62,178 nucleotides of DNA from a virus, in IMG/VR virus record IMGVR_UViG_3300032431_000082, positions 1 to 62,178 of that record; one strand, written 5' to 3'. Shown in pieces: positions 1-62,178 of the stretch. Each line of letters begins with the position of its first letter. Within the stretch, counting starts at the first letter, position 1. The notes below the pieces were generated by a model. The model saw only the letters and a program-made list of their open reading frames with translations. It made no database searches and was not told where the DNA came from. The translations under genes were made by a program, and so were the position numbers.

Positions 1-1
1 A

Positions 2-448
2 ATATACTTAGCGGTTAGGGCAGTGCCTGGTATATCCCGGGTAGTACTAACAGAGCATGACCCTATCACGGGGTATTTCACTGTGTACGTAGATAGTAAT
101 GACACCACTCTACTGACAAGGGTGAGGGTGGTAGTGGATGAAGTAAAGGCAGCGGGTATATCATTCTTAGTGAGGCCTATGTTACCTAAACCGGTAAATA
201 TAGAAGTAGTAGTATCTGGTACTTTAGATATAGATAGTGATGTATTGAGGGGTGCCATCATATTATTAATAGAGAGCACCCCACCATCTGCTCCTTTGTA
301 CTTAGATATGATAAGGGGTGCAGCGTTAAAGGTGGCAGGTGTGCAGAGGGTTGTATCCATCACCCCTGATACGGATATACTGCCATCGGGGCAAGGGCAG
401 GTATTAGTGCCTGGTACTATCCTCATTACTACTATGAGTGGAGGATAG
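2..448 (+). CDS. baseplate J-like protein, C-terminal part (5' end outside window)
   Basis: The reading frame is open from base 2, so this is the 3' end of a gene that starts upstream; a GTG at 23 is internal, not the start. The readable part begins IYLAVRAVPGISRVVLTEHD and continues with TGYFTVYVDSND. This is the pattern at the C-terminal end of phage baseplate J-like proteins: a small helix ending in a 'VPGV' turn, then a strand carrying '.VTVYV.D'. The rest is a beta-rich ferredoxin-like half. Proteins of this family form the baseplate wedge around the tail hub. The next gene starts 5 bases after the stop, so the two are co-transcribed. The family call is by motif and context only. Confidence 0.6.
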   Translation: MYLAVRAVPGISRVVLTEHDPITGYFTVYVDSNDTTLLTRVRVVVDEVKAAGISFLVRPMLPKPVNIEVVVSGTLDIDSDVLRGAIILLIESTPPSAPLYLDMIRGAALKVAGVQRVVSITPDTDILPSGQGQVLVPGTILITTMSGG

Positions 449-452
449 GGTT

Positions 453-3400
453 ATGTATACGACACAAGATCTATGCCACGAGGCATTAATAGGATTACTT
501 ACGAGACCAGGGGGTGAGGCACTCACACTATCAATGGATGGTGAAGACCCACTGCGCCCATTAATACACATAGAGTTAACGAATACAGCGGGCCCATTAG
601 AGGGGCGCGTGGTAGGCCTTAAAGGTACGTTAACAACATCCCCGTATGAGCTAGCGTGTACTGATGATTGCTGGGACGGTGCTGGTATATGGACTACTGT
701 GCCCCCTATAGTTATTGATTACCCTGATTACCCATACGATGTAGATTGTGTGGATGAGGAGTGCATGCTCCCTTACAGACCTACTTGTTTAGTAGAGTAC
801 CTATCATTGGAGAATGTATGTGCGGTAGATGAGGCGGTAGATTGTAGTGCATGGGGGCGTGAGTACGTAACCAATTATAGGGTGGAGGTATTAACTGATT
901 GCGGTGCCCCCCCTGTACCTGTAGTAATGACTGATTGCGAGTTAGGTGAGTGTGTAGAACAGTGGGTTGGTACTGATTGGTGTAAGGTATATGACATAAA
1001 GGACACACCTCTCATACCTGTGGATGCAGACTGCTACGACCTAGAGTGTATAGCTACATGCCCCTCACGTGCAGGGAAGGTAGCCATATGTTGGGGCGGG
1101 CCCTTTGAGGATGGTGTAGTAGATGAAGAGTGTTATGTGAAGGGATACTATGTATCAGTGTATGACCCATCAGAGTGTGTAGATGAGTGTGTAGTGTCCC
1201 CATGGGTACCACTACAGTGGAGGGATTGTGAGGGTAATGTTTACCCTATGCAAGGTGGGCCTATTGATACGGTGTGGGTACCGGGTATACATGTAGTAGG
1301 AGATCTGACTTATAAGGTAGAAGTAGGGTGCACTGATAATTGTGTAGACGGTGATAGCAGTGAGTTAATAGTATCTGTACTGAGTACCCCATACGATAGT
1401 CTGTGCGTTGATAGTGACTGTATTAATGAGTATGTCCCAGTTGCCACAGGTAATTGGGTGGATGGTACTTGGGTAGTACAACCTATACATGAAGAACGTA
1501 TACCATATCAACACACGGTATATACCCCAATGGAGTGTGTGGATAGTGAGTGTGTAACTGATGACTGTTATGTAGATGGTATCTATACCTTAGTAGATAT
1601 GACATTAGGGGCGTGTAGTGTGGATATCTTACAGTACTTAATAGATAGTGCACCCACACCTTACTGTAGGGAGATAGATACTTACAGTATATGGGGTGGG
1701 TTTACTTGGCCCTTGTGCGAGGATGATAATAGGTCAGAGGAGATAATAGTATCCCGTACATGTATTGAGTGTGAGGAACAGGTATATGATGGCTTTACGT
1801 ACCGTAGACAGGGAGGGGATATTGAGTACTATGTCCGTGGTATGTCTAATGGGAAGGCAGTGTATGTAGTAGATATAGGGTACTTACACCCGACATGTTA
1901 TGAACCTATGTGGGTAGAGACTTGGGTGCCTATATATGAGGATGGTAGGTTCAGGGGTAAACATACATTACCAGTGGGTGTGATACCGTTCTTGAGGGTC
2001 AGAGAAGTCACTTATAGTAGAGATAAGGTAATACTGCATCACATAGAGTATGGGCGACCTACACTGGGTAGGGTGAGGACTAGTAGTCTCCTATACCATA
2101 ACTCAACTGATAGTGCTGTAGATATTGAAGAGTTGGCAGTTACATTAGTGGGTATAATGCTCGCCCCTTGTAGGGTGAAAGCCCCTTGCCAGACAGTACA
2201 AGGTAATGGGCCCGACCCATACTTAAACCCTTTAGTACTAGACAACTTAATACTATTGGCAGGGTTATTAGATAATGGTACTGTTATCCTTCCATCTGCT
2301 ATGAGCACTACTGATGCTTGTGGGATTAGTACTACCACCACCGCTACATCAGATACGACTGTAGTAACTAATCGCGTTGGTAGTATACCTAAGACGCTCA
2401 CGACTTATGCTACCTATGACTTGATATACAATGATGCCCTGTACACCAGACAACCTGCATACCCATTAGAGGATGGGATATTGGTAAATACCTGTATGGG
2501 TAAGTATTGGGATGATAACTACCCTGTAGATGACCACACCTTAGAAGAGTACGATTGCACGGCAGAGTGTGTAGATAAATGGGATGTTAAAGAGGTACTA
2601 CCTAGTAGGGAGGTATCTAATAGAACTGTCGCATGGGTGCTATTAGCTCTATCCACGTGGAGACATGCTATGGGGCCTATGGCAGTGATAGATGGGGCGA
2701 TAGATAGGGTTAGTAATTATCTGCTACAGGAGGTACATGGTAATGGGTTAGTTGGTAAGGGATGGACACATTCCGATACGTATAGAGATTCTGTACCAAT
2801 ACCCACTATAGAGACATCAACGAATGTAGTAGTGTACATAGCCCTAATGAAGGTATATGATCTCTATAGGTCTACTAGGGTACTATCATCTACTGTGAGG
2901 ATGTATGATGGGATGATGGGCTACCTATGGGATAATAGGTGGGGTGCCTTCACGCATGGCATATCAGACACACCCCATATAAGTCTAGATTCTATATTAC
3001 ATGGTATATGGTTTGGGTATGCCATGGGCAGGGCGGAGATAGTAGAGGGAGGGTTGGGGTTATTACAGACACGTACCAGACCCATATCTTTACTACCATC
3101 ACAGCCTATCTGGGATGCACATAGTATTAGGGGGTGTACTTTAATAGGTAGTCCTAGTAGGGCTATAACCTGTGAGACATTACCTGTATATCATGAGGTA
3201 AATACTACATTAGAGATTATCAAGACATTAACTAGGTGTGGTATTAGGTACACTGACCCATACACGAAGTTGGTAATGGTAGGGGACGTAGAACATAAAG
3301 GTTATCTGAGGATGTTATTAGATGGTATGAGTACCTTAGTAGCTAATAATCAATACACAGTACCATACCTCCCCTTATTAGATGATTACCGCACTCTATG

Positions 3401-4415
3401 GTTAAAGCATATGACAGAGGAGAGGTATGGCATACCTTCATACTGCTATGCTGATTGCTTATACCACTGCCCTGATGCAGCACCTACTACATTATGGGCC
3501 CATGACCTATTCCAAGTACATGCCAATCATGAAGTAGATATGTCTATCTTCCATAAAGCATTCTTACGATCTAAACTACCATTCTCTGTGCCCATTGAGT
3601 ACGATTGGCCATCTCTTGAGGCATTGACAGGTAAGGTGGGGATAGTACTAGATAACTGGTCACATGAGTTAGCGATGACTTACGGTGCCTTATTAAGGGG
3701 TAGGAGGGGGGCAGGTTTATCACAGGCAGTAGCCACTCAATTAGATGATTACTGGCCTGTAGTATCAAGGGAGCCTATGGAAGGTGATGACAGTTTAAGG
3801 GGGCGTTTGAGAGATAGATTATCTAGGGGCATTAACTCTACTAAGAGTGGGTTGATGCGATTACTAGGTACGCTACGCTCACCAGCGTTGCTAGGTAAGG
3901 ATACTTCCATACAAGGGCCACGCATATTGGGGTTACAGACATTACCTGCAGATACTAGATTCCCTAGCTACGCTGCCAAGTACCACGGTGGGGATAACAT
4001 ATACCCTTCATTCACATTAGATACCAATATTATGTTGAGTACTAAACAGGTACTAGATGTAAGGGAGGCTAAGGCATTTGGTGTATTAGATAATTACATA
4101 GGGAGGGCATTCTTACAATGTGCACAAGTACCAGCACCTACATTGAATATGAGTGTAACAGTAGGGGGCACGCCCCGCGTACATGCGGTATACCCGTGCT
4201 GTGATACTCTCGGCCCGTGTACTAGAGTGCGTGTAGATCTATACCTAAATGGGTTATATCCATACCCCTTGTATGTGGGGTTAGGCAATGATGGTATATG
4301 GTTCTTATCTAGGACGCATACTGATAGGACTAAGTGGATGTTCAGACCATGGCAGATGTTTATGGAGATAGTCACACCAGTAGGGTACGTATTACAGGAG
4401 ATAGTAGTCAGATGA
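453..4415 (+). CDS. cysteine-rich tail/baseplate structural protein, 1320 aa
   Basis: The frame is open from a GTG at 438, but ATG 453 is preferred because GGAGGA lies 7 bases upstream. The N-terminal ~550 residues hold more than 30 cysteines in recurring short motifs such as ECVDSEC, DCVDEEC and ECVDEC, spaced among beta-strand-like segments; this looks like a row of small repeated domains that could be disulfide-linked. Around residues 750-950 the sequence becomes helical (WVLLALSTWRHAMG, TSTNVVVYIALMKVYDLY), resembling an alpha/alpha toroid of the kind found in polysaccharide-active enzymes. I cannot identify a catalytic site. The C-terminal ~200 residues are again beta-rich. Position between the J-like gene and the DUF4815 proteins makes it a virion tail or adhesion component. 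The exact role is unknown. Confidence 0.75.
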   Translation: MYTTQDLCHEALIGLLTRPGGEALTLSMDGEDPLRPLIHIELTNTAGPLEGRVVGLKGTLTTSPYELACTDDCWDGAGIWTTVPPIVIDYPDYPYDVDCVDEECMLPYRPTCLVEYLSLENVCAVDEAVDCSAWGREYVTNYRVEVLTDCGAPPVPVVMTDCELGECVEQWVGTDWCKVYDIKDTPLIPVDADCYDLECIATCPSRAGKVAICWGGPFEDGVVDEECYVKGYYVSVYDPSECVDECVVSPWVPLQWRDCEGNVYPMQGGPIDTVWVPGIHVVGDLTYKVEVGCTDNCVDGDSSELIVSVLSTPYDSLCVDSDCINEYVPVATGNWVDGTWVVQPIHEERIPYQHTVYTPMECVDSECVTDDCYVDGIYTLVDMTLGACSVDILQYLIDSAPTPYCREIDTYSIWGGFTWPLCEDDNRSEEIIVSRTCIECEEQVYDGFTYRRQGGDIEYYVRGMSNGKAVYVVDIGYLHPTCYEPMWVETWVPIYEDGRFRGKHTLPVGVIPFLRVREVTYSRDKVILHHIEYGRPTLGRVRTSSLLYHNSTDSAVDIEELAVTLVGIMLAPCRVKAPCQTVQGNGPDPYLNPLVLDNLILLAGLLDNGTVILPSAMSTTDACGISTTTTATSDTTVVTNRVGSIPKTLTTYATYDLIYNDALYTRQPAYPLEDGILVNTCMGKYWDDNYPVDDHTLEEYDCTAECVDKWDVKEVLPSREVSNRTVAWVLLALSTWRHAMGPMAVIDGAIDRVSNYLLQEVHGNGLVGKGWTHSDTYRDSVPIPTIETSTNVVVYIALMKVYDLYRSTRVLSSTVRMYDGMMGYLWDNRWGAFTHGISDTPHISLDSILHGIWFGYAMGRAEIVEGGLGLLQTRTRPISLLPSQPIWDAHSIRGCTLIGSPSRAITCETLPVYHEVNTTLEIIKTLTRCGIRYTDPYTKLVMVGDVEHKGYLRMLLDGMSTLVANNQYTVPYLPLLDDYRTLWLKHMTEERYGIPSYCYADCLYHCPDAAPTTLWAHDLFQVHANHEVDMSIFHKAFLRSKLPFSVPIEYDWPSLEALTGKVGIVLDNWSHELAMTYGALLRGRRGAGLSQAVATQLDDYWPVVSREPMEGDDSLRGRLRDRLSRGINSTKSGLMRLLGTLRSPALLGKDTSIQGPRILGLQTLPADTRFPSYAAKYHGGDNIYPSFTLDTNIMLSTKQVLDVREAKAFGVLDNYIGRAFLQCAQVPAPTLNMSVTVGGTPRVHAVYPCCDTLGPCTRVRVDLYLNGLYPYPLYVGLGNDGIWFLSRTHTDRTKWMFRPWQMFMEIVTPVGYVLQEIVVR
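3871..3894. repeat. dispersed palindromic repeat, family A, in coding sequence
   Basis: CGCTACGCTCACCAGCGTTG followed by CTAG is an imperfect palindrome (ACGCT/AGCGT arms). Near-copies occur at 26952-26976 and 42206-42230. This copy lies inside the 1320-residue structural gene without breaking its frame. Confidence 0.6.
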
Positions 4416-5524
4416 GTAAGAAGGTATTAATAGTGGGAGCCGGCCCCAGAGGTATAGCTGTAGCCATAGAAGCTAAGAGTAGGGGGTATGAGTGTGTGCT
4501 CATAGATAAGTACCCCATGACCTCATGGAATGATACGGCGCCGGGCATGATGATGAGGAGCCCACTATGCTTTGACTTAGTGTACCCCGGGTCTAGTACA
4601 TGGGATGATTACTCGCTCATGAAGTATGTAAATCCTAGTACTACTGAATCACATTGGGGGGAGTGTCAGCAAAGAGGCATGGAGTACCAAGAAGATAGGT
4701 GCTCACGTGATACATTTATATCCTATGCTACTAAATGCTTACATAAGACGCAGTACCCAGTCATCAAAGATAGAGTATTGATGGTAGGTAAAACGTGGGT
4801 GAGAACTAGTAATGAATATATTATTGGGGATGTAGTAGTAGTAGCTACAGGTTTATCCCCTATAACTAATATCCCGCAGTGGGTGGAACCTGTAAGTCAT
4901 AAGTTAGTAACTACTAGGGAGATCATTGATGGTGTACCTCTGGGAACCTATGCTGTAATAGGGTCGGGGCAGAGTGCTGCGGAGTACTCACTACTACTAT
5001 CTACGCAAGGTCATAAGGTGTATTGGTTAGTTAATGATAGGCCAAGGGTATCACAGTACCCGGCCCCTAGCTATATAGACTGGGGGTTAAAGAGTGCACT
5101 ATCAGGGTATTACCGCACTATCCCCAGTGACATGATGAAGGAAGAGTACATGATGCAGATAGGACAGTGGCAACCATCTATCACACCTATGGTATCTACA
5201 TTAATACATCAACAAGGTAATAGTATATCTATACTTGAAGGGCCTGGCAGTAGGGAGGGGTACCAGACGTGGGAGACCCTACATAGAAAGATTGATGGGG
5301 TATTACTGTGTACTGGCAGTAAACCCTCGGCCATTGATTATGGTGAGGAACCATATAGAGTGGCGGGTAAGTTAGTACTAGATAGTTTCATGGCCAGTAA
5401 TGGTGTGTACCACACAGGGTTAGTGGCGGTAGGGTATGATGGTCCTAGACAAGCATCCCTAATTAGTGCAGGGATAACAGCTAAGGAGATATTAGACCAT
5501 GCCGATCTGGATAGCCAATCATAG
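4412..5524 (+). CDS. flavin-dependent monooxygenase-like oxidoreductase (SidA/lysine N-hydroxylase type), 370 aa
   Basis: ATG 4412 overlaps the previous stop codon (ATGA); the frame is open further upstream but this start gives a Rossmann fold directly at the N-terminus. KKVLIVGAGPRGIAVAIEAK (residues 3-22) is the FAD-binding dinucleotide fold with GxGPxG. ATGLSP (145-150) is the second FAD motif, and VIGSGQSAAEY (182-192) is the NADPH-binding fold with GxGxSA. The segment PGMMMRSPLCFDLV (45-58) recalls the substrate-entry region of N-hydroxylating monooxygenases and related Baeyer-Villiger enzymes. It sits in frame-overlap with tail genes on both sides, so it is made together with virion proteins. 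Substrate cannot be read from the sequence; it may modify a small molecule or a virion protein. Confidence 0.8.
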   Translation: MSKKVLIVGAGPRGIAVAIEAKSRGYECVLIDKYPMTSWNDTAPGMMMRSPLCFDLVYPGSSTWDDYSLMKYVNPSTTESHWGECQQRGMEYQEDRCSRDTFISYATKCLHKTQYPVIKDRVLMVGKTWVRTSNEYIIGDVVVVATGLSPITNIPQWVEPVSHKLVTTREIIDGVPLGTYAVIGSGQSAAEYSLLLSTQGHKVYWLVNDRPRVSQYPAPSYIDWGLKSALSGYYRTIPSDMMKEEYMMQIGQWQPSITPMVSTLIHQQGNSISILEGPGSREGYQTWETLHRKIDGVLLCTGSKPSAIDYGEEPYRVAGKLVLDSFMASNGVYHTGLVAVGYDGPRQASLISAGITAKEILDHADLDSQS

Positions 5525-6071
5525 TTTCACTAATACTCACACTGTATCCCGCATACTATCCATGATAGTTGCGGGCCCTTACTACTTCTCTTTATCACGT
5601 ACATTACGGTGGGTGGACGTGCCCCCTACACCATTAGCTACGGATACATTAATACCTACAGAGGTATTGGTATATAAGAGAGCGTACGAAGTATTAGCTG
5701 CATTCAGGAACCCTTGTGGCCCTAGAGAATTACCGACCGGCCCCAGAGGTGAAAGTGAGAGATGGTCATTGGTCCCCCCTGAAGTAGTGTTACTGCAGAA
5801 GGATGGCACATATACCCCTAACATTACTCACCTATACATTTCACTATTAGTAGAAGAGACAGACCATGCCGCCCCATACAGTAATGTGGTCGGATTACAT
5901 TCAGGTATACGCCTCACGCTTGATGCTAATGTAGGGGAGGCAGAGCAGATTATTACGTACCCACCCTCTATGATTAGTTCTAGTGGTACGTTGCATTGGT
6001 TAGCGTATACTAGTCCCATTGAGCGTGTCTTACGCTTAAGTCACGAGATATCATTCCTCCTCACCCCATAA
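5499..6071 (+). CDS. unrecognised tail-module protein, 190 aa
   Basis: ATG 5499 lies 26 bases inside the end of the oxidoreductase gene and has AAGGAGAT 7 bases upstream, a good ribosome binding site. The protein is soluble, with no membrane segment or signal peptide visible. It contains PYYFSLSRTLRWVDVPPTP near the start and is beta-rich afterwards. I do not recognise a family. Its place between baseplate-like genes and the DUF4815 protein suggests a baseplate wedge or adaptor component. The next gene begins 3 bases after its stop, with no clear ribosome binding site of its own. Confidence 0.7.
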   Translation: MPIWIANHSFTNTHTVSRILSMIVAGPYYFSLSRTLRWVDVPPTPLATDTLIPTEVLVYKRAYEVLAAFRNPCGPRELPTGPRGESERWSLVPPEVVLLQKDGTYTPNITHLYISLLVEETDHAAPYSNVVGLHSGIRLTLDANVGEAEQIITYPPSMISSSGTLHWLAYTSPIERVLRLSHEISFLLTP

Positions 6072-6074
6072 ACT

Positions 6075-9000
6075 ATGCCACCTATTAATTCATATAGAGA
6101 TAACCCCCTATACCCAGATAGATATGTAGATGGTTCTAATTGGGTACGTGTCCTCCCTATACCGGGGAGGGCATTACAGACATCTGAGATAACTGAGGTG
6201 CAGTCGATATTCCAGGGGCAGATGAAGATGGCTCTGAGCGCCATGTATAGAGAAGGTAGTGCTATATCTGGGCTGCGGGTAATAGGCACCGGCCCTACTT
6301 ACACTATAACTAATGGTCACTTCTACGTACAGGGTATGACAGTACCTGTAGAGGGTGTACTAGCATTCACACCTAGCATTACTCAGACTGTATATGTAAT
6401 GGTATCTGAGACCATCCTAACGGAAGTGACGACACCTTCACTGAGAGACCCTATTAGAGGCACGGGCTATGGATTAGAAGGGGCGCATAGATTAGTGTGG
6501 AGTGGAGTTATAACTAATATGCCGGGGCCTTCATCGTATCCTATAGCGAGTATTAGTAGTGATGGGCAAGTAGTGCAGAGACCATTGGGGGGGGGTAATG
6601 ATAGGTGCCTCGATATGTTAGCTGCCTATACTAAGGATCGTATGGGTGACTTCCTATTAGAAGGTATGTTGGTAACCTATGGGGGGGTTAGGCAATCAAC
6701 ATCAACACCCTTATCCACTTATAAGAAAGGTGAGGTAGATAGATTATCTAGTGAATTGTTGGAGTACAATGCACTACTTACTACTTCTGGTACAGAGTTA
6801 TCAAAGGTTAGGCTAGAACTAGAAGTAGCTGTGGGTATTGCTACACAGTCACCATCTGCCCCTAATAGATTTATAGTGGATACTAAGAGGAAGAGGGTTC
6901 AGGAGTTGGAGGCTATAATGGGCTCCCTGTCAGCGGAGACTATAACCATAACTGCACAGTTATCTTCTATGTCATCTACATTACCCTTGAGGGAACTATT
7001 GAATATATCTCCAGGGGTTGTGTACATTAGTGGGTACCGTATAGATAAGGCGACACCTACGACAATAGAAGTGCCTAGGAGTAATGCCATAGAGGAAGTA
7101 GAGGCAGCTAAGTTCACATACATTAGCGCCCCCGCATCTAGTGTACGCACCTTACTCCCTTCAGGTTTATATACAGATGGTGGGAGTACATCATTAGTAT
7201 TTACGGGCATACCTTACTTAGCAGGGTACATTACTATCACAGCCACCTACCAGTGGACTACATCTAATAGACCCCTGTATGACTTAGTAGAGGCATTCCA
7301 GAAGGGTGTATGTACTTATACAAGTAATGTTTCATTAGCTCCCTCAACATTAAAGGAGGCATTACTCAGAGTAGTGAGTATATCTATGACAGGGGTTAGT
7401 ACATTATTAATAGCTAGTCAATATAGGGATAGTCTCATAGGTCTAACTATCACATCTAATAGGTATGAGGTGGATGTAGAGAGTGCTTATCTTACATCAC
7501 CAAGTCCTGCCCTTACCTCCTATGAGTTAGGGCGCAAGCCTGTGGCGGATATAGTGCGTGTAGTGGCAGACCTAGAGGCCACTCTATTGCCTATTACTAG
7601 GGGCACTAATAGAGATGAGTTAGGGGATGATACTATATTCATTATCAAGGAAGTAGTGCAGGGTCTAGTACGGTACGTAGAAGGTAGAGACTACACATTA
7701 TATGGTCAGGGCTGGATTGAATGGAAGCCGGGTGTAGGGCCAGTGTTAGGCTCCACCTATTACGTTACCTATATATATACACAGCCTTTGAATAAGGGTA
7801 TAGATTATCGCCTACTAGGGGATAGGGTAGAGTTAATTAATAGCACAAGGCGCCCTGCTCCAGGATATACATTCACAGTTGATTACACATACTCACTACC
7901 ACAGATGGGGAGAGTATTTATAGATAGGGATGGTGTCATAGGGTATAGTCTATCACCGCCCTCTATTGAGCCAGTGCCACCTCAAGCATCTATAGGTACA
8001 TTAACATTGGCTACCTTCACTTTAATTAGGGGCGGTGTAGTAGTACACAATCAGGCAGTGCGTAGACTATCGGTGGCAGATATAAGTGCCCTCCTCAGAG
8101 AGTACCGTAATAGAGCACTGCTAAGTACATTACCCGTGGCTAATGTAAGCGTAGATAGTAATGTATCTATCACCCCTAGTTATATAACTACTCCGACTAG
8201 GTATATGAATGTACCCATTAAGTACATGGGGGGAGGGCACTTGCATAGGGGTCACCACGTGACATTACCATACAGCGCACAGCCTTACCTAGAACAAGGT
8301 AGGGTCACGTCGATTCACACACTGAAACCATATAGTACGCCGCAGATATACCTACACCCGCAGGTCATATCAGCTACCGCTGTCACTGCTACTGGTATAC
8401 AACCTTGCAGTGACATACCGGGGCAGGCACCTTGGACGAACGCAATGATGCCAGCTACACCCACAGTTACCACATTTGTATTAGTAGTGAGTGTGGGGTT
8501 AGATGATGCACAGACTTACGCTATACTATACGCGGGCAAGAATGTATCATATACGGTCAAGGTAGGGTTTAATACTGCATCAGGCATCAGGCCAGTGAAA
8601 GGGAGGGTAGAGTTATATATATCGTTAGTGGGCGCTATCCCAGGATCTTACAGGGTAGAACTGAAACCCATAGGCATTACATCATTATCTGCAGCTACAT
8701 CATTAACTATACTGCACCCCCTATACAGGCAATTGGGTATTGATAGTAGCTCATTACCTAGTGCACTATATACATCATCAGTAGCGGCCCCATTATCGCA
8801 GACAATTATAGTGCCAGAAGATATACACCTTAGTTCTATAGGTTTATATCTGCGGTATATAGACAGTGGTGCTACTGTGTGGGTGACTGTAGATACTATT
8901 GATACAACGCTTACCTTGAGGAAGGTAATAGCTAAAGGCACATTAGTATCACCAACCACTTCTTCTAAAGGGGAGGAGGTTACGAGGGTACAGTTGGAGT

Positions 9001-9785
9001 ACCCTGTATATTTAGAGAGTGGTAGAAGATACCAGATATCCTTACACGTACATGGTGGGGAAGTAGATATATACACAGCCACCCTAGGGAAGAAAGATGT
9101 ACGGGATGGCAGTTACGTAGGGGGGCAATTACTATACTTGGGAGAGGTGTCAATATCAGGGGATGGTGTGAATATTATCCCTTTACCACAAGAAGATTTG
9201 AGCCATACCTTGTACATAGCTAAGTACCTAATGAACCCATTGGTAATAGCTTTAGGTACATATGGTCTGCCCGACCTCCTGACACCATTGACAGCATTCT
9301 GTGTGAATGGTGTGGATGTACTACCACCTGGTACAAGTATATTGTATGAGTACAAATCAGATAGCACATGGAAGCCATTTAATAGGGGGTCTATTAAGTG
9401 TATTAATCCTACGTCCAGTATTATCTTGAGGGCGACGATGTACACATCTAGGGCGACACTGACACCTTCCCTAACATTAGAGGGCGTTACAGTTAGCCTA
9501 TATAGTAATGCAGAGTCAGGCACTCTTAGGGGGGAGAGTGCTGCTACTCAACACACAGGAGGACGTTTATCATTTAAGAAGAGAGGCTCGCAAGGTACTG
9601 CCACACCCTCTACATCAATTACAGAAGCGGTGTGGGTACCTATGACATTAGTGAGTGCTGTACCAGTGGGTGATGACATTAGGTACACGTATAGTTCAAG
9701 CCATAGTACATCATACTCATCGGAGTGGAGTATAGCCTTGTGGGATAGGCCATCTATACGTGAGGTAATGTATGACATATTATGA
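6075..9785 (+). CDS. DUF4815-type tail/baseplate structural protein, 1236 aa
   Basis: The N-terminus reads NWVRVLPIPGRALQTSEI followed by TEVQSIFQGQMK. This is the signature of DUF4815 phage structural proteins ('..PGRALQ..EL.ELQ..', the head of large baseplate/fibre-network proteins). The first ~330 residues include a helical linker (residues ~230-310, SSELLEYNALLTTSGTELSK) typical of a coiled-coil stalk. The remaining ~900 residues are beta-sandwich-like segments rich in Ser, Thr, Tyr and Gly. The start ATG lies 3 bases after the preceding stop and has no clear Shine-Dalgarno, so translation is probably coupled. The downstream gene is a paralogue for the N-terminal domain. Likely role: a large baseplate-attached structural protein that organises side fibres. 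Confidence 0.75.
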   Translation: MPPINSYRDNPLYPDRYVDGSNWVRVLPIPGRALQTSEITEVQSIFQGQMKMALSAMYREGSAISGLRVIGTGPTYTITNGHFYVQGMTVPVEGVLAFTPSITQTVYVMVSETILTEVTTPSLRDPIRGTGYGLEGAHRLVWSGVITNMPGPSSYPIASISSDGQVVQRPLGGGNDRCLDMLAAYTKDRMGDFLLEGMLVTYGGVRQSTSTPLSTYKKGEVDRLSSELLEYNALLTTSGTELSKVRLELEVAVGIATQSPSAPNRFIVDTKRKRVQELEAIMGSLSAETITITAQLSSMSSTLPLRELLNISPGVVYISGYRIDKATPTTIEVPRSNAIEEVEAAKFTYISAPASSVRTLLPSGLYTDGGSTSLVFTGIPYLAGYITITATYQWTTSNRPLYDLVEAFQKGVCTYTSNVSLAPSTLKEALLRVVSISMTGVSTLLIASQYRDSLIGLTITSNRYEVDVESAYLTSPSPALTSYELGRKPVADIVRVVADLEATLLPITRGTNRDELGDDTIFIIKEVVQGLVRYVEGRDYTLYGQGWIEWKPGVGPVLGSTYYVTYIYTQPLNKGIDYRLLGDRVELINSTRRPAPGYTFTVDYTYSLPQMGRVFIDRDGVIGYSLSPPSIEPVPPQASIGTLTLATFTLIRGGVVVHNQAVRRLSVADISALLREYRNRALLSTLPVANVSVDSNVSITPSYITTPTRYMNVPIKYMGGGHLHRGHHVTLPYSAQPYLEQGRVTSIHTLKPYSTPQIYLHPQVISATAVTATGIQPCSDIPGQAPWTNAMMPATPTVTTFVLVVSVGLDDAQTYAILYAGKNVSYTVKVGFNTASGIRPVKGRVELYISLVGAIPGSYRVELKPIGITSLSAATSLTILHPLYRQLGIDSSSLPSALYTSSVAAPLSQTIIVPEDIHLSSIGLYLRYIDSGATVWVTVDTIDTTLTLRKVIAKGTLVSPTTSSKGEEVTRVQLEYPVYLESGRRYQISLHVHGGEVDIYTATLGKKDVRDGSYVGGQLLYLGEVSISGDGVNIIPLPQEDLSHTLYIAKYLMNPLVIALGTYGLPDLLTPLTAFCVNGVDVLPPGTSILYEYKSDSTWKPFNRGSIKCINPTSSIILRATMYTSRATLTPSLTLEGVTVSLYSNAESGTLRGESAATQHTGGRLSFKKRGSQGTATPSTSITEAVWVPMTLVSAVPVGDDIRYTYSSSHSTSYSSEWSIALWDRPSIREVMYDIL

Positions 9786-12147
9786 GGACTTAACTGGCGT
9801 ATCACTAAGATGGCGTGAAGAGTGGGTGAAGGTGCTACCCGTACCTAATAGATATCCACAGGGTATGGAGTTCTTAGAGCTACAACAATCAGTGCTATCA
9901 AGGTTAGTGGTTCACCATACAGCCTATGAGATAGTCTTGGGATTGAAGGCCACCTGCAGTGGTAATGAGTTAATCATATCTGAAGGGATTATATGGTGTG
10001 GGATAGGGGAGGGGTTATACATACAGATACCACGCACCCAGATAAGGTTACCCACTCTAAATGCTAGCGTACAAAGCCATACAGTAGCATTAGGTATACA
10101 ACTAATTAAAGAGGTAGTAGGAGCAGGGTATGATCCTATCCTTGGTGGGGTCCCACCAGCTCTGTGGGAAGCTCCCAGGGATCGTGTGCGTGTATATGCC
10201 AGATACTTGTGGGATGTACGTGATACATTACCAGTACTCACTTTACTCAATGGCAAGATACATTACTACTCAGATAGGGTTAGTGAGTTAAGGGACTCAA
10301 TTATTAGGACATACATTAGGGACTTAGATGGTGACTATATAGCCTATGGTATAAATGTATGTCTGCATGAAGGATGGGTACATGTAGGTAGTGGTAGAGC
10401 GTGGATAGCTGGCATACCTGTAGATGTAGAGGCTCAATCTATACCATATCGCTCGGGGGAGCTACAGCTATGCACTGACGGGGCAGTAGTTATAGAGAGC
10501 TCTCATGAGACATATGCGCCAGAGTACAGTGCGATAGTATCTAACAATGGTACACCGATATTAATTGGTGGTAAATCGTACGGTGTGGTACTACCTAATA
10601 TAGGTCTAAACCCATACCTAATACCATTAAGGTGTGTACCACTAGCGACATTAAGTAATGACGTAGTAAGTGATATAGCGGCTAGACTACCTACTGATGA
10701 TGAGTTACTACTATTACTACATAGAACTCCTACCAGTATATCCAGTGATCAGATAGGGGATGTAAATCACCCTCTATATAAGGTTAGGGTATCAACTGAA
10801 GGGGTTATCTATTTACCACGTACGACTAGTACAGCACAGGTAGAGGGGTATGTATTGCCCAATACTAGGGTGGTACTGGAAGAGAGCAGCGTACGCACTG
10901 ATTGGATTGACAGTGCCCCCACACCCTCTACACCCCCACCACCGCCGCCCTTTGTACATGCTAAGAAGGTAGTCAATGGGTATAAAGTACGTGGGTACAA
11001 TCTATCCCCTTCTAGCATATACACGCCTAATCCAGCCCCTGATAGTGTTACGAGAGGGGCATTAACTGGTACATCTATCACCAGTGATGTACATGGGATG
11101 CTCGAGTATATTAGTAGTACAGTGCCCATAGATCTATCAGGCGTAGTGCCTACTGCCGTCCCCAATGTAGGGATTGGATTAGGACAATCATTTAAGGTAA
11201 GTACGCCGGTGATGGTAGGCACTGTGTCATTGTACTTGAGGGCTGGTTATTATGGTGTTATATCCATATGCCCACTGCAGAACAATCAACCATATGGCGC
11301 GGCCCTAGCATGGGTCGGTGTATCTACTACAAGCACTGGTTGGACAGATGTAGAGATAGGGCCGATACATTTACCTACTGGTACTTATGGTTTGATATCA
11401 CAATCAGTAATAGGGAGTGTCATAGGGAGGAGACATTACCTCCTCCCTACATTAGAAGGCGCACCTGAGACCATTAATAGTATGTACATGATGCTATCTC
11501 AAGCTGGTACATGGGAGTCATTACCCAATATGGACCTTATGTACCGTATACATAGAGCAATCCCTAATAGTACATATGGGAAGAGGGTAGTTACTATTAC
11601 AGGGCTTGAAGCATTTGATGGGTATGAATACACACCCAACTACAACTTACCCCCTAATACGTACATAACATGTACAGGGCGCACGAGTCCCACAGGTGTA
11701 CTTATAGGCAGTACATTCCCCCCTAGAACATCTATTACCTTAGTAGAGGCGTTGTTCGGGACAGCAAGCTTATTCCCTACTATAGGTGAGGGAAGCGTAT
11801 CTATGCACACCACCTCCAAGACTGGCACTTGGGTGTCATTGGAAGCATTGGTAGGTGCATATACTGCTGTAATGGTATTACTAGATGCAGTAGTACCTGA
11901 AGGATCCTCAGTATCAGTTTATGTAAACAGTGGTGCAGGGTGGTTAGAAGTACCCTTATTAGAGATTAGGGGGACGCAGCACACCTATCGCATAGAAGAT
12001 ATGTCCCCTACCACATCTAGTACAGATATTAATGGTGTAGTAAAGGCAGTAGTGAGAGAGAGGATTAGGGTGAGGATAGACTTATCTACCACATCGCCTG
12101 AGATACAACCTAGAGCATGGAACATAGCGCGCACTATTGCATTGTAG
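9772..12147 (+). CDS. second DUF4815-like tail protein, 791 aa
   Basis: ATG 9772 overlaps the previous gene by 14 bases and has GAGGTA upstream. The N-terminus, WVKVLPVPNRYPQGMEFLEL then QQSVLSR, lines up with WVRVLPIPGRALQTSEITEV of the preceding protein, so the two share an N-terminal domain and probably arose by duplication. A proline run (PSTPPPPPP, about residues 385-395) separates this part from a C-terminal beta-rich region that contains jelly-roll-like strands. It is probably another virion protein that docks to the same site on the baseplate. The 3' end overlaps the end of the convergent homing endonuclease gene by 14 bases. Confidence 0.7.
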   Translation: MTYYEDLTGVSLRWREEWVKVLPVPNRYPQGMEFLELQQSVLSRLVVHHTAYEIVLGLKATCSGNELIISEGIIWCGIGEGLYIQIPRTQIRLPTLNASVQSHTVALGIQLIKEVVGAGYDPILGGVPPALWEAPRDRVRVYARYLWDVRDTLPVLTLLNGKIHYYSDRVSELRDSIIRTYIRDLDGDYIAYGINVCLHEGWVHVGSGRAWIAGIPVDVEAQSIPYRSGELQLCTDGAVVIESSHETYAPEYSAIVSNNGTPILIGGKSYGVVLPNIGLNPYLIPLRCVPLATLSNDVVSDIAARLPTDDELLLLLHRTPTSISSDQIGDVNHPLYKVRVSTEGVIYLPRTTSTAQVEGYVLPNTRVVLEESSVRTDWIDSAPTPSTPPPPPPFVHAKKVVNGYKVRGYNLSPSSIYTPNPAPDSVTRGALTGTSITSDVHGMLEYISSTVPIDLSGVVPTAVPNVGIGLGQSFKVSTPVMVGTVSLYLRAGYYGVISICPLQNNQPYGAALAWVGVSTTSTGWTDVEIGPIHLPTGTYGLISQSVIGSVIGRRHYLLPTLEGAPETINSMYMMLSQAGTWESLPNMDLMYRIHRAIPNSTYGKRVVTITGLEAFDGYEYTPNYNLPPNTYITCTGRTSPTGVLIGSTFPPRTSITLVEALFGTASLFPTIGEGSVSMHTTSKTGTWVSLEALVGAYTAVMVLLDAVVPEGSSVSVYVNSGAGWLEVPLLEIRGTQHTYRIEDMSPTTSSTDINGVVKAVVRERIRVRIDLSTTSPEIQPRAWNIARTIAL

Positions 12148-12670
12148 ATATATCTAGTAGTCTCTTGATATCTTGTGCCCTATATATACGTGTGTTGTAT
12201 AGGGTGCGCCTACCTTGCCTCTCTACGGTATACAGGTTATAGGATATATCTAGAGAGGTTAGGGTAGCGCCTAAGAAGGTTACTAGGTCTGTATCTGTGT
12301 GCGTGATAGTGTACCACTCATTCTTACCAGACTTTATATGGGAGCCTCTCATATCCATAACCCCCTTGAGCCACATAACATCATCCATCTGCCCTAGTGG
12401 GTATGGTTCGAGCCCCCCCATACATATACGGGATACTATCTTCTTCAATGCCGCCTTCTTCCCTGAGCACATTAAAGGGGCGTACGAGTATAGTAATACC
12501 AACCCTTCTTCCTGATTGATAATCAGGTAAGGGCACTGTATACGGTATGGGATAGTCTTCTTATCTAATAACTCACCCACGTTCTGCAGGATATGTTCCC
12601 TGCAATTAATACGCACCCTATTGTTTCTAATACTGCCACAACTATCTATGATCCCTGTAACGTACCCCAT
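12134..12670 (-). CDS. LAGLIDADG homing endonuclease, free-standing, 178 aa
   Basis: Two LAGLIDADG-type helices are visible: GYVTGIIDSCGSI (residues 2-14, acidic D9) and MWLKGVMDMRGSHI (99-112, acidic D106), separated by about 95 residues. This is the single-chain two-motif arrangement that cuts DNA at a long asymmetric site. The frame opens at 12727, but ATG 12670 has GGAGGT 7 bases upstream and places motif 1 at the usual distance from the N-terminus. It is the only minus-strand gene within the plus-strand tail block and lies exactly between two tail genes. That fits an intron-less mobile gene that spreads between related phages. The motif centre CGS instead of DGS/EGS is unusual. Confidence 0.7.
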   Translation of the reverse strand: MGYVTGIIDSCGSIRNNRVRINCREHILQNVGELLDKKTIPYRIQCPYLIINQEEGLVLLYSYAPLMCSGKKAALKKIVSRICMGGLEPYPLGQMDDVMWLKGVMDMRGSHIKSGKNEWYTITHTDTDLVTFLGATLTSLDISYNLYTVERQGRRTLYNTRIYRAQDIKRLLDISTMQ

Positions 12671-12765
12671 ACCATCTACCTCCAATAGTGTGAGTCCTAC
12701 TACTACCATCCTCCCCCCATATAGCATTGGGTGGTAAGTATAGATTAGTTATTGGTAGATGGATT

Positions 12766-15700
12766 ATGGCTAATGTACGTGTTAATATCCTCAATTCCCA
12801 CATAGCCACATACAATGGCGTCACCCGCAACCTGAAGCAAGGTGGGGTATTGTACTTAGATACTGATAAGATTGCACAGCGTAAGGAATTGATGTACTTA
12901 CTAACGGCATCCCCTCACCGTAATAAGTACGCTGTGGAATTGAATGATGCCCTGCTGGGTATGTTCAATGTATCGGTACTAGATACAGCACCAGCGCACC
13001 CTGCAGATCCTGAAATAGGTCGGGTGTACTGGAATACAGCATTAGGTAAGGCATTCCTTTATAATGGTCAAGCGTGGGTTGAGCTAGGTATTGGCGGTGG
13101 CGGTGGGGGAGGTGGTGCGCCCATTGCCATCATCCCATCTCTATTCGGGGATATTACTAGTACTGGGTTCAGCAATGAGGTACAGATATCACCGGGTGTT
13201 ATTACAGATGCGGATATCAGTGCTGGGGCTAAGATCAAACTATCTAAGTTAGAAGTAGACCCAAGGAATAGGGCGACCCACTTCGGGGTACAGCCAGCAT
13301 CATCCATCAGTGACTTCGATGCACAAGTCAGGACTAATCGCCTAGATCAATTGACAGCACCCGCCTCGTCCTTGAATGTCAATGATCAATTCATTACTAA
13401 CTTACGCACCCCTATCAACCCCAAGGATGCCGCTAATAAGGAGTACGTAGATGCTAGGTTAGCTACGATTAACTTATGCACCATGCCCCCTGCCGCATGC
13501 AATATTGACATGGGTGGGTTCCGCGTAGTGAACTTAGGTAATCCAGTCCTCCCTATGGATGCGGTCAACCTGCAGACATTACAGAATGCACTCGCATTAT
13601 CACCAGTAAAGGCACCCGCTAGATTGATGGCGATGAGTAATGTGAGTACCCTATCGGGTACAGGTGTAGTCATAGATGGCCGCCCTGTAGTCATTGGCGA
13701 TAGGGTTGTATTGAATGGGCAGAATGACCCCAGACAGAATGGTATATATGTAGTGTCCGCAGGGGCGTGGATGCGCGCACCGGATGCGGATGAGAATAAT
13801 GAGTTAGTAACTGGCTCACAGATATCTATTACTGACGGTGCAACACAAGGTGGTACTATCTGGTCACAGACACAGCCACAAGGTCAGACTGTCATAGGGT
13901 CTAGCGTTATTAGCTACTCCCCTACTATGGGCTTATCGACCTTCACTGCCGGTAATGGTCTATACACTGCAGGCAATACCCTCCACGTGGGTGGCACACC
14001 TAACCGTATAGTAGCTTTAGCAGATACAGTAGATATTGCCCCCACATATGCTGGGCAGGCATCTATTACTACTGTAGGCCCTATCACTACTGGTCAATGG
14101 AGGGCAACCCCTATTGATGTAACGTATGGTGGGACAGGTGCAACTACTGCTGCCGATGCTAGATCTAACTTGGGGGCAGCTAAGTCAGGTGCCAATAATG
14201 ACATCACATCCATCAATGGATTGACTACCCCATTATCTATCAATCAAGGTGGTACAAGTGCCACTACCGCCCCCGATGCACGTATTAACTTAGGGGCAGC
14301 AGCGCGTGGTGTTAATAGTGATATCACACAGATCACGGGCTTGACGACACCTTTATCTATTAGTCAAGGTGGTACTGGTGCTAATACGGCACCACAAGCT
14401 CGTGCTAACCTACAGGCAGCTAAGTCAGGCGTCAACTCTGATATCACATCATTCACTGCATTAGATCCAGGTGCTATCAAGGTAGCCCAAGGTGGTACAG
14501 GCGCTAGTACACCACAAGGTGCGCGTGTAGCATTGGGTGCTGTAGGCGCTGGCTTGAACCTATTAGGTGCGGCCTCCAACCGTGGGCAGATGTTCCGTCA
14601 AGTGACTACATCGGGCTCTGAAGTGACGATGGAGTTCCGTGTACTAGAAGAAGGGCCTGGTATTAATCTCACACAGACTACTAACTCAGTAGTCATTGAG
14701 GTTGACCCCACCACCTTAAATCTAAGTACTATCCCCGGGCAGATCAATGCAGCCACACAAGTCACTGGTATCTTACCGGTAGTGAATGGTGGTACGGGAG
14801 GTAGTACACCTTTACTAGCACGCCAGAACTTAGTAGCTGCCGGCTCTATCATTGGTATGGGTGGTACCTCGTTAGTTCATGCCGTAGCATATAACCCAGC
14901 GACCACTAACCTACAGATTAAGGGGCTGACTGCCGACCCTGAGATTGTCATCACACCTAATGCCAATGATGTACGCCTGGGTATCAATCAAGCATTATTA
15001 GATCTAGGTTCAATGGGAGGGCAGATTAACCTACCCACACAAGTACGTGGCATCTTACCAATTGCTAATGGTGGTACTAATGCAAGTACTGCAGGTCAGG
15101 CATTAGATAACCTTAATGGTGTGTTCTCTGCCCGTAGTCTGGGCGGCATCTCCACATTAGGTACACCTATAGTAGAGAATGTCCCAGGTACAGGTGAGAG
15201 GTTACTGTTGAAGGGATTCTCCAATGGTCTAGGTACTATCATCAATGACTTAGGTACTAGCTTATCAGTAGATATATCGGCCACTAATGTGGGTGCGGGT
15301 ACTGGTCAAGTCTTGAAGACACCTGTAGGTAGTGCACTAGAATTGAGAACTATCACGGGCGTAGGTAGTATTGTAGTCACGACTGTAGGGGATGAGGTTA
15401 CCATCACTGGCTCACCAGCTAGTATGGTATCTGTAGGTACTGGTCAACCAGTCCTTGTAACTCCCACAGGTAACCCAGTACAGTTAAAGTCTATCTTAGG
15501 TCGTTATGGTTTAGTAGATTCTACAGTAGGCCAGGATGTAGTCCTTGACTTAGATGGTGTAAATGTAGGTACTGGTCAAGGTATCTACGTCATCCCTACG
15601 GCTGCTAGCAATACACCAGCACAGTTCAAGAGTCTATCTGCAGTAGCCACTAATCCAGGCATTGTCGTAACCTCCACTACCACTGATGTACAGTTACAAG

Positions 15701-17115
15701 CAATCATAGCCAACGCTGCCAACTTAGGCGCTGGTGCATTGTTATTAGCTAACCCAGGCCCTACCGCACCCGGCTCTGTGCTTAACTTCCGTTCCATTGT
15801 AGGATTGAATGGCATCACACATGTACAGAATGCCAATGATGTGACCTTATCCCTGAATGCTACCAACGTTGGTGGTGGGGTAGAGAGCTTAGTCACACCC
15901 ATTGCAGGTGCAGCGCAGTTCCGTACCTTCATTGATGGTGCGGGTGTGAATGTCACGCAAGCAGCTACATCTATCAAGGTGGACTTCGATGGTGTATCGG
16001 TAGGTACTGGTGCCCCTATTTACGTACCACCTGTAGCAACAGGCCCTGCACAGTTCAAGAGCATCATAGGTGGTCTAGGTCTAACGCAGACCTCTACTGC
16101 AACAGATGTGACATTGGACTTAAATGCAGTCAATGTAGGTGGTGGCTCTGAGGTATTAGTGACCCCATTAGTAGACCCTGTACAGTTCCGTACACTGGTC
16201 GAGGGTAATGGTATTAACTTAACCCAAGCTGCAACCTCTATCACAGTAATAGCGGATCTCACTAACTTAGGAGCAGGTGCCCCAATATTAGTGCCTGGTG
16301 CGACTCACAGTTTCAAGTCATTGATTGCCGGTACAGGTATCACTATTACCCCAACGGCCACTGATGTGACGATTGCATCTACCTTAGCGGGTGCTATCAA
16401 TGTGGGTACAGGTATTGAGGTATTAGCATTACCGATTGTCGGTGGTGTGATGAACTTCAGGAAGGTACTAGGGCGTTATGGTGCGAATGCTTCCCTTGTA
16501 GGATCTGATGTAGTAATTGATTACGATGCTGAGTCAGTGGGTGCTGGTCAGGCAGTATTAGTCACACCTACCTTAACGGAGTCTAAGGCGCAGTATAAGA
16601 GTCTATCTGCAGTACCAACCACCCCTGGTTTAGTAGTCACATCTACTGCCACTGAGGTACAGTTCCAGACCATTGTAGCGGGTGCCATCAATGTAGGGGC
16701 CGCACCTATCGCCCCTGCACTGGCGACCGCACAGGTCTTAGCTAATGGCCCTATCACAGCGGCTGGTACTATAGCACAGTTCAAGAGCATCACTAGTTCC
16801 GATAGCTCGGTAGTGATTACTCAGACTGCCACGCAGATCGACTTGAAGTCCAATAGTAAGGTCGTAGCATTCCACACTACCGCTGCCACGTTCACAGACT
16901 CTGCATCTGTGTCGCCTAATGTGCAGAGCATCACGCACAATCTAGGCACCAATCAGATCATGGTACAGGTACGTGACAGTAGTGGTGAGGTGTTGACTAA
17001 CTATAAGGTAACTCCTGGTGCAGCAGGTAGTAATACCGTGGGCATCTCCTGGGGCTCACCCGGTGCAGTACCAGTTGGTGCATCTACAGTATTTGTCACA
17101 GGTATCCTGCCATAG
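12766..17115 (+). CDS. long repetitive tail fibre protein, 1449 aa
   Basis: ATG 12766 (MANVRVNILNSHIATYNG) is preferred over the TTG at 12727, which overlaps the endonuclease region. Visible in order: an N-terminal domain, a glycine run (residues ~105-112), a 'KDAANKEYVDARL' fibre motif, and a domain GDRVVLNGQNDPRQNGIYVV common in phage fibres. Then come several phage tail-fibre repeats of the form GGTGATTAADARSNLGAA (residues ~460-590), then about ten ~40-residue repeats built around 'VNVGxGxxVLVTP..QFKSI.G', and a C-terminal cap (~80 residues). The repeats predict a long trimeric beta shaft; the cap is the likely receptor-binding or folding domain. A similar cap ends the fibre at 22098-24503. 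The gene is followed by a terminator hairpin. Confidence 0.85.
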   Translation: MANVRVNILNSHIATYNGVTRNLKQGGVLYLDTDKIAQRKELMYLLTASPHRNKYAVELNDALLGMFNVSVLDTAPAHPADPEIGRVYWNTALGKAFLYNGQAWVELGIGGGGGGGGAPIAIIPSLFGDITSTGFSNEVQISPGVITDADISAGAKIKLSKLEVDPRNRATHFGVQPASSISDFDAQVRTNRLDQLTAPASSLNVNDQFITNLRTPINPKDAANKEYVDARLATINLCTMPPAACNIDMGGFRVVNLGNPVLPMDAVNLQTLQNALALSPVKAPARLMAMSNVSTLSGTGVVIDGRPVVIGDRVVLNGQNDPRQNGIYVVSAGAWMRAPDADENNELVTGSQISITDGATQGGTIWSQTQPQGQTVIGSSVISYSPTMGLSTFTAGNGLYTAGNTLHVGGTPNRIVALADTVDIAPTYAGQASITTVGPITTGQWRATPIDVTYGGTGATTAADARSNLGAAKSGANNDITSINGLTTPLSINQGGTSATTAPDARINLGAAARGVNSDITQITGLTTPLSISQGGTGANTAPQARANLQAAKSGVNSDITSFTALDPGAIKVAQGGTGASTPQGARVALGAVGAGLNLLGAASNRGQMFRQVTTSGSEVTMEFRVLEEGPGINLTQTTNSVVIEVDPTTLNLSTIPGQINAATQVTGILPVVNGGTGGSTPLLARQNLVAAGSIIGMGGTSLVHAVAYNPATTNLQIKGLTADPEIVITPNANDVRLGINQALLDLGSMGGQINLPTQVRGILPIANGGTNASTAGQALDNLNGVFSARSLGGISTLGTPIVENVPGTGERLLLKGFSNGLGTIINDLGTSLSVDISATNVGAGTGQVLKTPVGSALELRTITGVGSIVVTTVGDEVTITGSPASMVSVGTGQPVLVTPTGNPVQLKSILGRYGLVDSTVGQDVVLDLDGVNVGTGQGIYVIPTAASNTPAQFKSLSAVATNPGIVVTSTTTDVQLQAIIANAANLGAGALLLANPGPTAPGSVLNFRSIVGLNGITHVQNANDVTLSLNATNVGGGVESLVTPIAGAAQFRTFIDGAGVNVTQAATSIKVDFDGVSVGTGAPIYVPPVATGPAQFKSIIGGLGLTQTSTATDVTLDLNAVNVGGGSEVLVTPLVDPVQFRTLVEGNGINLTQAATSITVIADLTNLGAGAPILVPGATHSFKSLIAGTGITITPTATDVTIASTLAGAINVGTGIEVLALPIVGGVMNFRKVLGRYGANASLVGSDVVIDYDAESVGAGQAVLVTPTLTESKAQYKSLSAVPTTPGLVVTSTATEVQFQTIVAGAINVGAAPIAPALATAQVLANGPITAAGTIAQFKSITSSDSSVVITQTATQIDLKSNSKVVAFHTTAATFTDSASVSPNVQSITHNLGTNQIMVQVRDSSGEVLTNYKVTPGAAGSNTVGISWGSPGAVPVGASTVFVTGILP

Positions 17116-17152
17116 GACACACCATACCAAGTGACTAACTAGCGCACACCGC

Positions 17153-17184
17153 ACACCCCTATTACATTGCTGTAGTAGGGGTGT
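17153..17184 (+). terminator. terminator-like hairpin after long tail fibre gene
   Basis: ACACCCCTA (17153-17161) pairs perfectly with TAGGGGTGT (17176-17184); an inner TTACA/TGTAG helix extends the stem. It lies 38 bases after the fibre stop codon. The tail that follows is only weakly T-rich. Confidence 0.6.
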
Positions 17185-17202
17185 ACGTTTATATATTCAT
17201 AT

Positions 17203-17622
17203 ATGGATCCGTTAGTACTATCATTCTTAGAGAAGATACCGCCCATGCCTGCGGGTGCAGTAATACGGCGCAGTGGTATGGCTGTCGAATCATCTATGCA
17301 GAAGGTCAGGGAGTATTACCCAGGGTTAGTGGTTAATGATGTGAAGGCATTAGGTGTATTACTACAATATACAGACCCTACGTTATTCACGCACAGTGAG
17401 TTAGCTGCTGTATTAGGTCTGAGATTAGATCTACTAGATAGTAATATCAATGAGTTATTACCCAGAGTGATACAGCCCATGATGGGATTAACAGATACAG
17501 GGTCTGGGAGAGTGGAGAGACAATTACTAACGGCCGGCTTAGATATGTTAAAGCTAGCATTCATAGAGGCGAAGGCTACGGCATTCACGCCCTCTAATAT
17601 AATCCTATCGGGAGTACAGTAA
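17203..17622 (+). CDS. unrecognised tail-module protein, 139 aa
   Basis: It starts at ATG 17203 directly after an AT-rich stretch (TATATATTCATAT) that may hold a late promoter; there is no clear Shine-Dalgarno. The protein is mostly helical, with leucine-rich segments such as VNDVKALGVLLQYTD and LLTAGLDMLKLAF. It has no membrane segment and no recognisable family. It overlaps the next gene by one base (TAATG), so the two are translated together, which suggests a partner of the tail hub-like protein that follows. Tail-tube assembly chaperone or hub partner would fit but is a guess. Confidence 0.65.
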   Translation: MDPLVLSFLEKIPPMPAGAVIRRSGMAVESSMQKVREYYPGLVVNDVKALGVLLQYTDPTLFTHSELAAVLGLRLDLLDSNINELLPRVIQPMMGLTDTGSGRVERQLLTAGLDMLKLAFIEAKATAFTPSNIILSGVQ

Positions 17623-20105
17623 TGACGACAGCACCTATAACATTAGCAGAGTATAATAAGAACCCAGGTAAAGCTAATAGTGTAATAGACTTCATCGTTA
17701 ATAATGTCCGCCGATCAGATAACCCAGGCATTAAGGCGCAGGCTAATGTAGTATATATGGCAGCATCTACCGCTACACCAGCACAGCGGGTAGCAGAGAT
17801 TAATAAGTTAATAGCATTAATAGATAGTGCAGTACCCGGTAGTAATCCCGATGATAGGGAGAAATACACTAACGCATTAGGTAGTGTCGCAACGTTCAAA
17901 CAACCACTACCTGCTAAGCCAGAGACAGCGGTACAACCACCTGCTGCTAAGGGGTTTAGTGAGAAACCCGGTGGTATAACTAATGAGAAGTGGGTGAGTA
18001 ATAATAACAATATATTAGCTGCTGCTAGGGGTGCCATCAGTAGTCTAAGTAATAGTAAATCAGTAAAGGTACAGCAGTACAGAGATGAACTAAGTGCTGC
18101 GATAGCTAAGTCTGATAATGGTACGATATACACTTTAATAGGTAGATTAGAAGATGCTATTGAGCAGTCTAAGGATCCATCGTTGAGTAGTACACTTAGT
18201 AGTTTGAAGGCAGTAGCACCTGCTATAAGAGAGAATAGGGCATCCGATACAAGTGGTAAATCTATGGAGGCACCCCCCAAGGCATTGACTACACCCCCTA
18301 AGCCCACACCTGCTGCGGGTAAGTTATGCGAACCGATAACACATGAGAGGTGGGGTGTACGATTCCGCTTCCTAGATAAACCACCTGAGTTAGTGGGGAA
18401 GTGTGAGTCTAAGGGTGATGGGAAGTGGGACTTAAAGGATTGGTTCCTGCAACTACTACCTGCGATGCAATCCATAATGCCCAAGCAAGGGGCAAGGGAT
18501 GTCCCCAATGCGGGCCCTGGATTATCATTCAGGTTCAAGAACAATATGGTCAAGCATAAGATACCCGGCTCACAACCCGTATACCAGATGATGGGCGTGG
18601 ATAGTGCCATCATCACCTTCGTGGGTACATTCACAGGGGATGGTGGGTTAGGGTACATCAATAAGGTAGACGTGGAGGATGGGGAACTAGCGGAGAATGC
18701 AGCGAGGATGATGGAGAGAGAGGCTGCTTCTAGGAGGGCAGGTGAACCATTCCCCGATGCTAAGAAGTTCGGTGGTACGTACCCCTATGGGAAGAAGGAA
18801 GTGAATGCCATGTTCAACCCTATATACCATGTCCGCAATAGGGCGACAGCACCGGGAGGTGATACCTCTAGTGCATTAGTAGGGGGTAATAGTTCTGGGT
18901 GGTTAATGGATAACTCAATACTGAGGCAGGGGTTCTTTGAGAGGGATGGGTGCCCTGGCCAATGCCCCCCACCAGGTTGGGCGGGGTTCCCCAATGGACA
19001 GATGGATGAGGCGGGGGGTAAGTTCGCATGGGGTGACTTCGGGAAGTGGCCCGATGGTAGTCAATACGGTGATATAGGTACGAGGAGCCAGATGGATACA
19101 CATAAGCTAGCGCATATAGCGGCGTACCTTGATGCCTATCATGAGATGGTTAGCTTCTATAAGTTCGCTGTGCAAGCGGGGAAGTTGATGGAGATAACTA
19201 TCAACTTGAGGAAGACACATGATGGCCTGAAGCCACGCATAGCCGACCCTAGGATGAAGGGTGGTGGTGCGAGGTCTGATACACCTGACCCCTTGAGGGA
19301 TATGCACACGGGTAATCCCACGTTTAAGGGTTACCTTCGCACTATGAGTACGTGGGCGCAGTACTCAGATCGTGTGTGGTACGTGATGGAGTTCGAGGTA
19401 GTAGATCATGGGCTACAGGGGAAGAAGGCCGTTAACCTTACCAATAAGGTGAGTGCGGGTGGTGCTTCTGAGAGTGGGGGCCCTACGGGTGGGGAGACCC
19501 CTACACCTGGATCTAGTGGTAGTGATGACTCTAAAGAAAGTACTGCTGCAGAGAGTGCCAATGCGCCAGCTAACACCTCAGATGTTACTAAAACAGTAGT
19601 AAAAGGTGTGGTAGATGACCAAACTATAACAGGTAGGGATGGTGAGATACTGACACTTAGAAGGGATGGGACTATCTTATCTGGAGATAAGAGTAAGGTA
19701 TACAGTTATAGAGAAGTACTAGGTAAATTATCTAACTCTGATATAGTAAACACAGCCACACTCAATAAGTGGTTTGATTCTAATAGAGTACTGATAGACA
19801 AATCGTCAGTACACATACGGATTATAGATGGTACCACTTTAATGTTGAATAGTGATGGTAAGTTGTACGAGTATGATAAAGGTACACCAGATAGTGAACC
19901 GCAGCCAAAGGAGATAAGTATCGGTGTATTAGATTCCCCGAGGGTAGGTGACTTAACTGATGCACAGAGGGGGGTGATATCTGAGTGGAGGAGTAAAGCA
20001 GGTGCACGGACTTCTAATCAAGTAGTACCTGTACCTAGTACTACTTCGACTCCTAGTATACCTTCTCCTGTTATAATCCCTATTAACCCATTGCCCACCC
20101 TATAA
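17622..20105 (+). CDS. probable tail hub/baseplate assembly protein, 827 aa
   Basis: The N-terminal ~230 residues are helical, low in complexity and end in a proline/alanine linker. The middle (residues ~235-620) contains NMVKHKIPGSQPVYQMMGVD and then ITFVGTFTGDGG. The core 'kIPG...vq..G....i...G.f.G' is the pattern of phage DNA-circularisation-N and LysM-type tail hub proteins, in which a short strand leads into a split barrel next to the tail tube. A Ser/Gly/Thr-rich linker follows (GGASESGGPTGGETPTPGSS), then a ~150-residue C-terminal domain ending in a Pro/Ser-rich tail. The context inside the tail block supports a virion role. I see no lysozyme active site. Confidence 0.6.
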   Translation: MTTAPITLAEYNKNPGKANSVIDFIVNNVRRSDNPGIKAQANVVYMAASTATPAQRVAEINKLIALIDSAVPGSNPDDREKYTNALGSVATFKQPLPAKPETAVQPPAAKGFSEKPGGITNEKWVSNNNNILAAARGAISSLSNSKSVKVQQYRDELSAAIAKSDNGTIYTLIGRLEDAIEQSKDPSLSSTLSSLKAVAPAIRENRASDTSGKSMEAPPKALTTPPKPTPAAGKLCEPITHERWGVRFRFLDKPPELVGKCESKGDGKWDLKDWFLQLLPAMQSIMPKQGARDVPNAGPGLSFRFKNNMVKHKIPGSQPVYQMMGVDSAIITFVGTFTGDGGLGYINKVDVEDGELAENAARMMEREAASRRAGEPFPDAKKFGGTYPYGKKEVNAMFNPIYHVRNRATAPGGDTSSALVGGNSSGWLMDNSILRQGFFERDGCPGQCPPPGWAGFPNGQMDEAGGKFAWGDFGKWPDGSQYGDIGTRSQMDTHKLAHIAAYLDAYHEMVSFYKFAVQAGKLMEITINLRKTHDGLKPRIADPRMKGGGARSDTPDPLRDMHTGNPTFKGYLRTMSTWAQYSDRVWYVMEFEVVDHGLQGKKAVNLTNKVSAGGASESGGPTGGETPTPGSSGSDDSKESTAAESANAPANTSDVTKTVVKGVVDDQTITGRDGEILTLRRDGTILSGDKSKVYSYREVLGKLSNSDIVNTATLNKWFDSNRVLIDKSSVHIRIIDGTTLMLNSDGKLYEYDKGTPDSEPQPKEISIGVLDSPRVGDLTDAQRGVISEWRSKAGARTSNQVVPVPSTTSTPSIPSPVIIPINPLPTL

Positions 20106-20740
20106 TGACTCCACCACACCTAACCCCATACAACTTAATAGCGGACTCCCCCAACATTGAACCCACCCCTTACCGCCCCCTATATGGCGGCCCCTATAGA
20201 TTATCTATGGGTGAGGTATTACATGGTGCTGCCCTCCCCTACACAGACTTAGGGCTAGTGTTCGATGAGGTATCGTATGCCACCCCTCTTTTAGGGGATA
20301 GCGGTGATGGTATGGGTAGTACCTCCCTAACACTCTACAAGTTCTTACTGACTAGTAATTACCCGCAGTGGGTGGAGAAGGATATAGTATTATCTTTTGG
20401 TACACCCACACCCTTAGATCTAATAGGTGGTCACTTACGCTCCTTTATGGAAGGAACCGATAGTGGTACGTGGTTCATTAAGGTAGGGCATATGTTAGCG
20501 GATAGTGAGTACCTATACCTTGAGATACTTAGTGGGGGTAGGGAGTGCTCTGTGGTACAAGCTATAGGTACGGGCACTGATTGCTCTACCCTACGCGCTA
20601 TAGCCATAAGTTCTATATGTTCTATCTGCATGCCTGAAGGTGAGAGGTGGAGTAGATGTCCCCCACTACCGCCAGTATTACCACCGGCTCCACCACCTAT
20701 GATAAGGTGTGACAACCGTTGGGGTATGGTAAATGAGTAA
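20105..20740 (+). CDS. unrecognised tail-module protein with polyproline tail, 211 aa
   Basis: The ATG overlaps the previous stop (TAATGA). The protein is beta-rich and contains a short central cysteine group (CSVVQAIGTGTDCS, ICSICMPEG). It ends in the polyproline stretch PPLPPVLPPAPPP, just before its C-terminus at ~residues 190-202. No family is recognised. Its overlap with both neighbours by a few bases argues for a stoichiometric structural role. The polyproline end could act as a rigid spacer or contact point. The cysteine motif is not a standard zinc ribbon. Confidence 0.65.
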   Translation: MTPPHLTPYNLIADSPNIEPTPYRPLYGGPYRLSMGEVLHGAALPYTDLGLVFDEVSYATPLLGDSGDGMGSTSLTLYKFLLTSNYPQWVEKDIVLSFGTPTPLDLIGGHLRSFMEGTDSGTWFIKVGHMLADSEYLYLEILSGGRECSVVQAIGTGTDCSTLRAIAISSICSICMPEGERWSRCPPLPPVLPPAPPPMIRCDNRWGMVNE

Positions 20741-22094
20741 TAATGTATTCCTACATAGACATACTAAGGCGTATAGGGATGTATCTCCGTACCCATTAGT
20801 AAATGAGCCCGGCCCCACATTGGAGTGGGTGCAGGGGGTTAATAGGCAGAGGTTAGCGTACCCTGACCAACCATACTTGACACCGTTACTACCTATAGAT
20901 ACGAGGAGTACGTTATCGTTGTATGGGATTAGTACATTGATATCTGTAGGGGGGTATAGTTATTCAGGGGTAAAGGAGATAGAGTATCCGCTATATAGGG
21001 ATAGGTACATTATTACTAGTGCGGGGTTATGGGATGACCATACATTAGTAGGTGATAGTCTATCCGTAGGGGATATGGATGATGATTACATGGTGCGTAC
21101 GGAGAGGCCGAGTACTGGCTTACATTGGGAGTTCGTAAAGGAAGGGGCCGCGCCCATGCAGGAGAGGCAATACCTGTACCTCCCCGTAGGGCAATACACA
21201 GATAGCGTGATGCAATTGGTACCACAGATACCGTACTGGGTATCGCACTCCCCACGGGTCGTCACGGCACTCCCCACGGGTCGTCACGGCACTCCCCACG
21301 GACACTTATTGCCGGATAGACAGTACCTATTACCATCTAAGCATACTGACTATGGTGAGTGGTATAACATCGGCCCCATAGGTATGGGCACATCACCCTT
21401 CCTACCAGGCTTAGTATCTACTGGTGTAACTACTGTCATAGGGGATGGGGAGATATTGTATGAGTACCAAGATGTACAAGGTACTTACTCCCCACTAGGT
21501 ACATTGTACATGTCACCACTACGACCTAATAATCACCACTACCCATTGGGGAGGCCTAAGCCTGGGGATCTAGTGTTTGATGTATGCGTACCGATAGGGG
21601 GCCTGCTTGAGAAGGGTACTACGCCCTGGGTGGGGTATAGTACTGGGTATAGGACTAGCAATAGCTACCACCCATTCCGCACCTATTACCTGTATGAGGA
21701 TGCAGCGGGTGGTACATTCTTAGATGATGCAGTACCAAGTATGGATGTATGGCCTTTAATAGAGGATCTATTAGGGGATGGGGGTATTACCATACACTTG
21801 GAGTGTGTAAGGGATGAATTATATATAAGGGATGTATCGTGTGGAGTAGTGGTAGAGTTACCTGATCTCCCCAACTATGGGTACAGGGATGGGGATGTAT
21901 GGGGTGATTGTGTAGTGGTAGCGGACGGGTATTACTTAGCATGGGATCCATGTAATGCGTACTGGGGTGATAGGGTATGGGTAGATGATTACCTAATGAT
22001 AGACCCATGTGCAGTGATACCTAATAATTGTGAGCCTCTATGTTGGTGGAGTGATGAGTACCATGTCAATAATACATTAGTGTGTGAGGGGTAA
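20733..22094 (+). CDS. unrecognised tail structural protein, 453 aa, with internal 22-bp tandem repeat
   Basis: It starts 8 bases inside the previous gene. The protein is rich in Tyr, Gly, Asp and Pro with many beta-turn motifs (YPLVNEPGPTLEWVQG, TYYLYEDAAGG) and looks like an extracellular or virion-surface protein. A 22-bp sequence is repeated 2.5 times at 21246-21301 and encodes SHSPRVVTALPTGRHGTPHG; because 22 is not a multiple of three, the copies are read in different frames. The C-terminal region carries a short cluster of cysteines (CNAYWGDR, PCAVIPNNCEPLCWW), like the cysteine-rich protein at 453-4415. No family is recognised; a fibre or baseplate-decoration role is likely from position. 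Confidence 0.65.
   Translation: MSNNVFLHRHTKAYRDVSPYPLVNEPGPTLEWVQGVNRQRLAYPDQPYLTPLLPIDTRSTLSLYGISTLISVGGYSYSGVKEIEYPLYRDRYIITSAGLWDDHTLVGDSLSVGDMDDDYMVRTERPSTGLHWEFVKEGAAPMQERQYLYLPVGQYTDSVMQLVPQIPYWVSHSPRVVTALPTGRHGTPHGHLLPDRQYLLPSKHTDYGEWYNIGPIGMGTSPFLPGLVSTGVTTVIGDGEILYEYQDVQGTYSPLGTLYMSPLRPNNHHYPLGRPKPGDLVFDVCVPIGGLLEKGTTPWVGYSTGYRTSNSYHPFRTYYLYEDAAGGTFLDDAVPSMDVWPLIEDLLGDGGITIHLECVRDELYIRDVSCGVVVELPDLPNYGYRDGDVWGDCVVVADGYYLAWDPCNAYWGDRVWVDDYLMIDPCAVIPNNCEPLCWWSDEYHVNNTLVCEG
21246..21301. repeat. 22-bp direct tandem repeat, 2.5 copies, in coding sequence
   Basis: The unit begins CACTCCCCACGGGTCGTCAC and restarts at 21246, 21268 and 21290 (the last copy partial). Its GGGTCG...CGGCACT core also occurs in the family B dispersed repeats at 42341 and 50110. 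Confidence 0.8.
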
Positions 22095-22097
22095 GGG

Positions 22098-24503
22098 ATG
22101 TTAGATTATAGTTTACTGAAGATAGTAGTAGGTACTGCGAATGTATCCCCTATAGAAGACCCTGTACTAGGTAGTAATGGTACCCAGTGTATAAGGAAGA
22201 TCAATGGGTTCATACAGAGAGTGCAGGAAGATCTGGTCACGATGGTACCACAAGGTAAAGGTAACCTTATAGTAGGCGGTGGTGCGGATGAGCCAATAGA
22301 GTTACAGGTGGGGGTGAATAACTACTGTCTGACCGTGGACCCTAGCACCCCTTCCGGTATCAAATGGGAGGAGAGGGTTGACCTGACATCAGTGCAGACT
22401 GTGGGGGGGAAGAAGACCTTCACCTCCGATGTAAGTATGATGCAGGATCTATACGTAGCATCTGATGTAGAGGTAGGTGCTAATGCGACCATCACAGGGA
22501 ATGTATCTGCCTTGAATGGTCACCTCAGAGGGACATTAGAAGTTGGGTTATCTACGCTCATGCACTCTACACTGACAGTAGAGAATAGTACCACTTTACG
22601 TACTAACTTAACGGTACAGGGTGCGTCTATGTTGAGTACAGCGGTCGTATCATCTACATTGAATGTGGGTGGTGCCAGTACATTAGATAGCTCACTGAGG
22701 GTTGTAGGTAGTACCACAATGGACTCCAACCTATCAGTAGATGGGGCAATCAATGTATCAGGTTCTGTAGTAGTAGGTAATGATGTACTGATAGCAGACT
22801 CACTATCAGTGAGTGGTGCGAGTAACATGACCTCCTTAGCAGTGACGGGCCCCACATCATTAGCCTCTACGACAGCTACTGCCTTGACGGTGACTGGTAG
22901 TGCAAACCTAACTGCCCTATCATTGAGTGGTGCATTAGCTGTAGGTACGACCTTAACTACTGGTGGGGGGATTACAGCAGGGGGTGCAGTAGTAGCTAGT
23001 AGTACATTGACAGTTGCTGGCACATCTACATTGGCGGGTGTGACCAGTACATCAACAGTAACATCTGGCAGTACCACCACTGGTAAGTTAGTAGCCTTAC
23101 AGGGCACTACCTTAAACGATACATTATGGGTTGGTGGTGCCACTAATCTAAGGTCTACATTATCAGTAGCAAGCAATGCAGTACTCTCAGGGGATGTGAC
23201 GGTAAGTGGTCTGAGTAAGTTAGGGGGCACCAGTACTAAGGCATTATCTGTAGTGGGGCCGGCGCTTGTACAAGGATTACTAACCATAGATGGCTCAGTA
23301 CTAGCAGAGGGCGATATAACAGTAGGTGGTAGTGCGTTCATAGAGGGTAGTGGTACTGTAGAACTAGACCTAACAGTAGGTGGTAATACATTACTCGTGG
23401 GTACATTACAGGCCCCCACTGCTTCTATAACTAATCTGACATCCACTACTGGTGCTATCACTACATTGACTAGTGATGTAGTGAAAGGTAGGAATGTAGA
23501 GTATACGGGCACCCTGACGGGTAATACAGCCACAGTATATTCTCTATCAGCTAATGATGTAACTAGTACGACCATAGATACGACTAACTTAGTAGTGACA
23601 GGTAGTGCAGTAATACCCAACCTATCTGGTACTAATACAGGGGATGAGGTATTAGCCACACCCACATTAACGGGGACAGTCCGCATTACATCAGCAGCCC
23701 CAGACCCTATAGTGTACACGGTGACGGATGCACAGGCGGCATTCATTGGGGTATCTGAGAGAGGTACTACCTTAGCGACATTAGTAGCGGGTAAGATACC
23801 CATCAATCAATTACCACCATTAGCTATTAGTGATACGCACGTAGTACCGACTATAGCGGAGATGAACAGCCTCATCGCACAGGTAGGGGATGTAGCCATC
23901 CTCACAGACCCTGCGAGTACTTACATCTTACAGACTGAGCCGAATGGGTGGGTGATGTTAAATACACCAACTGATGCAGTACCATCTGTATTCAATAGGG
24001 TTGGCCCCATACAGGCAGTAGCGGGTGATTATACAGCCACTATGATCCCCTTAACCTCTATCGCCACATTGAATGCCACGACAGTACAGTCAGGTATCGC
24101 GGCCCTAGTATCATCATTGAATACACACAGGGGTGACGTTACTAACCCGCACGATATTACAGCGGAGCAGATAGAGGCTATACCTATCTGGGAGAAAGGG
24201 TCAGGGCTAGGCGTAGCGACGCTCGATGTAAGTGGTAAGGTGCCCGTAGAGCAATTACCAGTAGACCTATTAGGTGCAAGTAAGGTAGTAGTGTCATTCA
24301 CCTCTACAGACTTAGTGAATAGTGTATTGGTAGTACAACATAACTTGAGTGATAAATACCCAAGCTCTATAACTGTATACAATAACCTGGGCAGGGTGGT
24401 AGTACCAGATGATATAGAGGTAGTAGATGATAACTCTCTGAAGGTAGACCTGAGTAGTTACAGTACCTTAATGGGCGCGTGGAGGGTAGCTATAGGCGTA
24501 TGA
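22098..24503 (+). CDS. tail fibre protein with beta-helical repeats, 801 aa
   Basis: ATG 22098 follows a purine-rich GAGGGGTAAGGG. After an N-terminal attachment domain, QTVGGKKTFTSDVSM marks a common fibre motif. Then come about 15 imperfect repeats of roughly 18-20 residues rich in Ser, Thr, Gly and Leu (for example TLNVGGASTLDSSLRVVGST), predicting a triple beta-helix shaft to about residue 500. NLSGTNTGDE (~residue 510) is a hallmark of phage fibres. Next is a module KIPINQLPPLAISDTHVV with ..GDVAILTD, as in other fibre tips, and a C-terminal cap of about 70 residues related to the end of the fibre at 12766-17115. It is a receptor-binding or side fibre. The repetitive sequence also creates a long antisense frame that is not a gene. 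Confidence 0.85.
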   Translation: MLDYSLLKIVVGTANVSPIEDPVLGSNGTQCIRKINGFIQRVQEDLVTMVPQGKGNLIVGGGADEPIELQVGVNNYCLTVDPSTPSGIKWEERVDLTSVQTVGGKKTFTSDVSMMQDLYVASDVEVGANATITGNVSALNGHLRGTLEVGLSTLMHSTLTVENSTTLRTNLTVQGASMLSTAVVSSTLNVGGASTLDSSLRVVGSTTMDSNLSVDGAINVSGSVVVGNDVLIADSLSVSGASNMTSLAVTGPTSLASTTATALTVTGSANLTALSLSGALAVGTTLTTGGGITAGGAVVASSTLTVAGTSTLAGVTSTSTVTSGSTTTGKLVALQGTTLNDTLWVGGATNLRSTLSVASNAVLSGDVTVSGLSKLGGTSTKALSVVGPALVQGLLTIDGSVLAEGDITVGGSAFIEGSGTVELDLTVGGNTLLVGTLQAPTASITNLTSTTGAITTLTSDVVKGRNVEYTGTLTGNTATVYSLSANDVTSTTIDTTNLVVTGSAVIPNLSGTNTGDEVLATPTLTGTVRITSAAPDPIVYTVTDAQAAFIGVSERGTTLATLVAGKIPINQLPPLAISDTHVVPTIAEMNSLIAQVGDVAILTDPASTYILQTEPNGWVMLNTPTDAVPSVFNRVGPIQAVAGDYTATMIPLTSIATLNATTVQSGIAALVSSLNTHRGDVTNPHDITAEQIEAIPIWEKGSGLGVATLDVSGKVPVEQLPVDLLGASKVVVSFTSTDLVNSVLVVQHNLSDKYPSSITVYNNLGRVVVPDDIEVVDDNSLKVDLSSYSTLMGAWRVAIGV

Positions 24504-25009
24504 CACCTACAATGACACGGGAGATAATGTTATCCCTAATGGATCACATGAGGCAGGGTATGGCGGCGTACCTAATATACATGCCAGAGTTAGGTATGGG
24601 TGCTTTGAATCCACAGCAGTACCAGAGGAGGTACATGTTCACGATGAGGGAGGCAGTATCATATGAGTTAGGGGTCTCCCCTACAGCCGGCGCCCTATCA
24701 TTGAATGGGTATAGTAGGTACGTACCAGCGGGTGAGGATCTACAGGTACACGATACGCACTTGATATTGAGGGTTAGGTGTAAGTGGTCGGCCATAGCCG
24801 GCCCCATAGGGCCCTTTACCCACGTAGTATTAGCGAGGGGTTGTAATCTCTATGGTGGTACAGCAGCCAATGGTATGAATAGGGGTGATTATAGTGGGCA
24901 GGTAATATTGTGCCAGCCCCAGGCTAAGGATCCATTAGGGTTAACGATACAGGCTGGTGCAACGTACGAGACATCTATACCAGTACGTATAGGGGGGAGG
25001 ACGGTGTGA
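24500..25009 (+). CDS. unrecognised tail-module protein, 169 aa
   Basis: The open frame extends to 24479, but ATG 24500 overlapping the fibre stop codon (ATGA) is the natural coupled start. The N-terminus is helical and methionine-rich (MTREIMLSLMDHMRQGMAAY); the rest is beta-rich with many glycines. No known family is evident. It lies directly behind a fibre gene and overlaps the next gene by four bases. That fits a fibre-associated protein such as an assembly chaperone or tip, but nothing in the sequence proves it. Confidence 0.6.
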   Translation: MTPTMTREIMLSLMDHMRQGMAAYLIYMPELGMGALNPQQYQRRYMFTMREAVSYELGVSPTAGALSLNGYSRYVPAGEDLQVHDTHLILRVRCKWSAIAGPIGPFTHVVLARGCNLYGGTAANGMNRGDYSGQVILCQPQAKDPLGLTIQAGATYETSIPVRIGGRTV

Positions 25010-25905
25010 TACCACTGGAGTTAATACAGGTAGTAGAGAGGGATTTACATTATGTAGTTAGTGTATATAATGGTGCCCCTAACTTAGTGGATGCTATGAG
25101 GGGCCTAGGGTGGACAGATAGGGAGGTCATACGTAGATTATACTTATTGCTATCGCACCCCGAGGAGGTCAAGGTAATAAGCCCCTGGGATCAGACCTTC
25201 CCTCTATTCGATGAGTTGGGGGAAGAACTATACGGTCACGCATCAATCACGCCAGAGTCTGCATACTCAGTACATACTATAGATGGGGAGTTATTGTATA
25301 GGGTACTACCGCATGGTGGTTGGTACGGCACATCTACATTAGATAGGACATTACTCCTGCAATCATATACAGGGGATATGTATTATCTACAGTACCAGAC
25401 ATTTACTAGGCCGTACACGTACTTACTACTAGTGAATAATCAATCAATGGGGCAGCTATCTATCAATCCTCCTGGTTTAGTGGAGCCCGCCGGTGTACCT
25501 TCAATACTCCCTGCAGATAATCGCATCACCTTCAGCACAGTACGCAAGGGTAGATTAGAGGTAAGGTACTTAGTGACCACACCCATTACCATCCCCAGCA
25601 CTGCACACATACGCCAGCATGGGGCTGTAGAGTACCACGTACTAGAGTCATGGGATGATAAGTTCATGTGGTTCCCCCACGGTGCGGGGTGGTTAGCCAT
25701 ATACCAGGATGGTGTAGCAGTGCCTATAGGGGAGATAATGGGTGCGGGTATTGATAGGGTGATACCAGTCAATGATCATGTGTTGTACATAGCGCAGGGT
25801 AATATAGATATGGCATCAGTGAGGCAGGTATTAGGGGAGACAGTACGGCGCCCCCCTGACTTATCAAGGGAGCAGGTAATACAGGCAGAGGTGACCATTA
25901 ACTGA
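25006..25905 (+). CDS. unrecognised tail-module protein, 299 aa
   Basis: It starts with GTG 25006, overlapping the previous stop. The N-terminal ~70 residues are helical (LVDAMRGLGWTDREVIRRLY); the rest is beta-rich with aromatic residues (YLQYQTFTRPYTYLLLVN). No membrane segment is visible. This is the last gene of the plus-strand tail block and is followed by a 100-base gap holding a direct repeat. No family is recognised. A virion or fibre-accessory role is inferred only from the operon. Confidence 0.6.
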   Translation: MIPLELIQVVERDLHYVVSVYNGAPNLVDAMRGLGWTDREVIRRLYLLLSHPEEVKVISPWDQTFPLFDELGEELYGHASITPESAYSVHTIDGELLYRVLPHGGWYGTSTLDRTLLLQSYTGDMYYLQYQTFTRPYTYLLLVNNQSMGQLSINPPGLVEPAGVPSILPADNRITFSTVRKGRLEVRYLVTTPITIPSTAHIRQHGAVEYHVLESWDDKFMWFPHGAGWLAIYQDGVAVPIGEIMGAGIDRVIPVNDHVLYIAQGNIDMASVRQVLGETVRRPPDLSREQVIQAEVTIN

Positions 25906-25930
25906 TGCCACTTCACCAGAGGCTCACTAC

Positions 25931-25977
25931 AGTGCCGCATGGCTGCGACCCGTGGGAAGTGCCGCATGGCTGCGACC
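25931..25977. repeat. direct repeat of a family B dispersed element, two copies
   Basis: AGTGCCGCATGGCTGCGACC occurs at 25931-25950 and again, identical, at 25958-25977. It lies in the 103-base gap between a plus-strand gene and a convergent minus-strand gene. The unit is partly self-complementary (GCCGCATGGCTGC) and could form a small hairpin. Confidence 0.8.
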
Positions 25978-26008
25978 GTTCTTGAGTACATCTCTGATGC
26001 AGTAGTAC

Positions 26009-26380
26009 TCAAGTGTTCTCTGTAATCCACTCTCCATCAGGGCCGAAGGTAATACAATATAGATTACCAGGGGTGGGGTCATTGGGTAAGCCATCATCAC
26101 CCCTAATCTGATTATATACCTGCCAGTGTTCTTCTTTAGTATCTGTGAGGAATACTACCATGTTATCATTTATAGCGGTCATGACAACATCGTGAGCAGT
26201 AGCCCAGTAATCCTTCCATAAGAGAAGGTCATTCAGTAAGGCCTCCGTATTATGTACGCCTTGTACAGCAGTACCTTCTAAATCCCAATCTAAGTACACG
26301 CACACCCCATACTTACCATGTACCTTACAGTATGCCCCCACTAAATCAATATTAGTTGGTGTAGTCATTTGTATAGTCAT
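26009..26380 (-). CDS. unrecognised small phage protein, 123 aa
   Basis: An acidic, soluble protein in a three-gene minus-strand cluster set into the plus-strand late region. The start is the ATG at 26380 or the ATG four codons later at 26368. Segments such as KYGVCVYLDWDLEG and DVVMTAINDNMVVFLTD look like an alternating beta/alpha fold. No family motif is recognised. It overlaps the upstream gene (26377-26787) by four bases, so the two are translated together. Confidence 0.6.
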   Translation of the reverse strand: MTIQMTTPTNIDLVGAYCKVHGKYGVCVYLDWDLEGTAVQGVHNTEALLNDLLLWKDYWATAHDVVMTAINDNMVVFLTDTKEEHWQVYNQIRGDDGLPNDPTPGNLYCITFGPDGEWITENT

Positions 26381-26787
26381 GTCAATCCTCTATCGTTATG
26401 TTCAAGTAATCTCAGTACAGTCAAAGATCCCCTTAATACTCCCTGCAGTACTTCAAGCACAAGGGCCGTTATATCTCCCTTAGTTAATGTTGCACCTAAT
26501 ACAGCACCCTTTCTAATGCGAGTACTTACCCTAACCTTACGTACCCAGTAGTGGTGAGTATCAGAGCGACGGTCAAGTGATGGTACATAATACTTACATA
26601 TGAAGTCTGCTAGTGGCTTAGGGTAAGGGCCTAAATAATTGGGAAGGTGTTCGCAGGCACTTATATTAAAGGGGCGGCGGGCACTATGTAATTCATAATT
26701 AACGTAGTACTGTTTAGTAGTACGTATGACATCCGGTTGGTACTCGATAGATATCTGATTGAATAGTTCATGCAATGTGGTCATCAT
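26377..26787 (-). CDS. unrecognised small protein, tandem paralogue of upstream gene, 136 aa
   Basis: This protein and the one encoded at 26768-27208 share the same layout: YYVNYELHS against YYLNYFLHT, YLGPYPKPLADFICKYYV against YLGPYPETLAEFLEEHYL, and a C-terminal helix LEVLQGVLRGSLTVLRLLEH against LEVLREVLREPLTVLSLLIH. They are clearly duplicates. The fold is mostly helical with a basic patch between the conserved blocks (RKVRVSTRIRKG). The function is unknown; a small regulatory or structural protein is possible. The gene overlaps both neighbours. Confidence 0.65.
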   Translation of the reverse strand: MMTTLHELFNQISIEYQPDVIRTTKQYYVNYELHSARRPFNISACEHLPNYLGPYPKPLADFICKYYVPSLDRRSDTHHYWVRKVRVSTRIRKGAVLGATLTKGDITALVLEVLQGVLRGSLTVLRLLEHNDRGLT

Positions 26788-27208
26788 AATTATGTATTAG
26801 TAAGCTAAGTACAGTCAAAGGTTCCCTTAATACTTCCCGCAGTACTTCAAGCAGTAATGTCTCTAACACTTCTTTACTAGGGTTAGGTGTACGTTTAGCT
26901 TGATGTCTCCGTTTGTAAGATAGGTGTACGTTAGACACCCACCTTATACTAGTCGCTACGCTGTGAGCGTTGCTAGGTTGTGATAGGGTGTGTAGGTAAT
27001 GTTCTTCTAAGAACTCTGCCAATGTCTCCGGGTATGGGCCGAGGTAATGACTACTAATTATAGTAGTAGTAGAAGTTACGGTATGCAGGAAGTAGTTTAG
27101 GTAATACTCTGTACTAGGCTTAGGTACACAGGTTATAGCACCATCAATCAATTCAAACAGTTCAGGTATCATAGTATCAGAGGTAAGTAAATCCTTTACA
27201 GTGCTCAT
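26768..27208 (-). CDS. unrecognised small protein, tandem paralogue of downstream gene, 146 aa
   Basis: The frame is open to 27412, but that would run deep into the divergent terminase gene; ATG 27208 (MSTVKDLLTSDTMIPELF) is the realistic start. It is the paralogue of the gene at 26377-26787, with the conserved block YLGPYPETLAEFLEEHYL and C-terminal helix LEVLREVLREPLTVLSLLIH. Compared with its paralogue it has extra residues SNAHSVATS, which are encoded by a family A dispersed repeat (26952-26976) inserted in frame. It is divergent from terL, with which it shares a 58-base control region. Function unknown. Confidence 0.65.
   Translation of the reverse strand: MSTVKDLLTSDTMIPELFELIDGAITCVPKPSTEYYLNYFLHTVTSTTTIISSHYLGPYPETLAEFLEEHYLHTLSQPSNAHSVATSIRWVSNVHLSYKRRHQAKRTPNPSKEVLETLLLEVLREVLREPLTVLSLLIHNYDDHIA
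26952..26976. repeat. dispersed palindromic repeat, family A, in coding sequence
   Basis: GTCGCTACGCTGTGAGCGTT followed by GCTAG matches 42206-42230 except at the loop (GTG for CCC). It interrupts the alignment of the two tandem paralogues here, so it looks like an insertion. Confidence 0.7.
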
Positions 27209-27236
27209 GTGATTAAGTCCTGTATGCCCATATTGC

Positions 27237-27254
27237 TCCTCTGTTATTAGAGGA
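27237..27254 (+). promoter_or_regulatory. small hairpin overlapping the terL ribosome binding site
   Basis: TCCTCT (27237-27242) pairs with AGAGGA (27249-27254), six base pairs with a GTTATT loop. The right arm is part of the AGAGGAAGG Shine-Dalgarno for the GTG start at 27267. Folding would hide the site, so translation could be controlled. It lies in the divergent region shared with the gene at 26768-27208. Confidence 0.35.
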
Positions 27255-27266
27255 AGGTATGGGTAT

Positions 27267-29099
27267 GTGTATAGGTGTGCGGGTATGGTTAAGAAGGCAG
27301 CAGTAGCTACATTAGGGGATGCCATGGATGAACTCATGGCGCATATATCAACGAACCTAGGGCCGATTGGTAATGTACCGATAGTGGAGTTCGCGGAGGA
27401 GATACTATTCAATGGTGATATAAAGCTATTCCCCCAGCAGAGGGCGATACTAAAGGCATTCTATAATGAGCCCTTGCTAGCGGAGGAAGAGGACATCTTA
27501 TGTAGGTGGGGGGAGGTGGCAGAAGATGGTGATGTGAGGACTAATTGGGTAAAGGGTAGACAGTATACATCATTGGTAGTTGAGGCAGGGAGGCGTGGTA
27601 CTAAGTCTGCAATGGCATCAATCATCACCTTATATGAAGATTACAACCTATTACTATTACCTAACCCAGGCTTGCACTATGGTTTACTACCATCGGAGCC
27701 TATAGCTCTATTCTTATTCTCACAGAGTCAGGAGCAAGCTAATGAGACGCTCTTCGGTAAGTTAAGGGGGTGGTGCTCATACTCGAACTACTTCTCAACA
27801 TTAATAGACTCAAAGGTATTAGAGGTATTGAGGGAGGAGATACGTAGCCCCGAGAAGAACATAGGTGTGTACTCTAAACACACCAATAGCCCGGCCCTGG
27901 TAGGGTACTCACTGAAGATGATCTTATTAGATGAGGTGGCACGATTCACTACCACAGAGGAAGGGAAGAATATAGGGGATGAACTATGGGATAACGTAGG
28001 CGCGGGCGTGTCCACATTCGGTAGTGAGGGTAGGAAGGTAGCCATATCATCGGCATGGTGCAAGGGTGATAATATACAGCGCCTATGGGAGTTGAGTAAG
28101 AGTGATCAGAGCATGCTGTCATTTAGGTTGAGGACATGGGATCTAAACCCTAACATGACCCGATCTAACCCTATCATAGCGTCTGCATACTCTAAGAATG
28201 CTGTAAAAGCACGATTGGAGTATGAAGGTATACGAGCTACAGGACAGGGTGACTTCATAGGATTAGATAAGTTAGTAGCCTCACAGGTGGGGCCTTCTTG
28301 TGTGGATAGTAAGGACGTACCATTAGATGTAAGTAGTACGCAGGGTGTAAGGTATTACGCGGGGGTTGAGGTGTTACGGCTGGAGAGCTTAGCGGCAGAT
28401 GAGGCGCAATCGTATGGACATATGGATTATGGTATCAAGCGGGATACGGCAGCATTCGCCTTAGCTAGGCCCGTAAAGGTAGGTAAGGAGTGGTTGATAC
28501 AAGTAGATGGGTACTTGAATTGGACACCGTACGTGGATGCTGAGGGTAGAAAGAGAAATGTAAGTATAGGTAATGTGGAGAGTACATTACTGCAAGTATG
28601 TAGGGCGAGGAGGGTAGCTAGACTATCATTTGACTGTTACCAGAGTGAGCACACAATACAGGTGCTACACGAGGCGGGGATATATACAGAGGAGTTATCA
28701 GCGAGTAGGAGTGCACAGTACCAGTACTACTCAACGTACAAGAACTTACTATATGCGGGTAAGTTAGTGCGGCCCAAGGATGCACTATGGGTGGCAGAAG
28801 TGAATACACAGATATCTGATTTACAGTTGAGAGGTGTGGATCAGGATGGTGGGTCACCCAAGATAGTGCATACGATTAGTGGGAAGGACTTAGCAGATGC
28901 GGAGGTCAATGCTGTATATCAATGCCATCTGCACATGTTACGTGCAGGGATGAGCACTGATACCACGCCCACAGTTAGTCTGGTAAGTAAAGCCTCAATG
29001 AGTACACAGAAGATAGGTGCACGTGCCATGAGATCTGAGGTAGGTAATCTTAGGGGTTACGGTAGGGTGAGGGACAGGACTATAAGAAGGCCCTATTAA
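27267..29099 (+). CDS. terL: terminase large subunit, 610 aa
   Basis: The ATPase-nuclease motor that packages phage DNA into the head. Visible in order: the adenine-binding region LFPQQRAILKAFY (residues 54-66), a Walker A variant AGRRGTKS (107-114), Walker B MILLDEVAR (218-226), and the RuvC-like nuclease domain with acidic residues in GHMDYGIKRDT (D387), LSFDCYQSE (D456) and DLADAEVNAVY (D541/D544). The length is normal for the family. The GTG start at 27267 has AGGAAGG nine bases upstream; ATG 27285 is the alternative. The gene heads a plus-strand group that includes two small structural genes and the tape-measure-like gene. A possible small subunit is encoded at 41192-41893. Confidence 0.93.
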   Translation: MYRCAGMVKKAAVATLGDAMDELMAHISTNLGPIGNVPIVEFAEEILFNGDIKLFPQQRAILKAFYNEPLLAEEEDILCRWGEVAEDGDVRTNWVKGRQYTSLVVEAGRRGTKSAMASIITLYEDYNLLLLPNPGLHYGLLPSEPIALFLFSQSQEQANETLFGKLRGWCSYSNYFSTLIDSKVLEVLREEIRSPEKNIGVYSKHTNSPALVGYSLKMILLDEVARFTTTEEGKNIGDELWDNVGAGVSTFGSEGRKVAISSAWCKGDNIQRLWELSKSDQSMLSFRLRTWDLNPNMTRSNPIIASAYSKNAVKARLEYEGIRATGQGDFIGLDKLVASQVGPSCVDSKDVPLDVSSTQGVRYYAGVEVLRLESLAADEAQSYGHMDYGIKRDTAAFALARPVKVGKEWLIQVDGYLNWTPYVDAEGRKRNVSIGNVESTLLQVCRARRVARLSFDCYQSEHTIQVLHEAGIYTEELSASRSAQYQYYSTYKNLLYAGKLVRPKDALWVAEVNTQISDLQLRGVDQDGGSPKIVHTISGKDLADAEVNAVYQCHLHMLRAGMSTDTTPTVSLVSKASMSTQKIGARAMRSEVGNLRGYGRVRDRTIRRPY

Positions 29100-29113
29100 T
29101 CCTGTCCCTTTAG

Positions 29114-29281
29114 TTAGCGGGTACCACCTCCTTCCCTTCTACCCGGTGCACCTTCTTCAGGTGGCTTAAATGATTGAGAGATTGGTGTAATAGAGACATC
29201 AAGCATGGTCACTATCTCAGAGGGGAGTGTTGGCGCACTCCCCACATTAAGAGACAGTAAGGCCGTTGCAGTTAAGATCAT
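29114..29281 (-). CDS. possible small ORF, 55 aa, with hydrophobic N-terminus
   Basis: It reads MILTATALLSLNVGSAPTLP at the start and ends in a Gly/Arg-rich tail GAPGRREGGGTR. A GGAGGT sequence lies about 16 bases upstream of the ATG, farther than usual. It lies in the 335-base gap behind terL, convergent with it. A hairpin at 29222-29243 lies within it, which could instead mean the region is a terminator and not a gene. Offered as a candidate only. Confidence 0.3.
   Translation of the reverse strand: MILTATALLSLNVGSAPTLPSEIVTMLDVSITPISQSFKPPEEGAPGRREGGGTR
29222..29243. terminator. stem-loop downstream of terL
   Basis: GGGGAGTG (29222-29229) pairs perfectly with CACTCCCC (29236-29243) around a TTGGCG loop. 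No T-run follows on the plus strand. It may be a terminator or RNA-processing hairpin for terL, or another short palindromic repeat. The rest of the gap to 29434 is AT-rich, contains the palindrome TGTATATACA (29335-29344), and probably holds a promoter for the next gene. Confidence 0.45.
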
Positions 29282-29434
29282 TAAGGGTTCCAGATGTACC
29301 TCCTATAGTTAATGCAGCTACAGATAGAGTATATTGTATATACATCTAAATGCTTGATAACTATAGCTAAATAACACATCTTAGAAATAGGATATGTAGT
29401 AGGTAAGGTAGATGTCTGAATAGGGAGGTGCTGT

Positions 29435-30229
29435 ATGGATTGTTGTAGTGTGTGGGATACGAGGAAGGTACCGATATTAGCTGTAGTTGAAGTCCCCCAT
29501 GAAGAGGACCCGCCCATTACGGGTAAGGAGCAAGTATTAGCAGCTAGGTATTACCTCCGTATATACCCCCCACAGAGAGGGCAGGTAGGTGTAGTATTAC
29601 CTACTAGATGGGATATCCCTATGGCGGGTGTGACAGCAGGTGTAGCGAGGGTTGTATTACCACCATCAGTAGGGTATGGGATTAATAGCTCCTATAGGGT
29701 AGAGTACGTAATGTGGAGACCTATATTGAATGGGGTGATGGTAGGGAAGAGAGCACGTGTGAGGGTACCTGAGAGGGTGATTAAAGAGGAGTACTGGAAG
29801 GTACCCCATAACCATAACAAGGTAATGGAGTTACGGATGGTACACCTAATGGAGAGAGATAATATCCCCATAGGTATTATGAACCCCATATCAGTGAGGA
29901 GTGCACCATGTACTACAGAGACCATGCACTGTGGTAGTGGGTACGATGAGCCCATAACGTGGGATATAATGGAGCGGCCCTTAGAGGGCACATATGATAA
30001 GTCATTAAGGGATATAACAATGGGTGTCGATATACCTATAGGTAGCGGGTACGTAATAGAGTACCTAGTACCACTAACCTTAAGGGATGTAGTGCAGTAT
30101 AAGCCAGATAGAACACATATAGGAGATATAGGATCATGCCACGACAGTTCCCAATGTTGCCCCCCTCTAGTTGCGCCATGGGGTCGTTTACCTGGGACCC
30201 AGGGTACAAGTACCCCCTGGTACTATTAA
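29435..30229 (+). CDS. unrecognised protein downstream of terL, 264 aa
   Basis: ATG 29435 follows GGGAGGTG, a strong ribosome binding site. The protein is basic in the middle (GVMVGKRARVRVPERV) and beta-rich, with several cysteines near the C-terminus (CHDSSQCCPP). No membrane segment or known motif is visible. It overlaps the next gene by 94 bases, which is long for this genome; the next start could therefore be later. A structural (tail or neck) role is likely because it sits between terL and the tape-measure-like gene. Confidence 0.6.
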   Translation: MDCCSVWDTRKVPILAVVEVPHEEDPPITGKEQVLAARYYLRIYPPQRGQVGVVLPTRWDIPMAGVTAGVARVVLPPSVGYGINSSYRVEYVMWRPILNGVMVGKRARVRVPERVIKEEYWKVPHNHNKVMELRMVHLMERDNIPIGIMNPISVRSAPCTTETMHCGSGYDEPITWDIMERPLEGTYDKSLRDITMGVDIPIGSGYVIEYLVPLTLRDVVQYKPDRTHIGDIGSCHDSSQCCPPLVAPWGRLPGTQGTSTPWYY

Positions 30230-30684
30230 GCCCTACGCCAGTAGGGTGTGGCGGTATATGTTATACGTGCTGCATACAGATGCGATTCAGGGGCTTGAAG
30301 GTGTATAAGAATGGCACCTGGGAGTTATGTGATGGGTATGCTGCAGAGGGTGGGTTCTATGATAACTTTCACTTACCCCCACATGGGAGGGTAGACCCTG
30401 ACGGTAACCCACAGACTATAGAGTTACAGGGAGGGCGCCCCCCACTAGAGTTATGGGTAGATAGTAAGTACCTATACGACATCTACACAGACGTAAGTAT
30501 TACACCAGAAGGAGCTGGGTTCTACGCCCTAACGGGTGTAGTAGTAACGGGCATAGATATCAAGCATGGGCGTGGTAATGGGTTGATGACCATTGAGTCG
30601 TTAGTGGGTAGGTATGCGGGGTTAGTGCATAGGTGTGAGAAGTGGTGCGAGGCAGAGGTACGTGATATTATCTGCCTGAACTAG
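30136..30684 (+). CDS. unrecognised small structural-type protein, 182 aa
   Basis: ATG 30136 has AGGAGATA upstream; ATG 30178 (MGSFTWDPGYKYPL) is an alternative that would reduce the overlap with the previous gene to 52 bases. The N-terminal third contains PVGCGGICYTCC and the C-terminus HRCEKWCEAEVRDIICLN, so cysteines flank a beta-rich middle. They could bind a metal or form disulfides. It ends 13 bases before the tape-measure-like gene and is probably translated with it. The function is unknown; a tail-tube or tape-measure partner is a reasonable guess from position. Confidence 0.6.
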   Translation: MPRQFPMLPPSSCAMGSFTWDPGYKYPLVLLSPTPVGCGGICYTCCIQMRFRGLKVYKNGTWELCDGYAAEGGFYDNFHLPPHGRVDPDGNPQTIELQGGRPPLELWVDSKYLYDIYTDVSITPEGAGFYALTGVVVTGIDIKHGRGNGLMTIESLVGRYAGLVHRCEKWCEAEVRDIICLN

Positions 30685-30697
30685 GGGGGTATATGTT

Positions 30698-33600
30698 ATG
30701 GGTGGTAGTGGGTGGGATGAGGGGTACATGCAGAGATACCCTACGCAGCAGTATGGGCATGGGGTACGTAATGATATTAGTAATACAGGGATGCGGCCTA
30801 TTAGTAGTAGGGGAGGTAGTAGTAAGTTAGTAAGAGGTGTCATTACCAATATAGCAGATGCGGATACGTTCACCGTAAAGATAGACGGTGATAGGAAGAT
30901 TATAAGGTTAGAGGGTGTAGATGCGCCAGAGTTATCGCACAAGTCCCAGGTATGGGATGCGTTAAACCCATGGAGTAGGTACAGTAATAGTAATGGGTAC
31001 AACCCTCTATCAGCAGTAGGTAAAGCATTCAATCAACCATTTGGGTGGGAAGGTACAGAACGTGTCAAAGAGTTAGTAGGTGATGGTACTGTATCTGTAT
31101 CATTTAAGGAGAAGGATAAGTTTGGTAGGTACGTAGGAGACATCATTACGGGGGAGGGTAAGTCTGTAGCTCAGACCCTTATAAAAGAAGGGTATGCACA
31201 CCCATACCAACCAGGCACTAGGTTCTATAGTAGCGATGTCTTCACGCCTGAACTACGGAAGGAGTGGTTAAAGACGGTAGAGCAAGGTAAGGGATTATAC
31301 AGTGACCCCTCTTACATAATGCCAGTTGAGTATAAGCATCCAACAATAGGTACTATAGTATCTATGCTCATACCACTACAAGAGAGTACTGCATCTAAAA
31401 CTAATAGGGCATTAATAGAGCGTCAGGTAGTAGAAGACAGAGCCAAGGCATTAGGTATACCGCAAGGATTTGCATCACTAGCAAGCAAAGATCAGGGGTA
31501 TTTACTCCCTGCATCTATGGGTGGTTCGTACTTCTATGCCCGTGGTCAATACAATGCCCTAATGAGGCAAGCAGGGCTAACTGAGAACATAATAACTAAT
31601 GATGATGCGTCAGTAGCCACGTCAATGTACCAGGTGGGGTATTTAGCGAAGCATGGGCGTAACGCAAACTCATTACCACAGGACGTGGGCAGTACTGTAG
31701 TGGCGGGTGCATTAGTAGGTACATTAATGGGCGGGCTCAGTGGCCGTGTAGGTGGGGCCCTAATAGGCACATTAGCGGGTGGGTTACTAGGTGCAGGTGT
31801 AGGGTTAACGACATCCTATGTGACACAGTACGATAAGGAGTTAACTGGTGGGGGCTTAGGTGCGGCCATCAATGAGTGGGGCGCTAGTAATGATTGGGGT
31901 AGATTATATAAGGATGAGGTAGGGTTCATACCCTCAATAACGGGATTAATAGGTAGGGTATTAGATAGGACGTACCTATATGCCTCACCTAGTGGTGCAC
32001 TGTGGGGTGATAAGGATAATGGGCAGGTAATAGGTAAGGGAGGCTTAAGTTACCCAGGGGAGAGTAAGGGGTTCTTCGAGACGTTCTTGAGTAAGGGGAC
32101 AGAGATAGCGATAGGTGCAGCATCATCTGTGGCTCTGTATTTAGCGATAGGTGAACCTATTAACATCCTCTTAGGGGAGATGATGAAAGGTGAGGTGGAA
32201 TCCCTAATTAATGTGGGTGCCTCCGCTAATACCTTCAGAGGGGGTATGGTACAGGGTATCTTTGCTAGACAGTTAACTACGGGCATGGGTATAGGGGCAA
32301 CCAATGTAACGGAGTATAGGGAGGAGTTACTGCGTGAGATAGGTAGTACCACTAGGGCAGACTATGAGGGGTTAGAGAGGGCCCGGTCTATGGTGGATTA
32401 CTTATCTGTAGAAAGGAAGGCAGTAGTAGGCTCACAGATAATGGTGCAGCATGACCCACGCACTACTAAAGGTAAGGCACTATTAGAATCTGCCATGGCA
32501 GACCTTCAGAGAATGGAGGGGGCGTATGGTATGAAAGGGTTCTATTCACTAGATAGGATGGGTGCGAGTGTGTACCACATGTCTACCTTGACGAGAGAGA
32601 GGTCTGGTACATTGATGGAGAACACGCTCAAGCCATTTATCTTAGAGCACATAGACCCATACACTGAGGGGTCGGAAGGGGCTAGAGAATTGCGTAAGGG
32701 GTTGAGTAATGTAGTCAATGAGATGAAGAGACCAGCCTTCCTTGATGTAGAGCTCAATGATAGTTCTAGTAGAGCACTGGCATTCATTAGGGATGTAGAA
32801 GAGAGGAGTCAGGTACTACTACAAGCTAATCCCCGTATTAGTAATGCGTGGCAGCAAGCGAGGGCGGATGTAGTACTGACGGGTAAGTATGCGAAGGTAG
32901 ATGATGATATAGCCAATGTCACATTCAGGTTAAAGAATGCTGGCAAGGATAGGGCATCACGTGTAGCGTCTGTAATACAGGAGGTATTGGACCTTGTACC
33001 ATTACCTATAACGCAATTCAGGGCAGTGAGTAAGCACTTCGGTGGTGGTGTGGAGAGTTCTAAAGACATCAAGGTACTGGGTGATATATTCTCCTTCGAT
33101 GAGGTAACTAATTCAATAGGGCGCGCACTGCAAGGTACAGGTGGGTTAAGTGAGTACTTAGCAGAGTACAAGGCCTTGAGTAATACCCTCGGCCCTGATC
33201 TGGGTGTATTGAATGCAATAACAGAAGGCCCAGGTAGGATACTCCAGCACATTAAAGAGAGGCGTGAGGTAGTGAAGTCTTTAGAGGCATCCTCAGTAGC
33301 TATATCGAAGATGGAGAGGTCACTGTTTGCTAGCGGTAATATAAGGTGGGGGCATGAGATACCTGCGGATATGCTGCAGAGGGTAGAGGATGAGGTAGTA
33401 CAGGGTATGAAGGCCATGAACCCTGCATTGGATATAGCGAGTACTAAGGTGCAGGCAGAGATATATAGAGCTACGCAGATGAAGTTAGGGCCATTAGTAG
33501 ATCCATTAGTAAGAGAGATAACATTAATAGATGATGTGATGTTAGATGTCCTCAAGATACCAGGGGCGAGGGGTGAGGTAGGTTCTAAGGCGATGTCCAT

Positions 33601-36600
33601 TATAGGGGAGACACTGAGGTCACGGCAGCACGCATCATACATGTCTGGCGTGACTAAGAAGAAGTTAGATAGGGTGCGTGCGGGGTGGGGGAAGGATGCC
33701 ACATCTGGTGTTACTAAAGGTAAGTTAGGTACTGCAGCGATTAGTATCATAGCCCTCAGCCTATTCGCGGAGAAGTTAGTGCGTACGACTGATGGGGTAT
33801 CTATATTCACCCAATTAACTACGGCCCTATCACTGAGGGCTGAGGGTATACAGGTATCTAGTGAATTTAAAGGGGATGCGTTACTGCCAACAGTAGCCGG
33901 TATGCCACTAGATTACCTATTAGCGGCAGGGTTATTCGTGCCAGCACATTACATTGCCTCCGCTAAGCAGGGACAGCGAATACTCACGTACGCCATGAGA
34001 AGGGATACGGTAGCGAAGGCATTGAATATTACAGCCAGTGAGTTATCTGGTGCCATTAGTGGTGCAGTACCACACCCGAAGGTAACATCCTTTAATGGGG
34101 GGATGGTAGGAATAGAACTATTCCCTAATACACCGCGCGTAGTACTGCACATGAGTGGTGTGGAAGATGACTTCATGCGTATGTCGTTCGCAGCCTTAGA
34201 AGGTAATAAGTGGAGGAATACGGCTGCCGCATGGGCACTATCATTAGTAGCGATGACAGTCTTAACAAAGGGCATTGCAGGGGCAATGAATACCTCAAGG
34301 AGTATGACATCATCGGGGACATTAGATAGTACAGTCCTTGGGTCATTAGGGGCAGTAGCTGCCGGCAGTATACTAGGACGCACGATGGGAGGTAAGGGTA
34401 TCGTATTAGGTACGATAGTTGGGGCAGTAGTAGGTGCGGCCATAGGTACCGTGACATCTTCAATGAGAGAAGGTAGAGAGGGTACATTAGACCCTATAGC
34501 ATTGGGATTAGTGGGTGTAGGTGTGGGTAAGGCAGTAGGTGGTAAGGGTAGGAGGGGATTGGCAGGGGCCCTTATAGGAGGTGGGTTGGGATTAGTAGCG
34601 GGTATGTTCACATCATTCCTGAAGGTAGGGAGGGATGATTGGGAGACAGTGAATAAGAAGGAAGGCACTATACTCGCAGACATGACAACGTACGTCAAAA
34701 GGGTGAAGGATAGGGCGAGGGCGGGGGATGCTTCACGCCTTGAGTTAATGGGCGCTTACTATGCGATGGGGTGGATGAAGACCTTACGTGGTAAGGAACA
34801 GGAACCAGGCTATGTAAGAGGAGGTACACAGGTCATAGCGAAGCAGGCCGTACTCCCTAACCTGCAGATGTTCATGGCGGAGAGTATAAAGGGTGCGACC
34901 TATAATGAAGATGGGTCTATGAGGACTATGGGTACATCCTATTACTCTGTAGGTATACAGGGCCCTATTGTAACGGGTATATCTATCCCCATACCATTAC
35001 CATTCAAGGTCACAAGGGATGCTAGGGGGACTGTAGGTTTGGCCCTGAATGAAGACCCTAATGTTGGGACATTTATGGGTGACTTCTCTACGGTACGTAC
35101 AGCAATACTGACGACACTCACTGGATTAGGATTGATAACAGGGACTGCTAACCTAGCACAGGCGGGTATACGGTCTCTGGCAACACGTACCCCATTCATG
35201 AAGAACATGTTAGATGGGGGGTGGGATAAAGGGATACGTGGGGTAGTGACTGCCTTAACGGATACGGCCCTAATACTACCGAGTAGTGCCTTACGCATCA
35301 GTATGTCAATGACTGGTGTAGATTATATGGTTGCTGGTAAGGCATTCATGCCGAAGGTAATGCCTGCGATACAATCCCCATCATCTATAGCGCAGGGGAT
35401 GTTGCAGACACCTACAACAATAGGTACCCGTTCCGCATTAACTGACCCATCATTCTATGGTAGACATATAGGTCGGGCCCTAATATGGGGTGTATTAGGG
35501 GCGGCAGCAGGTAGTGCCCTTGGTGCGGTGATGTCATCTAGTCCTACAGACCCTTACGCATCGCAGGCGGGGTCTACTACCGGTGGTGTAATAGGTGCAG
35601 TAGCAGGGAGTGGCTTGTATATGGCAGCGGCCCTAACTAAGGAGAGCCGCTTAGGGGCTGGCATTATATCCCGTATGGGGAGACCACGCATCCCATTACC
35701 TAATACATTGAAGAAGGTAATAGGTAGGGGGGCGGGTGTGCTAGCGCTTATGGCCACATTGGGGACGCTATTCACATCATCTACATTCGGTATAGCTATA
35801 GGTATGGATAAACCCCCCTCATGGTCTGGGTACCAGGAGAGAGGTAATGCTGCATTCAATGCTGAATCCACACGCAAGTTAGAGGGCGAGTACTTCCCCT
35901 CATGGGTACCTATATTAGGGTACAAGGCACCAACGGATGCGACAGGTGCCATCCCCAACTTAGAGGCAGGGGGGTGGACATATCAGAGGGCTATGACAGT
36001 GGCGATGTATGCAACTGTAAGTACTGCTGCCATGACGATGTACGGTGGCATGGGGAAGAGTGCCGGGGATACAGTAGATGAGTACATGAGATTAGTACGT
36101 AGGAAGAGACCGGCCCCTACAGATAATATAATGGCGCAAGCGAGGGAGAGTATATTGCAGTGGAAGGCATCGCACTTAGAGAAGGATATAGATACAATCT
36201 TGAGGAGGGGTCACGATATAGGTGGGGATGCACTAGCCAGTAACTTACAGGAGTACCATAATGCCTCGAAGGTTCTATACGATAATAAGATACATAAGGC
36301 GGTACAGATAACCCCCAACATAAGCCAGGAAGTTGAGACGGCCCTCGATACAGTAGTCTCGAAAGGGCGCGGTATAGGTGTATCGTTGAAGTTATTACCT
36401 GACCTATTACCTAGGAGAGCATTAAAGGGTGCGACTCTATTAGGGGCAGTAGCATTAGGTGTAGGGTTAGTTACTGCATCTATGGGTAAAGATAGTATGG
36501 ATAGGTTATATGACCACTTAGATGGTGGCAATAGCCTAATGAGATCCATAGGGGATACAGTGCGGTTATTTACGGGCACTGATAGGTCTATTAATGAGGA

Positions 36601-39600
36601 GTCCCTATTAGCGAAGCAGTACGTTAAAGAGGGTGGTGGTATCAATCTCCTAACTAATAGGAAGATGTTGAAGGGTAGCAAAGAGTTAGGGGCTACTGCC
36701 AGTTCACTATGGAAGCAGATGTCAGAGTTAATAGTATTCGATGCCCCCAATGCGTTCGTGGGGGTGCAGGTACTAGGTGGTGTGACATTGAGGAGGGGCG
36801 AGTTTGGGGATAGAGTGACGCCATACTTACAGGTGCAAGGGGCGGGGGCTGACCTATCAACTGCCACGTACTCTATGTCCGCATCATTCCTCTTCAATTC
36901 AATAGGTACTAGTCAGGACTTACACTTCAATATGGTCAATGCCATGAGGGAGTTACAGACATTGACTAAGGAGAATGTACCAATAACTCAGGCCCATTTG
37001 AGGAGGGCATCTATAGGTATACTCTCGTACACTGCCAAGATGCAACCCTTAGCTAAGCCTAGAAAGTATAGTGTCCCTAGTGCGGGTGCCTTATCGGCTG
37101 CTGCTAAGGATCCTTTGATAGCTCTCGCACTATCACATAGGCAAGCGGTCACTAAGCAGATGGCGCATCAGCCCCCTGAGTCATTAATATCGGCCATGTT
37201 GAAGGAGGATATGAATCCAGCCTATAACGGTATGGATAGTAGTCTAATGGGGGCGATACTCACGGGTAGTAAGTTAATAAGTAGTACCTTCGGGAATATG
37301 ATGAGGGAGGTACGCATACATGGTATCAAAGCGTTCAGTGTGAGTAAGAATGGTCTGAGGGATGACACTGTCCCGCTAGCGCAAGGGGAGTGGATTGAGG
37401 ATGAAGTAGCAACTGGTATAAGTGGTAAGACATCCTTAACGGATAGTCCCCTATGGACACCCGCTCGTATGTTACTAGGGGTACTACCTACACCTATAGC
37501 GTATACAGTAGGGCTGACAGCAGTAGGTACATTGGGTATGTTTGCTGCTGCATCAGTAGGTGGGTTCTTCTTGAATAGGGAAGTGAATGCCATAGAGGAA
37601 GCATTAGATAAACATTACTCTAGGGATTGGTTCTTACGTAGGAAGGTGGGTGAGTACGAGATATACCCACATAGGGTGGCGAGAGTAGTATCCCCTGCCG
37701 GTACACAATTGACCCCCCATAACCTATATACGATAAGTGAGGGTAAGCATGGGGCGATGTACTCAATAAACCCACACCTTACGGATAATGTCACTACTAG
37801 GGGTGTGGCACAGAGTGCTGTGATATTACCACCTGCTAAGGTACACCAGATTGTAGAGATAGCGCAAGACGCCATCAATAGTTCCTTGAAGACTAATGGT
37901 GTCCTATTTGGTGATTACATGAGGACACAACCGTACCTACAGCAAGTTACTAATGCCGTGACTAATGTACACGGTAAGCCTATGCGGGTCAGTACATTAG
38001 TAGATGAGATATCATCGCCAGTATTGGATGTAGTTGATAGGTACTTCACTGCCTTAGACAATACATCTCTAGTTAGTAAGGTATTAGTTGGTAAGGATGT
38101 AGTAGAGTATAGGGTACCATTCCTATCGATATTCACTAATGCCCCTATAGAGCAGATAGTAGCGAACCCTAAGTCATGGGGAAGTGTTTATGGGGAGGGG
38201 TTCCAGGCATCTATAGCGAATAGGTTTGCGGATGGTATGCAGCCATACAATACAGTAGTAACACCCACGGGGGTAGAGTTATTAGACCCTGTGGGCACCT
38301 ATAAGGATGAGATAAAGAAGGTAATAAGGGAGGTAGTGGAGAGCGAGTTACACCAGTCAGGCTCCCTATTGAAGTTGAATAAGGGGGCGGTGAAGACTGA
38401 TGAGGATGGGATACTCCACTTAGTGCAGAGGGCATTGGATAAGCTAAGAGATAAGGGCGGGCCCCTAGGGAAGATGAGGCATGAATGGGCAGGTATGGCG
38501 ACACCCTTGCCCTTAGATGTAGCGGATAGGTTTGAGGAACTATTGGGTGAGAGTATAGATATGGGTCATAATGCCACGCCCCACGCTACCACACAACCAG
38601 GTAGGAGGATGGGGCCGGGTGTATCATCAACACCCCGTGGTATAGGTGGCGGTATGTCTGATGCAGAGTGGAGAGCTAGGAGGAGTAAGCCTACCAATTG
38701 GGGGAAGGTACAGAAAGGTGCAGGGGTTCTGACAGAGACACTATTCTCAGTGTTCAGTCTATTCGAGGCCACTGATATATGGGGGGCATTCGGTAGGGCG
38801 GCAGAAGCTTATGCACCCGACTCCACTTATACAACAGGGGAGCAGAAGGAGTTAGCACAAGAGGCTGGGTATGTAGGGGCTATGAGCTTACTATCCGCCG
38901 GTGTGATGGCTGGCGTAATGTTTGTAGGCGGTAAGTTGGTAGCCGGTATAGGGGTTATGGTTGGATTAGCGGGGGCATTAATTACAGGAGGTGTAGGGTT
39001 AACCTTCGGTAGTATTGCCTCTTTAGTGGGTCTAGGATTATTAGCTATAGGTGCGATAGGGACAGCCACGTACGGTCTAGTTAACTTACTAGCACCGCAG
39101 GGTATAAAAGATTCAGTCAATGGGTGGGTTAGTAATACAGGGTCTGCAATAGGTAAAGGATTAGGGGGTGCCGGCACTGCGATAACTACAGGTGTGACAG
39201 CGACTGCTAAGGGGGTATCTAAGGTATTTGATTGGTCTGTAAATACATTAGCCAATACTGTAGACACAGTAGGTAAGAAGACAGGTGCCACAGGTGTAGC
39301 TATGTTAGGTGGTGCGATAGGCGGTATTGCATTAGGGGGTGCTATAGCCAGCCTATCGTATGTGGCGGGTAGTGGGGCAGTAATGGCTGCTGGTGCGGGT
39401 ATAGCGGGTGTATTAGGATTAGGGGCCGGTGCTGCTGCGATAGCGGGTGGGGCAGTTATAGCGGGAGGTGTAGCTTTAACTAGTGCCTTAGTAATGGGGT
39501 TATGGGGGACGCTAGACCCGAAGGGGATGCAGAGAGTATGGAGTAAGATTACATCCACCCTATCGGGGGCTACTAAAGATGTGCCTATGATAGGGGAGGG

Positions 39601-40327
39601 ATTCCTTGCTACTAAGAGGGGTACGTGGTTGCAGGGGTATACCAACCCTATGGGTTCAGATAGTCCATTCTTTGTAGGTACAGCGCAGCAAGCGATAGAG
39701 TGGGAGTTCCAGAAGACTATAGAGCTCAATATGGATTACACGGGGGATAGGGTAGCATCATCTATCGTAGACCCATCCATATATGGGTACAGCCCTACAG
39801 CCCCCACCAATAGTGCACTGAGACCTGACTCTGTAGTAGATAATATGATCTCCTCTGAGATTAAGTTACGTGGTCAGTTACATAATCAGACCATCATAGG
39901 GCAGTACATATGGAGGTCTATACTATCATCTGCCAGTAATAAGGAGGTCATCCTCAAGGAGGAGAGGAGGCACATACAAGCCTCATATGATAGGGTGGTT
40001 GCTATTATGGCCCCCAGTGCAGTGGCTGGGACTACCCTATCAATTAGGGAGCAAGTAGATATGAAGGCAGTCGCTACTCTTACTGCATCCATTAAGAAGG
40101 CAGTATCTGATGGTACACCGAAGGGCGTGACCTTAAAGGTGAACTTACCAGCAGCGCACCCTAGTAGTATACAGGCCCCCACGCCTGCCCCTCTGATGGT
40201 AGATAAGGCCCGGTCTACTACCAATCAGAAGGTTGTGGTAAAGAAGACTTACAGCCCATTGAATGTGTACTTCATGGATGTTGTAATACAAGCCGTCGCA
40301 TACCCCGGGCATAGCGCCTTAACGTAG
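30698..40327 (+). CDS. giant tape-measure-like virion protein with N-terminal staphylococcal-nuclease domain, 3209 aa
   Basis: ATG 30698 follows AGGGGGGT, a strong ribosome binding site. Residues ~44-200 form a staphylococcal (thermo)nuclease domain: DADTFTVKIDG (54-64), RLEGVDAPE (70-78) and KDKFGRYVGDI (139-149). The residues equivalent to the catalytic set are all present (D54/D56, R70, D75, E78, R144). The rest alternates long helical stretches with many Gly/Ala-rich hydrophobic hairpins such as GTLMGGLSGRVGGALIGTLA, repeated at least ten times. This is typical of tape-measure proteins that span the tail tube and enter the host membrane. If it sets tail length at ~1.5 angstrom per residue, the tail would be several hundred nanometres long. 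I see no lysozyme or peptidase motif. The fused nuclease might act on host or incoming DNA at injection. This is inference. Confidence 0.85.
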   Translation: MGGSGWDEGYMQRYPTQQYGHGVRNDISNTGMRPISSRGGSSKLVRGVITNIADADTFTVKIDGDRKIIRLEGVDAPELSHKSQVWDALNPWSRYSNSNGYNPLSAVGKAFNQPFGWEGTERVKELVGDGTVSVSFKEKDKFGRYVGDIITGEGKSVAQTLIKEGYAHPYQPGTRFYSSDVFTPELRKEWLKTVEQGKGLYSDPSYIMPVEYKHPTIGTIVSMLIPLQESTASKTNRALIERQVVEDRAKALGIPQGFASLASKDQGYLLPASMGGSYFYARGQYNALMRQAGLTENIITNDDASVATSMYQVGYLAKHGRNANSLPQDVGSTVVAGALVGTLMGGLSGRVGGALIGTLAGGLLGAGVGLTTSYVTQYDKELTGGGLGAAINEWGASNDWGRLYKDEVGFIPSITGLIGRVLDRTYLYASPSGALWGDKDNGQVIGKGGLSYPGESKGFFETFLSKGTEIAIGAASSVALYLAIGEPINILLGEMMKGEVESLINVGASANTFRGGMVQGIFARQLTTGMGIGATNVTEYREELLREIGSTTRADYEGLERARSMVDYLSVERKAVVGSQIMVQHDPRTTKGKALLESAMADLQRMEGAYGMKGFYSLDRMGASVYHMSTLTRERSGTLMENTLKPFILEHIDPYTEGSEGARELRKGLSNVVNEMKRPAFLDVELNDSSSRALAFIRDVEERSQVLLQANPRISNAWQQARADVVLTGKYAKVDDDIANVTFRLKNAGKDRASRVASVIQEVLDLVPLPITQFRAVSKHFGGGVESSKDIKVLGDIFSFDEVTNSIGRALQGTGGLSEYLAEYKALSNTLGPDLGVLNAITEGPGRILQHIKERREVVKSLEASSVAISKMERSLFASGNIRWGHEIPADMLQRVEDEVVQGMKAMNPALDIASTKVQAEIYRATQMKLGPLVDPLVREITLIDDVMLDVLKIPGARGEVGSKAMSIIGETLRSRQHASYMSGVTKKKLDRVRAGWGKDATSGVTKGKLGTAAISIIALSLFAEKLVRTTDGVSIFTQLTTALSLRAEGIQVSSEFKGDALLPTVAGMPLDYLLAAGLFVPAHYIASAKQGQRILTYAMRRDTVAKALNITASELSGAISGAVPHPKVTSFNGGMVGIELFPNTPRVVLHMSGVEDDFMRMSFAALEGNKWRNTAAAWALSLVAMTVLTKGIAGAMNTSRSMTSSGTLDSTVLGSLGAVAAGSILGRTMGGKGIVLGTIVGAVVGAAIGTVTSSMREGREGTLDPIALGLVGVGVGKAVGGKGRRGLAGALIGGGLGLVAGMFTSFLKVGRDDWETVNKKEGTILADMTTYVKRVKDRARAGDASRLELMGAYYAMGWMKTLRGKEQEPGYVRGGTQVIAKQAVLPNLQMFMAESIKGATYNEDGSMRTMGTSYYSVGIQGPIVTGISIPIPLPFKVTRDARGTVGLALNEDPNVGTFMGDFSTVRTAILTTLTGLGLITGTANLAQAGIRSLATRTPFMKNMLDGGWDKGIRGVVTALTDTALILPSSALRISMSMTGVDYMVAGKAFMPKVMPAIQSPSSIAQGMLQTPTTIGTRSALTDPSFYGRHIGRALIWGVLGAAAGSALGAVMSSSPTDPYASQAGSTTGGVIGAVAGSGLYMAAALTKESRLGAGIISRMGRPRIPLPNTLKKVIGRGAGVLALMATLGTLFTSSTFGIAIGMDKPPSWSGYQERGNAAFNAESTRKLEGEYFPSWVPILGYKAPTDATGAIPNLEAGGWTYQRAMTVAMYATVSTAAMTMYGGMGKSAGDTVDEYMRLVRRKRPAPTDNIMAQARESILQWKASHLEKDIDTILRRGHDIGGDALASNLQEYHNASKVLYDNKIHKAVQITPNISQEVETALDTVVSKGRGIGVSLKLLPDLLPRRALKGATLLGAVALGVGLVTASMGKDSMDRLYDHLDGGNSLMRSIGDTVRLFTGTDRSINEESLLAKQYVKEGGGINLLTNRKMLKGSKELGATASSLWKQMSELIVFDAPNAFVGVQVLGGVTLRRGEFGDRVTPYLQVQGAGADLSTATYSMSASFLFNSIGTSQDLHFNMVNAMRELQTLTKENVPITQAHLRRASIGILSYTAKMQPLAKPRKYSVPSAGALSAAAKDPLIALALSHRQAVTKQMAHQPPESLISAMLKEDMNPAYNGMDSSLMGAILTGSKLISSTFGNMMREVRIHGIKAFSVSKNGLRDDTVPLAQGEWIEDEVATGISGKTSLTDSPLWTPARMLLGVLPTPIAYTVGLTAVGTLGMFAAASVGGFFLNREVNAIEEALDKHYSRDWFLRRKVGEYEIYPHRVARVVSPAGTQLTPHNLYTISEGKHGAMYSINPHLTDNVTTRGVAQSAVILPPAKVHQIVEIAQDAINSSLKTNGVLFGDYMRTQPYLQQVTNAVTNVHGKPMRVSTLVDEISSPVLDVVDRYFTALDNTSLVSKVLVGKDVVEYRVPFLSIFTNAPIEQIVANPKSWGSVYGEGFQASIANRFADGMQPYNTVVTPTGVELLDPVGTYKDEIKKVIREVVESELHQSGSLLKLNKGAVKTDEDGILHLVQRALDKLRDKGGPLGKMRHEWAGMATPLPLDVADRFEELLGESIDMGHNATPHATTQPGRRMGPGVSSTPRGIGGGMSDAEWRARRSKPTNWGKVQKGAGVLTETLFSVFSLFEATDIWGAFGRAAEAYAPDSTYTTGEQKELAQEAGYVGAMSLLSAGVMAGVMFVGGKLVAGIGVMVGLAGALITGGVGLTFGSIASLVGLGLLAIGAIGTATYGLVNLLAPQGIKDSVNGWVSNTGSAIGKGLGGAGTAITTGVTATAKGVSKVFDWSVNTLANTVDTVGKKTGATGVAMLGGAIGGIALGGAIASLSYVAGSGAVMAAGAGIAGVLGLGAGAAAIAGGAVIAGGVALTSALVMGLWGTLDPKGMQRVWSKITSTLSGATKDVPMIGEGFLATKRGTWLQGYTNPMGSDSPFFVGTAQQAIEWEFQKTIELNMDYTGDRVASSIVDPSIYGYSPTAPTNSALRPDSVVDNMISSEIKLRGQLHNQTIIGQYIWRSILSSASNKEVILKEERRHIQASYDRVVAIMAPSAVAGTTLSIREQVDMKAVATLTASIKKAVSDGTPKGVTLKVNLPAAHPSSIQAPTPAPLMVDKARSTTNQKVVVKKTYSPLNVYFMDVVIQAVAYPGHSALT

Positions 40328-40442
40328 CTCATGGGATAACTAACCACAGTGCCCACATCAAGCATACACGCCCATATAACACACTCACCATATTGATAGA
40401 AATGGAGGTATAGAGACACGACAATGTAATAGGAAGTAATGA

Positions 40443-41192
40443 ATGCCGAGCCCTAATCCGATATATGATCACCTGAAGACGTACCTAAGATCAGGGTTCG
40501 CTACGGGTAATGATTGGGTAGTAGATGTACCTTGCGGTACAGTGACTATCACTAGCGAAGAGATGAGGTCAGCCCTTGGTATTGTATATAAGAACAATAG
40601 GTCGGGGCATAGATTGGCGGAGTATGTGTGGCGCACTGCGCGCAGTAGGGACGATATATCTAATGCCTATAACATAGACCCATCCACATTGAAGAGGCGG
40701 TGTGATAGGTGGATGGAGAACGTACTACTACAGTTACCACATGAATTGACTGGTAGTAATATCTCTGACCTCAGAGGGTACTGTAAGTTACCCATTACCT
40801 CTGATAAGAAGATGAGGGAGTCACTACTTATCTACATGAGGGATCAGTATAGTCATTACGGTGCCACAACCCCCTGGACATATAAAGATTATATAGTAGA
40901 GAAGCCAGCCTTGAAGGAAGCAATAAGGAAGATACACTTAACTGACCCGCACTTATTTAGCTTAGCAGAGCATATGTGGAGGGCATCCAGTATGTCCAAG
41001 AATAGTATTGCTAGGTATAAGAATACTGACCCATCAACCTTACGCAGGAACTGGGATAAGTTCCTCAATATGGTATTCAATTGGGCACTCAATGGTGATG
41101 TAGGGGATGGGGAACTACCACCTATTGACTTAGGGTTACTGGGGTCATACACTGTATACACGTACCCCAAAGGTAGTAACCCTTTATATTAA
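40443..41192 (+). CDS. DNA-binding-type protein with duplicated helix-turn-helix module, 249 aa
   Basis: AGGAAGTA precedes ATG 40443. The protein holds two copies of one module: LAEYVWRTARSRDDISNAYN then IDPSTLKRRCDRWMENVL, and LAEHMWRASSMSKNSIARYK then NTDPSTLRRNWDKFLNMVF. The repeated 'I...Y..DPSTL+R..D++' looks like a helix-turn-helix in which 'DPSTLRR' starts the recognition helix. A regulator, or a DNA-recognition component of packaging, would fit its position next to the possible small terminase gene, which it overlaps by one base. The 115 bases upstream (40328-40442) are non-coding and probably hold a promoter; I see no firm motif there. Confidence 0.6.
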   Translation: MPSPNPIYDHLKTYLRSGFATGNDWVVDVPCGTVTITSEEMRSALGIVYKNNRSGHRLAEYVWRTARSRDDISNAYNIDPSTLKRRCDRWMENVLLQLPHELTGSNISDLRGYCKLPITSDKKMRESLLIYMRDQYSHYGATTPWTYKDYIVEKPALKEAIRKIHLTDPHLFSLAEHMWRASSMSKNSIARYKNTDPSTLRRNWDKFLNMVFNWALNGDVGDGELPPIDLGLLGSYTVYTYPKGSNPLY

Positions 41193-41893
41193 TGACTATT
41201 ATGAGTGATACAATAACGTCTGCACTGGTGCAGTGGAAGGGGCGATTGAAGGCTTACCTATTGAGTAAGTCATTAGTAGGTGTCCCCACAGTGGTGACAT
41301 TGTTAGAAGATATAGATGACATTATTACGTCCATGGATACCCCAGTAGAAGGGGGGTTAACATTAAATGATGTCCATACCATAGATAGATTGGGGTGTGG
41401 GTTGGCGGTGCTATCAATGTACTGTGATGGCATGGATACATCAGCGATAGCTCGCGCAGTGCACACACAGACTGGTATGGAGATCAGTGGTCAGGAGGTA
41501 CAGAAGTGGATCAATACCTATGAACAATCGGGGGTAGTGCGTAGGAGTACCATGACCAACCTATCCATATTCGATACCAAGAGTCGTATGGAAGATATAT
41601 TGATGATGTTACAGACCACATTATCGGAGGTAGAGGCGGCCGATGAGAGTGAGTTCTCTAGAGCTAAGACTACTAGGTACGAGGTGAAGTTAGCGGCTAT
41701 AGGGCAGATACGCTCCTCAGTCAAGGATGCGAGGCAAGTGATAGAGGCTTTACACCAGATGAATACGTACCGTGAGCTAGCAGACATCATACTGCAGGAG
41801 ATAAGGATGGAGAGCCCATCCGCACAGCAGAGGATAATGAGGCGCTTAAAGGAGAAGGGTGCCATCATTAAGGCCATAATGCCCGCAGCATAG
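41192..41893 (+). CDS. helix-turn-helix protein, possible terminase small subunit, 233 aa
   Basis: The start is ATG 41192, overlapping the previous stop, or ATG 41201. An N-terminal HTH-like segment reads DTSAIARAVHTQTGMEISGQ, followed by EVQKWINTYEQSG; a long helical region follows (residues ~125-200) and a basic C-terminus QQRIMRRLKEKGAIIKAI. An HTH plus an oligomerising helical domain is the usual layout of small terminases and of some phage regulators. It is 12 kb from terL, farther than usual, so the assignment is tentative. A strong bidirectional terminator follows immediately. Confidence 0.5.
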   Translation: MTIMSDTITSALVQWKGRLKAYLLSKSLVGVPTVVTLLEDIDDIITSMDTPVEGGLTLNDVHTIDRLGCGLAVLSMYCDGMDTSAIARAVHTQTGMEISGQEVQKWINTYEQSGVVRRSTMTNLSIFDTKSRMEDILMMLQTTLSEVEAADESEFSRAKTTRYEVKLAAIGQIRSSVKDARQVIEALHQMNTYRELADIILQEIRMESPSAQQRIMRRLKEKGAIIKAIMPAA

Positions 41894-41922
41894 TCCTATA
41901 CAATTATCTCTATTGAATATAG

Positions 41923-41951
41923 CGACGGGCCCTTTATTATAGGGTCCGTCG
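41923..41951. terminator. bidirectional terminator between convergent genes
   Basis: CGACGGGCCCT (41923-41933) pairs with AGGGTCCGTCG (41941-41951), 11 pairs with one G-U, around a TTATTAT loop. It lies between the plus-strand gene ending at 41893 and the minus-strand gene ending at 41957. Confidence 0.8.
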
Positions 41952-41956
41952 TATGT

Positions 41957-42172
41957 TTACCCCAGCCACCCTGGGAATAGTCCTGTGTACTGGTAATCGG
42001 GCCCTGTACCCAGTAATCCCAGGGTGGGAGTTACATTACCGTAGTAACCATTGAGTATGGTCTTATCAGGCTCTAAGGGGGCCATAGATTGTACTAGTGC
42101 AATGATCTCATCCTGTGTCATGACCTTACTCTGTAGTAGGCTGAGTAGCCCTTCTTTACTTATTGAATCCAT
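41957..42172 (-). CDS. unrecognised small protein, 71 aa
   Basis: It begins MDSISKEGLLSLLQSKVMTQ, a helical segment, and ends in a Gly/Tyr-rich tail (TGPDYQYTGLFPGWLG). This is the last gene of a minus-strand string of very small genes (42994 to 41957). The tail resembles Gly/aromatic-rich ends of small virion proteins, but there is no family match. Confidence 0.6.
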   Translation of the reverse strand: MDSISKEGLLSLLQSKVMTQDEIIALVQSMAPLEPDKTILNGYYGNVTPTLGLLGTGPDYQYTGLFPGWLG

Positions 42173-42205
42173 TACTGGTAATCCTTATGTATGTGTGGAG
42201 AGTAG

Positions 42206-42230
42206 GTCGCTACGCTCCCAGCGTTGCTAG
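42206..42230. repeat. dispersed palindromic repeat, family A
   Basis: GTCGCTACGCTCCCAGCGTT followed by GCTAG; arms AGCGTAGC/GCAACGCT in reverse complement with one mismatch and a GGG loop. Near-copies at 3871 and 26952. It overlaps the stop codon of the small gene at 42227-42325. Confidence 0.75.
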
Positions 42231-42325
42231 ACTGTACTCCTTGATAGGGTGGTCAACATATCACGTACATCGGTTGTCTTAATATCTTCTAGCTCTGCAT
42301 TGATAGCGGTATGTACTAGCTTCAT
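42227..42325 (-). CDS. small ORF or downstream fragment of a split gene, 32 aa
   Basis: It reads MKLVHTAINAELEDIKTTDV then RDMLTTLSRSTV, a well-formed amphipathic helix with genome-typical codons. A GTG directly before the ATG is also possible. It starts 8 bases after the stop of the gene at 42334-42462, in another frame. It may be the displaced 3' half of that gene, split by the family B repeat at 42341-42360. Its own end coincides with a family A repeat. Confidence 0.4.
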   Translation of the reverse strand: MKLVHTAINAELEDIKTTDVRDMLTTLSRSTV

Positions 42326-42333
42326 CACCCCAC

Positions 42334-42462
42334 TCAAGAAGGGTCGTGGCCCACGGCACTACTTGTCATAGTATTGAGTAGCTGTTGTAATGACTGTAGT
42401 TCATTGCGACCCATATCTTTAAACAGTCGCCTTAGTTCTGGCTGGACGTCCTTTATATCCAC
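42334..42462 (-). CDS. small protein, 42 aa, C-terminus formed by a dispersed repeat
   Basis: GTG 42462 has CAGGAG nine bases upstream. It reads MDIKDVQPELRRLFKDMGRN, then a helical ELQSLQQLLNTMTSSAV and finally GHDPS. The last residues are encoded by the family B repeat (42341-42360), so the natural C-terminus was probably different. The protein is short but its helix pattern, codon use and Shine-Dalgarno support it. It overlaps the end of the gene at 42419-42583. Confidence 0.5.
   Translation of the reverse strand: MDIKDVQPELRRLFKDMGRNELQSLQQLLNTMTSSAVGHDPS
42341..42360. repeat. dispersed palindromic repeat, family B
   Basis: GGGTCGTGGCCCACGGCACT; the CGTGG/CCACG arms are self-complementary. 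Related copies are at 50110-50128 (GTCGTGGCCTACGGCACT), 21246-21301 and, with a different loop, 25931-25977. Confidence 0.75.
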
Positions 42463-42583
42463 TGATAATAGCTCCTGTGATTACTTGTACATCAATTGTT
42501 ATACGTGGTATGCGGCGTGCTGGTTGGTAAGTAATTGTCTCATCTGGGATGAGTACAGCACCTATAGGCGTATCAATCATCAT
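42419..42583 (-). CDS. unrecognised small protein, 54 aa
   Basis: It starts at ATG 42583 (or the ATG next to it at 42580), overlapping the stop of the upstream small gene. It reads MMIDTPIGAVLIPDETITYQ and continues with a basic PARRIPRITIDVQVI. The composition is beta-rich and genome-typical. The longer open frame to 42628 would overlap the upstream gene needlessly. No family is recognised. Confidence 0.5.
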   Translation of the reverse strand: MMIDTPIGAVLIPDETITYQPARRIPRITIDVQVITGAIISGYKGRPARTKATV

Positions 42584-42731
42584 ATAGGTAGATATTGGTA
42601 CCACCTGATAGGTCATCACCATCCACATCTTCTGGTATGTAGATGTACTCAGGTACCGATGGCGCTGTAAGAGTGTTGATAGTGTCTGGGACTGTATTAG
42701 GGTCAGACAGTGTAGGGCCTGGAGTAATCAT
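42573..42731 (-). CDS. unrecognised small acidic protein, 52 aa
   Basis: ATG 42731 has GAGGTG about six bases upstream. It reads MITPGPTLSDPNTVPDTINT, then LTAPSVPEYIYIPEDVDGDD and ends NIYLYDD. It is acidic and proline-rich, probably extended in structure. It starts 18 bases after the stop of the gene at 42749-42994 and overlaps the next small gene, so it belongs to a tight minus-strand string of tiny genes. Confidence 0.5.
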   Translation of the reverse strand: MITPGPTLSDPNTVPDTINTLTAPSVPEYIYIPEDVDGDDLSGGTNIYLYDD

Positions 42732-42748
42732 GTCATCACCTCAATAAG

Positions 42749-42994
42749 TTAATCATCACTGGATGTAATAGTATCCGCTAACCTATAGATACCATCTGGT
42801 ATAATAGGCACCCCTAACATATACACTAAGGTACCCGGGGGTGGCATAGAGTTTAAGGAGTCGCCTGGTTCTATGATTCTACCGCATGCCTGTAGTTGCT
42901 TACCATCTACAATTGCGGGCCCTTGTGGGGAGTTATACTTATTATTGTGATCCCATTGTCCTGTAGTGACCTTATATATGCCATCTTTAGTCAT
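42749..42994 (-). CDS. unrecognised small protein, 81 aa
   Basis: It begins MTKDGIYKVTTGQWDHNNKY and contains GTLVYMLGVPIIPDGIYRLA; both halves carry a 'DGIY' motif, suggesting a small internal duplication or two matching strands. It is the first gene of the minus-strand string and lies just behind tRNA-Arg. No family is recognised. Confidence 0.55.
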   Translation of the reverse strand: MTKDGIYKVTTGQWDHNNKYNSPQGPAIVDGKQLQACGRIIEPGDSLNSMPPPGTLVYMLGVPIIPDGIYRLADTITSSDD

Positions 42995-43013
42995 AGTACG
43001 TTCTTATTGTTAA

Positions 43014-43087
43014 TGGAGCTAGCAGGACTCGAACCTGCGACCTTGACGATAGGAATGTCCTGTTCTATCCATCTGAACTATAGCTCC
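43014..43087 (-). tRNA. tRNA-Arg(CCT)
   Basis: On the minus strand the acceptor arm is GGAGCTA/TAGCTCC, the D arm GTTC/GAAC, and the T arm GCAGG-TTCGAGT-CCTGC. The seven-base anticodon loop is TTCCTAT, giving anticodon CCT (arginine, codon AGG), with U33 and A37 as expected. The anticodon stem has only three good pairs (G28-C42, A29-U41, C30-G40) and mismatches at both ends, which is unusual. The discriminator is A and CCA is not encoded. AGG is a frequent arginine codon in this phage. Confidence 0.88.
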
Positions 43088-43092
43088 GCGCC

Positions 43093-43114
43093 CCCTACAT
43101 TATAGGTTGTAGGG
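43093..43114. terminator. hairpin between nuclease gene and tRNA
   Basis: CCCTACA (43093-43099) pairs with TGTAGGG (43108-43114). It lies in the 38-base gap between the end of the nuclease gene and the 5' end of tRNA-Arg, and could stop transcription or mark a processing point for the tRNA precursor. Confidence 0.45.
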
Positions 43115-43125
43115 TACCCATCTAT

Positions 43126-44202
43126 TTAATCACAACCCCAGCATTGTACTTTGAAGGGGCATTCCTTACCATACCACTTAGTGCAGGGTGAGTCATACTC
43201 AGAGGGTGTGTGTAGGGGGAAGTAATCAGCCTCTATAGCCTTATGCACCCCCAGTAATGATGATAGCACCTTGTCCTTGTGCGTACTGGGTGGTGACCAT
43301 ATAAGCTTACCAGAGCGTACGTGATTGATACCTACACCTTCTACAACGTGCCCTGTGAGTTGCTCATACGCCCATGCGTACGCTAACAATTGCGGGTTAG
43401 TAGATACTTCATCTGGGGAAGGTGGCGCTCCAGCAGAGGTCTTATGGTCTATAATAGATAGCTTACCATTGTACATGGCTACTAAGTCGATAGAGCCTGA
43501 TAAGTGTATCCCCTTACCGCCACCGTATTCAGTAGGCAATAGGACAGGATTTATCATACGCTCATCATACTTAGATAATCCTAGCTCGACATACAGTACA
43601 TTTAACTCAGGTACCACGTACTTAGTCATTAGAGCATACGCCTCAGCATAGGCATCGCATAGTGAGAATGAGAGCCCTTTACCTATAGATAGGGCATCTA
43701 AACCATCCTTCAGCATACCTTGACCCAAGCCTGCCATAGCATCCTTCCACGCAGTAGTCGATTGTGGTACTGATGGCACATCCCCCTTAGCAGTGCGTAT
43801 AGGGTTAGGCCCAGTATAGGATATAGAAGCCCTCTCATATAGGGAGCGCACGCCATGCGCGTACCGCAATAGGTCAGCATATATATCCCCATCATTACCA
43901 TCTATAAGGTTCAAGTCAATGAGACAAGCCTCAGAGGTAGACTCAAACATATCTATTACCGTACCCTTACCTAAAAAGTACATCTCTAGTGCATTGTGCG
44001 CTAGTGAACCCACGACTGTGGAGTATGAGGATGTGTACTCTCTCTTCTGTCTCTCTATGTATTGTAAGCGGTATGCCTCACCACACTTCAAGTAAGTCTG
44101 TAATCTACTGACAGAATAGTAAGTGTATTGATCCCTGGGTATATCCTTAGTGGATATGATGGGATTAGCTAAGACAGTCTTTGGGGAGGTTAATGTTTGC
44201 AT
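43126..44202 (-). CDS. RecB/Cas4-like PD-(D/E)XK exonuclease with iron-sulfur cysteines, 358 aa
   Basis: ATG 44202 is chosen; the open frame to a GTG at 44241 would run through the shared operator. The RecB-family N-terminus YYSVSRLQTYLKCGEAYRLQ (residues 28-47) is followed by GSLAHNAL (H69) and the nuclease core GSIDLV (D239) and IIDHKTS (D252, K254). One cysteine near the N-terminus (C40) and a C-terminal group C340-x7-C348-x5-C354-x2-C357 match the four-cysteine iron-sulfur arrangement of Cas4/AddB-type nucleases. It is likely a DNA-end processing exonuclease for phage recombination or replication, divergent from a RuvC-like resolvase. There are no CRISPR genes or arrays nearby. Confidence 0.85.
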   Translation of the reverse strand: MQTLTSPKTVLANPIISTKDIPRDQYTYYSVSRLQTYLKCGEAYRLQYIERQKREYTSSYSTVVGSLAHNALEMYFLGKGTVIDMFESTSEACLIDLNLIDGNDGDIYADLLRYAHGVRSLYERASISYTGPNPIRTAKGDVPSVPQSTTAWKDAMAGLGQGMLKDGLDALSIGKGLSFSLCDAYAEAYALMTKYVVPELNVLYVELGLSKYDERMINPVLLPTEYGGGKGIHLSGSIDLVAMYNGKLSIIDHKTSAGAPPSPDEVSTNPQLLAYAWAYEQLTGHVVEGVGINHVRSGKLIWSPPSTHKDKVLSSLLGVHKAIEADYFPLHTPSEYDSPCTKWYGKECPFKVQCWGCD

Positions 44203-44215
44203 TAGGTATGCGGAA

Positions 44216-44240
44216 TGTGTTATGTTATAAGTATAACACA
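44216..44240. promoter_or_regulatory. 25-bp palindromic operator between divergent nuclease and resolvase genes
   Basis: TGTGTTAT (44216-44223) and ATAACACA (44233-44240) are perfect inverted repeats around GTTATAAGT, whose centre is also nearly palindromic. The site lies between the ATG at 44202 (minus) and the ATG at 44266 (plus) and overlaps TATAA-like -10 sequences in both directions. It is well placed for one dimeric repressor to control both genes. Confidence 0.6.
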
Positions 44241-44265
44241 CTCACTACATTTAGTAGTAAAACAT

Positions 44266-44916
44266 ATGGCAGTACATAAAGAGGGGGCAGTGCCTGCATT
44301 AGGTGATAGGACGGTAGTAGCAATAGACCCAGGGGCTAAGGGAGGCATAGCTCATATATCAATTAACTTCAGAGGTATGTTTACCTTAGTAGAGGTATTT
44401 GATATGCCTAACTTAGACACTGCGAAGGGGTTGCAGACATTGATACATTGGTTAGAAGAGGTACATTATGATGAGGTTGTGTTAGAGGTACAGAGGTGTA
44501 GACGTGGTAACTCTGCTATGAGTACATGGAATCATGCTAGAGGGTATGGTAAGTTAGAGGCATGTATAGCATTAGGCTCTGATAAGCCCTTGACATTAGT
44601 AGAGCCTATTGTATGGTTATCTAAGGTGAAAGAGGTAATAGGTAATCCAGTAGTGCCACCACTTAAGGATACAAAGGCTAGGACGTGGACATTAGCTAAT
44701 ACCCTATTCCCAGAAGCAGTACTGACAGGGGCTAGAGGTAGGAAGAAGGATGGGTTAGCAGATGCTATATGCTTGGGGTGGTACCACTTGCTACAAGTTC
44801 ACCCACTAAAGTCGTTAGGTTGCTGCGCTCCCTCCTCGCAGGATGCTCTTGTCCCCTCTCCGAGTGGACAGCGAGGAAGCATTCCTAGCGTTGCTAACAC
44901 TCCCGTAGAAAGGTAG
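44266..44916 (+). CDS. RuvC-like Holliday junction resolvase, 216 aa
   Basis: ATG 44266 is preferred over the upstream open frame, which passes through the operator. The RNase-H-fold core has VVAIDPGAKGGIAHISI (D21), EVVLEVQRC (E74) and KDGLADAICLGWYH (D166), the acidic set of RuvC-type resolvases that resolve or debranch replicating DNA before packaging. The last ~35 residues (CCAPSSQDALVPSPSGQRGS and beyond) are unlike the fold and are encoded by the palindromic repeat element at 44818-44897. The original stop codon was therefore probably earlier. The end overlaps the convergent gene at 44894 by 23 bases. Confidence 0.8.
   Translation: MAVHKEGAVPALGDRTVVAIDPGAKGGIAHISINFRGMFTLVEVFDMPNLDTAKGLQTLIHWLEEVHYDEVVLEVQRCRRGNSAMSTWNHARGYGKLEACIALGSDKPLTLVEPIVWLSKVKEVIGNPVVPPLKDTKARTWTLANTLFPEAVLTGARGRKKDGLADAICLGWYHLLQVHPLKSLGCCAPSSQDALVPSPSGQRGSIPSVANTPVER
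44818..44897. repeat. dispersed palindromic repeat element at the 3' end of the resolvase gene
   Basis: The element starts GTTGCTGCGCTCC and ends CCTAGCGTTGCTAAC, the family A ends. Between them CCTCGC (44833 region) and GCGAGG (44871 region) form a longer stem. It reads through as the resolvase C-terminal tail. Confidence 0.55.
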
Positions 44917-45262
44917 CGCGTACAGTTTCAGCCATAGTACATACACCAGCCTCCTTTTCATTGTAGAGGGAGGCTCTCTTCTTACAGATACCTTTATGGG
45001 TGGTAGCGATACCTTTATCTACATTACCAGTAGCTGTAGGCACTTGCCCCATTAATGCTAATGCCAGAATATCGGGTGTGAATACAGGGCCCCACTCTAA
45101 TCTCAGTAGTTTAGTTATATCTAGTACATGGGTTAACACCTCTACCTCTTCACCTACTGATACGGGAGTGGTACATAGTATGTAATCTATTACCATCAAG
45201 GTAGTCGTTAGATTAGTACCAGCCGGTAATGCTTTCAATACGTCTGCTATTAAGTTATTCAT
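44894..45262 (-). CDS. unrecognised small protein, 122 aa
   Basis: It begins MNNLIADVLKALPAGTNLTT, then a hydrophobic VIDYILCTTPVSV and a basic C-terminus with CKKRASLYNEKEAG. It appears to be a soluble helical protein with no family match. It is transcribed after primase and the 130-residue gene, converging on the resolvase; the two 3' ends overlap by 23 bases, inside a repeat element. Confidence 0.6.
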   Translation of the reverse strand: MNNLIADVLKALPAGTNLTTTLMVIDYILCTTPVSVGEEVEVLTHVLDITKLLRLEWGPVFTPDILALALMGQVPTATGNVDKGIATTHKGICKKRASLYNEKEAGVCTMAETVRATFLREC

Positions 45263-45290
45263 ATCTTTGTGCGTGTATGTATTAACTGAT

Positions 45291-45683
45291 CTAGGGGCTG
45301 TGAGCTATAAAGGGTGGGGGTATGGGCATAGCCGCTATGAGTTCCCTAAGCCTGCGCCTATTATTACATCCGTACCTCTCAAGGTGTAAGGTAGGGAATA
45401 GCTGATCCCATAAGCTAATGTAAGCACCTCTCAATAACTTCCCCCCTTTCTTAGCTATTGAGAGTGCTGTGGGGTCATAGAGTACATTAGTATCCCACCC
45501 CATAACCTTATGTAATCTGTCTACGTACTCTTCTACAGTGGCCTTATCTTGTGACCATAGGGTGTAGTGCATTGAGGACACTACTACATCATCTACAGTC
45601 TCTACACCAATCAGTATTAGGGGGAGAATTATATTGTCATCGTAGGCCCCTTCTAACCACACAGCATACTTCAAGCTCCCCAT
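45291..45683 (-). CDS. unrecognised protein behind primase, 130 aa
   Basis: The start overlaps the primase end by 13 bases, so the two are translated together. It begins MGSLKYAVWLEGAYDDNIIL and is alpha/beta in pattern, with a basic helix near the C-terminus (ERYGCNNRRRLRELIAAM). A small DNA- or primase-associated protein is plausible, but no family is recognised. Confidence 0.6.
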   Translation of the reverse strand: MGSLKYAVWLEGAYDDNIILPLILIGVETVDDVVVSSMHYTLWSQDKATVEEYVDRLHKVMGWDTNVLYDPTALSIAKKGGKLLRGAYISLWDQLFPTLHLERYGCNNRRRLRELIAAMPIPPPFIAHSP

Positions 45684-46978
45684 ATAGCTAGTACATACTC
45701 TAAAGGGGACATAGATGAGGGGACATATGATTGCAGTAGTTCTTTACCGCGACCTGTAGCCGTCACTAACTGTGTGAGCTTCTTATGCCACGATAGGTCG
45801 CGCCCATACTTACCAATGAGGTACTCTACCAAGGATATCTTTCTACTCTCAACCATAGCAGTGAATGACCTACCATTACAGCCGGTGCCTAATGTGTACT
45901 CATTGATGTCTTTGGAGGTGAATAGTTTGTTAGTTACCATGTGCGAACCTTCTGTAGGTAATATACATATACTTATCATTGCATGTGGCAGTAACGTCTG
46001 TAGCTCAATCAATTGCGGTATGACTACCCTCCACGACTTATACTCACCCGCGTAATAGGGGTGATCATCTGCATGTACATCAGAGTCATATATACATATG
46101 ATCTCCTCGAACCCTTCTAGCTTATGGTAATGGTGCAGCAATCCCTGCAAGCCTAATGTACCTAGGGCTGGCAATGATAGATTATGTAGGGATAGGGTGT
46201 CAGGGTACCCTTCAGTTAGGTACACGTAAGGATTACCCCTATCTTTATAGGAGGTAATGTGCTCTTCCCCGACTAGGTAATGGGATATAGTTGTAAGCCC
46301 TGAGCCTTTAGTGTGCTTCCACTTAGGGAACATAGGCTCCCCATCCTCACGTAAAGGTATGTTGTAGATATACCGGCCTGTTAGATGTACCACCTTCCCC
46401 CTAATATCCTTAATAGGGAAGATGATACGTTTACCCATATAGTCCCTACCTTCGGAGTCTTCAGTAGAACGTAACCCTATGTTCTGTAAGCTAGTAATAT
46501 CTAAGCCATAACTGATTAATGTCTGTGCGTGGGGGGCGTAACCTATACCAGCGGACGCAATAGTCTTATCAGTCCACCCTCTAGACTTCAGGTAAGCCAT
46601 AGCATGTACCCCCTCACCACTATGTAGTAATGATTGGTATATAGATAGTACTTCCTCCAATATAGATATCTTCACATCCATATACTCATTGGTAGTCGAT
46701 AAGCCATACTCTTGTTCCAGTGCATCCATTGCCTGATAGAAACTACCGCTACCCCACATATTATGTACCCACCGGTAATGGTGTACGACATCTACCACCC
46801 TCCCATGACTGGGGCACTTAGTGGAGTAACACCACCCTAGCCCTTTACTATTCAAAGAGAAGCTAGGGCGGGCACAGTAGGGGCAATTATTAGAGCCTAC
46901 CTTTAATGTAGGGATTAGATCTGTGAGTTTACTGTGCGCGTGTATCTCACTGAGGCGAGCGAGTGTATTGGGATCCAT
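45671..46978 (-). CDS. dnaG: DnaG-type DNA primase, 435 aa
   Basis: An N-terminal CHC2-type zinc finger has C32, C35, C50 and C55 in NCPYCARPSF...WCYSTKCPSHG. A TOPRIM catalytic core follows with YLTEGYPDTLSL (E256) and CIYDSDVHAD (D298, D300), the metal-binding acidic residues that make primers. An intermediate KRIIFPIKDIRGKVVHLTGR matches the DnaG core N-terminal subdomain. No helicase domain is fused, so it is not a gp4-type primase-helicase, and no DnaB-like helicase is in the window. It is divergent from the histidine kinase gene across a 126-base intergenic region. Confidence 0.88.
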   Translation of the reverse strand: MDPNTLARLSEIHAHSKLTDLIPTLKVGSNNCPYCARPSFSLNSKGLGWCYSTKCPSHGRVVDVVHHYRWVHNMWGSGSFYQAMDALEQEYGLSTTNEYMDVKISILEEVLSIYQSLLHSGEGVHAMAYLKSRGWTDKTIASAGIGYAPHAQTLISYGLDITSLQNIGLRSTEDSEGRDYMGKRIIFPIKDIRGKVVHLTGRYIYNIPLREDGEPMFPKWKHTKGSGLTTISHYLVGEEHITSYKDRGNPYVYLTEGYPDTLSLHNLSLPALGTLGLQGLLHHYHKLEGFEEIICIYDSDVHADDHPYYAGEYKSWRVVIPQLIELQTLLPHAMISICILPTEGSHMVTNKLFTSKDINEYTLGTGCNGRSFTAMVESRKISLVEYLIGKYGRDLSWHKKLTQLVTATGRGKELLQSYVPSSMSPLEYVLAIWGA

Positions 46979-47012
46979 GGTATTTATTGTAGGGGGCGGC
47001 GTACTAAATCTC

Positions 47013-47018
47013 TATAAT
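47013..47018 (+). promoter_or_regulatory. possible -10 element upstream of the signalling cassette
   Basis: TATAAT at 47013-47018 lies 87 bases before the kinase ATG in the only sizeable gap (46979-47104). No convincing -35 element is visible, so the call is weak. The same gap must hold the promoter for the divergent primase gene. Confidence 0.3.
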
Positions 47019-47104
47019 TAACGGTCATACTGCATCATAGATGCTGGACATATCCGATGTACTAGAATCACTGCCATAATGTAATCATAGTGCGAGAGGT
47101 GTAT

Positions 47105-48589
47105 ATGCAAGAAGGTAATAATTATGAATGGGCCTTATCTAACTTAGTTACGACTATAGGTGCGGATAGGGCGGTGGTATTCCAATTCACTGAGGATTAT
47201 ACTGGTGGTACATTTATAGCATCATCGGGTGCTCCTATACCAGGTAGTACCCCCCCTACTATAAATTGGCAGCAGTGTACTGTAATGGATTCGCTATTAG
47301 ACGAAGAGTACTGGTCATTAGAGGATAAGGATACCATCACTTCCACTACTCATAGGGCACTCGTGGATAGTCTGTGCGTACGGTCATACCTATACTCCAC
47401 AATAAAGGTATTGGGGATTGTGTGGGGCGTGGTAGGGGTACATAACATCAATAGCCCGCGCAAGTGGAGCCCCGATGATAAGTCATTACTACAGACTACC
47501 GCCCTACACATAAGTGGGAGCCTCTTGAAGGAAGCTCTTGTAGAGAATATATCATTACACTCTAAGATAAAGAAGAGTAAGATGTTACTGCAGAAGGTCA
47601 TCGATAGTACGCCCGTATACCTAGGAATAAAAGATGATACAGGTAAGTTTATATTAGTGAATAAGGCACTATCTGAGGCTGCTGGGTATACTAGCCCCAA
47701 GGATATGGTGGGTAAGGTAGAGTGGGGTGATTACTTCCCCGCAACCTCTATAGAAGAGGAGGGCAGTGTACTAGCGACTGGGGAGACAGTGATATCCTTA
47801 TCCAGTAAAGGTAAGGATAGATACTTTACTGTGCATAGATTATTCGTACCTGGTGATAATGTTTTAGAGCCTATGGTTGTATCCACATTAATAGATATAA
47901 CAGAGTTAGCAGTCATCACTAAGAGGTTAGAAGATTTCACGCGCATAGCTAGTCATGACCTGCAAGAACCATTACGCACTATCACATCCTTCTTAGGATT
48001 GTTGAAGAAGAGACATGGGAGTGAGGTATCATTAGCAGCATTACATTACGTGGATACAGCAATAGATGCGTCTAAGAGGATGGGTGAATTACTAACTGAC
48101 CTATTAGAGTACTCACGCTTGGGGTCTAAGACTAAGTCTATGAAGTGGGCACCCCTATCAGATGTATTAATGAAGGCACTAAGGAATCTATCCGGTAAGT
48201 TAGTGTTTGATGTATGCCCCACTATAATGTACGACCCCAATGGATTCCCAGAAGTGTGGGGTGATGAGGTGCAGTTAATAGCATGCCTACAGAACGTACT
48301 ATCTAATGCCATTAAGTTTGGTGAGGGGGCGCCTATAGAGATAACGCATACTGTAACAGACACACATTGGGTTATCTCTGTAGCAGATCATGGTGTGGGT
48401 GTACCGGAGGGTATGGAGCTAGCCATATTCAGACCATTTAAGAGGGCACAGAGTAAGTTCGAGGGGACTGGTATGGGCTTAGCGATAGTAGAGAAGGTAG
48501 CTCACATACATCAAGGTAGTGCGTGGGTCACTGCTACACCTGGTGGTGGTGCTACTGTACACGTGAGTATCAAACGACATGAACACTAA
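47105..48589 (+). CDS. GAF-PAS sensor histidine kinase, phytochrome-class, 494 aa
   Basis: ATG 47105 has GAGAGG six bases upstream and is preferred over the GTG at 47090. Domains in order: GAF (residues ~1-140, ending VWGVVGVHNINSPRKWSPDD as in cyanobacterial phytochrome-related GAFs), coiled linker, PAS (~163-270), HisKA with phosphoacceptor H284 in IASHDLQEPLR, and HATPase with N-box N401 (LSNAIKF), G1 VADHGVGV (D428) and G2 GTGMGLAIV. All kinase motifs are intact, so it should be active. The GAF has TTHRALVDSL where bilin-binding GAFs usually have a Cys-His pair; T82 replaces the cysteine. It has no membrane segment and is a cytoplasmic sensor. It overlaps the first response regulator gene by 11 bases. 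Confidence 0.9.
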   Translation: MQEGNNYEWALSNLVTTIGADRAVVFQFTEDYTGGTFIASSGAPIPGSTPPTINWQQCTVMDSLLDEEYWSLEDKDTITSTTHRALVDSLCVRSYLYSTIKVLGIVWGVVGVHNINSPRKWSPDDKSLLQTTALHISGSLLKEALVENISLHSKIKKSKMLLQKVIDSTPVYLGIKDDTGKFILVNKALSEAAGYTSPKDMVGKVEWGDYFPATSIEEEGSVLATGETVISLSSKGKDRYFTVHRLFVPGDNVLEPMVVSTLIDITELAVITKRLEDFTRIASHDLQEPLRTITSFLGLLKKRHGSEVSLAALHYVDTAIDASKRMGELLTDLLEYSRLGSKTKSMKWAPLSDVLMKALRNLSGKLVFDVCPTIMYDPNGFPEVWGDEVQLIACLQNVLSNAIKFGEGAPIEITHTVTDTHWVISVADHGVGVPEGMELAIFRPFKRAQSKFEGTGMGLAIVEKVAHIHQGSAWVTATPGGGATVHVSIKRHEH

Positions 48590-48980
48590 AAGGATATTAA
48601 TCATAGAAGATAGCTTAACTGATGCACACCTATTCGAGGAAGCTATAAAGGATTGTGGGGTAGATATAGGGGTGCAGATAGTTACTGATTGGGCAGGGGC
48701 TAGGTTAGCACTACAACATAGTGACACGCCCTTGAGACTAGTGTTACTAGACTTAAACTTAACTGGCGTAGGGGGGTGTGAAGTAATAACCCTCATAAAG
48801 AAGACAGAGTCCCAGGTACCTATAGTAGTATTCTCTACCTCCTCTAACCCCAGTGATATAGATAGGTGCTATAAAGTAGGTGCTAATGCTTACATTGTTA
48901 AGCCATATGATGTAGATCAATTGTTTGAGACCATGTGCTCCACATTTAAGTGGTGGTTAGATATCAATAAGATAGCGTAG
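48579..48980 (+). CDS. single-domain response regulator, Rcp1-like, 133 aa
   Basis: A stand-alone receiver domain with E10/D11 (ILIIEDSLTD), phosphoacceptor D58 (LVLLDLNLTG), switch S86/T87 (VVFSTSSNP) and K108 (YIVKPYD). The end, LFETMCSTFKWWLDINKIA, matches the aromatic-rich C-terminus of Rcp1, the partner of cyanobacterial phytochrome Cph1. No DNA-binding domain is attached, so output must go through a protein partner or a phosphorelay. It overlaps the kinase gene by 11 bases, which strongly suggests the kinase is its partner. Confidence 0.9.
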   Translation: MNTKRILIIEDSLTDAHLFEEAIKDCGVDIGVQIVTDWAGARLALQHSDTPLRLVLLDLNLTGVGGCEVITLIKKTESQVPIVVFSTSSNPSDIDRCYKVGANAYIVKPYDVDQLFETMCSTFKWWLDINKIA

Positions 48981-48993
48981 GTAGAGGGTTCCG

Positions 48994-49521
48994 ATGAGTA
49001 ATTTAAGTATATTGTTGATTGAGGATAGTAAGAGTGATGTGATGTTGGTACAAGAAGCCTTACTACATAGACAAGACCACTACACATTAAATGTAGCTAG
49101 TACACTGACAGGAGGAATGAAGCTATTAGAGGCCCATAAATATGATGTAATACTACTAGACTTACTACTGCCAGACTCTAACCCCACATCAATACTAGCG
49201 CCCTTGATTAGTGTAATGGCCAATCACCCTGGTGAATACCCTACAGTAGTGGTATTCACTGCCATTGCGGATAGGGATATAGAGTTGGAAGCCTTACGCA
49301 TGGGAGCGCAGGGGTACTTCTATAAAGGTAGGTTAGAGCCTGACAGTGAGCAGTTATGGATTACATTGAATAACGCATCTGTCAGGGGGTCATATATACG
49401 CTCACTAATATCTGTAGGCTTACCTAAGTCTGGTATATCTATGAAGGTCGTCACTGACTCCCAAAGAGTATTCGATAATATAATAGATAATGCACAGGCG
49501 GGGAGTGGGTTAAATGGATAA
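48994..49521 (+). CDS. second single-domain response regulator with C-terminal extension, 175 aa
   Basis: The receiver domain carries E10/D11 (LLIEDSKSD), D56 (VILLDLLLPDS), T89 (VVVFTAIAD) and K111 (YFYKGRLEP), so all phosphorylation residues are kept. About 50 residues follow the receiver (SLISVGLPKSGISMKVVTDS and beyond) and are not a known output domain. It is transcribed 13 bases after the first regulator and overlaps the membrane protein gene by 8 bases. With one kinase and two receivers, either a branched pathway or a phosphate sink is possible. Confidence 0.88.
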   Translation: MSNLSILLIEDSKSDVMLVQEALLHRQDHYTLNVASTLTGGMKLLEAHKYDVILLDLLLPDSNPTSILAPLISVMANHPGEYPTVVVFTAIADRDIELEALRMGAQGYFYKGRLEPDSEQLWITLNNASVRGSYIRSLISVGLPKSGISMKVVTDSQRVFDNIIDNAQAGSGLNG

Positions 49522-50077
49522 TACCAACTTAAAAGATGCTTTAGTAGCTCTGAAACCCTTCCTATCAGAGGTGGTGAATAACTCCATAGCCATATCTAGT
49601 ATAGATAACCGCCTCTCCCTACTAATAGATGAGACACGTAAACTATCGCGCATCATATATGAAGGTAATGGGCAGCCCGCCATTATGACACGTATAACAT
49701 CCATTGAGGTCAGTGTACAACAGTTAAAGGATACTGTAGCAGATGTTAGAAGTAACAGCAAGGATATAGATACTACCCTCTACGAACACATACAGAGTGC
49801 TAATAAGGCATCCTTTGAGTTGGGTTTAGTGATAGACGATATACAACTCAATGAAAGTAATAGGAAGGACGCATTGAATGCTAAGGAGCTAGCCAACTAT
49901 GGATGGAAGCTCAATGTCATACAGGCTATCATCCTATTACTAATCACAAGTATTACAGGATTCATAGGCAGTGAGTTCTATAATTACTGGAACCATCAGA
50001 AGACTATATTTAAGAACCCACCCTCTACAGATAGGCCATTAATGCCCCCTACTGGGGGGGGTGCTCCTTCTAAATAA
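49514..50077 (+). CDS. coiled-coil protein with one C-terminal membrane segment, 187 aa
   Basis: Residues ~20-125 are helical with heptad character (ITSIEVSVQQLKDTVADVRS). One transmembrane segment follows at about 134-152 (NVIQAIILLLITSITGFIG), then a short Pro/Gly-rich tail. The layout resembles phage XhlA-like and spanin/holin-accessory proteins, or a membrane anchor for a signalling complex. It overlaps the second response regulator gene by 8 bases, so it belongs to the signalling cassette. Which of these roles applies cannot be decided from sequence. Confidence 0.7.
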   Translation: MDNTNLKDALVALKPFLSEVVNNSIAISSIDNRLSLLIDETRKLSRIIYEGNGQPAIMTRITSIEVSVQQLKDTVADVRSNSKDIDTTLYEHIQSANKASFELGLVIDDIQLNESNRKDALNAKELANYGWKLNVIQAIILLLITSITGFIGSEFYNYWNHQKTIFKNPPSTDRPLMPPTGGGAPSK

Positions 50078-50088
50078 TACCTCCCCAA

Positions 50089-50128
50089 GGGTCGCTCACC
50101 CTCTTTGGCAGTCGTGGCCTACGGCACT
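50089..50128. repeat. family B dispersed repeat and hairpin between convergent genes
   Basis: GGGTCGCTCACCCTC is followed by GTCGTGGCCTACGGCACT (50111-50128), a close copy of the repeat at 42341. CCAAGGG/CCCTCTTTGG can fold into a stem. The element fills the gap between the signalling cassette and the convergent helicase gene and may double as a terminator. Confidence 0.6.
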
Positions 50129-50132
50129 TACG

Positions 50133-51344
50133 TCATTGGATATATGGGAGGTACTTCTTATCACAGTAACAGGCCTGTATGAATGAGTGCCTGTCACCTA
50201 CTATACGTAAGTTGTTGGGTGTAGTAGCGCGACTGATGGCCATGAATGCCATGCCATGACACCTGCCCATGAAGCGTAGATTACCATCGGCATTAGGGTC
50301 ATCTAATACCACCTGTAAGTGGTCTATGGATAGGCTTTGTGCCTTGTGCGTGGTGAGGGCGTACGCGAGGATGATGGGCATGAAGGTAATACGACCCCTC
50401 TTAGTGGATGTCTTGTGACTAATGGCAGTCATAGCCACATCCACTCGCCCCCCTCTCAATAAGTCTACAGTCACTACATTACTACCCATACTGACGACAT
50501 AACCTTGATCACCATTGGCATAGCCCATATCCCACTGGTTACTACGTAAGATGACTAATGCCCCTACCTTCAACTCTAATGGGTCTGGTATATTCTTCCA
50601 CTCAGGTAATGGGTCACCCTCCTTTATAGGGTAGTAATACATAGACTCCCCCTGTAACTGACTGAGGGAGTACTCATTATGTACTTGCGCCCCATAGTTC
50701 AAAGAGTATAGGGTAGTGCCCTCAAAGGACATATCAATATCACTATGGAAGCCTAGGTCATTGAAGTAGTGCACAGCGGTGCGTGCATCCCCCACACGTA
50801 AGTGGCGTAAGGCATTAATGAACTCCTTATCAGTGGTGCGGTGTACATGAGTTAGGCTATAGGTATGTACATACTTCCATAAAGGGCTCTCAAAGGCAGG
50901 CTCTTCCTTCACTGGTGGTAGTTGTCCAAAGTCACCTATCAATAGGAAGTTCACACATGCGCCAGTACTCTCATACAGACGCTCATTATTTAACATCATG
51001 ATCTGTAGCTGTGCAGCAGATAACATACTCGTCTCATCTACCCCTATAGTCTTCCCCACATGTGTACGCAGGGCTTCATATATGCGACCACTGTCATGCT
51101 TCTTACGCATGTCTGCACTATCGAAGTACCCTAGTAAGGAGTTGATGGTAGTGCCCCCTATATTGATGGCAGAGATACCAGTAGTGGATGTCTTAATTAA
51201 TGGATACCCCATATCATGTAATGTCTTCACTACAAAAGACTTACCACACCCAGGGCCCCCTTCTAAATGATTGTACCTATGCTCCCCTTGTTTGATAGCT
51301 GTAATAGCCAGTTGCTGGTCTGGGGATGGGGTCGGATTAAACAT
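50133..51344 (-). CDS. Pif1/RecD2-like SF1B DNA helicase, 403 aa
   Basis: Motifs in order: Walker A GGPGCGKSF (residues 29-37), DEAD-box-equivalent IGVDETSML, motif III LLIGDFGQLPPV and C-terminal motif LAYALTTHKAQSLSID followed by MAFMAISRAT. These are the standard SF1B set of Dda/Pif1-like helicases that unwind 5'-to-3' and remove proteins ahead of the fork. The start may be M at 51344; the preceding gene overlaps it by 82 bases. It is the last gene of the long minus-strand replication operon. Confidence 0.88.
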   Translation of the reverse strand: MFNPTPSPDQQLAITAIKQGEHRYNHLEGGPGCGKSFVVKTLHDMGYPLIKTSTTGISAINIGGTTINSLLGYFDSADMRKKHDSGRIYEALRTHVGKTIGVDETSMLSAAQLQIMMLNNERLYESTGACVNFLLIGDFGQLPPVKEEPAFESPLWKYVHTYSLTHVHRTTDKEFINALRHLRVGDARTAVHYFNDLGFHSDIDMSFEGTTLYSLNYGAQVHNEYSLSQLQGESMYYYPIKEGDPLPEWKNIPDPLELKVGALVILRSNQWDMGYANGDQGYVVSMGSNVVTVDLLRGGRVDVAMTAISHKTSTKRGRITFMPIILAYALTTHKAQSLSIDHLQVVLDDPNADGNLRFMGRCHGMAFMAISRATTPNNLRIVGDRHSFIQACYCDKKYLPYIQ

Positions 51345-51574
51345 GTCTCTGTAATCTCCTTGAATAGTTGTTGGCTGACGGTAATAGTCCGCCTTAAGGT
51401 AGATATATGTCTGGTGGTAGTATTACTATACCCTACGCACTCATTGGATAGGAATGTCACACCCTGTACAGTTATAGCTATTAGTGATCTATAACTGAAG
51501 ATTAGGATGACCCCATTCCCTAAGTCCACCTTATTGAAGTTAGCAGATGGTGAGTCTAGTGAGGGTACGCTCAT
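51263..51574 (-). CDS. conserved-type small phage protein, 103 aa
   Basis: The core NGVILIFSYRSLIAITVQGV then FLSNECVGYSNTTTRHISTL resembles a widespread small hypothetical protein ('...LFSY.T.VAF....G...SEN.WS.TTG+H...'). A SH3-like beta fold is likely, followed by the helix VSQQLFKEITETC. The family's function is unknown. It overlaps the helicase start by 82 bases, so the true C-terminus may be read through the helicase ribosome binding region. Confidence 0.6.
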   Translation of the reverse strand: MSVPSLDSPSANFNKVDLGNGVILIFSYRSLIAITVQGVTFLSNECVGYSNTTTRHISTLRRTITVSQQLFKEITETCLIRPHPQTSNWLLQLSNKGSIGTII

Positions 51575-51628
51575 ACTGGATGGCCAGGAATTACCGGGTT
51601 AAATGTATCTGTGTGTCTTGTAGTCACG

Positions 51629-53263
51629 TTAAGTTCTATCGATGAATTCATCCCGTGAGAATGTTGGCATGGGCGGTAGCTTACAACCCCATGAAGGCCA
51701 CTGGTAACTAATCTCACATGCCCATGCTTGCGCCAGTAATCGGTATGCCATGTGCCCACCTGGTTTAGATCTGAGGTCAGCTACGTACCCCATGAAGGTA
51801 TAGGGCGTGCCATAGAATATGTAAGGTGTGACATGACCATGTGGAAGTAGGTTCTTAATGGTTCTACTCTCTAACGTATCACGCTCACGGTACTCTTTAG
51901 AGGACTGGTATACCACAGATGATAGTCTCAAATATTGCATCCACTGTCTTATCTTTTCATACCCCACAGACATATACGCTAACATCTCCTGCCCTATAGG
52001 TGTACCTATTAAGTATGGGTGTATTGTATATGACTCACCCTGTAAGTCTTGACTGATATTCATCTCACTATGTAGTAATGGTATGAACGAGGGTAGTGTT
52101 CTATGTCTCTGTAGGTCTTTAATAGTACCTATATCTGCTACACCATGAACCACTACATTACTACCAGATCCCAGGGGACCTATCTCATTCTTCCAGTTAT
52201 AGGCAGCCAGTAGTCCCTGTAACTCATCTCCACAGCGTAGGGGGCCAGCTTTACGGGATGGGTGCTTTAGTAAGTGTAGGTGTATTAGTAATGGGTCGGC
52301 CCCATTAAAGTAATTAACCCCACCAGGTGTGGTGACATAGAAGTTCTCAATTATAGGTAATGTCACATCCCAGGGCTCTATAGAGTATGGTCTGCACCCG
52401 TAGACAGCGTTAACCATACCCAGTACATCAGCGGACTCCCCACTCCCCAAGCGTATTAAGATATCGCCCTCTGGTACATACCCATCCCAACCACGTTTCA
52501 TCAAAGTGGTGAGGGCATTAGATAGGTCAGCCTGCATATTATTAGATAAGGTACTTATCCACTTACTCCACTCCCTCCCACTCTGTATAGCGCCGACAGA
52601 CGTACTCACGCCCATTGGTATGAGGTACCTTACGCAATCTAAGGTACGCGGTACCAGCGCGGTATGTTTACTATCAACCTCAAACCTATTAGCTAAGTAG
52701 TCTTTCACTAAAGGGTAGAAGTACTCGTACCCATCTAACCAGTAATCTAATATCTCGTAGTAGCAAGCACTGTCGGTAGTGCTAGTGCCTACTGCTGTAG
52801 GACACAGTCCAAGACTAGTATCACTCATAGGGTAGGGGGCATATTGCCGCCCCCCTTTAATGTAGTTTTGGTACCGTGTACTCCTCTCTTGTCCATCTTG
52901 TAGGTGATGATTGTAGAAGAACTGCATGGCGGTAATACAATCTATACCCTCCATAGCCACTGATAGGTGGCCTAACCCTCTCACAGAGTCATGATTATAG
53001 TCACTGATAACTCTATCCAGTACCTCCTCAGCGGATATACTTTTATCCTTACGGTACGCTAGGAGTTCAGGTATAGATCTACTACTCCTACTATATGCGG
53101 CTAAGGTAGAGGCATTGACGGCAGGGGTGCGTGTCCCTGGGTTACATAGCAATGAGTATACAATCTGTCCCTCAGTGGTAGTGACGGATGCTATACCCAG
53201 CTCAGGGTCGTAATGGTTATGGTTCACTGTGCGGTACCTGTAGTAAATAGCAAAGGGCTGCAT
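51629..53263 (-). CDS. thyX: ThyX-like flavin-dependent thymidylate synthase, tandem-domain, 544 aa
   Basis: The protein is about twice the usual ThyX length and appears to hold two ThyX-fold halves. In the first, GHLSVAMEGIDCITAMQFFY and QERSTRYQNYIKGG align with the 'H.S..EH....F' and 'S.RY' parts of ThyX, but the RHR signature is NHH. In the second, IKDLQRHRTLPSFIPLLHSE keeps an RHR, and LLPHGHVTPYIFYGTPYTFM then VADLRSKPGG fits the ThyX C-terminal helices. It should make dTMP from dUMP using FAD, or be a related enzyme. Neighbours dUTPase and dNMP kinase support a nucleotide role. The start is uncertain (53263 or GTG 53227) because it overlaps the upstream gene. Confidence 0.6.
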   Translation of the reverse strand: MQPFAIYYRYRTVNHNHYDPELGIASVTTTEGQIVYSLLCNPGTRTPAVNASTLAAYSRSSRSIPELLAYRKDKSISAEEVLDRVISDYNHDSVRGLGHLSVAMEGIDCITAMQFFYNHHLQDGQERSTRYQNYIKGGRQYAPYPMSDTSLGLCPTAVGTSTTDSACYYEILDYWLDGYEYFYPLVKDYLANRFEVDSKHTALVPRTLDCVRYLIPMGVSTSVGAIQSGREWSKWISTLSNNMQADLSNALTTLMKRGWDGYVPEGDILIRLGSGESADVLGMVNAVYGCRPYSIEPWDVTLPIIENFYVTTPGGVNYFNGADPLLIHLHLLKHPSRKAGPLRCGDELQGLLAAYNWKNEIGPLGSGSNVVVHGVADIGTIKDLQRHRTLPSFIPLLHSEMNISQDLQGESYTIHPYLIGTPIGQEMLAYMSVGYEKIRQWMQYLRLSSVVYQSSKEYRERDTLESRTIKNLLPHGHVTPYIFYGTPYTFMGYVADLRSKPGGHMAYRLLAQAWACEISYQWPSWGCKLPPMPTFSRDEFIDRT

Positions 53264-53576
53264 CTAAATGGTCAGGATGTACTTGCACCATAGGCCCTAT
53301 ATCCTGTGAGGATGGTGGTCCTTGTGTGATGCGTATAACTGCATAACCTCGGAGGTCGAAACGATTGAGCAGTAATGAGTTATCACTGTACTGCACACGC
53401 ATAATAGTGTGAGGGTATTCGTCCTCATCTGTTAGCATCATGCAATCATAACTACCGCCCCTACTAAGGAACTCTGGTATGAGGTATGTGAGGTCTAACA
53501 TAGACCCCCACACGGCTGCAGTAGGGTCTAAGCCTACACTCTTTAAGTGCCTATTGATATTTAATTGTGTGATCAT
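53217..53576 (-). CDS. unrecognised protein, 119 aa
   Basis: It begins MITQLNINRHLKSVGLDPTA and is alpha/beta with a central acidic LTDEDEYPHTIMRVQ. No motif is recognised. It lies 8 bases after the dNMP kinase gene and overlaps the ThyX-like gene by up to 47 bases. It is co-transcribed with nucleotide-metabolism genes, and that is the only hint to its role. Confidence 0.6.
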   Translation of the reverse strand: MITQLNINRHLKSVGLDPTAAVWGSMLDLTYLIPEFLSRGGSYDCMMLTDEDEYPHTIMRVQYSDNSLLLNRFDLRGYAVIRITQGPPSSQDIGPMVQVHPDHLDAALCYLLQVPHSEP

Positions 53577-53584
53577 GCCTCTCC

Positions 53585-54121
53585 TTATAGCCAGCTAAGT
53601 ACATTATCTATCTTCTTGTAGTAGTCTTGAATAGTACTTCTATTATTTATGTAGTAGGTTGCACTATTCTCCAAGTACTCATGATGTGTCTCACTCTCAT
53701 GCGCCATATCGCGACCATCGCTAGGTAAGGGTTGGTTACTATTAATGTAAATACCAACCCCTCCCATAGCTTTGATAGTGTCTATCTCACATGGTCTGCG
53801 TACGTCTGAGATAACGTAAGGTTGCTCAGGGTCTAAGTCACTCAAGACACTATTGACCCATACAGCATCATGTATCTCTGTGCACGTTCTACCCATGGTC
53901 TGAAGTACCTTCTTGATGGTCTTCCCACTTAACTCTGATAGTGGTTGGGACTCGTAGTACCGATTATTCATCAACTCCTTATCTAACATATACAGGGTGT
54001 AGACTAGTTCACGTATAGGGTGCGCCATACTCAACTTAATGTACCCGTAAGTATGTACTAAGTAATCAGCCGCTGTATCCTTCCCTGCATTAGGTAATCC
54101 AGATAGTCCTATGATGTGCAT
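53585..54121 (-). CDS. deoxynucleoside monophosphate kinase-like P-loop protein, 178 aa
   Basis: The N-terminus MHIIGLSGLPNAGKDTAADY holds the P-loop (GLPNAGKDT, residues 8-16) followed by the 'D.A' typical of dephospho-CoA kinase and phage dNMP kinases (T4 gene 1 type). Later VISDVRRPCEIDTIKAMGG is the characteristic 'D.R.+.E...+' block of phage dNMP kinases, and the C-terminus carries a conserved 'HESE' and 'NN' motif. It would phosphorylate dNMPs for phage DNA synthesis, in line with the adjacent ThyX-like and dUTPase genes. Confidence 0.8.
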   Translation of the reverse strand: MHIIGLSGLPNAGKDTAADYLVHTYGYIKLSMAHPIRELVYTLYMLDKELMNNRYYESQPLSELSGKTIKKVLQTMGRTCTEIHDAVWVNSVLSDLDPEQPYVISDVRRPCEIDTIKAMGGVGIYINSNQPLPSDGRDMAHESETHHEYLENSATYYINNRSTIQDYYKKIDNVLSWL

Positions 54122-54149
54122 GTTGTGTACTCTATGTTAATGGGCATCT

Positions 54150-54425
54150 CTAATCTACTGGTACTTTCTCTAATGAACATAAGTTCTCATTCTGTATAGT
54201 ACTGAATGCACCTATCTGATCACCCGATAGTTTACCTAGGGCGACGATATGCTTACCAGCTAGGAAGTCCACAAGGGGCTCGATGTACCAAGTAGTCTCG
54301 GGCTTAGTATCACCTGTGTCTTCTAATGGCCGGTACACTGCCATCTCCTCAATAGTATAGCAATCCCTACCTGTTGTAAGCAGTAAATACATATCTCCAT
54401 CATCCGTCCTGTATAGTTTCATCAT
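54150..54425 (-). CDS. unrecognised small protein, 91 aa
   Basis: It begins MMKLYRTDDGDMYLLLTTGR, a beta-hairpin-like start, and ends QNENLCSLEKVPVD. It is acidic and soluble, with no motif. It sits 15 bases after the SF2 helicase gene and 28 bases before the dNMP kinase, so it is part of the operon. Confidence 0.6.
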   Translation of the reverse strand: MMKLYRTDDGDMYLLLTTGRDCYTIEEMAVYRPLEDTGDTKPETTWYIEPLVDFLAGKHIVALGKLSGDQIGAFSTIQNENLCSLEKVPVD

Positions 54426-54440
54426 GTTTGTTCTGTCCTA

Positions 54441-55976
54441 TTAAGGTTGTAGCACTAACTCTACAGTCTTCTTCTGTGGTACATAGTTCTGTACACTATC
54501 TTTACCGTACGTCCTCACGCAAGCATCAATGAGGGTACGTGCCTGATTACTGAAGAGGGTGTGGCAATCATCATTGATAATGTATAGGGTAGGTTGTGCC
54601 TTATCCGCTACACGTAATAATCTACCTGCTTGCTGTATGAGGCCTGATTGTTCCGCCCCACCACGCCCCGCACCAGCGATGATGGTACCAGTCACCTGTA
54701 GCATATTCACACCCTCCTTGAGGATATTAGCACCCGCTACTACTAACTTAATAGAGCCATCCCCTAGACCAGATACTATCTCCTGTCTATCCTTCTTCTT
54801 AGAGGTGCCAGACAATGTCCTATACTCTAAGCCACGAGCCTTTAGTAGGGGCCCCAAGATAGTGGCATGCGATACCTTACCATCTACATCATTACCATGT
54901 TTATCCTTCTTCCCAGGGGTATCTTCTATACGCTGTACAATGATGATGAGGGGGCCTCTATCACTATCCACGTACTCCTTAGCCATATCTGCAATCAATT
55001 GATTCCTACTACTGTTATGTAAGATGCAGTGACTGTATAGGGCCTGGTATAGTACGGGGTTGAAACCATTACCCCTCATGGAGATGTACCACCTATGGAG
55101 GTGTGCCGGTATAGGTGTATCAAGGGGAGGAGTATATACCACCTCAATAGTAGGTGCGAGTATATACCCACTAGCTATGAGGTCTTGCTCTGCCACTACA
55201 TAAGCTAAGGGCCCTATTAATCCTTCGAGTAAGTTATCCATGACAGGTGTGGCGGATAACCCTATGCGGTACTGTGTCCCCCTCATAAGAGAGGATATGA
55301 CAGCACCCGTAGGGCATGAGAAAGTATGGCATTCATCCACTATCAATGTGGGTATAGTACCTAACCACGCCCTAACTAGGGCATCAGCCCTCTTATTATA
55401 TAAGGTATCGGGTATGGCTATAGTTATGAGGTGACCTATATCTAAGTGCCCATCTCCTACTAACCCCACATCATAGGCCTTCAACTGTTCCTGCATCTGA
55501 TACAGTAGTAACTTACTAGGTACTAGTATTAGTGCATGTCTGAGTGCTCTGCATAACTCTTCAATGATGAGTGACTTACCCCCACCTGTGGGTATAGATA
55601 TAACGCCCCTCTTCTTACGTAGAGAGGTCTTCACAGCTTTAGCTTGATAGTCTCTGAGGTGTGTGCCCATAACCCACGTGGGCTCTATAACGGCAGTCTC
55701 AGTCTTACGTGTAATAGTTACACGATCAGTGTATGGTTTATTGAGTACCTTAGTTAATAGACCAGTAGGAACAAGTACCCCTGTCTGGCATTGTGTATGT
55801 AAGTAGACTAGCTCACCTGTCGTAGTAGTGGGAAGGCCGGCCTTATCGTAGTCTGCGGTATCTGCATCAGTGAATGGTGCTAAGAATAAGGGGATATTAT
55901 TTACCCCGTCCACTAATGCTATATGCCCATCATATTGTACCTGTACCTTATTACCGTCATTAGTTATATCTGTCAT
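54441..55976 (-). CDS. SF2 DEAD/DEAH-type DNA helicase (UvsW-like), 511 aa
   Basis: Start at ATG 55976; an ATG four codons upstream (55988) is also possible. An N-terminal ~100-residue domain precedes the helicase core: LRDYQAKAVK (Q-motif region), SIPTGGGKSLIIEELC (Walker A), TLIVDECHTF (DECH), GLSATP (motif III) and LIQQAGRLLR (motif VI). This set matches UvsW/XPB-like helicases that act on branched DNA in phage recombination-dependent replication. It lies behind a terminator hairpin (55995-56018), so it may have its own promoter or depend on read-through. Confidence 0.88.
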   Translation of the reverse strand: MTDITNDGNKVQVQYDGHIALVDGVNNIPLFLAPFTDADTADYDKAGLPTTTTGELVYLHTQCQTGVLVPTGLLTKVLNKPYTDRVTITRKTETAVIEPTWVMGTHLRDYQAKAVKTSLRKKRGVISIPTGGGKSLIIEELCRALRHALILVPSKLLLYQMQEQLKAYDVGLVGDGHLDIGHLITIAIPDTLYNKRADALVRAWLGTIPTLIVDECHTFSCPTGAVISSLMRGTQYRIGLSATPVMDNLLEGLIGPLAYVVAEQDLIASGYILAPTIEVVYTPPLDTPIPAHLHRWYISMRGNGFNPVLYQALYSHCILHNSSRNQLIADMAKEYVDSDRGPLIIIVQRIEDTPGKKDKHGNDVDGKVSHATILGPLLKARGLEYRTLSGTSKKKDRQEIVSGLGDGSIKLVVAGANILKEGVNMLQVTGTIIAGAGRGGAEQSGLIQQAGRLLRVADKAQPTLYIINDDCHTLFSNQARTLIDACVRTYGKDSVQNYVPQKKTVELVLQP

Positions 55977-55994
55977 GTCTCTACCCATAAAGAA

Positions 55995-56018
55995 GGGGCG
56001 GTCATTATAGGCCGCCCC
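55995..56018 (-). terminator. terminator on the minus strand after the ssDNA-binding-type gene
   Basis: GGGGCGGTC (55995-56003) pairs with GGCCGCCCC (56010-56018), nine pairs with one G-U. In the minus-strand transcript the stem is followed by TTCTTTAT. It separates the highly ordered replication genes from the helicase. Confidence 0.75.
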
Positions 56019-56043
56019 ATGTACTCAATCAATCATCTAACGC

Positions 56044-57510
56044 TTAGTACAGGTCACCTTCATCTTCATCAGCCTCTACCAAGTACTCTTCTGCAGCAGG
56101 TGCTACGCGGTACGATACATCAGTGTATCCCTTACGGGGTGTGGGGATTACTTCAGGTGCTAGGTCAGATAGTAAGAACTTCTCAGGCTCTGCATCAAAC
56201 CCCGCCTCAAGTACTGACTTGTCCCACAGGCCCACCTTAACAGAGGTAGCGGGGTTGTACTTCACACGCTCTCTCAAATAGTCACTGTAGTAAGTTACAT
56301 TCAAAGAGCTACCATTACGAGCATCTGCCCATGTCTTATGTTGATAACCATCATAGATGGAAGTACCGAAGACATCGAAGGCCTCGAAGTGGGGTACACT
56401 ATAGAATGTACTTTCTTGTACCTTCTTCATACCTAGGGTCATTACAGTAGTCCATGCAGATAACCGCTTATAGAACTCCATGTCATTGATGGTACGTAAG
56501 ATAGTACCATCAGCTTCCGATAGTGTACGGCCAAGAGGTGCTTTCAACCCCTGGCAATTGAGTAAGGCAGTGAGTAAGTGTGTCACACCCGCGAGGCCCT
56601 CATTATAAGCACTCTTCATGGCGCTATTGCTCATGTTCAGACCTACGAACATTGCATCTAAAGGTGTACCATCCTCATCCATCAATTCATTCAGGGGGTA
56701 CAGGCGCAAGGTGCTATAGGACTTGAACACCTTCTTATCAACCCGTCGCTCGGTAGTAACCAAGTTCTGCATAGCCTCTTCCTTATTCATCATCTTAGGA
56801 ATGATAGGCTCTCCCTTAGCATCCGAGGCTAACTTAACGCTCACCCCAACATGGGTAAGGTACATGTACGCCATGCCACGATTATCGTAACTAGCTACTA
56901 CCTCCTTACCTTCCTTGTTCAGTACCATAGCAGTAGACTTACCATCACGGATAAGGTCCTCTAGTAGTACACCCTCTGATGTTACAGGCTTCCACTTAAG
57001 TGATGTCAGTTGCTTACTAGGGGCAGTATTACGGCTATCCTTATTCTCATTGAATTCGTACACATTAGCGAATAAGCCCGTCTCATTGGATGGCAATCGT
57101 CTAATGCACTCATTACCACGGCAGATGCCAATTACAGAACTAGCAGTGCCCTCCCCACTATTACCTTGACGTGATGGGCGTACTTCTACATTAATCATCA
57201 CCCCCACTAATGTGGTGGGAAAGACTTCTGTGGGGGTGCCATTCACTACGGAGTACATCTTCTCAGTCTCCTTATAGTTACCAGGCTTAGATAACGAGAT
57301 AGATGGGCCACGAGATACATCTACCTTATTGGCCACCAATGCAGTGCGTGTATCAGTAGGCATTCTCCACTTAGTGTAGGAGTTACCACCTGATGATTCA
57401 TAGAGGTCATCTGCTGTGGGGGCTGGTGTATCGCGCACCCCTTCAATGTTGGCCATAGCAGCCATCATATCATCTAAGGAGAATAAGCTAGTCAGGTTTG
57501 TATCAGACAT
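56044..57510 (-). CDS. probable single-stranded DNA-binding protein, 488 aa
   Basis: No catalytic motif is present. The protein is soluble, with a beta-rich middle (residues ~90-260: LVGVMINVEVRPSR, YLTHVGVSVKLASD) and an acidic C-terminus EEYLVEADEDEGDLY. Such an acidic tail is the hallmark of phage and bacterial ssDNA-binding proteins, where it contacts polymerase and helicase partners. It is flanked by clamp-loader genes and a helicase and followed by a strong terminator, as expected for a protein made in large amounts. T4 gp32 and the like are shorter, so the assignment is inference from tail and context. Helix-rich parts (KSAYNEGLAGVTHLLTALLN) are not explained. Confidence 0.45.
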   Translation of the reverse strand: MSDTNLTSLFSLDDMMAAMANIEGVRDTPAPTADDLYESSGGNSYTKWRMPTDTRTALVANKVDVSRGPSISLSKPGNYKETEKMYSVVNGTPTEVFPTTLVGVMINVEVRPSRQGNSGEGTASSVIGICRGNECIRRLPSNETGLFANVYEFNENKDSRNTAPSKQLTSLKWKPVTSEGVLLEDLIRDGKSTAMVLNKEGKEVVASYDNRGMAYMYLTHVGVSVKLASDAKGEPIIPKMMNKEEAMQNLVTTERRVDKKVFKSYSTLRLYPLNELMDEDGTPLDAMFVGLNMSNSAMKSAYNEGLAGVTHLLTALLNCQGLKAPLGRTLSEADGTILRTINDMEFYKRLSAWTTVMTLGMKKVQESTFYSVPHFEAFDVFGTSIYDGYQHKTWADARNGSSLNVTYYSDYLRERVKYNPATSVKVGLWDKSVLEAGFDAEPEKFLLSDLAPEVIPTPRKGYTDVSYRVAPAAEEYLVEADEDEGDLY

Positions 57511-57546
57511 TTGTTTATTGCTCTAAGCTATTGTTTACACATCGAT

Positions 57547-57594
57547 AATGCCATGCTAACACATAATCTAAGTGATATGTCAGAGCATGGCATT
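57547..57594. repeat. perfect 11-bp inverted repeat spanning the stop codon of the delta-like gene
   Basis: AATGCCATGCT (57547-57557) and AGCATGGCATT (57584-57594) are perfectly complementary; ACATA/TATGT inside extends the stem. It overlaps the end of the delta-like gene and lies 37 bases before the ssDNA-binding-type gene in the minus direction. There is no T-run, so it is more likely an attenuator, an RNase site or mRNA-stabilising structure than a plain terminator. Confidence 0.6.
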
Positions 57595-58248
57595 GATAGT
57601 AGATAGGTGCCATAGTAATGCACTATCTAATATACGCATACCCCTATCAACCTCAACCCTCATGGATAGTAAGCTATATACTAGCTGAGGGTGATAAACC
57701 TTCAGGTACTTCATGAGCCCACTATCCACCATGTACGTCTTCCACAGGTCACTATTGGTGATACTGGAGGCATGTAATAACTTCAACCCTTGTGCAGACC
57801 CTACAGTCTTCTGGTACTCCCATAAGAAAGGGGTGGCATCGGAGGTAGGTATTAGGTCTATCACGTCAGGTATAGTAATGACTGCCCCTTTAACTACTGC
57901 GACTACCTTAAGCTTGAGTAGTAATCTCTCCAATGCGCCAGGGTAATCACTATACTTCTTAAGTAACCATGCACATAGCTCTCTATCCAATATACCGAGA
58001 CAACTACTGATGATATCCCTGCCGTAATCTATGTCCGGTGTATCATTGTCCTTATCCCCGCATACCCAGAGCTCACCCCAAGGGGGCAGTGAGGGTGGCT
58101 CTGAGGTCATGATGTATACTAGCTGCTCCCCAAAAGGAGAGGGCGGGTCTACCTCCTTAATAGAGTCTATAACCCGCCCCTTACTACCTGCCATCTTCAG
58201 GTGATATAGTACCCACTCCGGGTGTCTATTAGTGTATATGCAGTGCAT
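57580..58248 (-). CDS. clamp-loader delta-like subunit, 222 aa
   Basis: The order clamp, clamp-loader ATPase, then this protein parallels the sliding-clamp/44/62 group of T4, and its size fits T4 gp62 (about 190 residues). The region YPGALERLLLKLKVVA then VITIPDVIDLIPTSD and FLWEYQKTVG resembles the delta-subunit helical part ('..R...EL.KL.......IT..DV..L....+..F.L...'). No Walker motifs are present, as expected for delta. It overlaps the ATPase gene by 20 bases, so the two are probably made in fixed ratio. The similarity is weak and needs structural comparison. Confidence 0.5.
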   Translation of the reverse strand: MHCIYTNRHPEWVLYHLKMAGSKGRVIDSIKEVDPPSPFGEQLVYIMTSEPPSLPPWGELWVCGDKDNDTPDIDYGRDIISSCLGILDRELCAWLLKKYSDYPGALERLLLKLKVVAVVKGAVITIPDVIDLIPTSDATPFLWEYQKTVGSAQGLKLLHASSITNSDLWKTYMVDSGLMKYLKVYHPQLVYSLLSMRVEVDRGMRILDSALLWHLSTINAML

Positions 58249-59365
58249 ACCTATCCCTTAATAGTGACCATGCAGATCCTGCAACTACATTGGCCAATGC
58301 GCCAACGGTTATATTATCAGCGTGTATAGCGCTAGTAAGCCTATCACTATCGGGTGTGTAGCGATTCAATACATCCTTACCAACGAACGATAGGAGGAGG
58401 TACATAGTGTCTGTATCCTTACTACTAATAAGGCCACGCAATACCTTAGCCTGTATAGGTGCAGGGTTAGTGCACATAGCTTCTACAACATCACCCTTCA
58501 GTAAGGATATCAATGTATCACTATCACACGCCCAGCCATTGATTAAGGCCATGATGCCTTGTACATCCCCTTCATGTAACTTACGCCACATGAGGTTACG
58601 GCTAGTAATAGTAGCACCCCCTGCCAAGTTACCTTCAATCCACTCTGGTGTAGCGTCAGGGTTCAGTAGTAGTAGACTATCGAACTTCCTCCATGCGAGG
58701 CGTGCATTGCCATTGCAGTATGGGCTGATAGCGGATGCTACATCACGAGATACACCCCCATGCACTAAGGTATCAGTTACCTGTTCAGTAGTGAGGGGTG
58801 GTAATGTGAAGGTACTGCAGCGGGAGAGAAGGGCATTAGATAATGTAGTATCCATTCTCTCCGGCTTCATAGATATCATTACCCATACATTGAATGGATT
58901 ACTCCCTTCTAGTACCTCTAAGAACTTACTCAATTGTTGATTGGACATATTGGATACCTCATCCAATATGAAGAACCTGAGACGGGGGCTATTCTCTTTA
59001 GGTAATGGTTGCCCCCTACCTATATCAATTAAGTTAGCTATGGCATCAGCATCAGCCCCTGTGCACGTGTACTGGACTATGTTAGTGGTGTCCTTACCAG
59101 TACATGTATCACAAGTACCACAGTTAGCAGAGGAGCCCAATGGTCTATTAGGGCATAGTGTAGCCCTTGCACCGAGGAGTGCGAGGGTGGTCTTTCCACT
59201 ACCGGGACTCCCTTGTAGGAATAGGGGGGAGTGTTCTGCCCATAGGTTATTGGCTATGACTAGGGATAAGGTCTTGCACAGTATGTCATGACCTTGTACG
59301 GCATCAAGTGTGAGGGGCCGCTTCCTATTAGCTAAGGCCATCCCGTCTCTAATGGTTGCACTCAT
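58229..59365 (-). CDS. AAA+ clamp-loader ATPase (DNA polymerase III gamma/delta-prime type), 378 aa
   Basis: Walker A QGSPGSGKTTL (residues 51-61); a zinc ribbon with C71, C82, C85 and C88 (CGTCDTC) inserted as in bacterial gamma/tau; Walker B FFILDEVSNM (131-140); and the clamp-loader SRC motif ALLSRCSTF (181-183). These identify the ATPase that opens the sliding clamp. The zinc ribbon makes it closer to bacterial DnaX than to T4 gp44. The ATG overlaps the upstream UDG-like gene (ATGA). It is encoded right before a delta-like partner and downstream of the clamp gene. Confidence 0.9.
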   Translation of the reverse strand: MSATIRDGMALANRKRPLTLDAVQGHDILCKTLSLVIANNLWAEHSPLFLQGSPGSGKTTLALLGARATLCPNRPLGSSANCGTCDTCTGKDTTNIVQYTCTGADADAIANLIDIGRGQPLPKENSPRLRFFILDEVSNMSNQQLSKFLEVLEGSNPFNVWVMISMKPERMDTTLSNALLSRCSTFTLPPLTTEQVTDTLVHGGVSRDVASAISPYCNGNARLAWRKFDSLLLLNPDATPEWIEGNLAGGATITSRNLMWRKLHEGDVQGIMALINGWACDSDTLISLLKGDVVEAMCTNPAPIQAKVLRGLISSKDTDTMYLLLSFVGKDVLNRYTPDSDRLTSAIHADNITVGALANVVAGSAWSLLRDRYALHIH

Positions 59366-60066
59366 TGTGGTGCCTCCTTGTCAGTAGTGTGAGCGCCACA
59401 TGGCTGCGATTGCTGAGGCGCGCTCTGTATCAATGTCTTCAAGAGGTTTAAGTCTCTCTTATATAACCACCCTGTACTCCCTATCAAAGGGGGTGCACCT
59501 ACTACTAGACCATCACTGGTGCGGGTGAATCGTGCAGACCGCTCAACCTCTATAGGGTTAACTGTCGTCACTACAGGATGATTATTGTAGTAGTGGATAA
59601 TGCCCCGGCTATCGAATAGTGATGTCCCCAGTAGGGAGTGCACTGCATCACTACCCGCTAATAGTATAGGGGTAGATGATGGTATACCCGATAGTTCAGC
59701 CAGTAGCCAACCTTTGCATGTATCTCTAGGCCCTACTAATTGATTACCCTTCTTACCCCTAGGGGGGCACTTCATTGCATTAGTACGGTACGTGACAGCA
59801 TATAGGTCAAACCCTAACTCCTTAGATACAGTGGCTATAGTAGTCTGGAAGATCTTCCCAGCATTCACTACCTTACTTGTAGATGGAGATAGTGCTTGCC
59901 CCGCACGTACTTCCTCAGCGCCAGGGTATGCAGATATCACTATCAATCGTACATCCTTTAAGGGGCAGGGGCTATTACCGGGGATAGGGTCATGCTTCCT
60001 CCCTTCTGATAGCGCACACCGAGTACATTTAGTAAATGCTGGCGTAGCTAATACGGGGGGCATCAT
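59362..60066 (-). CDS. family 4-type uracil-DNA glycosylase-like protein, 234 aa
   Basis: ATG 60066 (MMPPVLATPAFTKCTRCALS) overlaps the dUTPase stop. Four cysteines at C14, C17, C100 and C117 match the iron-sulfur ligands of family 4 glycosylases (TKCTRC; TNAMKC; GPRDTC). HPVVTTVNP supplies the second active-site region. In the first motif, where the family has GEAPG, this protein has SAYPG (residues 45-49), so the usual acidic residue is missing. It may have altered activity, act on another base, or bind without cutting. The C-terminal tail (QSQPCGAHTTDKEAPQ) is partly encoded by a dispersed repeat at 59391. It lies next to dUTPase, which keeps uracil out of DNA. Confidence 0.75.
   Translation of the reverse strand: MMPPVLATPAFTKCTRCALSEGRKHDPIPGNSPCPLKDVRLIVISAYPGAEEVRAGQALSPSTSKVVNAGKIFQTTIATVSKELGFDLYAVTYRTNAMKCPPRGKKGNQLVGPRDTCKGWLLAELSGIPSSTPILLAGSDAVHSLLGTSLFDSRGIIHYYNNHPVVTTVNPIEVERSARFTRTSDGLVVGAPPLIGSTGWLYKRDLNLLKTLIQSAPQQSQPCGAHTTDKEAPQ
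59391..59425. repeat. palindromic repeat in the 3' end of the UDG-like gene
   Basis: GAGCGC (59391-59396) and GCGCTC (59420-59425) bracket CACATGGCTGCGATTGC, which resembles the family B unit at 25931 (GCATGGCTGCGA). It is coding for the C-terminal tail. Confidence 0.5.
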
Positions 60067-60737
60067 GACTCGAAGGATGCTATCACTGCACCCCCAGACA
60101 TCCCATACCATGATGGGTCATTACTTTGTGCATTAGAGGTACTGCCCCAGCCACCTCCCCTACCATCACGTACCTGTAAGATGGATACATCTGTGCCCAT
60201 GAAGAGATTAGTAGCCGGTGCTGTCATTGGTATCAATTGAGCTACCCTCTCCCCTCTGAGAAGGATAATCGGTACCTCATATGCACTGTATAAGGCTAGC
60301 AATACCTCACCTCGGTACTCACTATCAATCACACCAATAGAGTTATGTAATCTCAACCCTATCCGTGTACTAGTAGATGACCGCAGACATACCATGAACC
60401 ATAGCCCCTGTTGTACATCCTGTGGGAGTGTATGAATGCCTGTGCGGAATAGGGGTGGGTTGTATTGCATCTGCCATAGGGCATCATCTTTGATAGTGTA
60501 AGGTGAGCCTTTAGGCAGTACCCCCTCTTTATAGCCAATACTATCTAAGATGTTCTGATTAATGGCACTGAGAGGCGCTGTACGTGTCATCTCCCGTGGT
60601 ACTTGTGATAGTGGGGGGATTATCACATCGTCTGCCAGTGATAGGTCATAGCCTGCATCTGATGTCCTACCCGGCTTGATTAATGTGTTGTCGGGGCAGT
60701 GTGGCTGTCTGAGGATGTCGATATTATGCGAGGTCAT
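60063..60737 (-). CDS. dut: dUTPase (dUTP diphosphatase), 224 aa
   Basis: All five trimeric dUTPase motifs are visible: TSDAGYDLSLAD (motif 1, residues ~25-36), CLRSSTS (2), SIGVIDSEYRGEV (3), RGERVAQLIP (4) and GRGGGWGSTSNA (5, with Trp replacing the usual Phe). The enzyme hydrolyses dUTP to dUMP and so feeds ThyX and keeps uracil out of phage DNA. At 224 residues it is longer than the usual ~150, with an insertion between motifs 1 and 2 (residues ~45-100). Its 3' end overlaps the UDG-like gene. Confidence 0.9.
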   Translation of the reverse strand: MTSHNIDILRQPHCPDNTLIKPGRTSDAGYDLSLADDVIIPPLSQVPREMTRTAPLSAINQNILDSIGYKEGVLPKGSPYTIKDDALWQMQYNPPLFRTGIHTLPQDVQQGLWFMVCLRSSTSTRIGLRLHNSIGVIDSEYRGEVLLALYSAYEVPIILLRGERVAQLIPMTAPATNLFMGTDVSILQVRDGRGGGWGSTSNAQSNDPSWYGMSGGAVIASFES

Positions 60738-60765
60738 AGGAAGTACCTAATTGTTGTGTGTTGTA

Positions 60766-61854
60766 TTATGCTAATGCACTAACTAGTACATCTGTAGTGC
60801 CGCTATCACTGTGCGAGGATAGTAATAACATATCCATAGCCTTCTCGTTATCGGTAGCGGGGAATGACTTCCCTGTCAATGTAATCAACCCTTTAGGTAA
60901 TGCGGATAGGGCTGATAGTAATGTAGTAGGGGCATACTTATTATCACCCATAGTGAGGATAGCATCTTCCATATCCTCAGACTCTTGTTGCGTCATGGCT
61001 ATCTTAGTAGGAGATGTGGTACCGGTGACAGTCAATTCAATGTAAGGGAAGGGGTCATTGTAAGATAAGGTGACTGATGTGGGTGTTGATAGTGCACTCC
61101 AATTCAGGGCAGATAGGAAGTCTGATTGTTGTACCCTTAATGTATACACACTAGGTAATGCAGATATAGTATCCACTACGTCATTCTTAGCGAAGTCTGT
61201 CAGTGGTACCAATAGTTCCACGCACCCATCTACTAACCCCAAGTAACTCTTACCGTGATGGTAAAGTACAGCCTCCTTCATCTTCTTCATGATAGTGAGG
61301 ATATGTACAGATACCTCTGTGAATACGGGTAGGGCGCACGTGTAGGCGGTGGGGATAATGGTACGTATTACTGCACCCGATATATTACTATTCAGTACCA
61401 CACCATAATCCTGTAACGATAAGGTAGATAGTGCCTTCCCATCCTCACAATTCAAGCTAGTCAAGTCAACACTAGCACCCGAGAATAGTTGTGTCTTCAC
61501 ACCCATATCATTAGGTAATGTAGGGTGCGAGGCACATAAGACTATATCCTGTGATGCGTACCCTTGTACCTGGTACATCAGCGCCTGACCTAATGTGACA
61601 GTCAGTTCACGCCCAACAGGGACTAGCGAGGACACCTTAACTAACTGCGCCCCATCTACCCAGACAGTGCCATCTAAGACCCCTTCTACTTCAATAGAGG
61701 AGTGGAGTATAGCCCCACCTCCCATAGCTGTAGCTGTCAATATATTACCTGTAAGATTAAGGCGTACTTCCTTTTCACCCTTCTTAGCGGCTAATGCCCA
61801 AGCTGTCTTGATAGCTAATACGTAGCTGATGATATCCTTTACAATGTACTTCAT
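60766..61854 (-). CDS. DNA polymerase sliding clamp (DnaN-like), 362 aa
   Basis: The length is that of bacterial beta clamps (about 366 residues), and the sequence divides into three similar beta-rich thirds (for example residues ~1-120, 120-240, 240-362). The N-terminus ISYVLAIKTAWALAAKKGEK then LNLTGNILTATAM has the layout of a clamp domain. Motif identity is low, so the call rests on length, fold pattern and position as first gene of an operon with clamp-loader ATPase and delta-like subunit. It would tether a DNA polymerase encoded elsewhere in the genome. The non-coding structured region upstream may hold its promoter. Confidence 0.65.
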   Translation of the reverse strand: MKYIVKDIISYVLAIKTAWALAAKKGEKEVRLNLTGNILTATAMGGGAILHSSIEVEGVLDGTVWVDGAQLVKVSSLVPVGRELTVTLGQALMYQVQGYASQDIVLCASHPTLPNDMGVKTQLFSGASVDLTSLNCEDGKALSTLSLQDYGVVLNSNISGAVIRTIIPTAYTCALPVFTEVSVHILTIMKKMKEAVLYHHGKSYLGLVDGCVELLVPLTDFAKNDVVDTISALPSVYTLRVQQSDFLSALNWSALSTPTSVTLSYNDPFPYIELTVTGTTSPTKIAMTQQESEDMEDAILTMGDNKYAPTTLLSALSALPKGLITLTGKSFPATDNEKAMDMLLLSSHSDSGTTDVLVSALA

Positions 61855-61859
61855 AAAAA

Positions 61860-62178
61860 CTCTCGGTAAGTGGGAAACTCAGTGGCTTGAGCCCTGAGAT
61901 AGGAACAACGTGGGTGGTTTTAACCACCGTGAATCTATCCATTACCGCCTTGGGGTTGCTTGGCTCGGTGTACTTTTGTAGTGTACTCTCAATGGGACAA
62001 TTACCATTTCAAGCTTCGCAATCCTGTACGCATAATGGTCGGCAGAAATGCCTCTCCCTCGCGGGGTAATGTTCGCTTCGCCAATGTTATAAGGGCTTGT
62101 TGGGCTTGCAACACTGTTCCAGTGACTTTAGAACTGTTTAATTACAAACGACAGAGCAGAGAACTAGCTACGCTGGGA
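61860..62178 (+). ncRNA. structured non-coding RNA candidate, HEARO/omega-RNA-like (continues past window)
   Basis: About 320 bases upstream of the clamp gene contain no credible gene and many helices. Helices seen: CTCAG/CTGAG with GGCT/AGCC (61879-61899); GATAG/CTATC enclosing GGTGGTT/AACCACC (61899-61940); long-range GGGTTGC/GCAATCC (61954-61960 with 62019-62025) enclosing GTGTAC/GTGTAC with G-U pairs; GGCA-GAAA-TGCC (62042-62053), a GNRA tetraloop hairpin; CCC-TCGC-GGG (62057-62066); and TGTTG/CAACA (62099-62114). This multi-stem layout and length resemble the HEARO RNA that lies directly upstream of IscB-type HNH nuclease genes and carries the guide at its 5' end. The match is by memory of the class, not by search; an intron or insertion-sequence end is the alternative. 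Confidence 0.5.

Follow-up and report, generated by a model that had tools for sequence, protein, structure and literature searches.

The gene at 4412-5524 (+) of the window, the 62,178-nucleotide stretch of IMG/VR record IMGVR_UViG_3300032431_000082 analysed here, encodes a predicted FAD/NADPH flavoprotein that lies in a baseplate module and is co-inherited with its neighbours. The explanation that fits best, held tentatively, is a dedicated phage flavoenzyme with the fold of N-hydroxylating monooxygenases (NMOs), fixed in the baseplate module, which would oxidise some member of the wedge/receptor-binding network while the tail is being assembled. Neither the gene nor its annotation is new; the literature searched gave no description of a flavoenzyme that is a hallmark of the baseplate module and whose active site has been remodelled.

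The flavoprotein gene

The reading frame is intact, and its longest form runs from 4334 to 5524. The ATG at 4412, which gives a product of 370 aa, is the start that agrees with relatives and matches that of an orthologue with 68% identity. A complete flavoprotein with both nucleotide-binding motifs had been claimed originally, and the frame does contain the FAD-binding motif GAGPRG at residues 9-14 (4436..4453, +) and the NADPH-binding motif GSGQSAAE at residues 184-191 (4961..4984, +). Matches to Pyr_redox_3 (2.3e-12), Pyr_redox_2 (1.4e-10) and Lys_Orn_oxgnase (2.6e-7), all above their gathering scores, place the predicted product among the FAD/NAD(P) two-domain flavoproteins of Pfam. Within PHROGs it matches phrog_29209, a family of unknown function, at 2.6e-46. 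The window protein also has its FAD motif matched by phrog_6397, listed as ribonucleotide reductase large subunit, and two Lactococcus phage proteins in BFVD named "ribonucleotide reductase alpha subunit" (A0A0D3MT87 and E0YIZ6) match it in Foldseek; these are probably misnamed flavoproteins.

The gene was also said to overlap tail genes on both sides within one operon, which is borne out by the 4 nt (ATGA) shared with the upstream frame (438-4415) and the 26 nt shared with the downstream frame (5499-6071), both flanks being baseplate genes. A scan of the + strand found no internal promoter or terminator above chance that would uncouple the gene, and its GC content (45.1%) is the same as that of its neighbours. 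Comparison with Microcoleus phage My-WqHQDG gives dN ~0.22, dS ~1.7 (near saturation) and dN/dS ~0.13, with similar values for the neighbours, which indicates that all of these genes evolve under purifying selection.

The surrounding baseplate module

The first module gene seen in the window encodes the C-terminal part of a baseplate J-like protein (BW2; 23..448, +; phrog_6, 9.8e-7); it is cut by the window edge, and its product is 71% identical to the My-WqHQDG protein of 352 aa over residues 212-352 of the latter. It is followed by a long baseplate wedge protein of 1325 aa (BW3; 438..4415, +) with a Cys-rich N-terminal extension and a C-terminal part related to SPO1 gp15.1. Downstream of the flavoprotein gene lie the 190-aa connector from baseplate wedge 3 to the tail-fibre network (BW3TFN; 5499..6071, +), whose match to PF25691 (2e-5) is slightly below the cut-off while eight relatives score above it, and a DUF4815 tail-fibre-network/adsorption protein of 1236 aa (6075..9785, +; PF16075, 3.9e-61; PDB 9euf, 6.6e-23). 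A second, partly DUF4815-like tail protein of 791 aa (9772..12147, +) is the orthologue of Ma-LMM01 gp109. Inside this run of tail genes there is also an antisense frame of 197 aa (12134-12727, -) with a weak match to LAGLIDADG_3 (2.7e-4), and My-WqHQDG has a frame of similar length on the same strand and at the same place (L002:22896-23489).

By their matches these tail genes make up the baseplate module of a contractile tail, of the kind known from Herelleviridae: the order BW2 (J), BW3, BW3TFN and DUF4815 is present, with homologous BW3 core, BW3TFN and DUF4815 proteins. The Herelleviridae modules of A511 and SPO1 differ in that they are without the flavoenzyme and that no long cyanophage-type extension precedes their BW3 at the N-terminus. 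Apart from the missing flavoprotein, SPO1 and Staphylococcus phage Romulus show the same order as the window. According to PMC10811340, BW3TFN proteins (A511 gp105, T4 gp8-like) link receptor-binding proteins to BW3 (A511 gp104). The cyanophage BW3 profile matches SPO1 gp15.1 (9.7e-12) and the record L085 (4.7e-14) through the C-terminal part of BW3. A weak likeness of the N-terminal extension to the alpha/alpha toroids of GH76 alpha-1,6-mannanases (3e-4, from the family alignment) suggests that the extension may be a glycan-handling addition to the wedge protein.

Predicted fold and chemistry

An AlphaFold2 model built with 17 family members reached a pLDDT of 82 and a pTM of 0.84, compared to a pLDDT of 31 with eight sequences. 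The best structural matches of the model are ornithine N-hydroxylases, namely KtzI (Z 27.9, rmsd 3.3 over 334 residues), PvdA (27.5) and SidA (~27), followed by the weaker FMO (24.9), YpdA (23.5) and thioredoxin reductases (~20); the VIA-align and Foldseek lists leave room for further families, and the absence of a family from them was not counted as evidence. Alignment of the family with six cellular NMOs in hhalign supports the same kinship (99.4%, 7.9e-22, 338 columns). PF13434 is matched by all 17 members, at best with 2.7e-19, and the window protein scores 30.5 bits against a cut-off of 21.3.

The likeness to SidA, PvdA, KtzI and DfoA (PF13434) thus extends over the whole length of the fold (Z ~28) and includes the FAD GxGP and NADPH GxGQSAAE motifs. 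In contrast, the phage enzymes are shorter (320-383 aa versus ~430), their genes lie in a baseplate operon rather than in a siderophore cluster, and the substrate motifs have been replaced. All members carry GxGPRG/S, with G for the N of the NMO motif GxGPxN, together with GxGQxxAE. The NMO substrate signature Q(V/I)SxxKDL, of which the K is not conserved in diamine enzymes, is absent; its place is taken by the family signature RSPxxFDL (residues 49-56; 4556..4579, +), in which the Gln has become an invariant Arg49 and the Lys position Phe54. The second NMO motif, DDxPFxNExFxP, is missing and has no alignable counterpart in the family. Neither was the FMO/BVMO fingerprint FxGxxxHxxx(Y/F/W) seen at residues 147-182 of the family alignments, and the window flavoprotein has no CxxC, the redox motif of thioredoxin reductase-like proteins.

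The retained fold and the replaced substrate motifs together argue for an NMO-fold flavoprotein with a rebuilt substrate site. The original prediction of a monooxygenase therefore stands as to fold class, which is NMO-like by both profile and structure. It goes too far in that monooxygenase activity is read from the fold, and the N-hydroxylase substrate signature has been lost. From the fold and the conserved cofactor motifs we infer that the protein is catalytic and that it oxygenates something rather than carrying out a plain reduction. Since the substrate signature is replaced, "lysine/ornithine N-monooxygenase" is an unsafe name and the chemistry of SidA and PvdA cannot be assumed.

Distribution and fixed position

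Among 50,697 phage records, tblastn found the flavoprotein in ten and in no further record, the ten being My-WqHQDG and Ma-LMM01-like Microcystis phages; DUF4815 relatives occur in 592 records. The orthologue in Ma-LMM01 (gp106, 337 aa) and MaMV-DC (ORF106), both in phrog_29209, is 35% identical over 97% of the length and stands before gp107-gp109, and in the Microcystis phages BW3 and the enzyme are separated by further genes, of which one is fibre-like. Viral and genome contigs scanned with a single sequence or a narrow alignment gave no matches or Ma-LMM01-like phages only. The family was widened by searching for the C-terminal signature YDGPRQxSxISAG as a DNA pattern, by profile scans and by a genome scan, which added twelve uncultured lineages; these include a contig of the Elainella saxicola assembly and contigs of 136, 172, 191 and 252 kb. 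Of ten contigs, three contain NblA, a phycobilisome degradation protein, above the cut-off and another has a match under it, as cyanophages would show.

In all 15 lineages bearing the flavoprotein, the BW3TFN gene and then DUF4815 lie directly downstream, where BW3TFN of the Ma-LMM01 kind and of L028 scores below the family cut-off and was assigned from its position, its length or a match under the threshold. The reading frames of flavoprotein and BW3TFN overlap in 12 of these. As the gene upstream is BW3 in some lineages and of fibre type in others, BW3TFN is the fixed partner of the flavoprotein.

No gene of the baseplate cluster is better conserved than that of the flavoprotein, whose mean identity over 12 lineages is 39%, versus 26% for BW3TFN, 32% for DUF4815 and 33% for baseplate J, and its distances track those of the cluster neighbours (Mantel r 0.78-0.89). 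In a tree, a branch with full support separates the phage flavoproteins from the cellular NMOs. A recent isolated insertion of the gene can be ruled out by the orthologues in place and by co-inheritance. The two findings that were to overturn the original prediction, loss of FAD-binding residues in relatives and an isolated, unconserved insertion, were thus both contradicted, and the homologues it called for in other phages do occupy the same place.

Forty-nine residues are invariant across 15 lineages, including GxGPR (G9, G11, P12 and R13 in the window protein), D32 and GxGQxxAE (G184, G186, Q187, A190 and E191). The family has invariant signatures of its own as well: RSPxxFDL, YPxP (also written YPxPxY), WxPxIT and YDGPRQxS, of which YDGPRQ is found at residues 342-347 (5435..5452, +). 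The invariance of both nucleotide motifs and of D32 counts against the quite improbable case of a pseudoenzyme, in which the fold would be kept merely as a scaffold or as a translation-coupled assembly chaperone. Such a loss of activity would accord with the replaced substrate motifs and with the altered ATG motif preceding the NADPH domain in L064, L028, L034 and L043.

Alternatively, the protein could be an auxiliary metabolic enzyme that acts on a small molecule in the host, by N- or S-oxygenation or by detoxification, its location in the tail cluster being historical. The closest enzymes of known function work on small amines, and Ma-LMM01 gp106 and its relatives carry the annotation "putative lysine/ornithine N-monooxygenase". 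This role is nevertheless rather unlikely, given the lost NMO substrate motifs and a coupling to BW3TFN that is invariant across lineages at 32-39% identity. Moreover, genes for DNA and nucleotide metabolism lie outside the tail cluster in the window, and the structural genes of Ma-LMM01 lie in a region separate from its nucleotide metabolism genes (PMC4103541). A search of 386 cyanobacterial genomes at 1e-15 found the family solely in the Elainella contig, along with a single distant match in another genome; 385 of the genomes are without the family, distant NMO-like proteins aside. A host-derived metabolic gene common to current cyanobacteria can be ruled out on these grounds, the Elainella contig being phage-like. 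Plasmid-borne relatives share 22-28% identity only.

The Elainella saxicola contig (LUGL01000101.1; L045/L044) holds a flavoenzyme-bearing phage tail cluster, from a provirus or a co-assembled phage, and its DUF4815 gene reads as two frames (858 and 614 aa). A control genome, that of the model cyanobacterium Synechococcus elongatus, has BW3TFN and DUF4815 genes without phrog_29209, in the same kind of tail element.

Association with the extended wedge protein

Scanning relatives by tail gene instead of by enzyme added two carriers of the flavoenzyme (L081 and L087) and four non-carriers (L076, L079, L085 and L088). The long BW3 profile was matched in all 15 carriers and had no match in the records of three non-carriers, L076, L079 and L088 (Fisher p 0.001, with related and fragmentary records and few negatives). 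On contig L079 (3967-9915), BW3TFN directly follows baseplate J, with neither flavoenzyme nor long BW3 between them, and the rest of the contig gave no match to the long BW3. The co-occurrence is suggestive of a flavoenzyme that tracks the long, N-terminally extended BW3, which makes BW3 the first candidate client of the enzyme.

The BW3 of the window (438-4415, +) has 49 Cys, mostly in its first third. BW3 is Cys-rich (18-50 Cys) in the window, My-WqHQDG, LMM01, L064, L046, L049, L081 and L087, and is not so in the carriers L024, L045, L047 and L048 (8-9 Cys) and L060 (6). A role of the enzyme as redox partner of a Cys-rich BW3 is thus not general, as five carriers have a Cys-poor BW3.

These counts also bear on an unlikely reading in which the flavoprotein stays in the virion as a baseplate subunit, with FAD/NADP as structural ligand or redox sensor and turnover minor; in that position it might control contraction or the deployment of fibres. 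The fixed position of its gene between wedge and connector genes, its co-inheritance with both and the Cys-richness of BW3 in several lineages would all suit such residence. A precedent for redox control of a tail is phage Milano, whose contractile tail is locked by disulfides and needs reduction before contraction, so that the state of the baseplate is redox-dependent; the parts of PMC10811340 consulted describe a Cys network in sheath and wedges, and no flavoenzyme was seen in them. Against virion residence stand the Cys-poor BW3 proteins of the five carriers and the lack of CxxC in the window flavoprotein, and a structural role alone would leave the invariance of both nucleotide motifs unexplained. 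A virion proteome with the flavoenzyme was not found in the literature searched, which counts against a baseplate enzyme in general as well. The enzyme goes unmentioned in the MaMV-DH01 paper, where virion mass spectrometry is said to be still needed, and no functional study was found in the literature searched, the original Ma-LMM01 genome paper (2008) lying outside it.

Other genes in the window

Downstream of the terminase gene, a frame of 3209 aa (30698-40327, +) has an N-terminal staphylococcal-nuclease domain (PF00565, 3.9e-12) and also matches the phrog_452 endonuclease and phrog_29513; its product would be a giant nuclease protein, possibly borne on the virion. A ThyX-like protein of 544 aa (51629-53263, -), about twice the usual ThyX length, matches phrog_36506 in three stretches.

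Proposed role of the flavoenzyme

In the tentatively preferred explanation of a baseplate-coupled flavoenzyme, an ancestor with the class B NMO fold of SidA, PvdA and KtzI would have given rise to a dedicated phage enzyme, which became fixed in the baseplate module of one lineage of large cyanobacterial myoviruses. It would be translated together with the wedge protein BW3 and the connector BW3TFN and, judging by its motifs, would bind FAD and NADPH. A late-infected cyanobacterial cell provides NADPH and O2, and the enzyme most likely uses this O2. Its target would be a component of the wedge/receptor-binding network, with the extended BW3 as favoured client, oxidised during assembly. Outside the cell the baseplate has no NADPH, and a virion-borne enzyme could therefore not turn over there. 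Accordingly, the enzyme is judged more likely to act within the cell, during assembly, than in the free virion; residence in the virion in turn ranks above a metabolic role. Points against a baseplate enzyme are that L076 and L079 manage without the gene and that the substrate-site signatures of both NMOs and FMOs are absent. On balance, the predicted protein is probably active and a baseplate function is likely.

Redox enzymes are unexpected as fixed members of a phage tail module, and this one exceeds the surrounding tail proteins in conservation, no longer has the substrate motifs found in its relatives and goes together with one particular wedge protein. Its database name of "lysine/ornithine N-monooxygenase" is not to be taken as the mark of a siderophore or amino-acid auxiliary gene. 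Because an orthologue is present in Ma-LMM01, a phage available in culture, the question of redox chemistry in the adhesion machinery of a phage is directly testable. The presence of the flavoenzyme at the same place in at least 15 lineages suggests that redox chemistry takes part in building or operating the host-gripping end of the tail. Perhaps, although this is doubtful, there is a class of large cyanophages whose baseplate hallmark is a flavin oxygenase, acting on the wedge/receptor-binding network or residing within it. If true, adhesion or contraction in these phages would hinge on redox chemistry fed by the photosynthetic NADPH and O2 of the host.
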